Origin: Diacronema lutheri
Taxonomy: Eukaryota > Haptophyta > Pavlovophyceae > Pavlovales > Pavlovaceae
DNA length: 64,000 nt
NCBI GenBank assembly: GCA_019448385.1
Contig: JAGTXO010000020.1
Coordinates: 124,001-188,000, forward strand
Direction of reading: 5' to 3'
Part shown: piece after piece, positions 1 to 64,000 of the stretch
How positions within the stretch are numbered: position 1 is the stretch's first letter
Layout of the letters: each line of letters starts with the position of its first letter
Program-made: the position numbers and the translations under genes
The notes under the pieces: generated by a model
What the model saw: only the letters and a program-made list of their open reading frames with translations
The model's database searches: none
What the model was told of the DNA's origin: nothing

Positions 1-508
1 CGACGAACGCGAGCAGGCGGCCGGTGGCCTCGTCGGCGGCGGCGAGCGCAACGGAGGAGCCACGCGTGGTTCCCTTGCACGAACGCGGCGCGATGAGCGC
101 GGCCGATCGCGACTGCGCCCCCAGCCGCTCGGCGCCCACCCGCCGCTCGGCAAACGCGCGGACTGAGTCGGCGAGGTAGCCCGCATACGTCGCATTGAGC
201 CACGCGACGGGAGTCTCAAGGAGCGCGCGCTCGAAGCGCGAAAAGCCGACGGGCGCGAGCGTGATCAGATGAGGGTAAAAGGAGCACACGAGAAGCCGGC
301 CGACGGCGCCGAGGTCCTCGGCGCGCACTGCGCCGAGCACGACGCCGTCCGGCGCGCCCGCGTCGGCCGTGAGCTGGCGGAGCGGCAGGAGCGCACGGAC
401 AGCGGCGCGCGGTAGCGCGCGCGGGAGCGTGCGCGGCAGCGGTGGGCGGCTGCTCCCCGACCCGAGGACGAGGCACGTCGCGAGCAAAGCAGCGCGGGCC
501 GACACCAT
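1..508 (-). CDS. GNAT-like acetyltransferase, N-terminal part (runs off window)
   Basis: The reading frame opens at an ATG at 508 on the minus strand and continues without a stop to the window edge, giving about 169 residues. The first 30 residues are hydrophobic then basic and proline-rich, like an organelle-targeting leader. A segment of the type VLGAVRAEDLGAVGRLL followed by SFYPHL resembles the first strand and helix of the GNAT acetyltransferase fold, and the last visible residues (VALAAADEATGRLLAFV) resemble the paired central strands of that fold. The acetyl-CoA-binding motif would lie beyond the window, so the family call is an inference from two weak motifs. It is divergent from the gene at 620, with 111 bp between start codons. 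Confidence 0.5.
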   Translation of the reverse strand, partial: MVSARAALLATCLVLGSGSSRPPLPRTLPRALPRAAVRALLPLRQLTADAGAPDGVVLGAVRAEDLGAVGRLLVCSFYPHLITLAPVGFSRFERALLETPVAWLNATYAGYLADSVRAFAERRVGAERLGAQSRSAALIAPRSCKGTTRGSSVALAAADEATGRLLAFV

Positions 509-540
509 TGCGTCCCCCTTCCGGACCGGCTGCGGATGGT

Positions 541-619
541 CCTGATCGGCGAGGAATAAGGAATTCGGGAAATTAAAAAAAGGAAAAAAATTCTCTTTGA
601 TCGTTTGAAAGGGGCGGCT
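541..619. promoter_or_regulatory. A-rich intergenic island, probable divergent promoter
   Basis: A purine- and A-rich stretch with runs of seven A lies between two divergent start codons (508 minus, 620 plus) in DNA that is otherwise strongly GC-rich. Similar A-rich islands occur just before the starts at 2194, 14624, 32086 and 34008. A promoter role is inferred from position and composition only. Confidence 0.4.
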
Positions 620-1906
620 ATGGCCGCCTGTCGACCGGCGGCGGGAGCGGTCGACGGTCTTCACCGCATGGGCGCGCCGCCGAGCATGGCGCTCGTCGCG
701 CACGTCGGTGAGCCCCGCGCGCCGCCCGACGACACTCACGGCGATGCGGACGCGAAAGCGTGCGCGAGCGCGGCGCTCGGCGCGACGCTCGTGCCGTGCG
801 AGCTCGTGGCGCCCGCGCCGCCGCTGCCGTCGCCGCCGCCGGCAAAGAAGAAGACGAGGCTCACCGAGCCAGGCAAGGCGCCGCAGCCGCGAGGTCGGCC
901 GCCAAAGGGGAAGCTGTGGGACGCGGACGCGGGCCAGTGGTACGACGACCCGCTCTACGTTCCCGAGCCCAAGGCGCCAAAGGCGCCAAAGGCGGTGGGC
1001 GGCAGCGGCAGCAGCGGCGCCGCCGGCTTCGCCGCCGTGCCTGCCGCTGCGGGTGCGGGCAGCACATGCGCCGACGGCGCCGGCGCGGGCGACGCGTGGC
1101 CGCCACCACCGGCGACCAAGGCACGCGCGGGCGAGTCGGGCCAGCTGCCGCAGCCGCGCGGGCGGCCGCCAAAGGGCAAGGTCTGGGACCCGGTGCTTGG
1201 CAGCTGGGTCGATGACCCGGCGTACGTGCCACAATCCAAGGCACCAAAGCACGCCGGTGGCAAGAGGGTGCACGCCGATGGCAGCGCCGATGGCGACGCC
1301 GACGGCACGGGCAGACCGTTGGACGCAGCCGCCTGCCTCGGCGGCATCGAGCTGGTGACCTCGTCGCTCGTCACGGAGGTGGAGAGCGCACCGGGCGTTG
1401 TGCTCGCGTCGATCCATCGCCCCTCGCCGCCGCCGCCGCCGCCCAAGCTGGCCAAGCACAAGCTCGAGAACGGGCAAATCGCACAGCCGCGCGGACGGCC
1501 ACCGGCGGGCAAGGTCTGGGACCGCGACGTGGGCGCGTGGGCGGACGACCCGGCATACGCGCCGCAGCCCAAGGCGAAGAAGCCCAGAGGTGGCGGCGGC
1601 GGCAGCGGCGGGATGGGCGCCGACGCCGACACCGACGCGCGCACGCAGCTCGTCGCAATCAGCGCGGCCGCGGAGCTGCCCGCACACGTCGAGCCGGCCG
1701 GTGTGCCGCGCGAGCTGGCCGAGCCGGGGATGGGGTTACTCACAGCCGCGGCCGACGGCGTGATATTCGCGCAGCCGTCCTGCAGTGCGCTCATGCCAGT
1801 TGGTGTCGTCGCGCCGCTGCCGGCCGAGTTTGGCGAGCGCGAGGTGGCACGCGAGCTCAAGGCGGACGAGGGTGGCGCGCACCTTCCGTGCGCGAGTCGG
1901 CCGTGA
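620..1906 (+). CDS. Protein with three AT-hook-like PRGRPPKGK/W-D modules
   Basis: Unrecognised protein of 428 residues, starting at the first ATG (the frame is open a little further upstream but without an ATG). It contains three copies of a roughly 30-residue module, near residues 90-120, 175-205 and 290-320. Each has an AT-hook-like core (QPRGRPPKGK) followed by a fixed W-D, a W about seven residues later and DDP-Y-P. The linkers are low-complexity Ala/Pro/Gly. AT-hooks bind the minor groove of AT-rich DNA, so a nuclear DNA- or chromatin-binding role is plausible, though the conserved W-D half is not part of a classical AT-hook. The same module occurs once in the giant gene at the right end of the window (about 56800-56880). 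Confidence 0.7.
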   Translation: MAACRPAAGAVDGLHRMGAPPSMALVAHVGEPRAPPDDTHGDADAKACASAALGATLVPCELVAPAPPLPSPPPAKKKTRLTEPGKAPQPRGRPPKGKLWDADAGQWYDDPLYVPEPKAPKAPKAVGGSGSSGAAGFAAVPAAAGAGSTCADGAGAGDAWPPPPATKARAGESGQLPQPRGRPPKGKVWDPVLGSWVDDPAYVPQSKAPKHAGGKRVHADGSADGDADGTGRPLDAAACLGGIELVTSSLVTEVESAPGVVLASIHRPSPPPPPPKLAKHKLENGQIAQPRGRPPAGKVWDRDVGAWADDPAYAPQPKAKKPRGGGGGSGGMGADADTDARTQLVAISAAAELPAHVEPAGVPRELAEPGMGLLTAAADGVIFAQPSCSALMPVGVVAPLPAEFGEREVARELKADEGGAHLPCASRP

Positions 1907-2107
1907 GGCCGGGAGCCGCTTCCTGCGCGCGCGCGCGCGCAGCAGCAGTGGTCGTGGCGCCGGGGCGGCGACGCGGTGCGTGCGCATCGCGCGAGACGAG
2001 GTGCGCCGCGGCGCGCGGCGCGCGCGCGCATCTGTACTTCGCTGCGGGATGCGGGGCACAGTCTCGCGTTCACATGCCGGCCCCACCAGCGCGGGTGGTC
2101 TTCAAGT

Positions 2108-2193
2108 TCGAGGAATGAAACCCAGTGTGAGAAGAAGCAAATAAATTAGTGGGAAAAAGAAGAAAATGGAGGGAGAGAATTCGAGATCCCACG
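2108..2193. promoter_or_regulatory. A/purine-rich upstream region of the MsrA-like gene
   Basis: A-rich stretch with GGGAAAAAGAAGAAAATGG directly before the start codon at 2194, standing out from GC-rich surroundings. Its role as promoter or leader is inferred. Confidence 0.35.
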
Positions 2194-3169
2194 ATGGCTG
2201 CGGCTTTACTGACGACTGCGCTCGTGCTGTCATCGCCACAGCCCGGACGGCACGTGCCGTCCGCGCTGACGCGCCGGCAGCTGGCGGGGAGCGCGCTCGT
2301 CGCACCGGCGGCCGCGCTGTGGGCGGCCAACGGCGGCATTGCGCCGCGGCTTGCGCGCGCGGCGGACGAACTGGCGACACTCCCCGTCTACTTCGGCTGC
2401 GGCTGCTTCTGGCACGTGCAGCATGAGTTCGTCCAGCTCGAGCGCTCGCTGCTCAAGCGCGCCGATCTCGAGCTCAGCTCGCGCTGCGGTTACGCGGCCG
2501 GCAGCCTCCTGGGCGAGAACGGCAAGGTCTGCTACCACAACTTGCGTGGCGTTGCCGATTACGGCAAGCTCGGGCACGCGGAGGCCGTGGCGATGCGCAT
2601 CCCGCCGAGCGCGCTGCCCGACTTTGCCAAGCTCTACTTCTCGCTATTTGTCAGCTACAACCTCCTGCCCGGCCGCGAGATCTTTGAGCGCGCCGACCCG
2701 CAGGACCGCGGCCCGGAGTACCGCTCGGTGCTGGGCCTGCCCGGCGGCGTCCGATCGGTATATTTCGCGCAGATCGAGCGGGCCAACGGCAACAAGATGA
2801 AGCTGGTGGAGGTGCGCGCCGCTGGCTCACGGCCCACGCCTCAGACCGCCGCCAGCCTGCCCGGCTACGCCTCGCGCTCAGCTCGCGCGCGTGGTTGTGC
2901 TGCGGCCCGGCGCGCTGCCCCCGCGCGCGCCCGTGCCGCGCACTGTGCTCCAGGGCAAGGGCGACGAACCCGACACGCTGCTCAAGCGCACGGTGTACGT
3001 GATGGATTCGGACGAGTTTCCGTTCTTCCCCGCCGAGCCCTACCACCAGTTTCACAACGACTTTCAGTCGCCGCCCTACGGCCGAGTGTACAACGACCTG
3101 CGTCAGCAGCTCGCGGACGCCGGCAAGCTGCCCGACACGGGATGCCCTGGCGGGCCAATCGGCTTTTAG
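2194..3169 (+). CDS. MsrA-like peptide-methionine sulfoxide reductase with Tat-type lumen signal
   Basis: Two exons, 2194-2811 and 2882-3169, give 301 residues; the 70-bp intron starts GTGCGC and ends CTCAG. The frame before and after the junction reads KLVE-LARVVVL. The MsrA signature is visible as GCGCFW (catalytic Cys at about residue 71) and DRGPEYRS (family: D-G-QYRS). MsrA reduces S-methionine sulfoxide in oxidised proteins. The N-terminus carries a twin-arginine motif (TRRQLAGSALV), a hydrophobic stretch and an A-R-A cleavage-like site near residue 60, which is the form of a thylakoid-lumen Tat leader. The usual Gly after the catalytic GCFW is His here, and the C-terminal exon is longer than in ordinary MsrA, so the substrate may differ. 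It converges on the C2/WW gene with 60 bp between stops. Confidence 0.75.
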
Positions 3170-3195
3170 ATGTGCCGATCCTGGTGCATTAGGAG

Positions 3196-3216
3196 CCCCC
3201 CCCCCCCCCCCCCCCC
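3196..3216 (+). repeat. C homopolymer (21) between convergent genes
   Basis: A run of 21 C followed by further C-rich sequence fills most of the 60-bp gap between the stop codons at 3169 and 3230. No other feature is visible in the gap. Confidence 0.9.
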
Positions 3217-3229
3217 TCCCCTTCCCCCC

Positions 3230-5456
3230 TCAGTACGCATGCTGCTGCGCGCCTTGGTTCTGCGTGTAGCCCTGCTGCGGCGGGTTGGCGGGCTGCGGCG
3301 TGGGCGGCGCCTGCTGGCCGGTGTGCGGCGGCTGACCCGCTGCACCCTGCGCGTAGGGCTGCGGCTGCTGCGGCTGCAACTGCGGCTGCTGCGGCTGCTG
3401 CCGCTGAGCGTAGGCCTGCTGGCCCGGCTGCGGCTGCCCTGCTGGTGGGCCCTGCGCGTGCGCGGGCTGGCCATCGTAGCCCGCCATGCTGGGCACGCTC
3501 CCTGGCTGGCCACCGTAGCCCGCCATGCTGGGCACGCTCCCTGGATGGCCACCGTAGCCCGCCATGCTGGGCAGCGCCGCTCCCTGCGCGTGCGCGGGTG
3601 TTCCAGCGGACGGCAGCGAGGCGGGCATCGTGGCGCCGAGGTTGGGCGCGGGCTGTGCGTTACGCAGCTCGTCGGGCATTGTCCACGTCACCTCCTTCGT
3701 CTTGCGATGCCAATAATACTCGCGCCCGTCCGCATTTTTGGCGATTCGCCAGTCGGACTTGACCTTCGCGGGCTTCGCCTTGAGCGCGTGCAGCGCCGCC
3801 ACCTCGGCGGCGGCGGTCGGGTCGGTCGACCACGAGATGGCGAGGACGACGACGCCGTCGATCATCGCGTGCGTCGTCGGCACGAGGTCGAGCCGATCCG
3901 CCATGCCTGCGACCGCGAGAGCGCAGCGAGTACGCGCGGGGGGGGGGGGGGGGTCAGCGGGCGTGGCGCTCAGCGGGCGCGGCGCTGGGCGGGGCGCCTG
4001 CGAATCGGCGCGAGCGCGCCGCTCGGGCAGAGTGGGTCGGCGCGGAGCGGGCGGTGCGCGAACCGCTGATTGGCAGCCTAACTTGCCCAATAAGGTCGTG
4101 CTTGTCGCCTGGGTCCTCGTCGTAGATGTCGACCAAGAGGACCGCGTCGCGCGAGACGGAGGCGAAGCCGAGGAGCGCATTCCACTCGGGCGCGAGCGTG
4201 CGCGCGCGCGTCTCCGTCCGCTCGTGCGACTTGGCGCCGCTTGGCTCCATCACCGTCACTTTGACGAACGGGTCGGACGTACCGGACTCGTCCTTGGCTG
4301 CAAGGCCGGACGCTCCGAGCACGTGCACGCGCAGCGCGCCTTTCAGCGGCTCGCCAATCCCGCCGCCGCCGCCGCCGGCGGCGGCGGCGCGCGCCCCTGC
4401 CGCAATCGCCGAGCGCAAGCTGCCGTTCTCCGCCTCGAGCGCCGAGACGCGCTTCTCGAGCGCCACGACGCGCGACTCAAGGGTGGCGGGAGGCTGGGCG
4501 GCCGGCTGCGGCACGCCCTGGCCTTGTGCGCCAGGCGCAAGTTGCGCGTGCGCGTGCGCGCTAGGCTGGCCTTGCGCGTGGGGCACCGGCTGCAACGGCT
4601 GCTGCGGCGCCGATGCCCCGTAGGCTTGCTGGCCCGGCTGCGGCTGCTGCTGCTGCTGCTGCGGCCCCGATGCACCGTGGGCTTGCTGGCCCGGCTGCTG
4701 CTGCTGCTGCTGCTGCTGCGGCCCCGATGCATCGTAGGCTTGCTGCCCCGGCTGCGGCTGCTGCTGCTGCTGCTGCTGCGGCCCCGATGCACCGTAGGCT
4801 TGCTGGCCCGGCTGCGGCTGCTGCTGCTGCTGCTGCTGCACCGATGCACCGTAGGCTTGCTGGCCCGGCTGCGGCTGCTGCTGCTGCTGCTGCGGCCCCG
4901 ATGCACCGTAGGCTTGCTGGCCCGGCTGCGGCTGCTGCTGCTGCTGCTGCTGCGGCCCCGATGCACCGTAGGCTTGCTGGCCCGGCTGCGGCTGCTGCTG
5001 CTGCTGCTGCTGCACCGATGCACCGTAGGCTTGCTGGCCCGGCTGCGGCTGCTGCTGCTGCTGCTGCGGCCCCGATGCACCGTAGGCTTGCTGGCCCGGC
5101 TGCGGCTGCTGCTGCTGCTGCTGCTGCTGCACCGATGCACCGTAGGCTTGCTGGCCCGGCTGCGGCTGCTGCTGCTGCTGCTGCTGCACCGATGCACCGT
5201 AGGCTTGCTGGCCCGGCTGCGGCTGCTGCTGCTGCTGCTGCTGCACCGATGCACCGTAGGCTTGCTGGCCCGGCTGCGGCTGCTGCTGCGGCTGCTGCGG
5301 CACCGATGCACCGTACGCTTGCTGCCCCTGTGGCTGCGCGTCGCCCTGGGGCGGCGGGGGCTGGTACGGCTGCGGCGCTTCGGACGCGGTGCCGGGCGGC
5401 GCATGGCCCTGCAACCCGGGATGCGCGTCCTTCTTGCCAAAGCCGAGAAAGTTCAT
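3230..5456 (-). CDS. C2-domain and WW-domain protein with Q-rich tandem repeats
   Basis: Two exons on the minus strand, 5456-4064 and 3906-3230, encode 689 residues. The order is: N-terminus MNFLGFGKK; 13 Gln-rich repeats ending in PGQQAYGAS; a short coiled coil (VVALEKRVSALEAENGSL); a C2 domain (VHVLGASGLAAKDESGTSDPFV through DIYDEDPGDKHDLIGQVRL, with the Asp residues that bind calcium); then after the intron a WW domain (SDWRIAKNADGREYYWH with a second Trp) and a Pro/Gln/Ala-rich tail. C2 domains bind membranes, often with calcium; WW domains bind proline-rich ligands. The intron (3907-4063) contains a C16 tract on the sense strand and ends GTCGCAG. A role as a membrane-linked scaffold is inferred. 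Confidence 0.8.
4613..5335 (-). repeat. Coding tandem repeat, 13 copies of 57-63 bp, Q-rich
   Basis: Thirteen copies of a unit encoding a (Q)4-8 run followed by PGQQAYGAS. Unit length varies only by the number of CAG codons, and alternating SVQ and SGPQ versions suggest recent expansion in blocks. Antisense reading gives long Leu-rich or Ala-rich frames that are not genes. Confidence 0.95.
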
Positions 5457-5689
5457 CTCAAATGCTGCGCATCGATGTTGCGAGCGCCGCACGTCGCGAG
5501 CGTCGGGGGCGCAGGCGGTGAGCAAGCGCGCCCCTCGGACACACGCGCCGCCCACGCGCGCGCTCGTCCGCTGCGCAAGCTTTCGTGCACACCTCCCGCT
5601 CCGGCTCGCCCAAGGTGGTCCAGCTCGCCAGCAGGAGCGCAACAACAGCTTGGACGAAGTTTTGAGTTTTCAGGTGAAACCGTCCGGCG

Positions 5690-6601
5690 ATGATGAGGGA
5701 TCAACCATGCCGACGCCGACGGCGGCGCATGATAGCCGCGCTGCTCGGCGCGGTGCCCTCGCGCCCCGCCGCAACGGCAAATGTGCGAACCGCCGTCGTC
5801 GTCCTCGGTTATGACCCGTGCGGCCACGACTGGGAGCGCGTCGTTTGGGGCGACGCGCGCGCCGGTCTTCTCGGGCGCGTGCCGCAGGGCGTGCTCGTCG
5901 CCGCGTCGATGCGCGCCGAGCTGCTCGTGCTCGGCGATGGTCGCGTGCTTAAGCGCACGTCGGTGCCCAAATCCGCCTTTGGCGAGAAAGACGTGCTGCA
6001 GGCCCACGATGGCCTCGCCCGACCAGACCCCGTCGCCATGCTCACCCTCAGGCTCGCGGAGCTCGGCGGGTTTGGCGGCGCCCTCGCGCGGCTGCCGGAA
6101 GAGAGGCTGCGCCATGACCTGCTTCCGCGCTGCATACGCGCGCACGGCGCGCTGAATACGCGCGACGAGATTGCGCGCGCCCTCGAGCTGTGCGCCCGAG
6201 GCGGCTTTGGACGGCTCGTCCTGGTAAGCAGCCCGACGCATGCGCCACGCTGTGCGCGCGACGCGAGCGCGCTGCTCGCGGCGCGACCTGAGCTGCGTGA
6301 TGTGGGTCTACTCGTCTTCGTATGCGCCTCGCACACCTCGTTCACCAAGGACGAGGGCGCAGACGCCGTCGCCATCCTGGAGCCGCCCCACCGCTCGAGC
6401 CGTGGCGATGCCGACCCGCGCGACGTTGCGCCAGGCGCAGGCGAGGTGCCGGAAACCGCGGGAACGGACGCGGAACTGGCGCTGCACCGGCTCGTTGCGC
6501 GCTCGCTGCGCCTCGAGCCGCGCGCGCGCCGCGAGCTGTGTGCACGGCTCGCACAGCTGCTCGAGCGGCTTGAGACGGAGGTAAGCGCGATAATATACTA
6601 A
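5690..6601 (+). CDS. DUF218 (YdcF/SanA-type) domain protein
   Basis: Single-exon gene of 303 residues. The start has two adjacent ATGs; the first is used here. After a basic N-terminus and a short hydrophobic segment, the frame shows AVVVLGYDP and later NTRDEIARALEL and LVLVSSPTHAPRCARDA. These match the first strand, the E-N-T-E-E-like helix and the VTS-HM-RA strand of the DUF218 fold. Bacterial members act at the cell envelope; the role in algae is unknown. It lies head-to-head with the C2/WW gene (233 bp). Confidence 0.7.
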   Translation: MMRDQPCRRRRRRMIAALLGAVPSRPAATANVRTAVVVLGYDPCGHDWERVVWGDARAGLLGRVPQGVLVAASMRAELLVLGDGRVLKRTSVPKSAFGEKDVLQAHDGLARPDPVAMLTLRLAELGGFGGALARLPEERLRHDLLPRCIRAHGALNTRDEIARALELCARGGFGRLVLVSSPTHAPRCARDASALLAARPELRDVGLLVFVCASHTSFTKDEGADAVAILEPPHRSSRGDADPRDVAPGAGEVPETAGTDAELALHRLVARSLRLEPRARRELCARLAQLLERLETEVSAIIY

Positions 6602-6612
6602 CGATGCTAAGG

Positions 6613-6674
6613 ACAGCGGTCAGCACCAGCTGCGGGGGGGGGGGGGGGGGGGGGGGGGGGGTCGAGTAGCCACC
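6613..6674 (+). repeat. Dispersed repeat, copy A, with expanded G28 tract
   Basis: The flanks ACAGCGGTCAGCACCAGCTG and TCGAGTAGCCACC are nearly the same as those at 47709-47752, where the G-run is only six long. Here it is 28 G (6634-6661). The repeat lies between the DUF218 gene and the 3' end of the LYR gene. Confidence 0.8.
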
Positions 6675-6758
6675 CCTCGGGAACACCGCAACACGGGACG
6701 ATTGAATGAGCTCGCAGCGCCGCGAGCGGACAGGCAGGCCAACTTTTCGCGGCCAGCA

Positions 6759-6998
6759 TCATCTGCGTACCTCCACCTTCTTGGTGCCCGCCATCTGTAG
6801 CATCTCGAGCTGCCTGCGCCCGTACCCGAGGAGGTACTCGATTCGAGTCACTTGCGTGCGCGCGATTGGCTGCGAGAACTTGTCGCGCGTGAAGCGCGAT
6901 ATTTGCGCGCGCTCCTCGGGGCCGCGTGATCGGGCGCAGCGCAAAATGTCGCGATACAGCCGTAGCACCTGCATCTGTAGCTCCGAGTGCTTCCGCAT
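6759..6998 (-). CDS. SDHAF1: SDHAF1-type LYR-motif protein (complex II assembly factor)
   Basis: A short single-exon gene of 79 residues, starting MRKHSELQMQVLRLYRDILR. The L-Y-R motif near residues 14-16, a basic helix with a conserved phenylalanine (TRDKFSQ) and the C-terminal IEYLLGYGRRQLEML match the LYRM8/SDHAF1 family closely, at the family's usual small size. SDHAF1 acts in the mitochondrial matrix, helping iron-sulfur cluster insertion into the succinate dehydrogenase iron-sulfur subunit SDHB. No transit peptide is obvious, as is common for LYR proteins. An AT-rich stretch (7067-7100) lies just upstream of the start. Confidence 0.88.
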   Translation of the reverse strand: MRKHSELQMQVLRLYRDILRCARSRGPEERAQISRFTRDKFSQPIARTQVTRIEYLLGYGRRQLEMLQMAGTKKVEVRR

Positions 6999-7066
6999 CG
7001 CGATGGTGCGCGATCACAACCGAGCGATGTGGCCAATCCCGTCCAAGGTCAGGATGGCGGATCTTC

Positions 7067-7100
7067 GACAATAATTTCCCTTTAAAATTTTTTTTTAACA
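7067..7100 (-). promoter_or_regulatory. AT-rich island upstream of the LYR gene
   Basis: A TTTAAAATTTTTTTTTAA-like block about 70 bp upstream of the start at 6998, the most AT-rich segment nearby. A promoter role is inferred from position. Confidence 0.35.
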
Positions 7101-7264
7101 CACACGCTCGATGTCAAGTCAGTGACAGTGTGTCACGAATCACGATCGACGAGAACGGGCCGCAAAGGCTGACGATCAACAAGTCACTGTGCTGGGATGG
7201 TGCAAGGGAAGGGCGCAGATGCGAGAGCGCGCGACGGGCCGCGCACGCCGGCGCAGGTCGCGCG

Positions 7265-9439
7265 TCAGACGGCCACGCCCGGTTTGGCGACGGCAGCGCC
7301 GACGCGGAGCGCCATGCTGCCGAGCTGCTGGCGCAGCGCGAGGTTCTCCGCCTCGAGCTTCTTGATGACTGCGGTGAGGTCCTGCGCCGTGTCGAGTCGC
7401 ACGGCCTCGGCGTGCACGGCCGCGTGCGCCGCCGACGGCCGAGCGCGCTCGCCCGAATCGGCATTGCTGCCCGCCAGCGGCTGCTCTACGCCGGCGGTCT
7501 CCGGGTTGCCGTGCGTGCCATGCACCGCGCCGCCGGCTGGCGGCTGCTCGGCGTTCGCGCCAATGCGCTCAGACGCCGCATCTCCGTCAAGCGGCGGCGT
7601 CGCAACCAGCCGCTGCTGCGCGCGCGTGCAGGTCGCGATGTTGGGCGCTCGCTCATCCCACGCGGGCTGCGCGGCCGGGCTGCGCGGGTCGTCCTCATCG
7701 ACCATCACGTACTCGTCGGCGCCGCCGGCGCTGCTCGCGCGCGACGGCAGCGCGCTCTCGTCGCTTGGATTCGACGGCGTGGCCTGGACGAGCTGCTGCT
7801 GTGCGCCGACGGCAGCGCGCTCGGCGTCGCCGCCGTGCGCGCCCGACTTGCCCTCCTCGCCGCCGTGCGCCTCGAATGCCGCGTGCAGAGCCGCGCCGGG
7901 CGCGAGCGGCTGCTTCACGCCGTCATCGTCGTGTTCGGCAGCGTCCGCGCGCGCGGGCGCGACGCCCGCTTGCTCAGCAGGCAGCTCGAGATCGTCGCCG
8001 TGTACGATGCCATTCGCGTTGGCCGCGTCCGTGTCGCACGCGGCACGTTCGCCGTCAATGCCGTCCTTGGACGCATCCGGCTCGGCAATCGCTTGAGGCA
8101 CGCTCTCGGTCGGCGTCTCCTCCGGCACCGCCTCGAGCTCGGCGCGCACGAGCGAGCCGCCCTCGGCTGCGCCGACGGGCGTGAGCGGCTCCGCCTCGGG
8201 CTGCGGGGCCTGCACCGTGTGCGTGGACGGCGCCGTGTCTTCGAGCGACGCCGACGCCCCCGCGGCCTCGCCGCGCGGCTCCTCCGTCGGCTTGGCGCCG
8301 GCGCGCGGCACGGGAGCGGGCTCCGCGCCAGGCTCGGCATCGGTCATCTTCGACTCGTCCGCGGGCGACGGCTTTGGCGGCGCGAGGCGCATGGCGAGCG
8401 CGTCGAGCGCGTCAAGGTTCTTGACGATCAGCTTGTTCAGCGCCTTGCGTCGCGGCCGCAGCTCCGCCGCGCCCGGCTTGTCAGCGAGCGCGTCGAGCTT
8501 GAGGAGCAGCGCCATCAGGCGCTCGCTCGCCGACCGAACGGCGGCCAGCGGCTCGTCAGCTCGCGTCGAGCGCGCGGCGAGGACTTGGTCGACGATCGTG
8601 TCGGCGACTGCGTCCTCAAGAGCGGTGAGCTCGGCGGAGAGCGAGCCGGGCGGCGGCGAGGCCGGCGACGGCTGCGGCGCGTTGAGCGGGTCGGGCTGCA
8701 GCGCGGCCAGCGTGACCGGCGGATCGGCGCGCTCGGCGGGCGCGGCGAGCGGCGCGGGCGGCGTAAGGCCCATCAATGGCATTGGTGCGGGCGCGGGCGT
8801 GGGCGTTGGAGTGCTCGATACCACCTTCACCTTGAGCGGCACTGGGTTGGATGTGGGCAGCGCGCGCTCCGCGCGACGGCGCGCCTCCGCAGCCTGCCGC
8901 TCGAACGCGGCGCGGACGGCGCGCAGCGCGGCGAGCGTGCGCCGGACGCGATGGCCGCGGAACGCGGCGCTGATCTTGGACGCGGCCTTGCCAGCGCAGA
9001 CGAGCACCTTCTTGGCCTCTCGCCGCCACGCCGCCTCAAGCGCATGCTCGCGCAGCAGGTGCGAGAGCTGCGCCCGGCTGTAGTGCTTCTGCTCCGCCTC
9101 GCGCCGGCGGCGCGCCGCGTCGAGCCGCGCCTCCTTGGCGCGACGCTCGTCGGCCTGGGTCTTGAAATGCAAGGCCGCGCGCGTAGCTTCCGCGTCGCGC
9201 GCCGCGCTCAGCTCCATCTGGTACGAGCGCGCCGCCTCGTCCGCCTGCGCGCGCAGCAACTCCGCGTGCATCGCGAGCTGCTCCAGCTTGGTGGGGCCGC
9301 CGCGGGCAAAGCGCGGCGAGAAGGGGACGTGCGAATCGTAGCGGTGTGGGTTCGAATAGAAGGCTGGGCCGAGCTCCTGCGCGACGCGCGCGTCGTTCGG
9401 GAAGAAGAGGAAGTGCGGGCGGTCGATGTCGGCGAACAT
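7265..9439 (-). CDS. IQ-motif and BAG-domain-like protein
   Basis: Single-exon protein of 724 residues. The N-terminal third is a charged, Ala-rich helix with a basic C-terminal part. An IQ-like helix follows at about residues 147-170 (KISAAFRGHRVRRTLAALR). Residues 260-350 form a helical region ending KALNKLIVKNLDALDAL, preceded by LLKLDAL, which resembles a BAG domain (Hsp70 nucleotide-exchange contact). The rest is acidic and low complexity, closing with a short leucine-rich coiled coil (KKLEAENLALRQQL). IQ plus BAG is the combination seen in plant BAG5/6 co-chaperones regulated by calmodulin. The BAG match is by eye and moderate; the function is inferred from it. Confidence 0.55.
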   Translation of the reverse strand: MFADIDRPHFLFFPNDARVAQELGPAFYSNPHRYDSHVPFSPRFARGGPTKLEQLAMHAELLRAQADEAARSYQMELSAARDAEATRAALHFKTQADERRAKEARLDAARRRREAEQKHYSRAQLSHLLREHALEAAWRREAKKVLVCAGKAASKISAAFRGHRVRRTLAALRAVRAAFERQAAEARRRAERALPTSNPVPLKVKVVSSTPTPTPAPAPMPLMGLTPPAPLAAPAERADPPVTLAALQPDPLNAPQPSPASPPPGSLSAELTALEDAVADTIVDQVLAARSTRADEPLAAVRSASERLMALLLKLDALADKPGAAELRPRRKALNKLIVKNLDALDALAMRLAPPKPSPADESKMTDAEPGAEPAPVPRAGAKPTEEPRGEAAGASASLEDTAPSTHTVQAPQPEAEPLTPVGAAEGGSLVRAELEAVPEETPTESVPQAIAEPDASKDGIDGERAACDTDAANANGIVHGDDLELPAEQAGVAPARADAAEHDDDGVKQPLAPGAALHAAFEAHGGEEGKSGAHGGDAERAAVGAQQQLVQATPSNPSDESALPSRASSAGGADEYVMVDEDDPRSPAAQPAWDERAPNIATCTRAQQRLVATPPLDGDAASERIGANAEQPPAGGAVHGTHGNPETAGVEQPLAGSNADSGERARPSAAHAAVHAEAVRLDTAQDLTAVIKKLEAENLALRQQLGSMALRVGAAVAKPGVAV
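8967..8996. repeat. Inverted 30-bp repeat, arm 1 (inside the IQ coding region)
   Basis: These 30 bases are the exact reverse complement of 9586-9615. This arm encodes the start of the IQ-like helix of the IQ/BAG protein. Confidence 0.9.
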
Positions 9440-9585
9440 GTTGGGCTCAGGACGCGTCCAAAGTTCGTGTCTCGGCGGGAACGAGCGCAGTCCAGACTCT
9501 CGTCACTTTCTCGGTTTCCAGTGACGGTCTCGGTAAAGTCAGCAGCCGGAATGCTCACGCCCCTTCAACTCTGTTTGCCATCCTT

Positions 9586-9615
9586 CGCTGGCAAGGCCGC
9601 GTCCAAGATCAGCGC
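9586..9615. repeat. Inverted 30-bp repeat, arm 2 (just after the TspO stop)
   Basis: Perfect 30/30 inverted copy of 8967-8996, lying immediately downstream of the TspO stop codon and upstream of the IQ/BAG gene start. Confidence 0.9.
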
Positions 9616-9620
9616 GACGC

Positions 9621-10253
9621 TCACGGTCGGACGGCGCCACCGCGGTTCAGTCGCACGATCGCAAAATTGAGCGCCGTCGCGAACGCGCACCATGCCAAGT
9701 ATGGCACGAGGAGCTGGCCGGCGAGCGGGCTCACGCGGTAGAAGGCGCGCGCGTTCGCGACGGCGAACGCGCACAGCGCGATGTTCCAATATGCCGCGAG
9801 CGCGATGCGCTTGGCGCCGAAGAAGATGGGCGCCCACGTCAGGTTGATTGCCATGTGCGCGTAGAAGATGACCAGCTTGGCGGGGTCGACCGCCGCGGCG
9901 AGCGCGGCTGCGTACCCGAGCGACGCGTACAATACCGTCCAAACGGGCCCAAAGAGGCCGCCGGGCGGGCACCACGCGGGCTTGCGCAGGTCGGCGTACC
10001 ACGTCTTGAGCGAGGGGACAACGAAAACGGCGCCGGCGGAGCCGGCGAGCACGCAGCCGACGACAAACTTTGCCGCGTTGGGCGGCGGCACCAAAGCGCG
10101 CGCGGCGCAGCGCGCGTGGCCGACGCGCGGCGCGGGCCGCACGACGCAGCACGCGCGGCCGAGCTGTGCGCGCGAAGGGAGAGGACCGCGCGCAAGCGCC
10201 GCGCTCCCCACCACGTTCCCGACCAAGAGCGCCCACAGCACAAGCGCGCGCAT
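9621..10253 (-). CDS. TSPO: TspO/MBR (peripheral-benzodiazepine-receptor-like) membrane protein
   Basis: Single-exon protein of 210 residues. After an N-terminal leader of about 60 residues with a signal-like hydrophobic start and an Arg-rich part, it shows the five-helix TspO fold: W-Y-DLRKPAWCPPGGLFGPVWTVLY at the second helix, then NLTWAPIFFG, and a last helix with PYLAWCAFATALN ending in a conserved L-N. TspO binds porphyrins and cholesterol-like ligands in outer membranes of mitochondria or plastid-derived compartments and is linked to tetrapyrrole stress. The leader suggests organelle targeting. It is head-to-head with the LRR gene (137 bp). Confidence 0.92.
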   Translation of the reverse strand: MRALVLWALLVGNVVGSAALARGPLPSRAQLGRACCVVRPAPRVGHARCAARALVPPPNAAKFVVGCVLAGSAGAVFVVPSLKTWYADLRKPAWCPPGGLFGPVWTVLYASLGYAAALAAAVDPAKLVIFYAHMAINLTWAPIFFGAKRIALAAYWNIALCAFAVANARAFYRVSPLAGQLLVPYLAWCAFATALNFAIVRLNRGGAVRP

Positions 10254-10390
10254 GCTGGTTGTCCGGGTGTAGGGTTGAACAGGGAGCTGTCCAATACCAA
10301 AACATGAAACTGTCATCCAGTTCGCAGAAAGCAACCAAGAAGGAAGGGAAAGCCAAATTTTAGTGTCCGTTTCGGCGCTCTCTCGTCCCG

Positions 10391-12473
10391 ATGGGCTGCT
10401 CCGCGAGCGTGCACGTCCAGGATGCGCAGTCGCGGGGTGCGGCCGCGACGGCGCGCAGCGACTCCGCAAAAGCCAAAGCCACGCGCAGCGTTACGGACAC
10501 GAATAGCCCCGTCGCAGCGCCGCTCGCCGCGAAGCCGAGCTCGAGCCAGGCCGCGGCCGCGCCGCGCCCAGAACGCCCGACGCCGACGCCTGTGGTGGTG
10601 AGCGGGTCCCCGGCTCCGGTCGTGCCGAGCCCTCCGCCGACCCCGTCGGTGGCGCGCGTGCTCACCGCCGTGACTGAGGCGTACAACCGCACCGGCAAGC
10701 CGCGCTCAGAGCTGCGCGAGGCGCTCGCCGCGCGGCCGCTGCCCGAGCACCCGAGCGAAGCCGCGGCGTGGGTGGCCAAGGCCATCAGCACGCCGCCACG
10801 CTCGGCGCCAGCCAGCCCAAAGCCACACGCCAAGGGCGTCGACATTCCCGAGGCGGCCCTGCGCGGCATTTCGCCCGCGCAGCTACACGCCATTTTTGAG
10901 GACGCGTCGGCGCTCTGCGTCTCGGAGGGGTGGAAGAAGAAGCACGGCCCGGGCGCGGGCGAGCAGCTAAAGCCTTCCGAGATGACGCTGTACGAGCTCG
11001 TCGATTACTACGTGAAGCCCAAGACCGAGGATTCGCACCGTTCGCTCGTCGAGACGATCGCCGTCGGGCCGCAGCCTCCCGAGTGGTTTGTCAGGTGCGC
11101 CGCGCTGCTCGCACGGCGCGTGGCCCGTCTGCGCGCGCACGTTTGCGCGGCGTCGCGGCTGCGTCGCTGATCATTGCGGCGCGCTGTGCTGCGCGCAGCC
11201 ACTGGTGGGGTGAGCCCGTGGCCGACTTCATCAAATGCATCAAGAAGCACCTCGACCTGCGCAAGCTTGACGCGAACAAGACCTACTACTGGGTGCGCGC
11301 CTGCGGTGCGGTGCTGTACGGTGCGGTGTTATGCGGTGCGGTGCGGTGCGATGCGGTGCGGTGCGCGCTGCGATGCGACGCGACGCAATGTGGGCGCGTA
11401 GCCGAGCCCGCCGCATCCGCTCCCCTCGCGCCGCGTTCCCGTCCCGCATGTGCGCGCAGGTCTGCGCATACGCGCTGCGGCAGCACCAGCTCGACGCCGA
11501 GCTTGGCGGCGCCGGCCTCGACGCGCTCAGCTCGCCGTTCCAGCGTGCGCTCGGCGTTGCCGATGGGACGGTCACCGTCGCTGACTCGGCCGGTATCTCA
11601 TTCACGCGCTGCTGGTGCGCGTTCGAGTCGTTCGCAACGCTGATCACGCAGGGCTCGGGCTTCCTGCACGACCTTGTCACGACGGGCGGGAATCGGGGCA
11701 GGGACAACACGCAGCTCGTCACCGACGGCGCGACCGCGTCCGACGGACCAGGCCGCTCGCTCGCACTCGCGTGGAAGGCGGTGCGTGAGAAGGACTTCCC
11801 GGCCGAGCTGCTGCTCGGCGTGATCACCACGTTTGAGCTCACCAAGTCGGGCGCGTCGCGGCAGGAGGACCTCGATTCGATCATCGCGGCGGTGGGCGCC
11901 GATCGCGACACGTTCGACGCGACGATGCGCGCGCGCTTTGGCGGCGCGGCGCTCAAGCTGCTCCACCTGGAGGATCACTCGGATGCGTTCGATCGGTGGA
12001 TTCGCGATCTGACGGCGTCGCGGCTGCGCAAATTCTCGGGCGACTTTCCGCGCTTCGACGAGGGCATGCGCGGGCCGCGTGTCGCGTTTGCGTCCGACGC
12101 CGTGCTGCGCGCGCTGCCGCACACGCGCATTGAGGAGCTGCGGCTCGGCTACGGCTGCATCGCAGCGGAGCACGCGCCGGTGCTCGCCGGCCTCGTCGCG
12201 AGCGGCCAGCTGCGCGAACTCGACCTCGCGCGAAGCACCGTCCCCGCCGAGGTGGGCGTCGCTCTCGGCGACGCACTCACCGACCCGAAGTGCCGACTCG
12301 AGACGCTCAACCTGACGGGCAACGCGGTCGGCGACGTTGGGGGACGCGCGCTGCATGAGGGGATACTCAAGAACAAGTCGCTCAAGATGCTCAACTTGAC
12401 CAACAACAAGATCGGTGGCGAATTGAAGCAGATCATTATAGCCGAGCACGGCGCCCGGGTCTCGTTTTCGTAG
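10391..12473 (+). CDS. Protist-type domain and leucine-rich-repeat protein with N-myristoylation signal
   Basis: Three exons (10391-11094, 11199-11292, 11460-12473) encode 603 residues. The N-terminus MGCSAS is a good N-myristoylation/palmitoylation signal, followed by a Ser/Pro-rich linker. The centre has a conserved block: WFVSHWWGEPVADFIKCIK, then a YWVCAYALRQHQLDAELGG stretch, then SPFQRAL and FTRCWCAFE. I recognise the type from many unicellular algae and other protists, without known function. The C-terminus has about four leucine-rich repeats (ELDLARSTVP, TLNLTGNAVGD, MLNLTNNKIGG). Both introns start GTGCG and end GCGCGCAG; the second contains a GCGGT tandem. A membrane-anchored signalling role is inferred. 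Confidence 0.7.
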
Positions 12474-12647
12474 GCACGGGAAGGAGGGCGCGGAACGGCG
12501 AGCGCACTGCTCAACGACTAACGAGTGACGGCAGTGAGTGACGCCTTATAGAGCCGGAGTGCCATGGCGTCACAGCCGTGACAACTGAGAACTCACAAGG
12601 TCTGACCTCCGCCATCGTTGCCGTGTAGCTCCCTGCGCGCGGGCGCG

Positions 12648-13490
12648 ATGCTCGCCGCGGACAAGCGCGCACTTGAGCAAAACCTCAAGGTGAATCTGCT
12701 CAAGATCCGTGAAAAGGAGCTGCGCTTCTACACGGACAATTGCGTTGCGATCGGCACGCAGGCGTCGCTCCTCTCGGGCTTTGCCTACTCGGGCCTCATC
12801 CAGATCGTCATTCCCGAGGGGCGCAACGACACGCTCATCACGGCGTACCTCTGCGTGACCGTGACGGCGATGGGCCTCGAGCTTATCGCGGTGATCAACG
12901 CAATGCTCTGCTCCATGCTCGGCCCCGGCCTCGCGCTGCGCGGGCCCGACGGCTCGATGCACCGCGCGGTCGACGAGATGCTCGAGGAGTACCGGCTCAC
13001 CTTCTTCTTCTTCGGCATCGGGCTCGTGGCCTTCCATTTCTCGGCCATACTCTTCGCGTGGGTCGAGTTCATCTGGTTTGCGCGAGCGCCGCGCGCGCGC
13101 ACGTCGGCGCCGCGCGCGCGCACGTCGCGAGTGCGCGAGCGCCGACACGGACGGCGCTGCGCCGCGCCGCACGGCGCCGGCCGTCGCCGCAGGACGGTGG
13201 CGCTCGCCATGTCGACGTTGCTCGTGCTCTTCCTGTACGGCATGTTCCACTACTTCCTCCGCATCTACACGCGCTTCAAGGTGCCGCCCTCGCTTATGAT
13301 CACAGGCCGATTCGAGACGGACAGCTCGATCTACGAAACGACGATCACCGCCGCCGACCTGCGCCACGCCAACGCTCAGCACACGGCCGAGCAGACGGTG
13401 GGCGCACAGGTGCGCGAGTACCTCTACCCAATCTCATACGCGCATGGCGTGCTCGACGCGAAGCACGGAACCCCGCCCACAAGAAGTTGA
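12648..13490 (+). CDS. Orai-like four-helix membrane protein (copy 1)
   Basis: Two exons (12648-13075, 13193-13490) encode 241 residues, starting at the ATG of MLAADKRALEQ. The frame has four hydrophobic helices. Helix 1 includes QASLLSGFAYSGLIQIVI, like Orai SALLSGFA in the pore helix. Helix 2 includes LITAYLCVTVTAMGLELIAV, helix 3 LTFFFFGIGLVAF and helix 4 TLLVLFLYGMF. Orai proteins are calcium-release-activated calcium channels. The pore glutamate of animal Orai is replaced by Gln at the aligned position. Its paralogue lies tail-to-tail 65 bp away with an intron at the same place (inside a Trp codon). The family call rests on helix order and the SGFA motif. Confidence 0.6.
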   Translation: MLAADKRALEQNLKVNLLKIREKELRFYTDNCVAIGTQASLLSGFAYSGLIQIVIPEGRNDTLITAYLCVTVTAMGLELIAVINAMLCSMLGPGLALRGPDGSMHRAVDEMLEEYRLTFFFFGIGLVAFHFSAILFAWVEFIWFARAPRARTSAPRARTSRVRERRHGRRCAAPHGAGRRRRTVALAMSTLLVLFLYGMFHYFLRIYTRFKVPPSLMITGRFETDSSIYETTITAADLRHANAQHTAEQTVGAQVREYLYPISYAHGVLDAKHGTPPTRS

Positions 13491-13554
13491 GAAGATAGCG
13501 TGTGCTTCGCGTCTGCTCTGCCGATCTGGCTCCGTGCATCGGCCGCAGATCGAC

Positions 13555-14430
13555 TCAGTGCCCAGCCTCGTCTTCTGGGACGGCCTGCCCTCGCTTGGCC
13601 TCGGTGTACGCGCGCGAGTAGCCCGCCGGGTTGAGGTACTGCTGCCAGCCCTGTGTCACGGTCTGGCGCGCGGCGTGCGCCGCGTTCGCGCTGCGCAAGT
13701 CGGCGGCTGTGATGCTCACCTCGTACGCCGCCTGGTCCGTGTCGAAGCGGCCGGTGATGAACAGCGCGGGCGGCAGCTTGAAGCGCGAGTAGACGCGCGC
13801 GAACTCAAAATAGCCGAGCACGAAGAAGTAGATCGCGACTAGGGCGGTCGTAAGCGCCACGGTCCTGCGCGCGCAGGCCACGCACGCGAGCGACGAGGCC
13901 GTTGCGTGGCGGCGTGTGAGCCACCGGCACCGGCTCGCACGTGCAGTGCGGCACGCGGCGGAGACGCACACTGCGCGCGCCGGCGCGCGCGGCGCGGCGC
14001 ACCACGTGAAGATGACAAAGCAAAGGAGGACGGCGGAGAGGCCGTACGCAAGGATGCCGAGCACAAACAGGAAGAAGGTGAGCCGGTACTCCTCAAGCAT
14101 GTCATCGAGCGCCCTGTGCACAGCGCCGTTTGGCCCGCGCAGCGCAAGGCCCGGCGCGAGCATAGCGCACATCATCGAGTTGACGACAGCGAGCATGTGT
14201 AAGCCAAATGCCATCGCGGTGAGGCACAGGTACGCGGTGATCAGCGTGTCGTTCTTGCCCTCTGGAATCACAATGTAGATGATCGCCGGGTAGAGGAAGC
14301 TCGCAAAGATGCCCGCCTGTAGGCCGATTGCCTGGAGGTTGGCCGAGTAGAAATCGAGCTCGCGCTCGCGGATTCCAATCATGTCGACGCGCAACCGCTG
14401 CTCGAGTGCGCGCTTGTCCGCCCATAGCAT
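13555..14430 (-). CDS. Orai-like four-helix membrane protein (copy 2)
   Basis: Two exons on the minus strand (14430-14003, 13864-13555) encode 245 residues. It is an obvious paralogue of 12648-13490: ADKRALEQ, PEG-NDTLITAYLC, MLAPGLALRGPNG, DDMLEEYRLTFF, FKLPPALFITGRFDTD and ITAADLR are shared. Helix 1 reads QAGIFASFLYPAIIYIVI, with Tyr at the position of the Orai pore glutamate. The intron (13865-14002) is at the same codon as in copy 1, starts GTGCGC and ends GCGCGCAG. The tail-to-tail arrangement indicates an inverted local duplication followed by divergence. The start is the ATG at 14430. Confidence 0.6.
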   Translation of the reverse strand: MLWADKRALEQRLRVDMIGIRERELDFYSANLQAIGLQAGIFASFLYPAIIYIVIPEGKNDTLITAYLCLTAMAFGLHMLAVVNSMMCAMLAPGLALRGPNGAVHRALDDMLEEYRLTFFLFVLGILAYGLSAVLLCFVIFTWCAAPRAPARAVCVSAACRTARASRCRWLTRRHATASSLACVACARRTVALTTALVAIYFFVLGYFEFARVYSRFKLPPALFITGRFDTDQAAYEVSITAADLRSANAAHAARQTVTQGWQQYLNPAGYSRAYTEAKRGQAVPEDEAGH

Positions 14431-14514
14431 CACAAGCCCCGCCCGCCGCCCCCCACCGCGCCACGCTCAGCCGCCTCAAAGGCGCGCACGATGGCGGCCG
14501 CGATCCGGCTCGCC

Positions 14515-14570
14515 TCGAAAATAGTAAAAGAGGAAAAGGCGAAAATAATTTCCATACGGTTTCGGACATT
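14515..14570. promoter_or_regulatory. A-rich island between divergent Orai-like and myosin genes
   Basis: A stretch with AATAGTAAAAGAGGAAAA and GAAAATAATTTCC in the 193 bp between start codons at 14430 (minus) and 14624 (plus). A promoter role is inferred. Confidence 0.4.
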
Positions 14571-14623
14571 TCCTTGAGGGAGTTCCCCGACGTGTAGGGC
14601 GCGTTCCCCGCCGACGCGCACAA

Positions 14624-15539
14624 ATGCCAGGCGTGCCGGACTGTACGCAGATCCTCAACTTGTCGGAGGGGACCGTGGTCGATAATCTCAAGGCGCGTTA
14701 TGATGCCGACGAAATCCATACGTACGTCGGTTCGATGCTCGTCGTCCTCAACCCGTACAAGCTGCTGCCCATCTACGATGACAAGCATATGGGGACCTTC
14801 GCGGGCGTGCGGCTGACGCAGGCGTCGCCGCACGTCTTTGCACTGGCCGAGGAGGTGCGCGCGTGTTCGCCCGCGCGCTCGCGCGCTCGACCATGGCGCG
14901 ACGCGCGCGGCGCGCGCGGACCGGCAGGTCGCTCACAGGAATACGGAAAGGGCGCTGGGCCTCGCCGCAGGCATACCTGGCGCTCCAGCGCGACCTGACG
15001 AGCCAGTCGATCGTCATATCAGGCGAGTCTGGCGCGGGCAAGACGGAGAGCGCCAAGCACATGGTGCGCTACATCTCGTGGCGCGCGCGCAAAGATCCGT
15101 CCGCGCCCATGGCCAAGCTCGCGGACGCGCTCGTCCGCGAGAACCCTTCGCTTGAGGCGTTTGGCAACGCAAGCACGACGCGCAACGCCAACTCGTCGCG
15201 CTTTGCAAAGTTCGTTCGCCTCCACATTGGCTCGGACGGCCAGCTTGCACGCGTGCTCGTCGCAACGTGCGCGCCGCGCAGCGCGTCGGCGACGGGCGCG
15301 CGCACCCGCGCGCGCGCGCATCGCCTCGCAACGGCGGCGACGGGCTTGCGCACCCGCGCGCGCGCGCATCGCCTCGCAACGGCGGCGACGGGCGCGCGCG
15401 ACGTGCCAGCGGACGCTCGACCACGCGCACGGCGCCCCATTGATTCTGCGCGTTCTTGCCGCCGCATCCCGTTCGCCCGCCTTCCCTTCCGACCTTTTGC
15501 GCGTGTGCGCCCGCCCCCGCCCCCGCCCTCGCCCCCCCG

Positions 15540-15592
<53 letters not shown>

Positions 15593-18500
15593 CGCAGCTA
15601 CCTTCTTGAGAAGGCGCGAGTCACGTCGCACGTGCCCGGCGACCGCAACTTTCACATTTTTTACCAGCTGTGTGCTTGCGTGGCCGACGGCGCACCAAGC
15701 GCCGACGCGCGCCGCAAGGAGCTCCGCTTGCCCGCAAACGCCAAGCCCGACGCGTTCACCTACCTTCGCCCGTCGGCGGGCAGCAAGCCGGCCGGCGCGG
15801 CGCCAGTGGCCGCGGGTGGCGCGCTCGAGCTCGAGGCGACGGTCAGCGTGCTTGGCGCGGCGGGCATCGCGGCGTACCAGTCGTCGGGCGTCCTGCGTAT
15901 CATCTGCGCCGTGCTGCAGCTTGGCAACGTCGCCTTTGGCCCAGCGGCGGGCGGCTCGGAAAGTTCAGCGCCGGCCGACGCGCGCTCGCTCGACGCGCCG
16001 CAGGCGCTGCTAGGGATGGTCGACATTGCGCCACTGCTGCTCGAGCGGCGCCTCACCGTGGCGGGCATGCACGAGCAGCTCGTGATTGCGCTCACTCCCG
16101 CGCAGTGCGCGGGCGCGCGCGACGCGCTCGCTCGCTCGCTGTACGAGCTCGTCTTCATCTGGATCGTGCGCGCGATCAACCGCGGCCTCGGCGGCGCGGA
16201 CGCGACCGACGGGCGCGCAACGTCCGAGCTGCCGTTCATCGGGATGCTCGACGTCTTCGGCTTCGAGGACTTCGAGACGAACGGCTTCGAGCAGCTGTGC
16301 ATCAATTTCACAAATGAGCGGCTGCAGCAGTTCCTCGTCGAGAGGATCTTCAAGGCGGAGGCGAGGCTGTATGTCGAGGAAGGCGTGCCGCAACCGGGCG
16401 CAACGAGCGGCGCGCAGTTCGTGGACAACGCGGGGTGCGTCGACATGATCGGCGGCGCGCCCTCTGGCATCTTCCGCCTCCTCGACTCGCAGTGCATCTC
16501 GCCGCAGGCCACGGACGCAAAGTTTGTCGCGTCTGTGAACGAGACGCACCTTCCGTCTGTCTTCCTCCGACCGCCCACGCGGCGCGACGGCAAGGCCGCG
16601 CTGCGTGACGACGTGTTCAAGATCCGGCACTACGCGGGGGACGTCGTCTGTGCGCGCGCTCGCGCCGTGGCTCCGTCGCCCCGGCCCTCGCACGCTGCAC
16701 ACCAGCACCCGCGCCTCCGTCGCTCGCGCAGCGGCCCGACGCCCCTCCGTCCACGCTCCGCACCGCCGCCCGCTCGCCCCACTGTCGCTCGCGCCGCGCG
16801 GCGCAGACTCGCGCATGGGCTTTGTGGGCAAAAATTCGGACGCGCTCGACTCGCACGTGGCCAAGGCGCTGTCCGCGACGACAGACGCCTTCTTGAAGGA
16901 GCTGCTCGCCCTCGGCAAGGAGCGCGACGACGGTGCTGCCAAGCCAACCGCAAAGGGCCGCGCGGCCACCGGCGGCCGCGGCGCGGCGAGCGGCGGGAGC
17001 GGGTCGCTCTCGCGCCGGTTCGCCGCGGAGCTCGAGAGCCTGATCAACACGCTCTCGGCAGGCGGCGCGCACTTTTGCCGGTGCATCGCGCCGAGCGGCC
17101 AGGGCGGCATCGCGGCCAAGCCAAAGGCCTTCGACCGGCCGGCCGTGGTCACGCAGCTCAAGGCGGACGGGACCTTCGACGCGATCCGGCTAATGAAGAG
17201 CGGCTACCCGGTGCGCGTGCCGTTCGCCTCGCTGCACACCAAGTTCTTGCCGCTGCTCAAGGACGTCTCGCCCGAGGTGGCCGGCCTCTCCGCCACGCAG
17301 TTTGCCGAGCTCCTCGCCGCCGTCGTCGGCGTGCGTCAAGAGGACGCGATGCTCGGCTCGACGCGTATCTTTTTGCGCGGCTCGGCGGCGGTCGCCTTCG
17401 ATGAGCTGCGCGCCCGGCCGGCGAAGGAGGTGCTGCCGATCCTCAAGGCCAAGATGGCGGAGTGGGAGGCCAAGGACCGCGCGATGCAAAAGCTCCGCCC
17501 GCGCCTCTTTGGCTGGACCGTCCGGCACGGCTACCACAAGAAGCGCAACGCGGCCATCGTCGTCCAGTCGCGCGTGCGCGGCATCAAGGCGCGCGAGCGG
17601 CGTGCAAACCTGCAGGAGGAGGCTGCGGAGAAGCGGCGTGCGCGGCGCGCGACGCAGCGGCTGAGCAAGGCCGGCCCCGAGGGCACGCCGCCGCGCGCCA
17701 AGCGCCGGTCCATGATGGCCGCCCTCGACGAGGAGGGCATGCAGGACGCTGAGGAGAGCCTCGGCGAACTCGCGCAGTACGTGCTCGCGCGTGGCTCGAC
17801 GATCGACGAGGACGGCGAGGCTACGCTGCGCTCGTCCGTTGCCGACAAGGCCGCGCTCCAAGCCGGCCACGCGATGCGCACCGAGCAGTTCCAGCACATG
17901 CGCGCGACGCTCGCCTCGCGCGACTACGCCATGCTCGAGCACGAGCTGTCCGCGCTGGTCGCACGCGCACGCGCGGAGGAGGAGGCGCAGTCGATCGTCG
18001 GGCGCGGCGCGCTCATAGGGCACGCGCTCGCCGAGTATGCCGAGACGGACGATGACGAGCCCGAGCGGCGCGTGCTGCTGCGCGACTGCGTCTGGCCGTG
18101 GGACGCGCAGGTCGGCTCGCAGGAGGTGGTTGTGATCGAGGACGGGCTCGCCATCCCGATCTACCGCAGGGTGCTCAGGCGCGCCGAGCTCCTCCGGCTG
18201 AGGAAGGTGTTCGACGAGTGGGACACAGACCACGTACGCTGCACGCCGCGCCGCGTCCACCCGCGCGCGCTCCGCACCCACGCCGCCGTCCGCCGGCCCG
18301 TCCGCTCATCGCGGGCCTCGCGCGCGCCCTGCCCTTCTTGCGCGCAGGACGGCTCGATCAGCCTGCCCGAGTTTTTCGTCGTGATGAGGAACCTGAAGCG
18401 GCAAAAGGCGATTGCCAAGAAGAGGCAGCTGCCCGACGACCCTCCCGCCAAAGTCGAGGCCATGTTCGAAGCAGCGGACGTGGACGGCTCGGGCCGGCTC

Positions 18501-18665
18501 AACTTCCCGGAGTTCATCCTCTTCACGTACACGTACGAGGGGCTGCACAAGTCCACGTACCGCTCGATCAAGAAGGGCGTGACGAAACGCCTTGTCAAGG
18601 CCAAGGCGATTTCAAATACAGTCGCGAACGCGGCTAAGAAGGTCTTCAACCCGCTCGAGGCATGA
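14624..18665 (+). CDS. Unconventional myosin with IQ motif and two EF-hands in the tail
   Basis: Five exons (14624-14854, 14971-15266, 15598-16649, 16807-18233, 18348-18665) give 1107 residues. The motor begins almost at the start ([16 protein letters not shown]), without the N-terminal SH3-like domain of class II. The P-loop GESGAGKT is near residues 94-101, switch I NSSRFAKF near 151 (usually NSSRFGKF), switch [10 protein letters not shown] near 394; the converter region ends GYPVRVPF. One IQ helix ([17 protein letters not shown]) lies near 775. The tail has two EF-hands, [13 protein letters not shown] near 1000 (split by the last intron) and [13 protein letters not shown] near 1040, and a Lys-rich end. 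Exon junctions were set by myosin conservation: EEAYLALQ, VATYLLEK, GDVVYSRMGFVG. Calcium control through covalent EF-hands is inferred. Confidence 0.88.
15540..15591 (+). repeat. C homopolymer (52) at the 3' end of a myosin intron
   Basis: An uninterrupted run of 52 C sits six bases before the acceptor of the myosin intron 15267-15597. The 5' part of the same intron carries two nearly identical 48-bp direct repeats (ACGGGC...CAACGGCGGCG). The run would serve as an extreme polypyrimidine tract. Confidence 0.9.
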
Positions 18666-19137
18666 CGGCGACCGCGCACCGCTGCCCAGCTGCGTGCGTG
18701 AACCGCAAGGGGCGCGAAGGCGGGCGCCGACGGCCGGCGCGCGCCACCCACCCGCGAGAATAAGGCCGTGCGGGCCAAGGGTCAGCGCGCGCGGCGCGCG
18801 CAGCGCGCGCTGCCCCACAAGGGCAAGCGCTTGATGGCGCCTCGATCCAAACGAAACGCGAGCAGCGCCGTGTCCACAGTCACTGACCGTGGTGGGCGCA
18901 CCCGCACACAAGCACACCATCTTGCCCGCACGGCCACGCAATCATACTCAGCCTCGAATGAGGCATGCACTGCAAGCGCTCGCCTCGCCTCAGCCTGGGA
19001 AGAAGAGAAGGGCAACGTGGCCAATCGCCCATGCCTCATCCGCCCGCACGGCCCGACGAGCTCTCGCCGCATTCGGGCTATGCATGCCGCCGCTACGCAC
19101 GGCGCGCGCCAACCGCGAGCCGCCGCGCGCTCGCCAC
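18666..19137. other. Intergenic spacer, nothing recognised
   Basis: About 470 bp between the convergent ends of the myosin gene and the gene at 19138. Short frames on both strands have no family features. The most visible structure is a CGCGCG-rich palindromic patch near 18785-18812. Confidence 0.6.
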
Positions 19138-20652
19138 TCAGCGCGGCGTGCGCGCGTCCGCTCGGAAGTTGACCGTCGCGTGCGGCGACGTTGCGTGTGC
19201 GCCCGACAGCGGGCGCGGCGGCTGCGGGTGCGACGGCGGCTTCGGCACGAGCAGCGCGCTGTCGGCGTGCGCGTCGGCCGCGTGCGCGGGCGTCGCGGGC
19301 GTCACGCGCATCGCGAGCGAGTAGGCCTGCAACAGCTCGTCGCGCACGGCGGCGGGCATGCGTGGGTTGACTTCGACGGGCGACGTGTGCGCGACGAGCC
19401 GGCGCGGCGAGAGAAGCGCAGCGGGCGGGATGGGCCGCGCCTTTGCAGCGAGACGAAGGCTCGGCACCGCCGGCGGCGCAGCCTGCGGCGGCGGCGGCGG
19501 CGCGAAGAGCGCCGCGGTCTGCGCGAGGTGCTCGCGCCGCTCGCGGTTGGCGCGCGACACGGCCGCGCGGCGCGCGTCGGCCTCGGCGCGGCGCGGCGAG
19601 AGCGCCGAGTGCAGCTTGGCGTGCTTGGAGGCGGCGACGGCCGCGGCACGCGCCGCGTCCGCGTCCGCCTGCGCCGCGAGCGCCGCCTGGTGCGCGCGGC
19701 CGAGCGATGGTGGGAACTGGACGCGCGGCGAGGTGGGCGGCGGCTGCTTGAAGCGCGCGTGCATCACGTGGTTGCGGTTCGAGTCGAGGAAGGCGTCGCA
19801 AAAGTCAGCGATGGAGCAGCTGGTCGGTAGGTTGTACATCCTCCAAATCTCGCGCGCCTGCTCCTCCGTGCAGTCCATCCCGTACCGGCGGAAGAGGGCG
19901 ACGAGCAGGTCGTGCCCGACCGCGTGCGTCGATGTCGGCGCGCCCGAGCCTGCGAGTGCCGACTGGCGGAGCGAGTTGGAGATGTCCATGAGGAGCTTCG
20001 AGTCGGCGGAGGAGGAAGCCTGCAGCTTCTTCACCAGCTCGTGCGCCAGCTCTTGCGTCGACACGCGCTTCGAGAAGGCCTGCACGAGGTTGGGGCGCGC
20101 CGGCCTGTACGCTGCCTGTGCGGCCGCGCGGTCGGCGAGCATCGTGTCCTCATGCGGGCGTGGGATGAAGGCGGCGAGGACGTCGCCGATGGTGAGCGAG
20201 CCGTCGACGGGCAGCCCCTTCGCCTCGAGCGCCAGCCGCGCCTGTGGCTCGGTGATCACGATCCCCATCTTGATGCAGACCACGCAAAACGACTTGACCG
20301 TCACTCTGTTCTGCGAGCCGCCGGACGACACGCCGAGCGAGCGGATCATGACGCGCGCTGGGTCGGCGTGCTCGCGCATCTTGCGCTCCAGCTCCGACGC
20401 GATCTTCTCCGTGCTCCACGTCGCGAATTGGGGCAGCACGAGCTTTTCGTACATGCGCTTATTCTCGAGGTCGTGGTAGTACTCGGCGTCGACGGGCGGC
20501 GCGGTGGGCGGCACGTCGTGCATGCGTGGCGGCGCCAGGCCGCGCGCGCTGCGTGGAGGCGGGCGGCCGTGCCGGCGCGCGAGAAGCGCCGCCCCCGCGC
20601 CCACATGGGCGCGCGCGCGCGGCACGTTGATGTAGTCGTTCACGCTGAGCAT
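19138..20652 (-). CDS. Unknown protein with two EF-hand-like helical segments
   Basis: Single-exon protein of 504 residues, starting MLSVNDYINVPRARAHVG. I do not recognise a named family. Two similar segments, near residues 85-175 and 190-285, each have a charged helix, a Ser-rich turn and then a pattern like an EF-hand pair without calcium ligands (IVITEPQARLALEAKGLP, and MDCTEEQAREIWRMYNLP with SIADFCDAFLD). The C-terminal half is Ala-rich, helical and then Pro-rich, with PSLGRAH and SPRR motifs resembling axonemal or cytoskeletal proteins. A ciliary or cytoskeletal role is a guess. It is head-to-head with the Rieske gene, with only 50 bp between start codons. Confidence 0.55.
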   Translation of the reverse strand: MLSVNDYINVPRARAHVGAGAALLARRHGRPPPRSARGLAPPRMHDVPPTAPPVDAEYYHDLENKRMYEKLVLPQFATWSTEKIASELERKMREHADPARVMIRSLGVSSGGSQNRVTVKSFCVVCIKMGIVITEPQARLALEAKGLPVDGSLTIGDVLAAFIPRPHEDTMLADRAAAQAAYRPARPNLVQAFSKRVSTQELAHELVKKLQASSSADSKLLMDISNSLRQSALAGSGAPTSTHAVGHDLLVALFRRYGMDCTEEQAREIWRMYNLPTSCSIADFCDAFLDSNRNHVMHARFKQPPPTSPRVQFPPSLGRAHQAALAAQADADAARAAAVAASKHAKLHSALSPRRAEADARRAAVSRANRERREHLAQTAALFAPPPPPQAAPPAVPSLRLAAKARPIPPAALLSPRRLVAHTSPVEVNPRMPAAVRDELLQAYSLAMRVTPATPAHAADAHADSALLVPKPPSHPQPPRPLSGAHATSPHATVNFRADARTPR

Positions 20653-20702
20653 CGCGAACAGAAATTGGAAACAGCAGAGCAGTCCTCCTTCCTTCCTGTT
20701 TG

Positions 20703-22352
20703 ATGGCGAGGCCACTCGTGGTCGCTGCGCTGCTCGCGGCGCCGGCCGCGCGCGGCGTCGCGGTGCCCGCGCGCCCCGCCGGCGCCGCGTCGGCCAAATC
20801 CGCGTACAGTCGCTTCGAGTGGACCGACCACTGGTTCCCCGTCGCGTGGGCGCGCGACCTGCCGCTCGACGAGCCGACGAGGGTAAGCGTGCTCGACGAG
20901 GACTTTTGCGTCGTGCGGCGTGGGGCAGGGCGCTCGCCAATCGCGCTGCGCGACGCGTGCCCGCACCGGCTGGCCGCGCTCTCCGAGGGCCGCCTCACCG
21001 AGCAGGGCCTCGTGCAGTGCAGCTACCACGGCTGGACGTTTGACGGCACGAGCGGCGAGTGCGTCTCCATCCCGCAGATTGTGCGCTCGGCGCCGCCGGC
21101 GGCGCCGTTCGTGCCGCCGGCGCGCGCGTGCGCGGACGCGGTCGCGTGCCAGATCGTCGACGGCCTCTTTTGGATCCACCTGACCGCCAAGCGCGCCGAG
21201 GACGCGCCACACCCAATCCCGCGCGTCCCCGAGATGTCTATGGCCGGATACAAGCACGTTGGCGCCGTGCGCGACTTCCCAATTGACTTCTCGCTGCTCG
21301 TCGAGAATGTGCTCGATCCCGACCACGGGCTTTTCGCCCATCAGGCCGTCGGCTTTGACCTCTACTCCGCCTCGGCCGAGCGCCCGCTGATTGTCGAGGT
21401 GTGCGGCGCGGACGGCGGCGCGGACGGCGGCGCCGGCGCGCTGCCTACGCTCACCGCGTCGGTCGACGCAGTGCCCAAGCTGACGGGCGAAGAAAGCGGC
21501 GCGCAGCCCGCGCCCGCGCCGCTCCGCGCCACCACGCGCTTTGAGCCGCCCTGCTTGATCTACATGGGCAGGCGCGACGAGCGTGGCGTGAGCAAATTCG
21601 TGACGTGCTTTTGGCTTGTACCGGCGGGCGTCGGTCGCACGCGCTTCATCTCGGCGGCGGTGGGCGCGGCGCCGGTGATGCCGCCGCGGTGGGTGCAGCA
21701 CGTCGTGCTCAACAATTTCCTCGATGAAGATACGTACCTCCTCGCCACGCAGCAGCCCGCCGTGCTCGGCGCCGAGCTCGCGGCATATCAGAGCGCCGCC
21801 GCCGCCGGCGCGGCCGTGCGGGCCGGCGCGGCGGAGGCGGGCGCGGCGGACGGCGGCGCGCAGCGCGCGGAGCCGTCGCTCGCGGCCGACGTCGCGCCGC
21901 CGCTCCGTCGCCGCCTCTTTGCGTACGCGTCGCCTTCCGAGAAGCTTCTCGTCGAGGTCGGGAAGTTTCTCGACAATGCGCTCCCGCGGATGCCGCGCCG
22001 GTACGCGCGCCCCGAGCTCTTCCGCGCGCCGTGCCCACCGCGTGAGGTCGTGCTCGACCGGCGCGCGCAGCACCTCGCCATCTGCCCAGACTCGCAGGCC
22101 GTCGTGCGCCGGTGCGCGCGCGCGCGTACGCTTGGCCTTGCGGGCGCGGCGGTGCTTGTGCTCGCAAAGGCCGCTGCGCGCTCGCCGATGGGCGCGCGCT
22201 CGGCGCTGCTGCTCGGCGGGCTGCTCGCGCTCGCAAAGGCGGCGGACGGCCTCTCGCGCGAGTTTGGCTTCCGCCGCGACCGGCAGAGGCACGTGCGCGG
22301 CCTGCGCAAGATTCAAAAGGTCTTCCCGGATGCGTGGCTCCTTGGGCGCTGA
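20703..22352 (+). CDS. Rieske non-haem iron oxygenase of the PaO/PTC52/TIC55 family
   Basis: Single-exon protein of 549 residues, starting at the ATG at 20703. The Rieske cluster ligands are clear: CPHRLAALSEG and then CSYHGWTFDG. The mononuclear iron site is LLVENVLDPDHGLFAHQ (family N-D-H-H-type motif), followed by a substrate domain. Near the C-terminus two hydrophobic helices (RTLGLAGAAVLVLAK and SALLLGGLLALAK) anchor it in a membrane, as in pheophorbide a oxygenase, PTC52 and TIC55 of the plastid envelope. Substrates in this family are chlorophyll breakdown products or related tetrapyrroles, so it fits with the TspO gene nearby, though a functional link is only inferred. The N-terminal 40 residues look like a targeting leader. 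Confidence 0.88.
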   Translation: MARPLVVAALLAAPAARGVAVPARPAGAASAKSAYSRFEWTDHWFPVAWARDLPLDEPTRVSVLDEDFCVVRRGAGRSPIALRDACPHRLAALSEGRLTEQGLVQCSYHGWTFDGTSGECVSIPQIVRSAPPAAPFVPPARACADAVACQIVDGLFWIHLTAKRAEDAPHPIPRVPEMSMAGYKHVGAVRDFPIDFSLLVENVLDPDHGLFAHQAVGFDLYSASAERPLIVEVCGADGGADGGAGALPTLTASVDAVPKLTGEESGAQPAPAPLRATTRFEPPCLIYMGRRDERGVSKFVTCFWLVPAGVGRTRFISAAVGAAPVMPPRWVQHVVLNNFLDEDTYLLATQQPAVLGAELAAYQSAAAAGAAVRAGAAEAGAADGGAQRAEPSLAADVAPPLRRRLFAYASPSEKLLVEVGKFLDNALPRMPRRYARPELFRAPCPPREVVLDRRAQHLAICPDSQAVVRRCARARTLGLAGAAVLVLAKAAARSPMGARSALLLGGLLALAKAADGLSREFGFRRDRQRHVRGLRKIQKVFPDAWLLGR

Positions 22353-22521
22353 ACGAGGCGCGCGCGAGGCGCTGTCGAACGCGGTTGAGCCGCTGGGAGG
22401 GCCCGCGGGCGAGGCGCGGCGGGCGGCGGCTTGGCTGTGTGGAAATGACGGGACGGGGGTTGCGTCCACAAGCCGTTCATTCCTGATGAGCCTTCGCCCC
22501 CAAAACCCCAAAAACGGCCGG

Positions 22522-25383
22522 TTACGCACCGAGACGGCGGAGCGCCTCCGCCCACTGGTCGAGCTGGTCGAGCAGCCGCTGAATGTCGTGACTCACGGAC
22601 CGCCGCCACTCGCGCGCAAACGACGCGTGCTCGGCGATGGTCCCCATCGCCCTGCGCTCGCGAGCGCGATTTCCGCCACCACCACCGCTGCCTCCGTCGT
22701 CACCGCCATTGCCGTCATCGCCGCCGCCGTCGTCGTCGTCGCCGCCACCGCCGTTGCCACCCACTCGGCCGTCGTGCTCGTCCTCGTCCGAGAACACGGC
22801 CAAGTCGAGCGCGTCGAGCTCGAGCAGCGTGCGCAGCAGCTCTTCGCCCAGCTGCACGGCAAAGCTCACGAGCCCGGCGCGGCGCGCCGCGCCCGCCGGC
22901 GTGCGCACGGCGGCGTCGTCGAGGCCGCGCGACGACTCGACGTGCTCCGTGTACTCCGTCGAGGCCGAGCGAAACGCGTCCCACGCGCCTTCGATCGTGT
23001 CGTAGGCGGCGGACACGCGCTCGGGGACAAGGGCATTGTCCGAGGTCCGGTTGGCCTCGTCTTCGTCGGCGCTCTCGTCGCCCGCGTCGCTCCCGCCGTC
23101 GGCTCGGTGCGCACGCGCGCCAAAATGCGCGTTCGCGAGCAGCAGCTCGACAGCGTCATCGCCGCCGAGCTCCCAGCCGCCGCCGCCGTCGTCGTCGTCG
23201 TCGAGCGCGCCCGCGGCGGGCAGGCGCAGCGCCTCAGCGCCCGCCTCTGCCGGAATAAGGCCGTGCCGCGCCTCCTCCGCGAGCTCGGCGAATTCGGAGC
23301 CGAGGAGCACGTCGCGCCCGCCGCGCGGGTAGGCGCGCTCACGCGCACGCGCGCACGCGCGCAGCGCGGCGGCCTCGCGCCCACCGGCGCGCAGCCGCGT
23401 GGCGAGGGCGCGCGCGTGCACGTCGAGCCACGCGACGACGGCCTTTTCGCGCCAAAAATCGGCCGACTGCTCTGCGTACAGCGTGAGCAGCCGCTCGAGG
23501 AGCGCGCTCGGCGCCGATGCGTTGGCTGCGCCGCCGGCCGTGCCATCGGCCGCGCCGACCGCCGCGCCGACCGCCGCGCCGCCAGCCGCCGCGCCGCCGA
23601 CCGCGCCGACGGCCGCCTCCCAGCACTCGATGAGCGGCGCGGTACGCGGATCAGAGGCTGAGGCGTGCGAGAGGAGGCGAGGCAGCAGCTCAGGGAACCA
23701 CAGCAGCGCGCCCTCGAGCAGCGCCGACGACGCGGGCGGCGCCGAATCGGACGGCGGCGCGGGCGTGTCCGGAGGCGTGCTCGCCTCGCTCGCCTCGCCC
23801 GCGCCGCGCGCGCGCGCGCGTGCGCCGGCGGCGGCGCGGCGTGCGCCCGCGCCGCTCGCGCGCGACTCGGCCTTGAACGCCGCGAGCGCGCGGCTATAGC
23901 CCCACCCGGGCAGCATCCGCAGCGGCGCCTCGGGCAGCGCGCCATCGCCGTCCGCGCCGTCGCCAGCGCCGGCGCGCGCGAGGTCGCTGTACCCGGCGAG
24001 CGCACCGATTGGCGGCACGGCGCGAAGGGCCGGGTCGGAACTGATCGCCTCGAGCGCCGCCTCGTCGCCCGCGCGCACGCAGCGCGCGTCGAGCACGAGC
24101 AGCGCGTGTGTCGGGTCGGCGAGCGGGTCGAGCGAGAGGCAGAGTTTCGTCACGGACAGCGTGGCGCGGTGTGCGCCGCGCCGGTGCAAGTGGGCGGCGT
24201 GGTGCCAGAGCGCGCGGAGGAGGAGTGAGCCGTCGTCGTCGGCGCGCTCGTCCGCGCCGCTGCTCGCTGCGCCGACTACGCCACGCTGCGCGTCAGGCCG
24301 CGCCGGCGAGGACAGCTCGAGCCGCGCGCCGCCGTCGAGCCAGTCGGTGACAAAGTCGTTACAAAACCCGAGCTCGCACGCGTGCAGCGCGCGCGCGGCC
24401 ATGTCGGCAGCCTCGGCGACCTGGCCGGTCTGGCAGAGCACGCGGTGGAGCGCGAGCAGCGTCGGCACATGCCACGGCTGCCGGCCGAGCAGCGCGAGCA
24501 GCGCGCGCGCGTCGCCCGTGCGCACGGCGGCGGCGTAGCGCGCACGCGCGCGCCGTGCCTCTTCCGCGTCGCGCGGGCGGAGCACGTAGTGGCCGAGCCT
24601 GGGCGAATGTTCGGCGAATGTCCCGTCAAGCGGCCCGCCGCCACTGACGGGAGGCCAGCTTGCGGACGGCTGCACAAGCAGACAGCGGCGTGCGCGCGCG
24701 CGCATCGCGCTCGCGCCGAGGCGCGCGCCGCGCTGCTGTAAGGCGTGGCGCGTGCGCATCTGGCGCTGCAGCCGGCGCGGCAGCTCGGGCATCGCGCCCG
24801 CGCCGCCGCCCTCCGCCGCCGCCTCGGCCTCGGCCTCCGCCGTCGCTGCGCGGATTGCGCGCGCGCCGAATAGCCGCAGCGTCTCCGCGTCTGGATCGAG
24901 CGCGCGCCGGTCGACGGCAAGGACGGCAAAGCGTGCGGCGCGCGCGCCCGCCCCGTAGCATGCTGAGCCGTACGTCGCCCCGCCGCCCGCCTCAGCGCGC
25001 GCTGTCGCGGCCGCGGCCGAAAGCAGCGCGTCGTCGTCGGCAGCGTTCGCGCGCGCGCGTGCCGGCTTAAGGCGCGAGGCGTGCGATGGGCGCGCGGGCA
25101 CGCGAACATCTTGGCCCTTCTTCGCTGCGCGCGCGCCCGCGGCGGCGCGCTGGCTCGCCGCCGCCCTAGCCGGCGCCTCGGCGGCAGGCGCGCCGTCATC
25201 GCGCGCGCGCTCGCCGTCCGACGACTCGTCGTCCGATGCGTCGGAGCCGGCGTCGTCGCTGCTCGCGAGGAGCGCCGCAAAGCCGAGCGGCTTGCGTACC
25301 TGGGCGTCCGGCTCGTCCGACTCCTCCTCCGACGAGGAGCGCACCGCGCCAACCCCGACGCGCTGGGCGTGCCGCGTCGACAT
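22522..25383 (-). CDS. TCF25: TCF25/Rqc1-family ribosome quality control protein
   Basis: Single-exon protein of 953 residues with the usual acidic, Ser-rich N-terminus (SSSEEESDEPDAQVRK) and basic stretch. The family core is visible: RCLLVQPSASWPPVSGGG, then GDARALLALLGRQPWHVPTL, then ADMAARALHACELGF, matching the TCF25 pattern in which P-Y-H-V-LLQL is followed by a RALY-like helix. TCF25 (yeast Rqc1) works with Listerin and the p97 ATPase to mark and extract stalled nascent chains on the 60S ribosome. The Ala/Gly-rich insertions and Asp/Gly runs near the C-terminus look specific to this lineage. It is head-to-head with the OSCA gene (323 bp). Confidence 0.8.
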   Translation of the reverse strand: MSTRHAQRVGVGAVRSSSEEESDEPDAQVRKPLGFAALLASSDDAGSDASDDESSDGERARDDGAPAAEAPARAAASQRAAAGARAAKKGQDVRVPARPSHASRLKPARARANAADDDALLSAAAATARAEAGGGATYGSACYGAGARAARFAVLAVDRRALDPDAETLRLFGARAIRAATAEAEAEAAAEGGGAGAMPELPRRLQRQMRTRHALQQRGARLGASAMRARARRCLLVQPSASWPPVSGGGPLDGTFAEHSPRLGHYVLRPRDAEEARRARARYAAAVRTGDARALLALLGRQPWHVPTLLALHRVLCQTGQVAEAADMAARALHACELGFCNDFVTDWLDGGARLELSSPARPDAQRGVVGAASSGADERADDDGSLLLRALWHHAAHLHRRGAHRATLSVTKLCLSLDPLADPTHALLVLDARCVRAGDEAALEAISSDPALRAVPPIGALAGYSDLARAGAGDGADGDGALPEAPLRMLPGWGYSRALAAFKAESRASGAGARRAAAGARARARGAGEASEASTPPDTPAPPSDSAPPASSALLEGALLWFPELLPRLLSHASASDPRTAPLIECWEAAVGAVGGAAAGGAAVGAAVGAADGTAGGAANASAPSALLERLLTLYAEQSADFWREKAVVAWLDVHARALATRLRAGGREAAALRACARARERAYPRGGRDVLLGSEFAELAEEARHGLIPAEAGAEALRLPAAGALDDDDDGGGGWELGGDDAVELLLANAHFGARAHRADGGSDAGDESADEDEANRTSDNALVPERVSAAYDTIEGAWDAFRSASTEYTEHVESSRGLDDAAVRTPAGAARRAGLVSFAVQLGEELLRTLLELDALDLAVFSDEDEHDGRVGGNGGGGDDDDGGGDDGNGGDDGGSGGGGGNRARERRAMGTIAEHASFAREWRRSVSHDIQRLLDQLDQWAEALRRLGA

Positions 25384-25706
25384 CTACGATGGCGGCTTTT
25401 TGTCCCAAGGCTGTGTGTGGCCTGTGACTCTGGGAGTGACTTTTTGCCTCCCATCTAGGACGGGTGTGCATGTCGCGTTGGTGGACGGGCGGCGGAGGCC
25501 AACGGCGCCGGCGCAGGCTGCAACGGCGCCGGCGACCAACGGCGCAGGCTGCAGCACGACGTCCTCGTCGCTGCCCCAAAAGCGTTGATCTCACGCACAG
25601 GGTGGGACCGCGGGAGCGGAGGGGAGGGAGCGATTGCGGATATGAGTACTGAAGCGAAATTGCCGCACCTTCCGCACGGGCGCCCAGTTCCGCGCGATTG
25701 GCGGCG
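25384..25706. promoter_or_regulatory. Divergent promoter region between TCF25-like and OSCA-like genes
   Basis: A 323-bp gap between start codons. It includes a short imperfect tandem of GGCGCCGGCG-type units (25500-25550) and no convincing gene. A regulatory role is inferred from position. Confidence 0.3.
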
Positions 25707-28391
25707 ATGAGCGACGCGCAGCAGGCGCTGCCGGTCGACGTCGCGCAGTTCGTCTCGCTCGCGGTCTCGCAGCTGATCGTTCTCGCCGCGTACTACGCAT
25801 TGTTCGCTCTCCTCCGCTGGCGCCGCGCCGACCTGTTTGCCGGTCACGCGCCCGACGGGCCGATCGCGCGCGCGCGCTCGGTCGCCAGCTGGCTGCGCGA
25901 GGTGGTGCGCGTGGACGAGGAGGTGCTTTACGCCAAGGGTGGCGTCGACGGTGTGCTGCACGCCCGCGCCGCCGCGCTCAATCTCCGCCTCGCCCTCCTC
26001 TTCACGCTGAGCGGCGGGCCGCTGCTGCTCGTGTACGCGCTCGCGCCGCGCGTGCCGACGGCTATCGGCTTCTCGCGCATCGCGCTCACGCACGTGCTCG
26101 AGCCGCCGGTCGAGGCGTGGACGCTGTGGGTGGCGACGACATGCGTCCTCCTCAACACGCTCGTTGCGGTCTACCTCATCGACGCGTTCGACGCGCGCGC
26201 GCACGCGTTTGCGCTCGGCAAGGCGCGTGAGGCGGCCGGTCTCCACCAGTACGCCGCGTGCGTGAGCGACCTGCCAGACGGCGCGGGCGCGCGCGAAGTG
26301 CGCCATTTCTTTGGCGCGATTTTCGGCGACGACGCCATCCTCGGCGTGCACATGGTGCGCGACCACTCGCGCGTGCCCGACGGCGCACCGGACCTGTCCG
26401 GCATGCGCAAGCAAGCGGAGGTCGGCGCGCTGATGCAGAGCGCACCCGCCTCGCCGCCAGCGCAGCCGCAGCCGGGCGCGAGCGTGCGCGCGCGCATCGC
26501 CGCGCTCAGGGCCGAGCGGCTCAGCGTGCGCTCCGGCGTCGCCGCGTATGCCAAGGCGCTCGGCGCGCTCGCCGACGCGGCCGCGGCCGTCGCGGCCGCG
26601 GCCGCGCGAGGCGAGCTGCCGACGGGCGCGCCAGACGTCGAGCGCGGCGCGGGCAGCGGCCCGTGCCGCCTCACGCGCACGGACCCGCGCGTCAAGGCGA
26701 TCGTTGCCAACGAGCGCGCGCGTCACGTGCAGACTGGCCTGGGCGTTGCGCTTCGCGTTCTCCAGCCCGCCGGCGCGCCCGCGGCGGCGGGCGGCGCCGA
26801 CGAGGCGGCGGTGCCGCGCGCGCTCGCCGCGCGCGCCGCTGCCGAGCGCGACACGCGGGACGAGGGCTCCGCGAGCGCGTCAGCGCGCCCACCGCCGCGC
26901 GGCGCGGGCCCACCCGCTGCGGCCACCCGCCCGCCGCTCGCGCCGTGCACCGCGATCGTCGTCTTCGACACGCTCGTGTGCGCGGCGTCGGCGTGCAGCT
27001 GCGCCGTGCACGTGGCCGGCTTGGGCGGGGATGCGCTGACGACGATGTGGACGGTGCAACCGGCGGTCGAGCCTCGCGAGATCCTGTGGCCTGCGCTCGA
27101 GCGCCGCGCGCCAGCGCGCAGCCGCGCGCGGAGCGAGCTCGTGCTTGCGTTCGTCAAGTACGCGCTTTGCATCTTCTGGTCGCTCATCGTCGCGGGCCTC
27201 GCGCTCGCGGTGCAGGCGGTGCTCGCGTTCGTCGGACAGCTGCCGTCGGCGGCCGTGCGCGCGCTCGTGCAGGTCGTCTCGGGTGTCGTGCCCGTCGTGC
27301 TCGCGAGCCTTCTTCTCGGCCTCATGGCGCCAATCCTGCGCGCCCTCCACGTGTCGCTCGGCGGCGTTTGGTCCGAGTCACACGCGGGCGCGCGCGTGCA
27401 GGCGGACTATTCGACGTTCCTCACGGTCGTCGCCTTCTTCGCGCCGATGCTCGCCACGTCAGTCTGGTCGGCGGTGCTGCAGCTGGGCGAGTCGCCTTTG
27501 TCAATCTTCCCGCTCCTCGCAGGTGCCGTGCCGTTCTCGGCGTACGGCCTCGTCTCCCTCGTGCTGCTCAAGGCGGTGGGCAGCGCGCTCTCGATGAGCA
27601 ACGTCGTACCCGCGCTCGTGCGCCTCGTCAAGGAGCGGCTCGGCCTCGCGGGCACGCCGTTTGCGCGCGCCGAGCTCGCGCGCGCGCCGCCCAAGGGCGA
27701 GGTCGTGCGCGCGTGTTGGCACTCGTGGGTGCAGCTCGTCCTCTTCGTATACGCGCCGATCGCGCCGATCGCCGCGCCCTTCTGCGCGCTCTTCTTCGCC
27801 GTCGGCCTTCTCGACGCCAAGCTTGACGCAGCCGTCCTCTGCCGATCCCATTTCGACTCGAACGGCCTCCTCGCGACCGTGACGTCACGCCTCGCCGCGC
27901 GCAACGTCTTGATCGCGTGCGTCGTGCACATCGCCGTCCTCGGCCTCGCGGGCACGAGTGGCGAATTCTGGCACGTCCTTCTCCTCGCGCCACTGCCACC
28001 GATCGCCATCGCCGGCGTGTCGCGCGTCCGCGCGCGCGCGGCGCGCGGGCTGCACGGCGCGGCGTGCGGACGGCTCCCGCTCGGCGACGCTGCGGCGCTC
28101 GACGCATGCCGGCCGCGAGCGCAGGTGCGCGACGCGCATAGGGTCTTCGCCGACTTCCTCAAGGCGTGGGAGCCGCCGTGCGGCGCGGACGAGGGCGGCG
28201 ACGAGCTCCTAGGCTCGCCGCTGCTCGCGCACGCCGGGGCACACGTCGACGTGGGCGCAGAGGCGGCCGCCGACCCGAGCGACGGCGCGGAGCGCCAGGC
28301 GCGGCTGTGGCGCTGGTTGCGTCGCTACGAGACGCCCGCTGCGGTCATCTTTCCCGCCAGCGGCGCGGCAGGCGGGTCGTCGGCCGCGTGA
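25707..28391 (+). CDS. OSCA/CSC1/TMEM63-family mechanosensitive cation channel
   Basis: Single-exon protein of 894 residues from the ATG at 25707. It has an N-terminal hydrophobic helix (SLAVSQLIVLAAYYALFAL), two more helices before residue 170, a long cytosolic segment with a small RNA-recognition-like fold (IFGDDAILGVHMVRDHS), then the seven-helix DUF221 region. The family marks at the junction are TAIVVFDTLVCAASAC (FVSFKTR position) and EPREILWPAL (APEPRDVYWRNL position), followed by helices around residues 475-780. Members are calcium-permeable channels opened by membrane tension or hyperosmolarity in plasma or organelle membranes. Length is in the usual range. A tandem 27 kb region of Ala/Arg-rich frames on the other strand is antisense shadow. 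Confidence 0.82.
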   Translation: MSDAQQALPVDVAQFVSLAVSQLIVLAAYYALFALLRWRRADLFAGHAPDGPIARARSVASWLREVVRVDEEVLYAKGGVDGVLHARAAALNLRLALLFTLSGGPLLLVYALAPRVPTAIGFSRIALTHVLEPPVEAWTLWVATTCVLLNTLVAVYLIDAFDARAHAFALGKAREAAGLHQYAACVSDLPDGAGAREVRHFFGAIFGDDAILGVHMVRDHSRVPDGAPDLSGMRKQAEVGALMQSAPASPPAQPQPGASVRARIAALRAERLSVRSGVAAYAKALGALADAAAAVAAAAARGELPTGAPDVERGAGSGPCRLTRTDPRVKAIVANERARHVQTGLGVALRVLQPAGAPAAAGGADEAAVPRALAARAAAERDTRDEGSASASARPPPRGAGPPAAATRPPLAPCTAIVVFDTLVCAASACSCAVHVAGLGGDALTTMWTVQPAVEPREILWPALERRAPARSRARSELVLAFVKYALCIFWSLIVAGLALAVQAVLAFVGQLPSAAVRALVQVVSGVVPVVLASLLLGLMAPILRALHVSLGGVWSESHAGARVQADYSTFLTVVAFFAPMLATSVWSAVLQLGESPLSIFPLLAGAVPFSAYGLVSLVLLKAVGSALSMSNVVPALVRLVKERLGLAGTPFARAELARAPPKGEVVRACWHSWVQLVLFVYAPIAPIAAPFCALFFAVGLLDAKLDAAVLCRSHFDSNGLLATVTSRLAARNVLIACVVHIAVLGLAGTSGEFWHVLLLAPLPPIAIAGVSRVRARAARGLHGAACGRLPLGDAAALDACRPRAQVRDAHRVFADFLKAWEPPCGADEGGDELLGSPLLAHAGAHVDVGAEAAADPSDGAERQARLWRWLRRYETPAAVIFPASGAAGGSSAA

Positions 28392-28567
28392 GTCCCGCAT
28401 CTGACGAGCGACTCGGCCCGGCACCGCGTCGAGCGCGTGCCAATGTGGGGTCGCGCTTTGCCTTGGGCTGCGGCAGAATCTCATGCCTGTCACGCAGCGC
28501 GCGCGCGCACCTGGCGCGTTGCGGCCGGTACACGTCGCGGCGTCACCATTGCCACCATGTCACACGT

Positions 28568-31500
28568 TCAGACGTCACGCACTGCACCAAGAGTGAGCGC
28601 ATCGATGTACAGGCGCTCTCGCGCGCCCCTTCGCTCGCGCTGAATGGCAGCTGCGCGCGCTTCCGCCCTGTCCACCCACGCGAGCAGCCGTTGCGCGAGC
28701 TGCTCGCGCTCGTGTCGCGCACCAGCGGGCACACGCAGCTGCAGCTGCGCGCACACGCGCTGCACGTCCGCCGCGCCTAGACGCTCGCCCAGACTGCTCT
28801 CCGGCAGGTCGACGCTTGGGCCCGCTCGTCGGTTCCGGCCACCGGCCACGGACCTGCCGTCCGCTCGCCGCGCGTGCGCGCCGTTCGCCTCGGCATGGGT
28901 GCATGCGTCGGCGGCCGCGGGTGGCGCGGCCTCGGCGTCTGCCTTCGCGGGCGGGCCCGTCGTCGGCGGCGCGCACGCCGGCGCGCACGCCTGAGAGAGC
29001 TGTCCGCCGTCCAGCACGCTCGACCGATCGGCGGGCTCGGTGGCCACCGCGTCCGCCGCGAAGAGCGCGCTCGCGCGCTCGGCGCGCGCCGCGCGATGCG
29101 CGTCAAGCGCGCGCGCAAAGGTGACGGCATGCTGCCCTGCGCTTGCGCGACCGTGCGGCGCGAGGAGCGGCACGCGAAAGAGGGCGTGCTCGACGCGCGA
29201 CGTGCAGATGAACGCGCTCGCGCTGAACGTGTCGATGCCGAGCAGCTGCCAGCACGGCTCGTCGTCGTCGCGTGCCGAGTCCGCTGGAGCGACGCGCGCC
29301 GCCAGACGGCGGGATGCGAGAGCAGGGGCAGGGCAGGGTGGAACGGGCGGGGGGCACGCAAGGGGTCAAGGCAGGCCCGGAGGGGGCGAGAGCAGGGGCA
29401 GGGCAGGGTGGAACGGGCGGGGGGCACGCAAAGGGTCAAGGCAGGCCCGGAGGGGGCGAGAGCAGGGGCAGGGTGGAACGGGCGGGGGGCACGCAAAGGG
29501 TCAAGGCAGGCCCGGAGGGGGCGAGAGCAGGGGCAGGGCAGGGTGGAACGGGCGGGGGGCACGCAAGGGGTCAAGGCAGGCCCGGAGGGGGCGAGAGCAG
29601 GGGCAGGGTGGAACGGGCGGGGGGCACGCAAAGGGTCAAGGCAGGCCCGGAGGGGGCGAGTGCAGGGGCAGGATGGAACGGGCGGGGGGCACGCAAAGGG
29701 TCAAGGCAGGCCCGGAGGGGGCGAGAGCAGGGGCAGGGTGGAACGGGCGGGGGGCACGCAAAGGTCAAGGCAGGCCCGGAGGGGGCGAGAGCAGGGGCAG
29801 GGTGGAACGGGCGGGGGGCACGCAAAGGGTCAAGGCAGGCCCGGAGGGGGCGCATGTCACACGGAGGTCGAAGCGCGGGGCGCGCGCCCGCCCGCACCAA
29901 AAGCAGCGGCGAGATCAACCCGCTCGAGCAGCGCTGCACGCGCCAGATATGCGCCACTGGCAGGCCATCCCGGCGCAGGGCGTGCAAGCTGGCCAAGCCG
30001 CACGACGTGCCCCGCCTCCGCCGACGCGCACACCACCGCCTCGACCAGCAGCAGCAGCACGTGCGCGCGCTCGCACGCGGTCAGCGCGTCGTACGCGCGG
30101 GCGCAGCGCGCGCGGGCATCGGCCGCGTGCGGGGGCTCGGCCAAGCCCGCGCCGAGCGCGCGCCGCGCCGCGCCATCGTCAGCCGCGTCGAGCAGCGCGC
30201 GCAATGCGGGGCTGGCGACCGCCCCACCCTCGCCCGTCACCCAATCGAACGCGCCCGCGCACAGCGCGCTCGCTTCAGCAGCGCGCGGCGTGGCGGTGTG
30301 CGTGGCCGAGCGGCGCGTCGCGGGACCGCGCGCGCCGCCGGCTGATAAGGCCGCCGAATCGACCTCGCGCGCCGCCGGGTCGGGCACGCCGGCGCCACCT
30401 TCCGCTGCTCTCAGCATGGCGGCGTCATCGCCCGCTGTGCCGTTCAACGCGCTCATGCCGTGCGGCGGGTCCGCCTCTCCAGTGCCACCGAGCGCGAGCC
30501 TTCGCATCTCGGCGGCGCGGAACTCCTCCAGAAACGCGCAGATCCCGGCACACACCCGATCGTAGAGCGCGCGCGCGGCTGCGCGGCGCGCGCCGGCGGG
30601 CGGCGCCGGTGGCGGCGCCGTGTTCTTCGCCGCCGCCGGGGTGGCGGCCGGTGGCGCGCAACGCACGGCGTGCGCGCGCGGCGGCCCATAGTGCGCGCCG
30701 CCGACTCGTCCGCCCTCATCCTCACTCGCCGCCGCGCCGAGCTCGGCAGCGTGCACGAGCAGCGCGCTGTGCACGCGTACCCACAGAGACGAGACGCGCG
30801 GCACGAGAAGCGCACCTTCGAGGTCCGCAAGCGTTGGCGGCCCGGTGCTGCCGGCCGCGCCGAGCGGCGCGGGCTGCGTCGAGGCAGCGCGCCCGTGCTC
30901 GGGCGCGGGCGGCGGCGCGGCGACCGGCAAGCCCGCAGCCTCCCAACCGCCGCCGACCGCCAGGCCGAGGCGTGGCGCGATCGCGAGCAGCGCGACCGCC
31001 GCGGCGACGAGCTCGACCGAGTGCTCGAGCGCCGCGCGCTCGACGGCGGGCAGCGCGCCGCTCGCCCATGCCTCGGCGCGAGTCGTAACAGCTGAGCGCT
31101 CGTCGCGCGCGCGCCGCTCGCGCGCAGCCTCGTCCGCTGCGTGCTGCCGCAAGAGCGCCTCCCACGTGCTGCTCGCGCCGGCGCGCACCGCCTTGCTTGC
31201 GCGCGACGAGCGTCGGACGTACGCATCGATCTCGCGCTCGGCGGGCGCGGCTACGTCGCGTGCGTCCGCGTCGGCGTCGAAGGGCGCGTCGAGTCCGAAT
31301 GGGCGAGCGTCGAGGCCCAGCGTGGCGCGCAGCCGCATCGGCAGCAGCTGCAGACTCAACTCAAGCTGCTGGTCCACCCTGAGCGCGGCGCGAGAAACTG
31401 ACGAGCCGGCCGGGTCGCCGTAGATCGAGTAGGTCCGTGCGAGCAGCGAGCGGACGTCGCGCACGAACGGCGCGAGCGCAGCATATTCGCTGTGCGTCAC

Positions 31501-32045
31501 GCGGCGCACGATGCCGCCGAGTGTCGGACGCGCGAGCTCAAGCTGTGCGCGCGCGCGGTCGGGCGGGCGCGCGGCGTGCGATGGGGTCATTGCCGGGCGG
31601 CGGGGTGTGAACAGCGTACGCGGCGCGGCGCGTGTCGGCGTGCGCCGTGTGCTGCTCGCGGCTGCGCGCGTACGGCGCTGCCTTCCAGCCGCGCCTCTGC
31701 GTCGGTCGAATCGACGGAGAGCAACAGCAGCGCGGATGCGGGCGGTGAGCCGATGGCCGCGAGGATCCGCAAGGCCGTGGCGTTCGTTTCGTCCAGCTCG
31801 AGCCCGGCCGGCACGTTGAGCACCCATTCGGGCGACGGCGGCGCGGCGAGCGCGTCGCCTAGCGCGCCCTGCGACGCGCCGCCTGCGCTCGCGCACGACG
31901 CGTGCGCCGCCGAAGGGGGCGCGCTATCTGCCTTGGTGCGCTTGGCGGGCGGATCGGCAGTGCCTGCCGGGTTGTACTCGAGCTCGATCACGTCTCCGCG
32001 GCAGAGCGCGTGGTAGTCGATTCTCGCACCGCGTTGTGGCCGCAT
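28568..32045 (-). CDS. Large unknown protein with C-terminal SAP-like motif, three exons
   Basis: Modelled as three minus-strand exons, 32045-31674, 31542-29898 and 29283-28568, giving 910 residues. The first junction joins LEGSA to LELARPTLGG in phase; the second joins LAAAF to an acidic segment DDDEPCWQLLGIDTFSASAF. The protein is otherwise unrecognised: an N-terminal small beta-rich part (RGDVIELEYNP), helical segments with SSTWEALLRQHAADEA, Ala/Pro linkers, and a C-terminal stretch DVQRVCAQLQLRVPAGARHE that fits a SAP-like helix-turn-helix. A second ATG at 31590 would begin a shorter gene overlapping the preceding frame's stop by four bases, which is why a single spliced gene is preferred. 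The second intron is a minisatellite. Confidence 0.5.
29316..29852 (-). repeat. Intronic minisatellite, 8 copies of 65-70 bp
   Basis: Eight head-to-tail copies of a G-rich unit (AGAGCAGGGGCAGGGCAGGG and on) fill the intron 29284-29897. Copies are 70 bp or 65 bp long, the difference being one GGGCA block; a few single-base variants occur. Reading frames through it are an artefact of its length. Confidence 0.95.
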
Positions 32046-32085
32046 GGAGCGCGAGAGAAATTGAAAAAAAGAAAATACTAAAAAA
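32046..32085. promoter_or_regulatory. A-rich divergent promoter of only 40 bp
   Basis: Between start codons 32045 (minus) and 32086 (plus) lies AAATTGAAAAAAAGAAAATA-like sequence, the full spacer. If both start codons are right, transcription starts must overlap or leaders are nearly absent. Confidence 0.45.
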
Positions 32086-32727
32086 ATGGCCTCCATAATC
32101 CTGTTCGTCGTGTCGTGGGCACGGGGAGGCGCGTCGGGCGCCGGCCACGCGCACCCGCGGTGCGTGCCGCAGCTTGCCGTGAAAGCGCAGGCGTTGGCCG
32201 ACCAGCTCGCTGACATTGAGCGGCGCGCCATGTCCGCGTCCGAAGCGTGGGACGCGGTTGCGACGGACTTCCTCGCGCCAGACCTCGCGGACGCGGTGAC
32301 GCAGCGGCTCGGCCTGCTGTCCAACGTTGGCGCGGTGCGAGTAGGCGGGTACCCAGGCGGTCGGCGCGCCCTCTTTGTCCTCACCCACCCCGACCTCGTC
32401 GACAGCGTCGTGCCCTCGGAGCACGCGACGCTCTTCCGCGTGCACGCCGACCTTGGCCGCTCGCCGCCGTTGCCAAACGTGCTCGTCAACGTGGGCGTGC
32501 AGCTCGCATCGGTGGGCGACGTGCTCGTGGAAGACAGCGACACGGCTTTCATCGTCGTCGCGGCGGGCTCGGCCAAGGTCGTCAAGCGCCTGCTTCCAAA
32601 GGGCCTGCTCGCCCCGGGCGGCGGCGCAGTGACGATCGACGAGGTCGTCGACGGCGGTGCCGGCATTCGCGGCGAGCCGGTGGAGGTCGAGGTCCAGCGC
32701 GTTGACACGCGCGCACAGAATCGGTGA
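32086..32727 (+). CDS. YlmH/photosystem II S4-family-like protein, S4 domain not seen
   Basis: Single-exon protein of 213 residues. After a short leader it shows VRVGGYPGGRRALFVLTHPD, then a stretch NVLVNVGVQLASVGDVLVED, then FIVVAAGSAKVVKRLL. This order matches the YlmH-like family (GGY-AER, H-D-LGA-LG-GI-RE-VGDI, then a strand pair), an RNA-binding family whose plastid member is called photosystem II S4-domain protein. The usual C-terminal S4 RNA-binding domain is not present before the stop; a further exon is possible but none is convincing. Plastid location is inferred from the family. Confidence 0.5.
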   Translation: MASIILFVVSWARGGASGAGHAHPRCVPQLAVKAQALADQLADIERRAMSASEAWDAVATDFLAPDLADAVTQRLGLLSNVGAVRVGGYPGGRRALFVLTHPDLVDSVVPSEHATLFRVHADLGRSPPLPNVLVNVGVQLASVGDVLVEDSDTAFIVVAAGSAKVVKRLLPKGLLAPGGGAVTIDEVVDGGAGIRGEPVEVEVQRVDTRAQNR

Positions 32728-32807
32728 CGGCAACAGCCAAGATTGCCATTCTTTGGTCTGAGACGTGACTGCGCCCTGCCGACACCCTCCGGCCTCCACA
32801 GGCAAAA

Positions 32808-33929
32808 ATGGTCGGCGGCGCGGCCTTGGCGGTCGGAGTCGCCTTCGTGCTCGCATGGCTCGCGCTGCGCGCCTTTTCGGAGGCGATCGTAGCCTATCTC
32901 TTCGAGTCGCATGCCTCGGCAAACGCACGACGTTCACGCTACCCGCCCGGCCAGCACGACCGGCCGACGCCGGCGATCGAGCCGCCCGAGCATCGGCGAG
33001 AGATTCACGAGTCGTGGGCCTTCCACAAGCTGCCGGACGGTCGGCGCCTGTGGTGGCAGCGCCTGCTCCCCGACGGCCGGCCACGTGCCGTCGTGATCTT
33101 CCTGCATGGCTTCGAGGACCACAGCTCCTTCTCGCTGTACAACACAGCGCGCGCATTCGCGGAGCACACGGGCTGCGTCGCGCTGCTCGTCGACCAGCCG
33201 GGCCACGGCCGCTCGGACGGCCTGCACGCGCTCGTGCCGGATTGGACGACGCACCTTATTGCGATCGAGCACTGGTGCGACACCGTGTGTGCTCCGGAGC
33301 GCCGCGCGCACGCGCCGTCGGCCGGCCACGCCGACGCTGGCGCGGAGGAGCCGCTGCCGCTGTTTGCGTTCGGCTCGTCGATGGGCGGCGCGATCGCCGT
33401 CTCGCTCGCGATGCGTCGCCCGGACTTCTTCTCCGGACTGATGCTGATCGCGCCCATGGTCCGCCTGGCCGAAGGCCTCCGCCCGCGGCCGCACGTTGCC
33501 GTGGCGCTGCGCCTTCTCGCGGCCGTGCCCGTGCTCTGCGACCTCGCGCTCATACCGCGCTCCGACCGCACACGCCTTAATTACGCAGCGGCCGCGACGT
33601 GGCGGCTCGACGAGCACCTCGAGCGCAATGGCCTCGCCTACATGGGCAGGACGCGCATGCGCACGGCGCGCGCGCTTCTCGCGGCGACCGACGCCATCTC
33701 GTCGCACATGGAGGCGCTGCGCACGCCCTTCCTCGTGTTGCACGGCACTCAGGACAAGACGACCGCGCCCGAGATGAGCAAGGAGCTCGTGCGGCGCGCA
33801 CAAAGCACCGACCGCGCGTGCGAGCTCGTCGAGGGCGCGACGCACGGGCTGCACTACGGCGAGGACGCGGAGGTGATGCTACGCGTGCACTGGCGTCTGT
33901 TCATGTGGCTGGACGCGCACTGTGCGTGA
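32808..33929 (+). CDS. Alpha/beta hydrolase, monoglyceride-lipase-like
   Basis: Single-exon protein of 373 residues with an N-terminal membrane helix (AALAVGVAFVLAWLALRAF). The hydrolase parts are in order: oxyanion HG in VVIFLHGFEDHSSF, LLVDQPGHGRSDG, nucleophile elbow FGSSMGGAIA (Ser near residue 198), catalytic Asp in LHGTQDKTTAPE and His in ATHGLHYGED. This is the serine aminopeptidase S33/Hydrolase_4 type, which in eukaryotes includes monoglyceride lipase, cleaving monoacylglycerols or lysophospholipids at membranes. The substrate cannot be told from sequence. Confidence 0.85.
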   Translation: MVGGAALAVGVAFVLAWLALRAFSEAIVAYLFESHASANARRSRYPPGQHDRPTPAIEPPEHRREIHESWAFHKLPDGRRLWWQRLLPDGRPRAVVIFLHGFEDHSSFSLYNTARAFAEHTGCVALLVDQPGHGRSDGLHALVPDWTTHLIAIEHWCDTVCAPERRAHAPSAGHADAGAEEPLPLFAFGSSMGGAIAVSLAMRRPDFFSGLMLIAPMVRLAEGLRPRPHVAVALRLLAAVPVLCDLALIPRSDRTRLNYAAAATWRLDEHLERNGLAYMGRTRMRTARALLAATDAISSHMEALRTPFLVLHGTQDKTTAPEMSKELVRRAQSTDRACELVEGATHGLHYGEDAEVMLRVHWRLFMWLDAHCA

Positions 33930-34007
33930 CCAAAAAGGCCAAAAACCTAAAAAAGGCGTGACTCACTCCATCGTGTTTAAAAGTCGGAGTCCGCCATCGT
34001 GTGCGGC

Positions 34008-34373
34008 ATGCAGGCGCTCACGGCGGTCTTCACCGGCGCGGCGCTGGGCGCTGCCGGGACGTACCAGATGTACCACGCGGTGTGGAAGAGCAGAGACAAG
34101 GTCGCGGAACAGTCGTCGCTTTACGTCCAGCAGCACGACCCCACCGGCAGGCAGGTGAGAGACGGCGCGCCCTCCTTGACCCGCCGCGCGAGTTCGAGTG
34201 ACGCGCGCTGCCGCGCAAATCCCGCGCCACCCCTGCGGCTCCCGCGATTGCAGCTCCCGCCCAAGCGGCTGCACGAGGAGGTCTCGCGCAACTTCACCGA
34301 CCGCTGGAACAAAGGCGTGCTCGGTCTGCACAGCATGCTCGTCGACATGCTCAGTTCGGCGCAGCAGCGCTGA
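34008..34373 (+). CDS. Small one-helix membrane protein, possibly mitochondrial
   Basis: Two exons, 34008-34154 and 34254-34373, encode 88 residues. The intron (99 bp, GTGAGA to TTGCAG) is a multiple of three without stops, so the unspliced frame also stays open. The N-terminus is one hydrophobic Gly/Ala helix (ALTAVFTGAALGAAGTYQMY) and the rest is charged, ending NFTDRWNKGVLGLHSMLVDM. The layout, a Gly-rich helix and then a W-N motif, recalls the small MICOS subunits Mic12/Mic13, but this is only a suggestion. An A-rich stretch (33931-33980) lies upstream. Confidence 0.5.
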   Translation: MQALTAVFTGAALGAAGTYQMYHAVWKSRDKVAEQSSLYVQQHDPTGRQVRDGAPSLTRRASSSDARCRANPAPPLRLPRLQLPPKRLHEEVSRNFTDRWNKGVLGLHSMLVDMLSSAQQR

Positions 34374-34570
34374 GCGGAGAATTACAGCCGATGAGGGCTG
34401 TCCTCTTCACGGCGTCGCGGCGCTTGTGCAGCTGTCTGTGCTCGCCTCTTAAAGGCGGCTAGGTTGCGGTACAGCAGTCGAGGGTGACACGCTGATCGCC
34501 AGAGCGGACCCGCGGTGCGGCAAGGGTACGCGCCGGCGGGCGCGCGCACAGCCTTGCTCGGCTTCGTCGC

Positions 34571-35741
34571 TCAAGGCCGCCTTGCGAGCAGCTCCGCCGA
34601 CTCGTTCTCCTCGTCGGCATCGCCGATCACAAACGGCCCCGCAGTCTTCGCGCCGGCGGTGGCTGTGGCGGGCGGCGGCGCCATGTTGTACTGCGCCATC
34701 GAGATGGAGATGACGCTGAACGCAACGACGACCTGCGGCGTGGGCACTTCGCCAAAGATGACGAGATCGGCGACCATCGTGAGCAGGATCGCGCTCGCAT
34801 GCGCGAAGACTCGCATAATGTTGTCAGAATACTTGAGCAGTGCAGAGATGCACAGGCCGTTGAGTGCGTTGTTCGCGATGACGAGCCACGTCCACTTGTT
34901 GTAGCCCGTGATGAAGCCGGCGGAGAGCAGCTTCTGGTCGTGCATGAGCGCGCCTGCCGCGTTGAAGACGATTCCCCACGCATAGAGCTGCACGTTCTGC
35001 CAGTGGATCGAGTCGGCCATCTTGCCCTTGAGCAGCATCTCCGAGTAGATGCCGCCGAGAGCGGAGAGGAAGCACGAGGCGACCATGAGCAGAAAGCCCC
35101 AGGACGGCGTAGACACGTCCTTCTTCGGGTCGGGCGCCTCGCACGACGGGATCTGCGACGCGGCCGTGCCGCACGCGACGAGCGCGATCGCAAAGTACTG
35201 GTGGAGGTGTAATCGCCGCTTGAGGATCGCCCGGAAGAGCAGGCCGGTGAAGAGGATCTTCAGCTGCGAGATGAGCTGGAAGGTGGTGGGGTGCACGTGC
35301 GTGAGGATCACAAACGTCAGGTTGTTATTCACAAAGTAGATGATCGCCGGGATCGTGTAGTGCACCACGGCGCGCGTCGAGACGGTGCGCGTCGACGCAG
35401 GCTCGGGCGCGGCGAAGACGCCCGAGATGCCGATCTTAATCGCCTCTGCAGCGCGCGCGCGCGCGGCGCGGCGAAGCGTAAGGGCGAGTGCGCCCCGTCC
35501 GCGCGGCGAGCGCGCCAACATCGGCCGGCGTCGCGCGCCGAGGCGCGGCGCGTGCGCGCGCCGGGCACTCACCGGTGAGGAGCGTGGTCGACGGGATGCT
35601 GTAGCTCAAGTGGCCGTGCTCATCCTGCGAGAGCATGACGAGGATCGGCGACAGCGTCATCAGCACCGTCGTCGCGAGGAAGTAGGGCAGCTGCGCGGCC
35701 GAAAGCGTGGCGCTCCCCGGCGCGGGCGCGGCCGTCGCCAT
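34571..35741 (-). CDS. Nucleotide-sugar transporter (SLC35A type)
   Basis: Two exons on the minus strand (35741-35573, 35445-34571) encode 347 residues. The junction reads STTLLT-EAIKIGIS, as in SLC35A proteins. About ten helices are visible, with the family stretch IPAIIYFVNNNLTFV, followed by TFQLISQLKILFTGL, then WGFLLMVASCFLSALGGIYSEMLLK and FAHASAILLTMVADLVIFGE. These transporters exchange UDP-galactose, UDP-GlcNAc or CMP-sialic acid for the nucleoside monophosphate across the Golgi membrane. Which sugar is carried cannot be read. The start is only 35 bp from the start of the divergent surface-protein gene, which may need Golgi glycosylation. Confidence 0.88.
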
Positions 35742-35776
35742 CGCCGCTCACAGCGACCGCGCGCGGGATTTGCAGG

Positions 35777-38700
35777 ATGTCGGCGGATGTGCGCCCGCCG
35801 CGCATTGCGCTCGCGCTCGCGCTGCTGCTTGCGGCGGTGCCGCGGCGCGGGGCGCAGCAGGCACCGCGCGATGGGATCGCGTACACCGGCTATTCGTGCG
35901 GCTCGCTCCTCGAGCCGCTCCCCGGCACATACCGCTCCGCCGAGTCGTGCGCGCTCGACATTGCGCGCTCGGACGCGCGCGTGGAGCACTTTGCGTGGGG
36001 GCCGGCTGACTCGCGGTGCTGGCGGTGCGACGGCGCGCAAGTCGGCCAGCGTTGGCCCGACCTTTTTGGTGGACACGACATCTTCCTCACCGCCGCGTTC
36101 GCCGGCGTCGCGCGCGCCGGGCCGCGCGCACCGCGCGCGCCGCGGCCGCCGTCACCGCCGCCGTCGCCGCCGCCGCCGCGCGGCTCGGGCCTCATCTTCG
36201 CGCGGTATGCGTGCGGCGACCTCTCGCGCCCATCGGCAACGAAGGCGCTCTTCCCCTCCGCCTGCCCCGAGCTCATGCGCCTGCGCACGCCCGCCGACGT
36301 GCGCACGTTCCCCTTCTTCGCGTGGGCATCGGAAACGCACATGTGCTACGCGTGCACCGACGCGCTCGCGGCCGCGCGTGTGCCGTCGTCTGCGATGAGC
36401 ATCTACCGGACGGCGGACTACCGCGTGTCGCACACGCCCGTCGCGCCCGCCGCTGGCGGCGGTGGCGCCGGCACGCTGCAGCTCGGCGACGACAGCGCGT
36501 ACCAGGGCGTGCGGCGCGGCGCGGGCTGTGGCCTGCTGCTGCGCGCGGCCGTCCGCTCGACGCTCGAGTGCGCCGAGCTCGTCGCGGCGGACGGGCGCGG
36601 GCGGTACTTTGCGTGGTCGCTCGGCTCGAAGCTGTGCTTCACGTGCACCGACGAACAGGCGCGCAACCACTTTACCGATGCGACGTTTGACATCTACCCT
36701 CTCGGGCCGACCCTCGCCACGCTGCCGTCGCCGCCGGCGCCACCGGTCGCGCCGTCGCCCGCACCGCCGCCGCCCGCGCCGCTGCCGCCAGCGGATGCGT
36801 CGACGGGCGCGTGGTTCACAGCGCACGGCTGCGGCGACTTCGTCGCCTACACGCTGCCCTCGCCCGCTGCATGCGCCGTGCGCGTGCGCGCCGCGGCGCG
36901 CGCGCGCGCCGAGGGCGCAGGCGGCGCGGCCGCTGCATTTCCTGCCGCCATCAGCTTCTCACGAGAGGGCGGCGGCTGCTTCGCGTGCTCGGCGGCGCAG
37001 GTGCGCGGCAGGCGCGCGAGCAACGGCTTTGATATCTACTCGACCGCCGCGCTGCTCGCGCCCGCGCGCGCGGGCGATGCGAACACGGTCGCGCCGCGCG
37101 GCGACAACAGCGCGGCCGAGCCGGCGCGCGCGCCGCCCGTCGATCCGCGCGCCGCCGCGCCGCAGCCCGCGCCGTCGCCCGCGCGCGCGCCGGCGGCAAC
37201 CGTCGAGCCAACGAGCGCGGCCGGCGGCGTGCTGCACGCAAGGGCGCGCTGCGGTTACCGTCACTGGCCGGACGCGGTCGACGTGGGCTCGGCAGGCGAG
37301 TGCGCCAAGCACGTCGCAGGCGCGGCGGCGGCGGCGGTCGCGCCCGGTGCGCACAGCGACGCGGCCGGGCGCGCAGCGGACGGCACGGCGGGCGCGCACG
37401 AGCCTCCGACGGGCGGTTCGCCCGTCGCGCTCGCGTGGAGCGCGCCGATGCGGCTGTGCTACGCGTGCTCGGCTGATCAAATCGCGCGGCGAGAGGCGGA
37501 CGCCATGTTTGACATTTACGATCTCCACACCGTCGCAGCGCCGCCCGTCGCGCCCGCTGGCGGCACGCCCGACACGGCGGCCAACAGCGCGGCCGGGCGG
37601 CACGTGCCCGTCGCGCCGGCGCGCGTACCCAGCGTTGCGCCGGCGCGCCGCGCGCCGCCTCCGCCGTCGTCGCCGCCCGCTGCTGCGTCGCCGCCACCGC
37701 CGCCGCCTCTCTCGCGCGCGCTGCGCGCCGGCCTGATCGTCGCGGGTGCGGTCTGCGGATCGCGCGCGCCCATAGCGACGGGCGTGGCCGATGCGCGCGC
37801 GTGCGCGCTGCGCGTGCAGGCGCGCGGCGTGAGCGCGTCGCATTTCGCGTGGGCGGTGCCGGGCGGCGCGTGCACGCCATGCGACGAGCACGAGCTGGCG
37901 GCCGCGCTTGGCGGCGATGGTGGCGGTGGCGGTGGCGGTGGTGGTGGCGGTGGCGGTGGCGGTGGCGGTGGCGGTGGCAGTGGTGGCGGTGGCGGTGGCG
38001 GTGGCGGTGGCGGTGGCGGTGGCGAACACGACGAGCCGGTGGGGGGAATCTACAGCGCCGCCCTTGCCCTCGGCTCGCCCACCGGCGGCTCAGGCGCAGC
38101 GCCCGGCTTTGGCGTGCTGCGCGCGTGCGAGCGCGCGCGTGGCCGCGCCGCGCTCGCGGCCGCGCCGGCGCAGGTCAGTGCATGGCCGGTACGTGTTGGT
38201 CGGACATGCGGCAGCGCGTTCACGTCGGGCGTTGACTCCGCGGCGGGCTGCGCTCTCGCCGCCGCGGAGATGGACGCGGTTGCATTCAGCTGGTCGGCGG
38301 TAACGCGCTTGTGCTTTGGCTGCTTTGCAACGCACCTCGCACGCAGCGCGCCTTCTACCGACTACGACATCTATTGCACGGCGGGCGGTGGCGCAGCAGG
38401 CGGTGGTCAGAGCGAGCAGGCTGGCGTGCGGCCGAGTGGCGCAGCCGACGGCTCGGCGCCATTCCGCTGGCTCCACCCGCCGCGCCCGCCGCCTGCGCCA
38501 TTCCGCTGGCTCCACCCGCCGCGCCCGCCGCCTGCGCCATTCCGCTGGCTCCACCCGCCGCGCCCGCCGCCCTCGGCGCCCGCTGAGAAGCCGCGGCGCA
38601 CGGCACCATCGCCGTCGCCCGCGCTGCGCAAGGCGGCGCACAGTTACGCTGCAGCGCGCGCGCCCAGCCCACCCACGCCCTCGATGGCGGCAGTCAACGG

Positions 38701-39241
38701 TGCCGGCGGCAGCTTTGGCCGATCTGACGAACCTCGTTCGGCTGATGGCGCGCATAGCCCGCACCCCTCGCCAGAGGAAAATGGCGGCAGCGGCGGCGAC
38801 GGCGAACCTGGGCAGCCACCGGCCAGCGCGCAGCCGCCGGCCAGCGCGCAGCACCATCGGCTCATGCTCGCCGTCGCCGGCTGTGTGGCGCTCGCCGTCC
38901 TCGCAGCGCTCGCCGTGTGCGGCAGTGCGGAGCAGTCTGCGCATGCGCGCGCGCACGCCGGCGGGCACATAGCGGGCGCGTGGGACGCGCTCGCGTTGAA
39001 GGGCGCGCGCGGCGCTGACGAGAGCGATGGCGAGTATGCGCGGCGGCACGTGCGGCTGCATGACGAGGACGATCGAGAGGGTGCGGCGGACAACCCCTCT
39101 GCGCTGTCTCGGCAGCCGCGCGTCGTTCAATCACCTTCGACGGCCGAGCCCAAGCGGGCGGGCGCGAGCGAGCTCAGGTCAGGTTCTGAGGTCGAGCACA
39201 CGGCGACGCCCGCAGCCAGGGCGCCCGCGGCCTCACACTGA
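35777..39241 (+). CDS. Cys-rich multi-module surface protein with C-terminal membrane helix
   Basis: Single-exon protein of 1154 residues with a signal peptide (IALALALLLAAVPRRGAQQ). It carries six or seven copies of a module of about 80 residues marked by a CG near the start, a central Cys, F-A-W, then C-xx-C and a closing DIY or SIY (for example HFAWGPADSRCWRC and HDIF; YFAWSLGSKLCFTC and FDIY). The pattern is PAN/apple-like but I cannot assign a family. Modules are separated by Pro-rich linkers (PSPPPSPPPP) of the hydroxyproline-rich type and by a polyglycine run. One membrane helix (LMLAVAGCVALAVLAALAV) lies near residue 1030, followed by a charged tail of about 100 residues. A cell-surface or scale-associated adhesion role is inferred. 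Confidence 0.65.
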   Translation: MSADVRPPRIALALALLLAAVPRRGAQQAPRDGIAYTGYSCGSLLEPLPGTYRSAESCALDIARSDARVEHFAWGPADSRCWRCDGAQVGQRWPDLFGGHDIFLTAAFAGVARAGPRAPRAPRPPSPPPSPPPPRGSGLIFARYACGDLSRPSATKALFPSACPELMRLRTPADVRTFPFFAWASETHMCYACTDALAAARVPSSAMSIYRTADYRVSHTPVAPAAGGGGAGTLQLGDDSAYQGVRRGAGCGLLLRAAVRSTLECAELVAADGRGRYFAWSLGSKLCFTCTDEQARNHFTDATFDIYPLGPTLATLPSPPAPPVAPSPAPPPPAPLPPADASTGAWFTAHGCGDFVAYTLPSPAACAVRVRAAARARAEGAGGAAAAFPAAISFSREGGGCFACSAAQVRGRRASNGFDIYSTAALLAPARAGDANTVAPRGDNSAAEPARAPPVDPRAAAPQPAPSPARAPAATVEPTSAAGGVLHARARCGYRHWPDAVDVGSAGECAKHVAGAAAAAVAPGAHSDAAGRAADGTAGAHEPPTGGSPVALAWSAPMRLCYACSADQIARREADAMFDIYDLHTVAAPPVAPAGGTPDTAANSAAGRHVPVAPARVPSVAPARRAPPPPSSPPAAASPPPPPPLSRALRAGLIVAGAVCGSRAPIATGVADARACALRVQARGVSASHFAWAVPGGACTPCDEHELAAALGGDGGGGGGGGGGGGGGGGGGGGSGGGGGGGGGGGGGGEHDEPVGGIYSAALALGSPTGGSGAAPGFGVLRACERARGRAALAAAPAQVSAWPVRVGRTCGSAFTSGVDSAAGCALAAAEMDAVAFSWSAVTRLCFGCFATHLARSAPSTDYDIYCTAGGGAAGGGQSEQAGVRPSGAADGSAPFRWLHPPRPPPAPFRWLHPPRPPPAPFRWLHPPRPPPSAPAEKPRRTAPSPSPALRKAAHSYAAARAPSPPTPSMAAVNGAGGSFGRSDEPRSADGAHSPHPSPEENGGSGGDGEPGQPPASAQPPASAQHHRLMLAVAGCVALAVLAALAVCGSAEQSAHARAHAGGHIAGAWDALALKGARGADESDGEYARRHVRLHDEDDREGAADNPSALSRQPRVVQSPSTAEPKRAGASELRSGSEVEHTATPAARAPAASH
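37911..38026 (+). repeat. Coding GGTGGC hexamer array (polyglycine)
   Basis: About 19 copies of a GGTGGC-type hexamer encode nearly 40 Gly with one Ser, inside the sixth Cys module of the surface protein. Confidence 0.9.
38459..38577 (+). repeat. Coding 39-bp tandem repeat, three copies
   Basis: Three almost identical 39-bp units encode FRWLHPPRPPPAP in the Pro-rich stalk before the membrane helix of the surface protein. Confidence 0.92.
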
Positions 39242-39275
39242 CGACGCAGGTCTGACTCTGTTAGACAGGATCACG

Positions 39276-40313
39276 ATGGCGCGAACGTGGCCCCGGCGAA
39301 GTGGGTTCGTGTTTTGCGCGCTGCTCTGCGCCTCGAGGGCGTCCGTGCTGCTGCGCGCTGGCGCACGCGCCACCGTCGTGCCGCTCGCGTCGCGTCGGGC
39401 GCTCGTGCGCCTCGGCGCCAAGAAGCAAAAAAGCCACTTTGAGGCGTACACGATCGCGGACCGCAGCGCGGCGGGCATCTTCCCGGCGCCCGCGCGTCGC
39501 GACGGCGTGCGCCCGCTGAAGAAGCACCTGCCCGAAGGCGCGCCCCTTTCCAAGGCACCGGAAGGCTGGGCTGACCGTTGGCTGCCCGGCCTGCAGCTCT
39601 CGCACAAAGGCATGCGCCTGCTGCACCTCTGCCCGCCCGTCATGATCATCGACGACTTCCTCTCGCACGAGGAGTGCGCCGAGCTGATCGCTCTCACGGA
39701 GAGCGACCGCGCGTTTGAGGTGCAGAGCGCGACTTTTTCCACACTCACCGCCGCCGCGCGCACCAGCACGACGTGGTACACGCGCCACGGCGCGGTGCCG
39801 ACGTTCGTCGGGCGCGCAGTCGAGCTGACGGGCGCACATCCGGACTCGCTTGAGGAGCCGCAGATTGTGCGGTACGCGACGGGCCAGCGCTTCTCGTGGC
39901 ACTACGATGAGGTGCCGCGCTCGCTTCTCGCCAACGGCGGCCAGCGCCGCGCCACGCTCCTCGTGTACTTGAACGACGTCGAGCTCGGCGGCGGCACCGC
40001 GTTTCGCGATCTGGGCGTCGGCGTGCAGCCCAAGTGCGGCCGTGCGCTGCTCTTCTGCCCTTCCGACGTGGACGGAACGCCCGACGACCGGACGCTGCAC
40101 GCGGGTGAACCGCCACTCTCGGGCGCGAAATGGATCGCGCAGTTCTGGCTGCACGAGCGCGAGTACGTGCCCGGCGTGGTGCCTGGAGCGCAAGCTGGCG
40201 ACGCGTCCGCCGCTTACGAGCTGTACTGCGCGCGCCGGCGAGCGAGCATGGAGCAGCCTTCCGACGGGGCGTCGGCAACGGCGGCGGGCGCGGGCGTGGC
40301 CCAGAACATCTAG
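39276..40313 (+). CDS. 2-oxoglutarate/iron-dependent dioxygenase, prolyl 4-hydroxylase type
   Basis: Single-exon protein of 345 residues from the ATG at 39276, with a hydrophobic, basic leader of about 50 residues. The prolyl-4-hydroxylase alpha-subunit fold is marked by VMIIDDFLSHEECAELI, IVRYATGQRFSWHYDEV (iron His and Asp near residues 209 and 211), ATLLVYLNDVELGGGTAF, distal His in RTLHAGEP and the 2-oxoglutarate-binding Lys in GAKWIAQFW. P4Hs hydroxylate proline in secreted or hypoxia-signalling proteins. Its neighbour encodes a protein full of proline stalks, a plausible but unproven substrate. It converges on the MIT gene with 36 bp between stops. Confidence 0.85.
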   Translation: MARTWPRRSGFVFCALLCASRASVLLRAGARATVVPLASRRALVRLGAKKQKSHFEAYTIADRSAAGIFPAPARRDGVRPLKKHLPEGAPLSKAPEGWADRWLPGLQLSHKGMRLLHLCPPVMIIDDFLSHEECAELIALTESDRAFEVQSATFSTLTAAARTSTTWYTRHGAVPTFVGRAVELTGAHPDSLEEPQIVRYATGQRFSWHYDEVPRSLLANGGQRRATLLVYLNDVELGGGTAFRDLGVGVQPKCGRALLFCPSDVDGTPDDRTLHAGEPPLSGAKWIAQFWLHEREYVPGVVPGAQAGDASAAYELYCARRRASMEQPSDGASATAAGAGVAQNI

Positions 40314-40349
40314 CGACTCATATGTCCCTGTCCAAGGGCCACGTCCCAA

Positions 40350-41684
40350 TCATCCTGCGTCGCCCGCGACGAAGGCCTCCTCCGCCTTGCGCAGGTAACT
40401 CGCGAGCAGCGCGCCAAAGTCCTGCGTGACGAGGGCAAGGACGACGTCGCGCACGAAGGCGTGCGCGCGCTCAAGCAGGTCGAGCGCCGCGCCGAGCGCC
40501 GGTTGCGCGCTCGGCGCGGCGCACCGCTCGTGCAGCCGCTCAAGCGCGCCGACGGCGAGCAGCACGCGCCGCACTTGCGCCGCGTACGCGCCGGAGTCGG
40601 CGCATGGGCGGCCGGACGAGCTGCCGACGAGACTCGACGCCGTGCGCGCGACGAAGAAGCCGAGCTTGCGCAGGCGCGACGCGGCAGCGTCCAAGTCGCT
40701 CGGCTGCGCACCGAGCGCGGGCGGCTGCGCCGCCGGCGCGCCGCCGGCCGACAACGCATCGGTGGAGCGCAACGATGGCGGCGCGGGCGGCGGCGGCACG
40801 TTGCAGCCGGGCGGGAGCGCGCGCGAGAGGGCCGCGTGCAGCGACACGAGAAAGTCAACGTACAGTGCAAGCTCGCGGAGCAGCACCTCCGTGTCCTCCG
40901 CGGCGGCACAGAGTGATGCGTCAGGCGCGAGAGAGGCGCCGGCATCTGCGTCACCGGCATCACCGGCGTCACCGGCGCCAACGTTCGCCGACGGATGCGC
41001 GAGCGCGCGAGCGAGGAATGGCGGCGGCGCTGTAGGGACGGGCAGGAGCGAGGACAGTGGCGCCGTCTGCGCGGTCAGCTCATCGAACGCCGCGCCCTTG
41101 GCCGCGAGTGCCGCAAGGCGCACGCCAGCTTGCAGCCAGACGGCCGACGGCGCGCGCACGGTGCCGTCCGCCGTCAGCTGCGCACCGCGCTCGATCGAGA
41201 GCGCGAGCTGCGCGCACAGCCAGTAGGTGCGTCGCCAGCCCTCGCCGGGCGCGCGCACGCCCGACAGGTCGGCCGGTGGGCCGCGCCCGTCCGCCGCTTC
41301 GCGCAGCGCCTCGCGCAACAGATCCTCGTCCGCGTGCGCGGCGCGCGCACCCGCGCCCGGCGCCGTGCCCGGGTGCGGCTGGTCTGCGAGGAGCGCGCAT
41401 GAATCAGCGCGCGAGAGGTCGAGCTCCTCCGCTCGCGCGGTTGCGAGCCCGTGCGCCGCCGCGAGCGCGCGCGCGCGCTCCTGGTAGAGGCGCGCAAACT
41501 TGAGCAGCGAGTCGCGCCGCGCGGGCTCAGCCTCGAGGAGCAGCTGCGCGGCAATCAGCGCGACAGAACGGCGGTAGCGCGAGATGGCGAGCGGCCTGAG
41601 CTCAGGCGTGCCCTGCTCGTCCGCCTGCACGGCGAGCTGCGCCACGGTCACTGCTCGCCCGACGAGCGGCGAGGCCGCCACCAT
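40350..41684 (-). CDS. MIT-domain protein of unknown role
   Basis: Single-exon protein of 444 residues. Residues 10-75 have the three-helix MIT pattern (AVTVAQLAVQADEQG, then ISRYRRSVALIAAQLLLE, then LLKFARLYQERARAL), which in other proteins binds ESCRT-III tails or microtubules. The rest is helical with Ala/Pro linkers; a TDGDA/GDAGDAGDADAG tract forms a short repeat near residue 220. No AAA or protease domain is present, so it is not Vps4 or a calpain. A role in membrane trafficking is inferred from the MIT domain alone. Confidence 0.6.
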   Translation of the reverse strand: MVAASPLVGRAVTVAQLAVQADEQGTPELRPLAISRYRRSVALIAAQLLLEAEPARRDSLLKFARLYQERARALAAAHGLATARAEELDLSRADSCALLADQPHPGTAPGAGARAAHADEDLLREALREAADGRGPPADLSGVRAPGEGWRRTYWLCAQLALSIERGAQLTADGTVRAPSAVWLQAGVRLAALAAKGAAFDELTAQTAPLSSLLPVPTAPPPFLARALAHPSANVGAGDAGDAGDADAGASLAPDASLCAAAEDTEVLLRELALYVDFLVSLHAALSRALPPGCNVPPPPAPPSLRSTDALSAGGAPAAQPPALGAQPSDLDAAASRLRKLGFFVARTASSLVGSSSGRPCADSGAYAAQVRRVLLAVGALERLHERCAAPSAQPALGAALDLLERAHAFVRDVVLALVTQDFGALLASYLRKAEEAFVAGDAG

Positions 41685-41815
41685 GGGTGACGTTCTCGCG
41701 ATCCGTCACCCCTGTCGAGTTCTGAGTCCCGTGGCCGCGGCCCGACGTGGAGTCCAACGGCGAGGTCGGCGACCGACGACCTTACATATGGTCAATCCCC
41801 CGCGACGACGACCTG

Positions 41816-44800
41816 CTATTGCCATCCGCCGCCTGTCGGCGGTTCCGCCCCTCGCGGCTGGACAGTGCTGTGCCCAAAGTAGTTGTCGATGCGGGCCTTC
41901 GCGCCGCCGCCAGGCATGGGCGCGCAATTGGTGGCGCGCTTGTGCGCGGGCGCTCCGCCCGCGCCGTCGAGCTCGGCGAAGGCGAGCGCACCGGCGGCGC
42001 GCTTGACCCCGCCACCCGCCTGCAGCGAACCTCCGTGCCCGTCGAGAGCGCGCGAGACAGTGTCCAATTTGCGGTTGACCGTTGGCCAGACGAGGTCATC
42101 GATTGAGCCGCGCATGAGCAAGTACACGACATCGACGGGCCGACGCTGGCCGATGCGGTGCGCGCGGTCCTCCGCCTGCTGCAAGTCGGATGCGTTCCAC
42201 GAGAGCTCGGCGAAGACGACGAGCGACGCGGCGGTGAGCGTCAGCCCAACGCCTGCCGCGGTGATGGACAAGACGGCCACGCGCACGTCGTCCTCCTGCT
42301 GGAACTGGTGGACGAGCGACGCGCGCGCCTCCTTGGCCGTGCCACCGTCGATCCGGATGTGCCGCACGCCGCGCCGGTCGAGCGCCGCGCTGAGCCCGTC
42401 GAGCACGGCGCGGTGGTGCGCAAAGGCGAGCACCTTCCTCTGCGCGCACGCGTCCAGCTCGCGCTCGACAAAGGCGCATGCGGGCACGAGCTTGGCGTGG
42501 CCGGTCGCCGTGCGCAGCGCGGTCAGCTCGGTCGAGTCGCGCGAGAGGCGCGCGCCGCCCTTGGCGTCGACCGCGGCGCGCGCGGCGACAAGCGCACGGC
42601 CGAGGGCGTCGGCCGGCTGTGCGAGCTCGACGGCGCGGCGCGTCTTGTGCGGCAGCTTGATGGTCTCGTCCTTGAGCCGTCGGATCATGACGGCGCCCTG
42701 CAGCGCGCGATTGAGCTCGTCGAGGTTGGAGCGCCCTTTCGCGTCCCAGCCGAAGCGACCGACGTGCCCATCGCAGTACCGTGCCGTATACTCCTCGTAA
42801 CTGCCAAAGAGGCCGGGCCGGAGCATCTCGAGCTGCGAGTGCAGCTCGGACGGGCGCGACGTGGCGGGCGTGCCCGAGAGCAGGATCACGCGCCGCGCGC
42901 CGCGCGCGAGCCCCGACGCCGCGCGCGTCCGTTTCGAGTCTGCGGACTTGAGAAGGTGGCTCTCGTCGCACACGACGACGCCAAAGCGTGCGCGCGCGAG
43001 CGCGTCCCACCCCTTCTCGAGGAGCGCGTACGTGACGAGCACGAGCTGCGCGTCGGCGCGCGGCTCGTCGCGCCCGCTGACGAGCGTCTGCACGCTCGCG
43101 TTGGGCAGCACCTCCTCAGGCAGCCACTTGAGAACCTCGGTCCGCCATCCTGCGAGGAGCGATGGCGGCGCGACGATCAGCGCCGGCCAGTCGGCTGCGT
43201 ACGCGGCGAGCGCGGCGATCGCCTGCACCGTCTTGCCCAAGCCCATCTCATCGGCGAGGAGCGCGCGCCCGCCGCATCGCAGCACAAACTCGACGCCCTC
43301 GCGCTGGTGCGGAAGCAGGCGCTCAACGACGCCCGTCGGCAGCGCGTCCGCCAGCCCGCCGATCGCGAGCGCGTCCGCGTCGAGCTGCGCGGCGAGCTCG
43401 GCTGCTCTGCGCGCGATCGGCACGAGCGGCTCGAGCCGGAGGCTCACGTCCGCTCGCGCGCCGAGCGCGAGCGCCTGCGCTTCGTTCAGCCGCCACAGCC
43501 GGCGCTGTGTGTCGAACGCGCCCTGGTCGCAAACTGAACGCATGAGCGCGTGGAAGGCGGGCACGCCGCCGTACGCGGCCGCGTCGGCGCGGCTCGGCTC
43601 GGACGCGCGGTAGACGACGGCCGCGCGCTCGCCGAGCTCGGCCCACGCGCTCACGCGGATCGGCGCCGATGGCGGCGCCGGCGTCTGCGGCTGGAAGGGC
43701 GGTTGGGCCAGCGGTTGCGGCTGGATGGGCGGTGGGGCCAGCGGTTGCGGCTGGATGGGCGGTGGGGCCAGCGGTTGCGGCTGGATGGGCGGTGGGGCCA
43801 GCGGTTGCGGCTGGATGGGCGGTTGGGCCAGCGTTTGCGGCTGGATGGGCGGTGGGGCCAGCGGTTGCGGCTGGATGGGCGGTTGGGCCAGCGGTTGCGG
43901 CTGGATGGGCGGTTGCGCCGGCGTCTGCGGCTGGAAGGGCGGTTGGGCCAGCGGTTGCGGCTGGATGGGCGGTGGGGCCAGCGGTTGCGGCTGGATGGGC
44001 GGTGGGGCCAGCGGTTGCGGCTGGATGGGCGGTGGGGCCAGCGGTTGCGGCTGGATGGGCGGTTGGGCCAGCGTTTGCGGCTGGATGGGCGGTTTGGCCA
44101 GCGGTTGCGGCTGAAGCTGCGCCGGCGGCTGCGGATGCGCAAGCGGCGCCTGGGCGGCAAACGCGAGCTCTGGGCACACGCTCCCTTCCGCGGGCGCGCC
44201 GCGCGCAGGGTAAGCCGAGCTCGCGGGCGCGACGGCGGGCGGATGCACGTCGCGTGGTGCTGCAGCCGGGCGCTGGCCGGGCGTAACGGCTGCGTTCGTG
44301 CACGGCGCGCTCGGCGAAGGCGGAGGGCACGCGCTGCAGAGCGCGCGCGCGAGGGGCGAGCGCGGCTCGAGCGCCTGGCCCGGTTGAGTGGAGCGCGGCG
44401 GCATGGCATGTGCGCCCGGGAGTTGCGGCCATCGTTGCTCGGCATCGTGGGCGTGCGCGGCCAGCTCGGCCTTTCCGGCGCGCGGCGAGAGCAAGGCGAT
44501 CGCGCCGGCACTTGGCTGGTGCAGCTGGTGCAGAGGGTGCGAAGGGTGCGGCGGCTGCACGAAAGGAAGAGCTTCATGCCCAGCCAACGGCAGGCGCGGG
44601 CCCCGCAGCTCGGCTGGCCCCGCAGCGCGCAGCGGTGGGGCGTGCGCGCTCGGCAGCGCAGCGCACTGCGCAGCGCACGCGCCGTGGGCAGAGAGCAGCA
44701 TGCCGCCAAAGGGCGCGCTCGCGCCGTCTGCGGGTAGCACGGTCGCAGAGGCCCCTCCCATCGGCGTCGCGTGCACGCTCTCCTGCGTCTTTGCAGGGCA

Positions 44801-45451
44801 GGCAACGTATGCCGGCGAACTGTGTTGCGGCTGCTGCGACTGCTGCTGCGGCTGCTGCAGCTGCTGCTGCTGCGGCTGCGGCTGCGGGTGCAGCTGCTGC
44901 GGCTGCTGTTGCGGCGGCTGCCGCGTGCTCGGCAGGCGAATCTCGCGGTACGCCGGCTGCATGGGGATGCGCGCGCCGCACTGCGCACAGAGCGGCGAGC
45001 CGAGCGCATTGTCGCCTGCGGTACACGTCGGGCACTCCCACACCACAAAGACCTTGCCCGGCAAAGCGGGCGCGCTCAGCCTGCGCCCGCTGACCGGGGG
45101 CGGCGCGTCGAGCGAGTTGCCGCACAGCGCGCCACACGCCAGCCGCGCGGGTGGCGGTGGAGTGCGGGCCGATACGCGCGGCTGAGGAGCGCGTGGCGAT
45201 GAAACCGTATGTGCAGCCGGCACGCTCGCCGCCGGAGTGGGCGACGCGCACGCCGGCGGCGGCAGCAGCTGCGGCGCCCGCGCGGCGCCCGGCAGAAGCG
45301 AGGGAGGCGCAAGCGGCGCGGCCGCGCCTGCAGCCGTTGCAGCCGCAGCGGCTTGCGAGGCGGCGCGGCGGGCGATGGCCGCCTGCCGCTTGCGCTCGAT
45401 CTCCGCCTGCAGCGCCGGCGGTAGGGCCTCGCCGCCAAGCGCGGGGCGCAT
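41816..45451 (-). CDS. SMARCAL1/ZRANB3-type annealing helicase
   Basis: Single-exon protein of 1211 residues. The N-terminus (LQAEIERKRQAAIARRAA) resembles the RPA-binding motif at the start of SMARCAL1. A RanBP2-type zinc finger (WECPTCTAGDNALGSPLCAQC) near residues 137-160 is a ZRANB3 trait. A PIQPQPLAPP decapeptide array (about 446-590) precedes a HARP-like domain (about 600-675). The SNF2 ATPase follows: LLPHQREGVEF, Walker A ADEMGLGKT near 735, DESH near 827, and a helicase C domain ending AEDRAHRIGQRRPVDV. The C-terminus has a PIP-like RIDNYF. These enzymes rewind RPA-coated DNA and remodel stalled replication forks. Confidence 0.88.
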   Translation of the reverse strand: MRPALGGEALPPALQAEIERKRQAAIARRAASQAAAAATAAGAAAPLAPPSLLPGAARAPQLLPPPACASPTPAASVPAAHTVSSPRAPQPRVSARTPPPPARLACGALCGNSLDAPPPVSGRRLSAPALPGKVFVVWECPTCTAGDNALGSPLCAQCGARIPMQPAYREIRLPSTRQPPQQQPQQLHPQPQPQQQQLQQPQQQSQQPQHSSPAYVACPAKTQESVHATPMGGASATVLPADGASAPFGGMLLSAHGACAAQCAALPSAHAPPLRAAGPAELRGPRLPLAGHEALPFVQPPHPSHPLHQLHQPSAGAIALLSPRAGKAELAAHAHDAEQRWPQLPGAHAMPPRSTQPGQALEPRSPLARALCSACPPPSPSAPCTNAAVTPGQRPAAAPRDVHPPAVAPASSAYPARGAPAEGSVCPELAFAAQAPLAHPQPPAQLQPQPLAKPPIQPQTLAQPPIQPQPLAPPPIQPQPLAPPPIQPQPLAPPPIQPQPLAQPPFQPQTPAQPPIQPQPLAQPPIQPQPLAPPPIQPQTLAQPPIQPQPLAPPPIQPQPLAPPPIQPQPLAPPPIQPQPLAQPPFQPQTPAPPSAPIRVSAWAELGERAAVVYRASEPSRADAAAYGGVPAFHALMRSVCDQGAFDTQRRLWRLNEAQALALGARADVSLRLEPLVPIARRAAELAAQLDADALAIGGLADALPTGVVERLLPHQREGVEFVLRCGGRALLADEMGLGKTVQAIAALAAYAADWPALIVAPPSLLAGWRTEVLKWLPEEVLPNASVQTLVSGRDEPRADAQLVLVTYALLEKGWDALARARFGVVVCDESHLLKSADSKRTRAASGLARGARRVILLSGTPATSRPSELHSQLEMLRPGLFGSYEEYTARYCDGHVGRFGWDAKGRSNLDELNRALQGAVMIRRLKDETIKLPHKTRRAVELAQPADALGRALVAARAAVDAKGGARLSRDSTELTALRTATGHAKLVPACAFVERELDACAQRKVLAFAHHRAVLDGLSAALDRRGVRHIRIDGGTAKEARASLVHQFQQEDDVRVAVLSITAAGVGLTLTAASLVVFAELSWNASDLQQAEDRAHRIGQRRPVDVVYLLMRGSIDDLVWPTVNRKLDTVSRALDGHGGSLQAGGGVKRAAGALAFAELDGAGGAPAHKRATNCAPMPGGGAKARIDNYFGHSTVQPRGAEPPTGGGWQ
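43680..44115 (-). repeat. Coding 30-bp tandem repeat, about 14 copies
   Basis: A 30-bp unit encoding PIQPQPLAPP with variants (QPLAQP, QTLAQP, QTPAQP) is repeated about 14 times inside the helicase gene. Block similarity within the array suggests stepwise duplication. Confidence 0.95.
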
Positions 45452-45481
45452 GCGCCCTTCCCCCCTCCACCCGCTTTGAAG

Positions 45482-47106
45482 ATGGCGTCCCGCGCGTATT
45501 TGCTCGCTCGACTTGTGGGAGGAGTCCGGACTACTCCGGAGGCGTTATTAAGGTGCCAACCGTTTCGTTTTCAAACCTCGCCTCGCTCGCTGGGCGTCAA
45601 GGTCGCGATCATGCTCCGCTCGCACGTCGCTGAGGCGGAAGAGTTCCTCTCCACACCGTACACGGCGCTGGTCGCGCAGCTGCCGATCCACCCTCTTCTT
45701 CCCGTGGACTCTGAGCCGCCGCGCTCCGGCCTCTCGCAAAGAGCCCATGCCCTCTGCCACGCCGACCAGTATGTGCACAAGGGCGACGTGTTCGACGTGC
45801 ACCTGCGCGCGACGATCAAGAGCGGCGGAGTCTTCTTGAAGCTCAGCAACGGGCGGGGCTGGGTGGCTGAGCTCACGCCCCTTGGCGAGAAGATCGTTGG
45901 CGAGGCCACGCTCACGCCATGCACGGACATCTTTCGTGTGCTCTCCGAGTCGCTCCGGTACGCGCGCGCACGCGCCGCGCGCCTGCAGCCGGCTGTGCGC
46001 CCTTGTGGCGCGTCGCGCGCGCGCCTTGGGTCGCGTACAATTGACGCCACTGCGCATCATACCGCGCCATCGTCTGCTCCTCGCCGCGTAGCATCCGCAA
46101 GTCTGCGTCGCGCACCGACGTCGCGCTCTCGATGCGCGTGACCAAGGTCGACGCGGACGGCGCGCGCGCGCCCGAGCTCGTCTACGCGGACGCGTTTGAA
46201 GCGGCGGGGTCAGTGCTTGTGCGCGGTGACAAGTATTTGCGTCTCAAGGATGGGCGCGGTTACGTCCTGGCGATGGACGGCTCGATCCCGCTCGTGGCGC
46301 GCGTCCAGCCGCAGGTGAGCAGCGGGGCCGTCACTCGCGTCACGCCGCGCGCCAGACTCGCCGCACAGCGCGACGCACGCACGCGCGCGCGGTGGATTAA
46401 CGCTCACCTCGCGCGTCACGTCGTGCGCCGCGGGCGAAGGTGGGCGTATGGATGTACAAGGTCACGTACGCGGGCGGGATCGGCGTGAGGCACATAGCAA
46501 GCACAGGGGACGCGCACCGTCTCGCGCCGGTCGCTGAGCGCGAGCACCCCGCCAATTTGCCGCATGGGACGGCGGTGGAGTGCGATGTGCGTGTGCTCAA
46601 GCGCATTGCCGGTTCGATCGTTGCCTTTGCCCGGCTGCGCGACGGCACTGGCTGGATCTACTCACACAAGGACGGCAAGGCGCTTCTCGAGCTCATCGCG
46701 CATGACTACGCGTCAGGCCCGGCCGACGAGGACGTGGCGGCCGAGCTGGGTGACGTGGACTATGGGCTGTCTCCCGCTGCGCCGATGCCCACCGAGGAGG
46801 TCGAGGCGCGAGCGGCGGCCGCGCAGCCGGTGGAAAACCCCGCGCTCGCCTTGCCGCACGAGGGCGAGCGTCCTCCAGCGCCTCTCTCGCCCCAGCGCAC
46901 GGTTCTCGGCAGCCGCGACAACGCGACCAACAGGGAAGCGAGCATTCTCAGTCCTGCGTCCCGCGAGCGCGAGAGTACGCCGCCGCGCGAGCGCGATCCG
47001 CGCGCTGTGGGCGGCAGTCTTGCCCTTCATCCCCCCCCCCCCCGCCCCCCGCCCCCCCCCCCCCCCCCCCGCCGCGGTGGTTCGCACGCTTACTTCCCCC
47101 TCCTCC

Positions 47107-47152
<46 letters not shown>

Positions 47153-47317
47153 ATGCCCCTTGCCCCCATCCGCCTCCCAACAGCTCTGGAAGTCGTCAAG
47201 GTCTCATCAGCCAACCTGCATGCAGCCTCCTCCTATTCGAGAATTAAGGAGAGCGACGAGGAGCGCGTCGTCGATGCGGTCGCCTCGCTCAGCCGCATCT
47301 GGCCGATGGCCGCGTAA
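45482..47317 (+). CDS. Protein with three SH3-like repeat modules
   Basis: Modelled with exons 45482-45957, 46092-46314, 46440 to about 46975-47015, and 47184-47317. Each module ends with a D/N-G-R/T-G-W/Y strand: FLKLSNGRGWVAEL, YLRLKDGRGYVLAM and FARLRDGTGWIYSH, and begins with a stretch like SLRIRKSASRTDVALS or GIGVRHIASTGDAHRL, as in bacterial-type SH3 domains (V-R-S-P). The exact third donor is not decidable: two or three phase-1 GT sites fit. The fourth exon reads LEVVKVSSANLHAAS and ends IWPMAA. The start could instead be the ATG at 45611; the longer one gives a basic leader like a mitochondrial transit peptide. Function unknown. Confidence 0.5.
47031..47150 (+). repeat. C homopolymer tracts (13, 20 and 43) in an intron
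   Basis: Several C-runs, the longest 43 C at 47108-47150, lie in the last intron of the SH3-like gene, upstream of the acceptor CAACAG at 47183. They form a very long polypyrimidine tract on the sense strand. Confidence 0.85.
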
Positions 47318-47871
47318 AGCGGCCGATGGGCGGAGCCTACGAATGCTCAGGCGCGCCTGGGCTGGCGCTGTGTATAGGCCGGCACGCCCCCCCCCCCCCC
47401 CTTCCCCCCCCCCCCCCCCCCCACACACACACAGCCCTCCTTGATACCGAGCCGCTCAACCCGCCCCTGCCTTGCTACTTTGAACGTCGCGCATCGATCC
47501 GTATGCGGCGGGTTTGCAGCCTTTTTCGCGGAGTCGCCATACCCTGACGCGAGTCGCGATCGGAAGCGCTCCCACCGCGCGCGTCATGCCGGAGGCGTGC
47601 CGAGTCACCGCGTGCGCGCGTTGCCCATGTCGGGCGCGAGGAGCGCGAAGTTTTTCGATCCGAGAACCCTGACGAGCCGGTGCTTGCCGGCGTGCGAAAG
47701 GGGCCATGCACAGCGGGGTCAGCACTAGCTGCGGGGGGATCGAGTAGCCACCAATGTCGTTTTAATTTTTCCAGCATTTTAATTTCGGTCGCGGTCGCCC
47801 TGTTCTTCCCGATACCAAGGGTGCTGGGAAGTCGGTCGCGGGCGCGAATTCGCGCCGGCTGCAGGCCGGCC
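47318..47871. other. Intergenic spacer with C-tracts and a dispersed repeat
   Basis: About 550 bp between two plus-strand genes. It holds C-runs at 47387-47401 and 47404-47422 followed by a CA run, a copy of the dispersed repeat (47709-47752), and a T/A-rich patch (47753-47790) that may serve the next gene as promoter. No gene was recognised in it. Confidence 0.6.
47709..47752 (+). repeat. Dispersed repeat, copy B, with short G6
   Basis: CACAGCGGGGTCAGCACTAG followed by CTG, C, six G, A and TCGAGTAGCCACC. This matches 6613-6674 apart from the G-run length, one C/T change and a GG insertion. Confidence 0.8.
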
Positions 47872-48534
47872 ATGCGGCTCGACCCGGATGATGTCGCCGA
47901 GCTGGCGGGTCAATACGGATGGGAGGAGACGGCGTTCGACCGCTCGCAAGGAAGCCTCATGTTTCTGGAGCGGCACGTCGGGGGCAAGCGCTTCATGCTC
48001 CACGTGTGGTGCTCCTCCGGGACCGTCGGCTCCTACCTCGACCATCCGCGGCAGGGCAAGACGCAGCTCTATCGACGGAACGTCGACATGGACGGGCTCG
48101 CAGAAATTTGTCGCAACCCGCGTGTCCACACCGATGGCGGCTATCAGCGTCGGCCCGAGGGGGATGAGGAGTGCCCGGGCTGCAGGAAGCTATACACGAG
48201 CACGGTGCACGTCGCGCAGCACTTCGAGTCGGGCCGTTGTGCCGGCTGCCTCGGCGTTGACAACGCCCGCCACGCGGCTTACACCTTTGTGCGCGAGCGC
48301 GAGGCTGCTGCGGGAGCTGTGGGCCGCTGGACCGCCGGCCAACAGCTCCTCACGTTCGACGGCAACCTCGACCTGTCGGACGGGTACTCGAGCAACGGCT
48401 ACAACTACCACTGTCCTGCGTGCGGCAAGCAGTTCAAGCAAGCCTCCTCCCTACTGCAGCACCAGCAGGCACGCGCTTCGTGCACACCGGCTGGCATGCC
48501 CGCGTTTGCTGGGCGCCTGACGTACAACGAGTGA
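47872..48534 (+). CDS. Zinc-finger protein with conserved TVGSYLDHPRQGKTQL domain
   Basis: Single-exon protein of 220 residues. The N-terminal half has a conserved block (VWCSSGTVGSYLDHPRQGKT, then RRNVDMDGLAEI and RVHTDGGYQ) that I know from plant, fungal and algal proteins of unknown role. Two C2H2-like fingers follow: CPGCRKLYTSTVHVAQHFES near residue 110 and YHCPACGKQFKQASSLLQHQ near residue 185. A nucleic-acid-binding role is inferred from the fingers. Confidence 0.7.
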   Translation: MRLDPDDVAELAGQYGWEETAFDRSQGSLMFLERHVGGKRFMLHVWCSSGTVGSYLDHPRQGKTQLYRRNVDMDGLAEICRNPRVHTDGGYQRRPEGDEECPGCRKLYTSTVHVAQHFESGRCAGCLGVDNARHAAYTFVREREAAAGAVGRWTAGQQLLTFDGNLDLSDGYSSNGYNYHCPACGKQFKQASSLLQHQQARASCTPAGMPAFAGRLTYNE

Positions 48535-48869
48535 GCACGCATTTTCTGAACAGCTGCGCGGACCCATCGGCGCGGCGCGCCTGCGCGGCCGCGTCGGCCG
48601 GAGGCTTTGGAATGCCGGCTGCCTATAGGACGCCTACGGTGATCGTTTCGACTGCGTCTTCGCGTTCTGGTGGCCGCGCTCCGCGCGCCCCGCCGCTCTT
48701 GCCATTGAATACGCCGGCACCGCGAACAACGTACTTTTCGCCCCGGTCGGTGGGTTTGGGGGCGGCGAGGCGCGCGCGCGTGGCTGCACGGGCGGCATTT
48801 TGGCGCTTGGCACTCTCGTGGTCACCGCGCGCGGGTAGCCTTGGCTCATGGGCAGGATACTTGCGAGGC
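48535..48869. other. Intergenic spacer, nothing recognised
   Basis: About 335 bp between convergent stop codons. Short frames occur but show no family features, and no repeat shared with other parts of the window was noticed. Confidence 0.5.
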
Positions 48870-49598
48870 CTAGGCAGACTCGAGCGCGCGGACGCCTTTG
48901 AGGAGGGAGTCGATGATGGAGAGGATCTTGCTCTCGTCGTCATCGTCGTCCGTGTCCGCGAGCAGGCGCGATCGCGTCGCCTCGCGCAGCAGCGTGCTCA
49001 CCTTCCTGTGCGCAGTCTCGTGCATCTCATCCTCGCCCTCGTACAGAAGCTCCATCCGCACACCGCAGCGGTTGCGCAGGATCTGGAGCATGACAGGGCC
49101 GTGCTCCGCACCGCCGATCACGACGACGGCCGATTCGTCCTCCGCGTGCCGCTCGAGCACCTTGCGCGCCCAGCGGCTTGACGCGCCCTCGCCGTCGTCG
49201 GCCGGCGACGCGCGGTTCTGCAAGTACTTGAGCCCGCCTCGGAAGCGGCCATACCTCTCCTCGAAGGCCGCTCTCGACCATTCGGGCGAGTCGAGAGCGT
49301 GCACACGCATATCGTTGCTTATCGCGGCGACGAGCATGTCGAGCACCGACCTGTTGTACTCCCGCGTCCAGCCGTTGAGCGAGAGCGTCGCGAGGACGTC
49401 GCAGAGCACTAGCTCGCGCGCCTCGTCGGCGGCGGCGCCGACGGACATCAGCTTGTCAATGTCCGGCTCGTAGGCGAACTCGCAGTAGAGGTCGCCACCA
49501 CGGAAGCGGTGCGCGAGCAGGTCGGCAGTCAACCGTGCGTGCTGCGCGATGGACGTGTGGTCGTCGCGAACGAAAAAGTAGTCGCGCTGCTGGGCCAT
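48870..49598 (-). CDS. Unknown protein with a possible ChaN-like C-terminal core
   Basis: Single-exon protein of 242 residues, starting MAQQRDYFFVRDDHTSIAQH. I do not recognise a family. The frame is compositionally balanced, unlike shadow frames nearby, with an acidic helix region and a strand VVVIGGAEHGPVMLQIL near residue 165 that resembles the G-x-x-H-G strand of ChaN/erythromycin-esterase-like folds. The C-terminus is a charged helix with an Asp run. The gene is minus strand, its start being 62 bp upstream of the RCC1 gene's stop. Confidence 0.5.
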   Translation of the reverse strand: MAQQRDYFFVRDDHTSIAQHARLTADLLAHRFRGGDLYCEFAYEPDIDKLMSVGAAADEARELVLCDVLATLSLNGWTREYNRSVLDMLVAAISNDMRVHALDSPEWSRAAFEERYGRFRGGLKYLQNRASPADDGEGASSRWARKVLERHAEDESAVVVIGGAEHGPVMLQILRNRCGVRMELLYEGEDEMHETAHRKVSTLLREATRSRLLADTDDDDDESKILSIIDSLLKGVRALESA

Positions 49599-49660
49599 GA
49601 AAGGCTTTCATTCCCCGAACCGCTGTGCCCACTGCAGCCTTACTGTATGGTACGCTGCGA

Positions 49661-51262
49661 CTATGCCGGCGACAGCTCGCCCTCGGCCGCGAGAGCCCCC
49701 AGTCCGGCAAATGCCTCCACGTCCGCGTCGGCGGTGCCGTCCGACGACGCGTCCTCGTCAACGTCGGGCTCGCCGAGCGCGTAGCACTCGCCGTCGTCGC
49801 CGAGCACGATGGTGTAGCCATCGCCGCACGCGACGGCCGCCGCACGCACGCCGGCCGGCAGCAGCGCGGGCGCGCGGCTCGGCCGCTCGACGACGACGGT
49901 CGAGCCTGCAACCGCCGGCGCGGGCGGCGCGCGCGCCGGCGCCCACGCCGCCTCGCCGTCCGCCGCCAAGGCCTGCCAGCCGTCGGGCAGGGCGCCCCAG
50001 AGCCAGAGCCCGCCACACTCGTCAATGGCGGCAGAGTGTCGGGCGCCGGCGGCGCACGCGACGGCGCACGTGCTCTCGTCGCCGAGCGTCACGCGCTCGG
50101 GCTGCGCCCGGCTCACGCCGTCCCCAAGCCCGAGCCTTCCGTCCCCGCCGCAGCCGCACGCGTACAGAGCGCCGTCCGCTGCCAAGAAGAGGGAATGGGA
50201 GGCCCCGGCAGCGGCCGCGACGACGGCCGTCGCCTCGAGCGCGCCGAGCACGCGGCGCGGCTCATCAAGCGCGCACGCTAGTCGAGCCCGCGGCGCGCCA
50301 AACCCATCCGCATGCGCCAGCGCCTCCTGCGCGTGCCCGAGCTGCCCGTCGAGCCCCTGACCAAAGGTCCACGCGTACCCGTCGCTGTCCACCACGATCG
50401 AATGGTCCTCGCCCGCCCACGCGCCGATCGCATGCGCGCGCGCGGCGAGAGAGCTGATCAATTGCGGCACTGCCGAGCTGTGCTCGTCGCGCTCGCTGGC
50501 GTCGTCCTCGCCCGACAGCGGCGCGCCCACCGGTGCGAACGCGGCGGCGTGCGGGGCGCCGAGGCCGAGGCGGCCGCCGTGCGCCCATCCGGCCGAGTAG
50601 ACGCGGCCGGCGGCGGTCACAAAGAGCGAGTGCGAGAAGCCGGCGGCGACACCGACGACCCGCTCGACTGCAAGCGCGCCGACCGCGCGCGGCTCGCGCA
50701 CGTGCGCCAAGCCGCGCGCGGGGCCGAGGCCGAGCGCGCCGTCCGTACTATCGCCCCACGCAAATGCCTCGCCGTCCGCGGTCGCGACGAGCGTGAAGCC
50801 ATCGCCCGCGGCCGCGGATATAACGCGCAGCACGTCGCGTCCATCCGCACCCGTCGCTGCCGCGCGCGGCGCGCGCGGCGCGCGCACGCGCGGAGCCGCC
50901 TTGGGCGCGGCGTGGTCGACCGTGCCGCCGTCCGCCGCGGTGCAACCCGCGCCGGCGACCGCGCCACCGGCGGTGACGACAACGGTGCCGTCCTCAAGGA
51001 CGCGCGCAAAATGGGCGCGGCCGGCCGAGAGCAGCGGCGCCTGCGCCGCTGCGCGCATGCGCGCCTCCACGAGCCGCAGCTTGCGCGAGGCCGACCAGCC
51101 GTCGACCGGCGGCGGAGTGACGCGGAGCTCGCGGCAGGTGAACATGAACGCGTCCGCGGCGGCGGCGGCAAAGCGGCGCGACACGCACGCGGCGCGCGCC
51201 AGAGAATCCGCGCCGACGAAGTGCAGCGCGTGTGCGAGCACGTCGTCGCCGAGCACATCCAT
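49661..51262 (-). CDS. F-box protein with RCC1 repeats
   Basis: Single-exon protein of 533 residues from the ATG at 51262 (the frame is open further upstream but is low complexity there). An F-box-like helix pair (MDVLGDDVLAHALHFVGADS, then ACVSRRFAAAAAD) is at the N-terminus. Five or more RCC1 blades follow, marked by AAGDGFTLVATADGEAFAWG, AAGFSHSLFVTAAGRVYSAG, WAGEDHSIVVDSDGYAWTFG and AAGASHSLFLAADGALYACG with GQLGHA/GRLGLG turns. F-box proteins are substrate adaptors of SCF ubiquitin ligases, and RCC1 propellers bind the partner or substrate. The last blade is acidic and degenerate. Confidence 0.82.
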   Translation of the reverse strand: MDVLGDDVLAHALHFVGADSLARAACVSRRFAAAAADAFMFTCRELRVTPPPVDGWSASRKLRLVEARMRAAAQAPLLSAGRAHFARVLEDGTVVVTAGGAVAGAGCTAADGGTVDHAAPKAAPRVRAPRAPRAAATGADGRDVLRVISAAAGDGFTLVATADGEAFAWGDSTDGALGLGPARGLAHVREPRAVGALAVERVVGVAAGFSHSLFVTAAGRVYSAGWAHGGRLGLGAPHAAAFAPVGAPLSGEDDASERDEHSSAVPQLISSLAARAHAIGAWAGEDHSIVVDSDGYAWTFGQGLDGQLGHAQEALAHADGFGAPRARLACALDEPRRVLGALEATAVVAAAAGASHSLFLAADGALYACGCGGDGRLGLGDGVSRAQPERVTLGDESTCAVACAAGARHSAAIDECGGLWLWGALPDGWQALAADGEAAWAPARAPPAPAVAGSTVVVERPSRAPALLPAGVRAAAVACGDGYTIVLGDDGECYALGEPDVDEDASSDGTADADVEAFAGLGALAAEGELSPA

Positions 51263-51751
51263 GGCGTCCACTTCGGCGGTAGATGCGCGCGGCACGTTCC
51301 AACGGCACACGGATTCCCATATCAATTTTTGGGCAGCAAGCGGCTCGTATAGATGGTCAAGCCAAATCCGATCAGGGGCACGATCGCGCCCCGAGTGCAG
51401 CGCGGGCCGTTCGGAAGGACGTCCTTGTGAGGGAGCTCTTCGCGTTTGGCGAGCGGGGGAGCACGACGCGCAGCGTTGCTGCGGCGGCGTGCGGGCGGCG
51501 AGCAGCGGTCGGGCTGCTCGCGACGAGGCCGGAGCAGACGGCGCCGTGGCCGCCGGCGCAGGTGACGCGCGCCGACGAGCCGTAGCGAGCGTCCGTGATC
51601 CGCACGGCGGTTGGAGCGGGCCGGCTGGTGCGGCGCGCTCGGCCACGGGTGGCGGCGTGCACGGTCGTGCCGCGCGCGGCACGCGTCGCCAGCCGCGCGC
51701 GACCTGGGCAGAGCCCGCAAAGCGTCGACCGCTGCGCGGCTCGGCCGTGCG
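51263..51751. other. Gap between the Fanzor gene and the RCC1 gene
   Basis: About 490 bp on the minus-strand downstream side of the Fanzor stop. One minus-strand frame ends with a hydrophobic tail (GAIVPLIGFGLTIYTSRLLP) and stops at 51322, but no start or leader is convincing. In known Fanzor elements the guide RNA lies over the 3' end and downstream flank, so this is where it would be expected; no RNA structure was proven. Confidence 0.35.
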
Positions 51752-54480
51752 TCAACGCCGGCCGCGCTTCGGCCCGCGCGCGCTGCCGCCGCCGGCACTG
51801 GCGCTGGCAGCTCCGCGGGCGGGGGTGCGGGCGCGAGAGCCGCCGCCGCCACCGCCGCCGCGCCCGCCGCCGTCGTCGCCACCGCCGTCGCCGCCGCCGC
51901 CTCCCCCGCCGTCATCGTCGTCGTCGCCGCCGCCGCCTCCGTCGCCGTCGCCGTCGCCGTCGCCCTCGCCGCCGCCGCCGTCGCCGCTGCCATCGTCGTC
52001 GTCGTCGTCGTCGCCCTCGTCGTCGCCCTCGTCGTCGCCGTCGCACTCGTCGTCGCAGTCGTCGCCCTCGCCGTGCACCATGCGCTCCTCACGCTCCCAC
52101 ACCTCGCCGCGCGCCCACCAGGCGAGCACGAGGGCAAAGCGCTCAGGCGTCGACGTGGTGTCGCGCCCGGCCGCGTGCGCCGCCATGTCGTGCACGTCGT
52201 AGAAGATGTTGCGCGCGGCGTTGTAGTCGCGGTGCACGGGCTTCTTGCCGCCGTTGCACGCCGGGCAGATGACGAGCGCGTGCACCGTGCGCGTGCCGCC
52301 CTTTGCCACGGGCAGGCGCGGGTTCTGCGCGAGCTCCGCGCCGCAGCGCTGCAGCCTGCCGCCCTTGGCGAGCCGCGGCATCGAGCAGTGCATCGACGTG
52401 TACGGCTCGGGCACGAAGACGGCCGCGACGCCGCGCCGCCGCAGCTCGCGCAGCAGCCCCACCTGGAAGGCGGGCGGCGCGCCCTTGGGCTGCGCGCCCT
52501 TGTGGTCGCGCAGCCACTTGCCCACGCACACGAGCAGCCGGTCGCGCGTCACGCCGTCGACACAGTGCGCCGCGATGAGCGCCTCGGCGACGCGCGCCGC
52601 GTTGGACCGCCCGCCGCTGTCGCGCCGCCAGCGCTCCTTCCGGCGCGCCGGCGCGTCGTACACGTGCTCGGCGGCGCGCTCGCGCACCCGCGCGCTCTCG
52701 CGGTGGAAGGCGATGTATTTGCCCGCGTCGAGCACCTTGGCGCTGTGCGCCTCGCCAAGCCGCGCCTCGTCCGCCTCCACGCTGAACTCCTCGCCGCGCC
52801 CGTCGGTGCGCACGCGCCGCCGCGCCGCGTTGGTCTTGGCCGTCTCGCGCGCAAAGCCCGCGGCGCGCGCGCGCGCGCGCTGCGTGAACTGCCGCCAGAC
52901 GGCCGCCCGCCCGACGTGCGCAGAGTAGGTGGTGATGTTGCCCATGTTCGGGTCGGCCGCGACGACGACCGCCGCCTCGACGTCGATCGCCCGCCGCAGC
53001 TCGGAGCCGAGCGCGACGGCGATGCGCCCGTCCGGCCGGCGCCAGCGGTGCAGGACGCCCGAGCCGCCGGCCGGCGCCTGCGCCTTCGGCACGAGGACGG
53101 TCCCGACGGCGTGCACGGCGACGCCATCTGTCACCACCGACTTGACGGGCTGCCGGCCCGGGAGCGGCACGCGCGGCAGCGGCGCGAGGCCAACCCACGA
53201 GCGCCGCGCGTGCCACGGCAGATCGGCCGGCGGCCGCTCGCGCCCGGCGTAGTCGAAGACGCGGTTGGAGATGTCGAAGCGCGTCGCAAAGACCGCGTAC
53301 CTGACGCGCACGTCCGACATCGGCGGGGTGTTGCCGTTTGTGCCTGTCCACTTGATCGGCTCGCCATCGTGGTCGCGCAGGTCCAGCGCCTTGAGCCGCG
53401 CGCGCAGCTCCTTGCGCTCGTCATCCGAAAGCGTCACCCAGATGGCGCTCGCGGCGAGGCGCACGTTGCGCGGCACCTGCGCGCAGCGCGCGGCGCGCGA
53501 GCGCGCGGGCGCGTGACCAACCTGGCCGCGGGGCGGCGCGCACGGCGGCGGCGCGCGCGCTTGGGCGCTCGGCGGCGGCAGCGGCAGCCACGCCTCGCGC
53601 GCACATTGTGCGTGCGCAGCGGCGCCACATTGTACCGCGGCGGCCGTCCGGTCAGCTGCGTGTGGATGTGCGCGAGCCGGCAGAGCAGCGCCTGCCCCTC
53701 GGCCACGTGCTGCAGGGTGCGGATCTGCACGAGGAAGTAGCGCGTCGTGTGCCGGTCGTAGTTCCACCTTTTCGTGGGCGTGCACTTGTAGTCGATCTTG
53801 TGGAGGACCATGTCGGGCAGGTGGCGGTCGAGCGCGGCGGGGCAGCCGACGCGCGCGCCCTCCACGTCGCCGCGCAGCAGCCGCTCGCACAGCTCGCGCA
53901 CGCGCGCGTTTCGCTGCATCTCGGGCAGCGCGACGAGCGCCTCGTCGCGCTCGACTGCCGCGCGGACGACGTCGCGGAGCAGCCCGTTCACGACGCGCGA
54001 TGGGTGCATCAGGCACGCGGTGGACACCTGCGTCGCCTCCGCCTCGAGGATCTCCGTGAGGCCCACCGCGCAGACGGGCTGGACGCCCTCGGCCATCTCG
54101 CCGACGGCGCGCGCCGTCGCCGCCTTGGTCTGCGCGGCGGCTTGCTCGGCGGGCTTGCCTCGCGGCGCTGCACCGTACGTGCTCTCGTCCTTGTGCCAGC
54201 CGATGGCCGAGAAGATCGCACGGACGGATCCCTTGTCCATCGTGGTCGACGTGTGCACGCTGGTCGACGGGCCGCCCGACGCCGCGCCGACGGCCTGCGC
54301 GCTCGCCACCGCAGCCTCGTCGCGCACCACCTTGTTGATGACGCGGTACGCCTGTGTCGTGAGCCTGTGCACGGCCGCCGCGATGCGCCGCAGCTCCTTC
54401 CGCGCACCGGGCTGCGCCGTCACCGCCTGCGGCCCCGCGTTGAGCGTCGAGCGCTTGACCACGAAGCCCGGGAGCACGCT
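51752..54480 (-). mobile_element. Fanzor (eukaryotic TnpB-like) RuvC nuclease region
   Basis: The C-terminal part of the giant gene. The helical N-lobe starts near RKELRRIAAAVHRLTTQAYR and includes KIDYKCTPTKRWNYDRHTTR and LCRLAHIHTQLTGRPPRYNV. After the intron the RuvC core shows Asp in VVVAADPNMGNITTY (52930-52965), Glu in VFVPEPYTSMHCS (52395-52425) and Asp in HRDYNAARNI (52200-52235). A zinc ribbon is formed by Cys in MHC, RCG and CPAC. This is the order of the TnpB/Fanzor family, RNA-guided DNA endonucleases carried by mobile elements and some large viruses. The tail is a long Asp/Gly-rich acidic run ending in PKRGRR, a likely nuclear signal. Confidence 0.82.
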
Positions 54481-57400
54481 GCCGCGCGTGCGCGCCGTCG
54501 CGCCGCCGGCGGCGCGCGCGCTCGGCGCAGCGGGCTCGTCCACGCGCGCGCGCTCGACGCCGCGCGCGCGGGGAACGCTCGGCGCGCGCGCGCCCGCGGC
54601 GTCGCGCGCGCTCGCGGCGGCACCCGCCGCGGCGCGCTTGCCCGCGGCGCCCGACTCGCCGTGCGCGCGAAGCGGCGCCGACGCCAATGCCGACGCCGCG
54701 CCCGCGCCGCCGCTGCCGCTGCCCGATCCGCCCGCGCGCCGCTTCTGCTCGTCGCGCGTCTTGCGGAACTGGGCGACGAGGTCGCTGCTCACGTTGGCCT
54801 CAGGCTCCCACGTGTCGGCGCTCTCGTCGTAGCCCCGCCACCTGATCCGGAACTGGAACGTCACCTTCTTGCCCGCCTTGCGGCGCTCGTCGACGACCGC
54901 CTCGACCTCGTACGTGCGCGCCTCCTCGTCGACGCTCGCGCCCGCCGCGCTCGCGCCCGTGTCCGGCCACCCAGCGACCGTGCCGCCCAGCCTCTCGGCG
55001 GCCGCGCGCAGCTGCCGCTCGCGCTGGGCGGCCGCGGCGCCTCGCGCGACCAGCGCGGGCAGCATGCCCGCGCCGCCCGCGAGGCCGTGCGCGCCGACGC
55101 TGGCGGTCATCAGCGCGTCGAGGCACGCGAACGTTGCGAGCGCACACGCGCCATCGTCGCCGCCGCGCGGCTGCGAGCGCACGACGGGCGATGGCCGCGG
55201 CTCCCCCTCGGCCGCGAGCAGCGGCCAGATCGCACTGGCCAGCGCGACGGCATGCGCGCCGACCGCGACGGCCACGTCCGCGTCGAGCGGCGCAAAGTCG
55301 TAGCGCACGAGCGCGGCCGGGCGCGAGTCGTCCGTCGGCCGGTCGGCGACGAGCAGCCCGACCGGGCGCGGCGGCTCGCCGGACGGCGCGGCGACGGGCA
55401 CGCAGAGGAGCACGACGAGCAGGCGCGGCGTGCCGCCGAGCAGCGCGCGCGCGGCATCCGCCCCGTCGGCTCCGCCGCGCGCGGCCGCGGCGAGCAGCTC
55501 GGCCGCGCGCGTCGGGCCCAGCGCCGTGCGCGCGTCCTTGCGCGCGCGTGCGCGCGCCGTGTACGCGGCGCAGGCGTCGTCGAGCACCGCCGCGCTGGGC
55601 GCGGTGCCAGTCGTCGCCCACGCGCGCAGCGCGTCGCGCACCCGCGTGACGATCGCCTGGTCGACCGCCGCCTCGCCGGCAGCGTGCGCCGGCGCGCACG
55701 CCGGCGGTGCGGCGGCAGGCGCGAGCGCGGGCGCGCCGTCGGCGCCGTCAACGCCGACGGCGCCGTCGGCGCGCCGCCACGCGAGCTTCGCCTCGATCTG
55801 CTGCCGGACGGCGTGGCAGTGCCGGTCGATGCCGCGCGCGTCGTCGAGCGCGGCCAGCGCGTCCTCAGCGGCGGGACGGCCGCTCGCGTCCGCGACGGCC
55901 TGCAGGCAGAGCAGCGCGGCCGCACGCGCGTTGCACGCGCTCTGCGGCTCGGGCGCGAGCGCGTGTTCGAGCTCGAGCGGCGACGCGCCTCGCGCCGCGG
56001 CGATCGCGTCCATCAGCACGTCCAACCGCTGCACCAGCGCCCTGTGCGCGTCGCGCGGCGCGCCCGTCGACGGCGCGCGCGAGCGCGTCGCCACGAGCCC
56101 GAGCGCGCGCGCCGGCGCGCCCGCCGGCGTGTGCAGCACGAGCAGCGCCGCGCCCGCCAAGCTCGCGTTGCGCGTGACGAGCGCGAAGATGCGCGTCGCC
56201 TCGTGCGCGCCCACCGACGCCCAGATCGCAGCGCGATCGGCGTCCGTCTGCGCGTCGCACAGGTCGCGCACGTCGTCCGGCGCGAGCAGCGCGCCGCCGC
56301 CGGCGGAGCGCGCGACGATCGCCCGCGCCTCCGCCACGAAGACGGCCTGCGGCAGGTCGGCGTGGCGCGCGTCGACGATGGCGCGCGTCGCGTGCACGCC
56401 GAGCTCCACGCCGCGGTAGAAGGCGCGCGCGTTGGCCGCGCGCGCGTGCGCCGGCCGTCCGTCCGCGTTGCGCCTCGCGCGCGCCTGCTTGCTCGTGCGC
56501 GCGAGGCCGTCGCGTGGCGGTGGCGGCAGCGTGGCGAGGAAGCGCGCGGTGGGCGGCGGCGCGCGCACGCCGCGCTGCCGCCGTGCGATGGCCGCGAGCC
56601 GCCGGCCCGCCGCGCTGCCGCCCGCGCCGACGTGCTGCCAGCGGTTGAGCGCCGCCGGTGGCGGCGGCGGCGGCGGCGCGGCGGCGGGCGGCGGCGCGAC
56701 GGCGGGCGGCGGCGCGGCGGCGGGCGGCGGCGCGGCGGTGGGCGGCGGCGCGGCGGCGGGCGGCAGCGGCGGCGGCGCGGCGGCGACGGCAGCACCAGTC
56801 GGCATGTCCGCCCACGCACCCGAGACGCTGTCCCAGGCCTTGCCCGGTGGCGCGCGCCCACGCGGCCGCGGGTGGCGGGCTCGAGCGGCGGGGGGCGGGC
56901 GGCCGGCGCGCCAGTCGAAGACAGGTGCAACCGTGGCGGCAGGCGCCGAGTGCAGCGCGTCGGTCACAGAGCGCGTGGTGCGCGCGGCGACCGTGGCGCG
57001 CATGGCGGGCGGGCGGTGAGCAGCGCCCGCCGGCGCGCCGGCGGGCGCGGCAGCCGGCGCGCCGGCGGGCGCGGCCGCCTCGAGCCCGGCGGAGGCGCCG
57101 CGCTTGCGCTTGCGCGTGCCGCCGCGCGTGCGCCTGCGCGCGCGCCCGCCGCGCGCCCGTGCGGCCTGCGCGTCGCCAGCCGCGTCGCCGGCCGCGTCGC
57201 CGCGCCGCACGTAGACGATCGCGAACGCCTCCTCGCCGGTCCCGTCGACGCCGCCGCGCGCGCGGCGTAGGACCGACCGCCACTGCAGCCGCCGCGCGCG
57301 GCCGGGCTCGCACGCAAACCAGCGCCCACCGCGCCTGACGACGGCCACAAAGTCGTCGTCGCGCCGCCCGCGCCGGCGCGTGCGCAGCAGCACGCACTGC

Positions 57401-60400
57401 ACGTCGAGCCAGCCCTCGTGCCAGTCGGCCGTGCTGGGGGCGACGCGAATCGACTGCGGGAGCTCGACGCCAAAGCCGGCGAGGCGCACGATGTGCGCGA
57501 CGATGACGCTCGAAATGGCGGGGGCGCTCGACGGGTCGTCCGCTGCAGCGAGCACCGCCTCGCCCCAGTGCTCACGCGTGACGCAATCCGCGTCCTCGAC
57601 GTGCACGTGCGCCACGCTCGCGCCGAGCTGGTGCAGCAACGCGCAGATGTCGGCGTCGACCGTCCTCTCCTCCTCGGCCGCCTCGGCCGTGCCGCGGGCG
57701 GCGGCGTCGCCCGCCGGCTGCCCGAGGTACGCGATCGCCCGCTCGACGGCCGCGCCCTCCGCACGCGCTGCGCTGGCGATCGCCGCATTGCCGACGGGCG
57801 CGCGCAGCGCCGCGATCGCGTCTTGCAACGCCGTCGCGTCGCCCGTCGCCGCCGCCGCCGTCACCGCCGCCGCGCTCGCGGTGCCGTGCGCGACGGCGTG
57901 CAGCGCGGCGGCGCGCGCGGCGGGGATGCGCCCGTCCAGCGCGAGCACGAGCGGCGGCCCGGCCGGCGTCTGCTGCCGCCGGTGCCGCCGGCTCGCAGCC
58001 GGGTGGTCGGCGCGCGCGCGCTCGAGCCGCGCGCGCCGCTCGACGACGCGCGCCCAGAAGGCCTGCACCCTCGGCTGCGCGAATGCAAGCCAGCCGGCGC
58101 CGCGCGTCACGACGTGCACGACGATCCGGTCCTCGTGCCTGAGGTACTGCACGTAGAGCGCTTTGCTCACGCCGAGGACGTGCATGCCGAGCTGCAGCTG
58201 ATCGCGGTGCGGCTGCGGCGGCCCGTCCTCGTGCGCCGTGGCGCCCGCCTTGGTGAGCGTCTTCACCTCGACGAGGACCTGCTCGTTGTTTTCGGGGAGG
58301 ATGGCGAGCCCGTCCGGCGAGAAGGCGAACGGCGCGCTCTTGTCGTGCGGGTCCGCACGCACCATCGGCAGGTTGCACACGACGGTGATGCCGTACGCGG
58401 CCGCCAGCTTGCGCAGCGCGACGGCCTCGCCGAGGATGCCCGCGGTCGTCGCCTTGGTCCGCACCTCGCGCCGCCGCCGGTGCACGTACTCGTCGGTGAG
58501 CGTCTCGTGCGCGACGCCGGCGTTGTCGTTCACGACGTCGCCAACCTTGCTGCCCGTGACCTCCTCCCATCGCTCGTCGTGCCAGCGCGGGCTGCGCTGC
58601 GCGGGCGCGCCCGCGCCGACGGCGTCGAGCACGCGGCGCAGCGCTGTGCCGTCGGGCGCAGCAGGCACGCGCGCGCGGTCCTGGGCCTCGCGAGCGTCGA
58701 GGACGCGGCCCGTAGTGGAATCTTGGGGTAGGTCGAGCTTGCTCGCCTCGCCGTAGCGGCTCTCCAGCTGGCGCGGTGCGTCGGCAGGGCCGCCGTCCGT
58801 GCGCGCACCCGACGCGCCCGCCAGTGCACGCGGCGCAGCGTCCGAGGCGCCCGCCGCGCCCGCGCCGCCGCCAATCGCGCCAGCGCACGCGCGCGCCGCG
58901 ACCTGCGGACGGCCAGCCGCAGGGACCTCGTCCGCTCGGCCGGCCGCTGCGTCGGCCGTCCGCTTGGCCACCTCGCGCACGTCTCCGAGCGCGAGCGTGG
59001 CTGGCGCCGTCCAGCTCCCGTTGCGTTTGTCCCAACATTTGAGCAGCCCGCCAAGGAAGGGCGTGCCCGTCGGGCGGTCCTCGGGCACCTCCGCCAGGAT
59101 CGCGTCGACGCGCAGCGCGGCCGCCACATCGCAGAACGCGCGCGCGGCGCGCGCCATCCGCTCGGCGCGCGCGCCGCCGTCGTCCGCCGCGCGGCGGATG
59201 GCGTGGCTCACGTGCGCGACGCGGAGCGAGACGACGGCGTGCGCCGGCGCGTCGGCGCCCGTGCCGAGCGTGTGCCGCCGGATGGCCAGCTGCCCATCGC
59301 CCATGCGCGGCGGCAGCGACGCGCACGCCGCGACGGTCGTCGTGCCGGCCGCGCTGTCGCACAGCCAGCTCGCCTCGCCGCCGCCCGCAAACTCAAAGGT
59401 CGCGAAGCCCTCGCGGCCGAAAAGCGCGACGAAGTGGTCGAGCACCGCCTTGTTGATCGCGCGCGCCGCCGGCCGCGTCGATGCGCCGCGGGCAGCGCCA
59501 CCCGCCGCGCCGCGCGCATCGCTGCACGTCGCAGGGCAGGTGCAGCCGGACGCGCGCACGCCGTCCGACCGCGTCCGCGGCAGCTCGAGCTCGCGCACCT
59601 TGGGGCAGAACCAGAGCGGGTTGGACGCCTCGAGGCACAGCACGACGAGCCGCCCGTCCGTGCCGGCCAGCGCGCGCGCGTCGCGCAGCAGCTCGACGGC
59701 GAGCTCGGACGTCGCCGCGTGCACCGCCGGCTCGCCCGTCGCGCGGTCGGGCGGGAAGAGGCCGCCGCCGACGAGCGGGCTGGGGCAGCGGCCGAGCATC
59801 ACGAGAAGCGGCGGCGGCGGCGTCTGCGGCGCCTGCTGCCCGACCGCAGCCGCCGTCAGCCCGGCCAGGTCGGAGCTCGTGCGGAGGGCCTTGAGCGCGA
59901 CGCGCGAGCCGGTGCCCGCCTGCTCGGAAAACGTGGCGAGCATGGCGCACGTGCTCGCCCTCGCGCCGCACTGCCAGCTGACGCGCGCGAGGAGGCCTTC
60001 CAGCGTGTCGTTTTCGCGCGGCCGCGTGACCGCGTCGAGCGCCGCCGGGCCGAGCTGGAGGCTGCCGGGCGTGACGCACAGCACCGCCTCGTGGTAGGCG
60101 CGCAGCAGCTCCCTCGGCAGCTGCTCGGCGGGCGTCGCCGCCTGCCCGCCCACCCACCGTGCACCGTGGCCGCCGTCGCCCGCGCCCGCGAGCCGGACCG
60201 CCGGCCCGCCCGTGATCGCCGAGGTCGGCGGCGTGCCGAGCGCGTCGACGAGCGCGCGCACGGGCGCGACACGCCTGCGCGCAGCGTCCGCGCCGACGGC
60301 GAGCGCGGCGATCTGAGCGCCCTCCCATGCGCGCTCCCTCGCGTCGTCCCGCGCGGCCGCCGGCGCGGCGCCCGGCCGCGCGCCGGGCGGCACCGCGCAC

Positions 60401-62293
60401 GCCGCCGCGACGACCTCCGCGCGCGCGCCGGCGGCGTCGGGCGCGTGCAGCTGCGCGATCGCGCCAAAGAGCGCGGCGGCCGAGCGGTAGCGGCCGTGCG
60501 CCGCGACGAGCGCGTAGAGCACGCGCAGCGCGGCCACGCCCGCCTGGTCGGGCGCGTCGTCAGCGATTTGCTCGACCTCCCACGTGCGCGTGGGCGGCGG
60601 GCTGCCGTCGGCCGGGTCCGGACGCAGCGCCCACGCGCGCTCGACGATCGCGTTGAACACGTCGCGCGCGGCGCCCTCGTCAAACTCGGCGGCGCCCGCC
60701 GCGTGCGCGCACCACCCGTGCACGCGCGACGTGGGCGCGTCCACGGCGCGCTGCACGACGAGCACCGCCGGCCGGTCGACGCAGCCGAGGCTCACCGCCG
60801 CGTGCTTGCCCTCGAGCAGCGCCGCCGCCGCAGCCTCGACCAAGGCGTCATCAGGCGCGTCGCCGACGACGACGGCACAGCCGTCGCCGTACTCGGCCTG
60901 CATCGCGGCGACGCACGACGCGACAAAGTCGCCGCCCGCGGCCGCCGCGTGTCGCGCCGCCAGCATCCGGCGCGCGATGGCAAGCCAGACGTACTCGGCC
61001 GGCGCGCGCGCGGCGCGCGCGCGAGGCGCGCCGGCCGCGCCGCGTGCGCCCGCGCGTGCGCCTCCAGCGGCCGCAACGGCCGAGGCGGCTGGAGCGGCGG
61101 TGAGCGTGCGCCGCGCGCGCTTCGCCGGCCGCGTGATGGGCGATGCACCCGCCATCGCACCGCCCGCAGCAGCCGGTGCGGCCGCCACAGCGCCCGCCGC
61201 AACGCCACTCGTCACGACGCCCGTGGCGGGCGGCGCGGCGTCGGACGCGGCCGCCTCGACGGGCGTCGCGCAACTACCGCCAGCGGTCGCGGACGCGCCC
61301 GGCGACGCGTCGGCGAGGAGGTGGCGCAGCACGCCGCGCGCGAGCGCGACTCGCACGGCGAGCGTCAGCGCGCGCAGGCGGTCGGAAGGCGAGGCGTCGC
61401 GCTCGGCGTCGGCGGACGTGGCGGCAGCAGGCGGGGCGGCGGGCGGCACGGCGGCGGGCTGGGCGGCCGCCGGCGCAACCTCGTCGGCCTTGGCCAGCCA
61501 GACGAGCCCGGCGACTGCGAGCACGACGCTGTACGCGCCGACATCGTCACCCGCAACGCGCGCCAGCCGGGCGTGGGCGTCGGCCTCGGACACGGCGACG
61601 TGGAAGAGCACGTCGTCGCGGGCAGCTTGCTCGGCAAACTGACGCAGCTGCTTGGCCATCGTCACGCCGGCGACGCACGCCTCGCCCGCCTCTGCCTCGA
61701 CCTGCTCGTCCTGGCCGATGGCGGACGCGCCGGCCTCGGCGCCAGCGTCGAGTGTCCGGCGGCGCTCGAGGGCAAAGCCACGCACACAGACGCGCTGGAG
61801 GCCGCCGAGCGCGCCCGCCTTCTCGTGCAGCGCGCACGACAGCTCGACCACCGAGTCCACGCGCCTCGCGGCGGCGCCCCCCCGCTCGCCGCGCGTGGCC
61901 GCGCGCACGACGAACACCGTGAATTGCGCGCGCTTCGCCGCGCGCGCCGACGCGCACGCGTGCTTCAGGAGCCGGCAAAGCGCGGGCCTTTGCGCCGCTG
62001 CGCCCCGCGTGCACAGCAGCAGTTGGCCGCGCTCGTCGCCCAGCTCCTGCTCGACGGCGGCCTCGAGCGCGTCGTCCGTCAAATCGCCGTGCTCCGTCGA
62101 GGCGAGCGCGCGCGCAGCCGCGAGCGCCAGCTCGCCTGCGCCCGCGCGCCGCCGGCGGCGCGCACCGGCGGGCGCGTGCGGCGCCGACGCGTGTGACGAC
62201 GCCGCCGCGTCCGCGCGCGCACACGCGGCGCGCAACGCCTCACGCGCCGAGGCGGCCGCGCGCGCCCTGGGCGCGAGCTTCAAGAACGTGCGC

Positions 62294-62361
<68 letters not shown>

Positions 62362-63846
62362 GGCCGGCGGCGGCGGTGGCGGCGGTGGCGGCGCGGCCAC
62401 GGCGGCGGCAGCAGCGGCGGCGGCGGCGGTGGCGGCGGCGGCGGCGCCCAGCGCGGGCGGCGGCGGCGTGGCGGCGGCGGTGGCGGCGGCGGTGACGCCA
62501 GCGGCGGCCTTGGCGCCGCGCGTCTGCGGCGGCGTTTCGGCGCGATCGGGGCTGCCCCCGCCACGCACCGCGCTCGTGACCGCGCAGACGCCGCCCGGCG
62601 CACGATCGCTGGCCGCGCCGGTCAGCGCGACGCGGAGGCGCTCGCCGACAGCGTACATGTCCGCCACGCTGAACGTGCGCGGCGCGGACGAGCAGCCCGC
62701 CGCGGCGAGCGCGTCGTTGAGCGCGCCCACTATCGCGAGGCCGCACGTCGCGCCACGCTGCGCCGCCTCGTTGAGCAGCAGCGCGCGGCGCACGCGCGAA
62801 ATGTCGAGACCCGCCGCGTGCAGCGTGGCAGTTATCGCCTTGGCGAGCATGAGCGCCTGCCTGCAGGGCGACGCGAGCGTGTCGACGAGCACCGCGTCGT
62901 AGCGATGCTCGCCCGCGCGCGCGACGCGCACAAGGCGCAACGCGGTGAAATGGCCGGAGGCGAGCTGCGCGCCGTCGTCACCGCCCGCGCCGCCGCGCTC
63001 GTCCGACGGGCTCCACACGCCGATGACAGCCTGCGTTGTCGCCTCGCTGCGCAGGCGGTGCAGCAGCGCGGCGCGCTCGGCGTCGTCCTGAAACACCGCG
63101 GGTTGCGCGGCGAGCGGCACGTGGCAGACATGCCCGCCGCCGGCCTGCCCGTGCACGCGCAGCACGACCTCGCAGCACGCGTCGACGGTTGAGGCGAGCA
63201 TGTCGCCGCTGGCGATGCGCTCCACCTCTGCCTGCGGGAGGCCGGCGCTCGCAGCGGCGGCGGCCAGCCGGCGCGCAGCCGCGTCGCCCGCCCACGCAAG
63301 CAGCGCCGAGTTGGCGGGTTGGAGGGGAAGCTCAAGGGCGGCTGGTTCGGTGGCGGTAGCCTCGTTGGCAACGGGCACGTTGGCGGTGCGCGCGTTGGCG
63401 GCGGGCGCGGCGGCGATGGCTGGTGGGGCGGAAGACGCGCCCGCGGCGGCAGGCGCGGACGCGGCAGCGGCAGCGGCTAGTGGGGCGGGGAAAACGCCGT
63501 CGGTGGCAGGCGCGGAGGCGAATGCAGGAGCAACTAGTGGGGCGGGAAAATCGGCGGCAGGCGCGAAGGCGGATGCAGCAGCGGCTAGTGCGGCGGGGAA
63601 AACACCGTCGGCGGCAGGCGCGAAGGCGGATGCAGGAGCGCCCAGCGGGGCGCAGAAAACACCGTCGGCGGCAGGCGCGAAGGCGACAGCAGCAGCGGCC
63701 AGTGGAGCGGAGGCGCAGGGCCACGCGCGCGCCAGCCGTGCAAGCCCAAGCCGCGCGCGAGCGACGCACGCGCCGATGGCCGAGGCGGCGGCGCAGGCCA
63801 CGACGTGGCCTGGCACCGGTGTGGCCAGCCGCTCGCGGGTGTGCAC
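51752..63846 (-). CDS. Giant multi-domain protein ending in a Fanzor nuclease; 5' end uncertain
   Basis: Two minus-strand exons, 63846-53605 and 53476-51752, joined by a 128-bp intron (GTGCGCGCG to GCGCGCAG), give about 3,990 residues. The junction joins PLRTHN to VPRNVRLAASAIWV in phase. The frame has no in-frame ATG near 63846, so the true start is either a downstream ATG or an exon beyond the window. From the N-terminus: a 19-residue Ala-rich repeat; an intact-looking Ulp1/C48-like module; Ala tracts; further module-like segments; a YqaJ-like exonuclease (about 1750-1930); an AT-hook-like module (about 2330); another C48-like module; a chromodomain (about 2975-3025); and the Fanzor region. 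There is no stop in over 10 kb of exon 1. The gene may be part of a mobile element; no transposase or element ends were found. Confidence 0.7.
54775..54925 (-). other. Chromodomain in the giant gene
   Basis: The frame reads TYEVEAVVDERRKAGKK, then FQFRIRWRGYDESADTWEP, then ANVSSDLVAQF. The chromodomain pattern (YEVE, K/R-W-x-GY, TWEP and a C-terminal helix) and the aromatic cage residues Tyr, Trp and Trp are all present. Chromodomains bind methylated histone tails. It lies about 150 residues before the Fanzor N-lobe, the gap being Ser/Gly- and Ala-rich. Confidence 0.88.
55090..55420 (-). other. C48-like module next to the chromodomain
   Basis: A segment LLVVLLCVPVAAP with later GLLVADRP, RYDFAPLDAD and QPRGGDDGACALATFACL resembles the strand, Asp and Q-x-x-CG-like parts of Ulp1/C48 peptidases, but a catalytic His is not obvious. 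Inference by pattern only. Confidence 0.4.
56800..56880 (-). other. AT-hook-like module shared with the 620-1906 gene
   Basis: The frame reads PRPRGRAPPGKAWDSVSGAW followed by AD-MP. It matches the module present three times in the protein at 620-1906 (PRGRPPKGK-x-WD-x-x-x-G-x-W-x-D-x-P). Confidence 0.7.
58050..58590 (-). other. YqaJ/lambda-exonuclease-like domain in the giant gene
   Basis: The order of PD-(D/E)XK exonuclease marks is complete: WHDERWEEVTGSKVGDVV (W-x-R-x-x-x-TGS), Glu in GILGEAVALRKL, Asp in FSPDGLAI, EVK in LVEVKTLTK and a Gln-rich helix RDQLQLGMHVLGV. YqaJ-type nucleases act in viral and phage recombination (single-strand annealing systems). All catalytic residues are present. 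Confidence 0.78.
62290..62510 (-). repeat. GCC/GGC triplet repeat coding polyalanine
   Basis: A (GGC)n run of about 24 triplets at 62293-62360 and further GCG/GGC-rich sequence to 62510 encode long Ala tracts with a proline run between them, in the giant gene. Confidence 0.9.
62700..62960 (-). other. C48/Ulp1-like peptidase module with His, Asp, Gln and Cys
   Basis: The segment has GHFTALRLVRVAR (His near residue 297), DAVLVDTLASPC (Asp near 320) and AAQRGATCGLAIVGALND (Gln and Cys near 358-363). This order and spacing fit the Ulp1/SENP peptidase triad plus oxyanion Gln, normally cleaving SUMO or polyprotein sites. Seen motifs are direct; the family call is by pattern. Confidence 0.6.
63421..63703 (-). 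repeat. Coding 57-bp tandem repeat near the start of the giant frame
   Basis: Four to five copies of a 57-bp unit (one of 51 bp) encode an Ala-rich repeat with FAPAADGVF. Copies differ by several bases each. Confidence 0.85.
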
Positions 63847-64000
63847 GTCGAGCCGCGCCCCACGCCAAGAGCGGCGGCGCGCTGAACGGAGGCGCGCGAC
63901 CCCGATCGATCCGCCCGCGCACGCGCGCGCCGGCTCAGTGTGGCCAACGCGCGCCGCTATGCAAGGCGCGCGCGCGATAACGGCGGCTGTCGGCCGTGGC

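Follow-up and report, generated by a model that had tools for sequence, protein, structure and literature searches.

The window, i.e. the whole stretch of 64,000 nucleotides of Diacronema lutheri DNA that was analysed, contains at 51347..64000 (minus strand) the 3' side of a mobile element of about 31.0 kb, for which the 3' end common to the copies and the 5' end were both located. The window clips the element, and the long gene seen in it forms the last part of a repeat of about 31,000 bases with sharp ends. The window copy corresponds to C34:175347-206339, reaches window-equivalent position ~82339, and measures 30,993 bases from end to end. All features given below with window coordinates lie on the minus strand.

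The first-pass annotation had described an uninterrupted frame of more than 10 kb, and this is borne out. The frame at 53434-63999 is free of stops and open at the window edge; it extends beyond the window to equivalent position 66924. For 4,397 codons (13.2 kb) to be free of stops, the chance is about 1e-18 under the assumption of independent bases with the composition of exon B. The GC content at third codon positions is 0.85-0.96 in every 600-base block of the long frame between 53.8 and 63.4 kb. A second frame with the same codon signal lies upstream, starting from a Met at equivalent position 70603, and the codon phase shows the expected strand and frame in 52 of 62 segments of 300 bases over element positions 11701-30300.

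These frames may be joined by two predicted phase-0 GT-AG introns of 133 and 128 nt, at element positions 15418-15550 and 28742-28869, into a model of three exons, whose product would have 6,196 residues for a copy of 31 kb. Exon B, predicted from the open frame and the codon phase, occupies 53605..64000 within the window and extends to equivalent position 66795. Intron 2 (53477..53604; 128 nt, phase 0) is predicted from the frame change and a scan for GT-AG pairs, and exon C (51752..53476) is an open frame holding the Fanzor RuvC core, the zinc ribbon, an acidic/Gly tail and the stop. The first intron was picked from 26 GT-AG pairs compatible with the change of frame, among which it has the top rank by a simple score; for the second, 28 pairs are compatible, and the chosen pair, third by the same kind of score, is preferred because the Fanzor sequence is continuous across it. 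The in-phase junction to the RuvC exon proposed earlier stands to the extent that 53477-53604 can make it. The earlier estimate of about 4,000 residues is too low, because the frame runs to equivalent position 66924 and a further predicted exon reaches 70603.

The chain carries several recognizable modules. The chromodomain at 54760..54912 matches its Pfam profile with E 5.1e-12 (46 bits against a cut-off of 25.1), as claimed by the first-pass annotation, and chromodomains in the PDB with E down to 4.2e-9; the residues Y, W and Y, read by eye from the alignment, fall at the presumed positions of the methyl-lysine cage. The YqaJ-like exonuclease is likewise confirmed, at 58033..58608, by a match to PHROG 434 (E 5.2e-15) in which the E, D, ExK and Q residues are visible, so that both a YqaJ/RecE profile match and the catalytic E, D and ExK are found. 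Other profiles match it at lower levels: NCBIfam TIGR03033 at 2.3e-5, under the family cut-off, and Pfam, whose cut-off is 22 bits, at 0.023 (15.4 bits) when the complete chain is scanned and at 1.6e-4 (22.4 bits) on the excised piece.

The peptidase-like assignments fare less well. There are two C48-like modules in the chain, each showing the succession His, Asp, Gln, Cys; the second, at 62665..63327, has these residues visible at 62743-62952. Neither gives a C48 Pfam match, whole or excised (E up to 10 on the excised piece), and a fold prediction of the C48-like part (pLDDT 40.6) is of no use. The Ulp1/C48 module noted earlier is thus reduced to the motif level, and the AT-hook-like module, which has no Pfam match, is not upheld. 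As to the suggested SUMO/ubiquitin-type peptidase, the in-chain module is at the motif level, and a better supported UCH ubiquitin-hydrolase-like domain (Pfam 4.3e-8) is present in another open reading frame of the element, outside the window.

The Fanzor RuvC core named by the first-pass annotation holds up, with a Pfam match of the C-terminus to Cas12f1-like_TNB (E 4e-6) and the D-E-D residues in place. The RuvC-I catalytic Asp is at 52952..52954 in ADPNMG, the alternative RuvC-II Glu (ExxxxxxC) at 52406..52408, and the RuvC-III catalytic Asp (in RD) at 52226..52228, and the TnpB-type zinc-ribbon region with four Cys (PF07282) spans 52205..52444. A six-frame search of 92 kb finds the published motif D-X(125,275)-[TS][TS]-X-X-C4 zinc finger-X(5,50)-RD once, in this core. 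The TDG motif of Fanzor1 is present at 53123..53131, as VVTDGV some 60 residues N-terminal to the RuvC-I Asp, a putative WED position; the available text of PMC10711439 reports this motif for the WED domain of Fanzor1 and is also the source of the alternative RuvC-II Glu signature. That Glu is found in EPYTSMHC, six residues ahead of the first Cys, and the full pattern ExxxxxxCxxC is absent, the first knuckle being CSMP with the second Cys further on. At RuvC-I, DPN(MG) replaces DPG, with Asp and Pro retained and Gly displaced, where DPG is described in the same text as occurring "near exclusively" in Fanzors (PMC10711439). Since DPG is a frequent but not an absolute signature, the core is filed as a divergent Fanzor. 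A single-sequence fold prediction of the RuvC part (pLDDT 36.9) is of no use, and a sequence search of the PDB with the core gives Cas12f1 at E 0.24, second to an unrelated chain at 0.19. The sequence supports a single coding chain that carries the chromodomain, the YqaJ-type nuclease and the Fanzor core together.

Downstream of the stop, the 3' non-coding end (51347..51751) has a palindrome near its terminus and ends in ...CCATCTATAC. This is the expected place of a guide RNA. The folding of the 3' end as RNA is not better than that of shuffled sequences (z -1.13 and -1.29), and its 405 bases show 6 changes and 2 gap columns in the most divergent copy read, a level of conservation that does not clearly exceed that of the coding part.

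The extent of the element was derived from its copies in the genome (43,492,796 bases in 103 contigs were searched; the published assembly is given as 43,502,671 bp in 103 contigs with 73.25% GC, PMC8379373). At the 3' side, the same terminal base, window position 51347, is found in all 16 distinct copies read (18 rows), and the flanks differ. The 3' terminal pattern has 216 matches in the genome (≤ 1 mismatch) and the 5' terminal pattern 203 (≤ 2 mismatches), while internal sites number 204 for PIF1 and 224 for the chromodomain (≤ 3 mismatches); all of the reversed patterns have none. For pairing, a listed 3' end at most 40 kb away and in the right orientation was taken, with 100 listed ends of each kind used. 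In this way 64 of the 100 listed 5' ends pair with 62 distinct 3' ends, three of them sharing one on C27, and 36 are without a listed 3' partner. One candidate copy, L042, was rejected as a full copy, being a fragment of about 39 bases of the element 5' end. At least 14 ends of contigs fall at ends of the element.

Four main size classes, of about 21.5, 26, 29 and 31 kb, may be seen among the 64 pairs: 26 are 30.9-31.1 kb long, 13 are 21.4-21.65 kb, 8 are 26.0-26.9 kb, 8 are 29.1-29.45 kb, and 9 have other lengths. The mean length is 27,995 bases, and the pairs total 1.79 Mb with the C27 overlap counted. By extrapolation, 203-216 copies of this mean length would amount to 5.7-6.0 Mb, or about 13-14% of the assembly, a share that is rather high if the unpaired ends represent truncated copies. 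Of 424 candidate Fanzor exons, 92 were scored; they are 99-100% identical, with the 462-residue core free of stops in all 92 and the same 1,015-codon frame kept in 74. The window feature is very probably part of a giant and recently amplified mobile element, and because the copies are nearly identical where read, activity of the element is likely to be recent. The genome paper gives 22.9% repeats, with LTR and LINE elements making up 36.5% of the masked bases, and its main text as available has no word starting with "transpos" (PMC8379373); the element may explain part of the repeats of this aquaculture alga that fall outside the LTR and LINE classes.

The size classes differ in their N-terminal part. 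An exact chromodomain site is found in 60 of 60 end pairs on C1-C43, in every size class (the three pairs sharing a 3' end on C27 are included in this tally and the 4 pairs on C45-C48 are not). Exact PIF1 sites are found in 24 of 24 pairs of the 31 kb class, 5 of 7 of the 26 kb class, none of 12 of the 21.5 kb class, none of 8 of the 29 kb class, and 5 of 9 others. A lack of PIF1 in the 21.5 and 29 kb classes was considered and rejected, as the zeros refer to exact matches and the copy of about 21.6 kb has PIF1 with one mismatch. That copy (L011 with L001; the 5' terminus is outside the part read) is without element positions 8.75-18.9 kb, and another coding stretch, with a Met start, comes first in it and is joined in frame to the C48-like module; a 26 kb copy is without 6.4-14.1 kb. 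It seems, from one copy read per class and with the middle parts inferred from lengths, that the stretch from the C48-like module to the Fanzor is common to the size classes and the N-terminal part varies. Seven copies of the 31 kb type keep exon A open as far as one shared stop, and exon B is stop-free in the four of them that were checked; one 29 kb copy has a stop within the chromodomain.

The ratio of nonsynonymous to synonymous changes (dN/dS) was compared between subfamilies in the assigned and the other frames, with few differences in each comparison. The assigned frame has the lowest value in the RuvC exon (0.61, against 1.05 and 1.08) and in the C48-like module (0.56, against 1.31 and 1.07). 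It gains no backing in the chromodomain/N-lobe exon (0.94, against 0.75 and 0.89), in exon B at 15.6-18.6 kb (0.82, against 1.36 and 0.79) or in the two PIF1 parts (1.26 and 1.23 in their assigned frames), and the values of the exon A part (1.95, against 0.61 and 0.64) speak against the frame. With so few differences, dN/dS is weak either way; what it backs, weakly, is both ends of the shared chain (the C48-like module and RuvC) and not the rest.

The mixed dN/dS also speaks for a reading of the region as two or more genes, namely a Fanzor gene with the chromodomain and separate upstream genes for the nuclease and the peptidase-like parts. Fanzors normally have 500-900 residues, and low-complexity stretches with little codon signal lie at element positions 19.8, 21.0, 25.2-25.5 and 27.6 kb. 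A 57-bp tandem repeat at 63444..63710, longer in one 26 kb copy, lies within the frame with an indistinct codon phase. Over element positions 18.3-18.9 kb the codon phase weakens or shifts, and near 18.9 kb the frame of one 26 kb copy changes, so that the long gene may be two. The division into genes is nevertheless rather doubtful, in view of the single stop-free frame running through 13.2 kb, of the high third-position GC that flanks each low-complexity stretch in the same frame, and of the in-frame junction in the copy of about 21.6 kb. One continuous polypeptide from the C48-like module through the Fanzor, as read from the frame, is reasonably probable.

Outside the long chain, the element has a separate PIF1 helicase gene spread over two frames (Pfam 4.2e-14 and 1.8e-24). 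In 28 further open reading frames or pieces, comprising the larger ones, the Pfam matches are weak (ANAPC1 0.037, CRISPR_Cse2 0.042, and weaker), and among the element ORFs scanned there is no match to a transposase, reverse transcriptase, integrase or RecT/Beta annealing protein. No terminal inverted repeats are found between the first 90 and the last 200 bases. Large palindromes lie near the 5' end, and palindromes are close to both ends, together with a 10-base asymmetric inverted repeat with one mismatch.

A helicase of this kind, palindromes near both ends with a short asymmetric inverted repeat, and the lack of terminal inverted repeats and of a clear target duplication are what would be seen in a rolling-circle element of the Helitron2/Helentron type that had captured a Fanzor and other cargo and was served by Rep in cis or in trans; Fanzor1 within Helitron2 elements of Chlamydomonas is described in the available text of PMC3627910. 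We regard this explanation as unlikely. No Helitron_like_N (Rep) domain is found by Pfam in the larger element ORFs scanned, and PF14214 has a single genomic match, on C63, instead of one in the window copy or some 200. Moreover, the inverted repeat is one of four comparable matches, and the target is TATATA and not T-rich.

The target is best seen at the junctions of the copies. TATATA lies directly before 11 of the 15 readable 5' junctions and ATATA before 12; the remaining three belong to the window copy (TATTAA), to the inner member of a doubled end and to a short fragment. At the 3' side, the junction is TATAC in 15 of the 16 distinct copies (one of the 15 at a contig edge) and TAAC in the other. 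An exact target duplication was considered and rejected, as TATATAG or TATTAA at the 5' side is paired with TATAC at the 3' side of the same copy. No TATATA is present in the 92.2 kb made up of the window together with the neighbouring sequence. The fixed motif on the left side may be likened to the target-adjacent motif (TAM) of a TnpB-like system.

The same junctions could be produced by a Crypton-like element, in which a tyrosine recombinase would integrate conservatively at a TATAC core, as TATAC is nearly constant at the 3' end and TATATA[C/G] stands at the 5' side with no exact duplication. Such a recombinase is absent from the element ORFs scanned, however, and none of the 16 Phage_integrase places in the genome falls in the window copy or in any copy with both ends listed, which makes this origin quite improbable. 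The Phage_integrase places on C50, C69 and C92 fall beyond the end listings.

An integrated virus or virus-like element, such as a giant virus or a polinton-like element, would account for the large size and for the helicase, exonuclease and peptidase-like parts, and Fanzors are present in algal viruses according to the available text of PMC3627910. This origin is very improbable, considering that no capsid, packaging ATPase or polymerase match is found in the scanned ORFs, and that pattern scans of IMG/VR with parts of the Fanzor core, PIF1 and YqaJ, which reach close relatives only, yield no relative.

We consider it likely that the locus represents a giant Fanzor element whose amplification is recent. 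Its fused chain may unite the reading of chromatin, the resection of DNA ends and RNA-guided cutting. The observed base for a mechanism is the set of parts and the recent spread. On this base, the fused chain might act as a recombination machine. The Fanzor, with a guide RNA from the element 3' end and the flank, would cut a TATATA-adjacent site in an empty allele or at a new site; the RecE/YqaJ-like exonuclease would resect the cut ends; PIF1 would help strand synthesis, by which the element would be copied into the cut site; the chromodomain would hold the complex on modified nucleosomes; and the peptidase-like modules may process the chain into separate pieces. The full mechanism of cutting, resecting, copying and nucleosome anchoring, in which each step is inferred, is put forward tentatively. 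A general break-and-copy role of Fanzors has been proposed by Saito et al. (PMC10432273, available text). More tentative still is the formulation that a eukaryotic giant element, with a Fanzor, a RecE-type exonuclease and a chromatin-reader polyprotein together with PIF1, copies itself into TATATA with no classical transposase.

The chromodomain could steer the nuclease to methylated chromatin. The window copy lies 84 bp ahead of the start codon of a host gene of the RCC1 type, a site that does not look like silent chromatin.

What makes transposons retain Fanzors is an open question, for whose answer, according to Saito et al. (PMC10432273, available text), multiple Fanzor copies would have to be removed from a host. 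With about 200 Fanzor copies that are near-identical where read in one alga, in about 13% of the genome by extrapolation, activity is likely recent and measurable in this alga. If the chain is one protein, the presence of RNA-guided cutting, end resection and histone reading in a single molecule would be new, and it would allow the way in which a guided nuclease locates chromatin to be tested directly. In the literature searched, which includes few subscription papers, no described protein with the chromodomain, YqaJ and Fanzor set was found, in agreement with the first-pass annotation, and neither were the pairings of a chromodomain with YqaJ and of a Fanzor with PIF1. Fanzor1-bearing transposons are already known; what would be new is a Fanzor with a chromodomain and YqaJ in one chain, provided that it is one protein.

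With the RecE/lambda-exonuclease (YqaJ) recombinases the element shares the profile match and the catalytic E, D and ExK, whereas here the nuclease is within a giant eukaryotic chain and no RecT/Beta match accompanies it in the ORFs scanned. With chromodomain LTR retrotransposons and adintovirus integrases it shares a chromodomain in a mobile-element or virus protein, but in those, as described in the available texts, the chromodomain sits in a polyprotein or integrase (PMC6338049, PMC11071296), and here it precedes a Fanzor. With Helitron2/Helentron elements, one of which carries Fanzor1 in a green alga (PMC3627910, available text), it shares PIF1, palindromes near both ends and the lack of inverted repeats, and it differs from them in that Rep is not found in the ORFs scanned and in the insertion at TATATA. 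A further comparison is with the Fanzor1 elements (Bao and Jurka 2013; Saito et al. 2023). The C-terminal RuvC motif, the alternative Glu, TDG and a 3'-terminal position within a mobile element are shared, while here the Fanzor is preceded in frame by long peptidase-like stretches as well as by a RecE/YqaJ-like nuclease and a chromodomain, has DPN for DPG, and belongs to an element that measures about 31 kb and has about 200 copies.

No fewer than 14 contig ends coincide, to within about 12 bases, with a terminus of the element, as judged from the terminal patterns together with reading of the contig ends. Of 21 contig starts that were selected for this purpose and read, twelve are at an element terminus, namely the 3' terminus in C1, C5, C6, C10, C12, C26, C29, C80, and C83, and the 5' terminus in C32, C49, and C72. 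An element terminus also lies at the contig end at C8:187138 and at C32:562156. Either Canu broke the assembly at this 31 kb repeat, or the DNA contained the element as free linear molecules.

At the start of C45 (G000:C45:1-60, where G000 is the D. lutheri genome) there is a (CCCTCA)n stretch, which is possibly a telomere repeat; the 5' end of an element is about 2.2 kb away.

Some 5' ends are not single. In C6 (L040, G000:C6:30950-31250), the last ~45 bases of the element occur again, incompletely, directly outside the first 5' end, and the 5' end at G000:C2:30518 is doubled in the same way. In C27, one 3' end is preceded by three element 5' ends (48026, 55790, and 64293). The 5' region of the element itself (L029:7062-7948) contains palindromes nested in one another, whose arms measure 89-207 bases and are 95-97% complementary.

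Beside the window copy, an RCC1-type host gene (window 49661-51262; Pfam, 1.4e-52) has its ATG at 51262, 84 bases from the element end, and on the opposite side a Zeta-toxin-like kinase ORF (L030:81-1742; 2.1e-20) has its stop about 42 bases from the element 5' end. Long tandem repeats also occur outside the element, at window 4598-5328 (units of 57/174 bases), 29331-29852 (65/135 bases), and 43686-44113 (30 bases). A second repeated sequence besides the element, terminating in about AGCGYCGTTAGT, adjoins several element insertion sites, directly by TATA-like words, and is found in the flanks L016, L026, L035, and L041.
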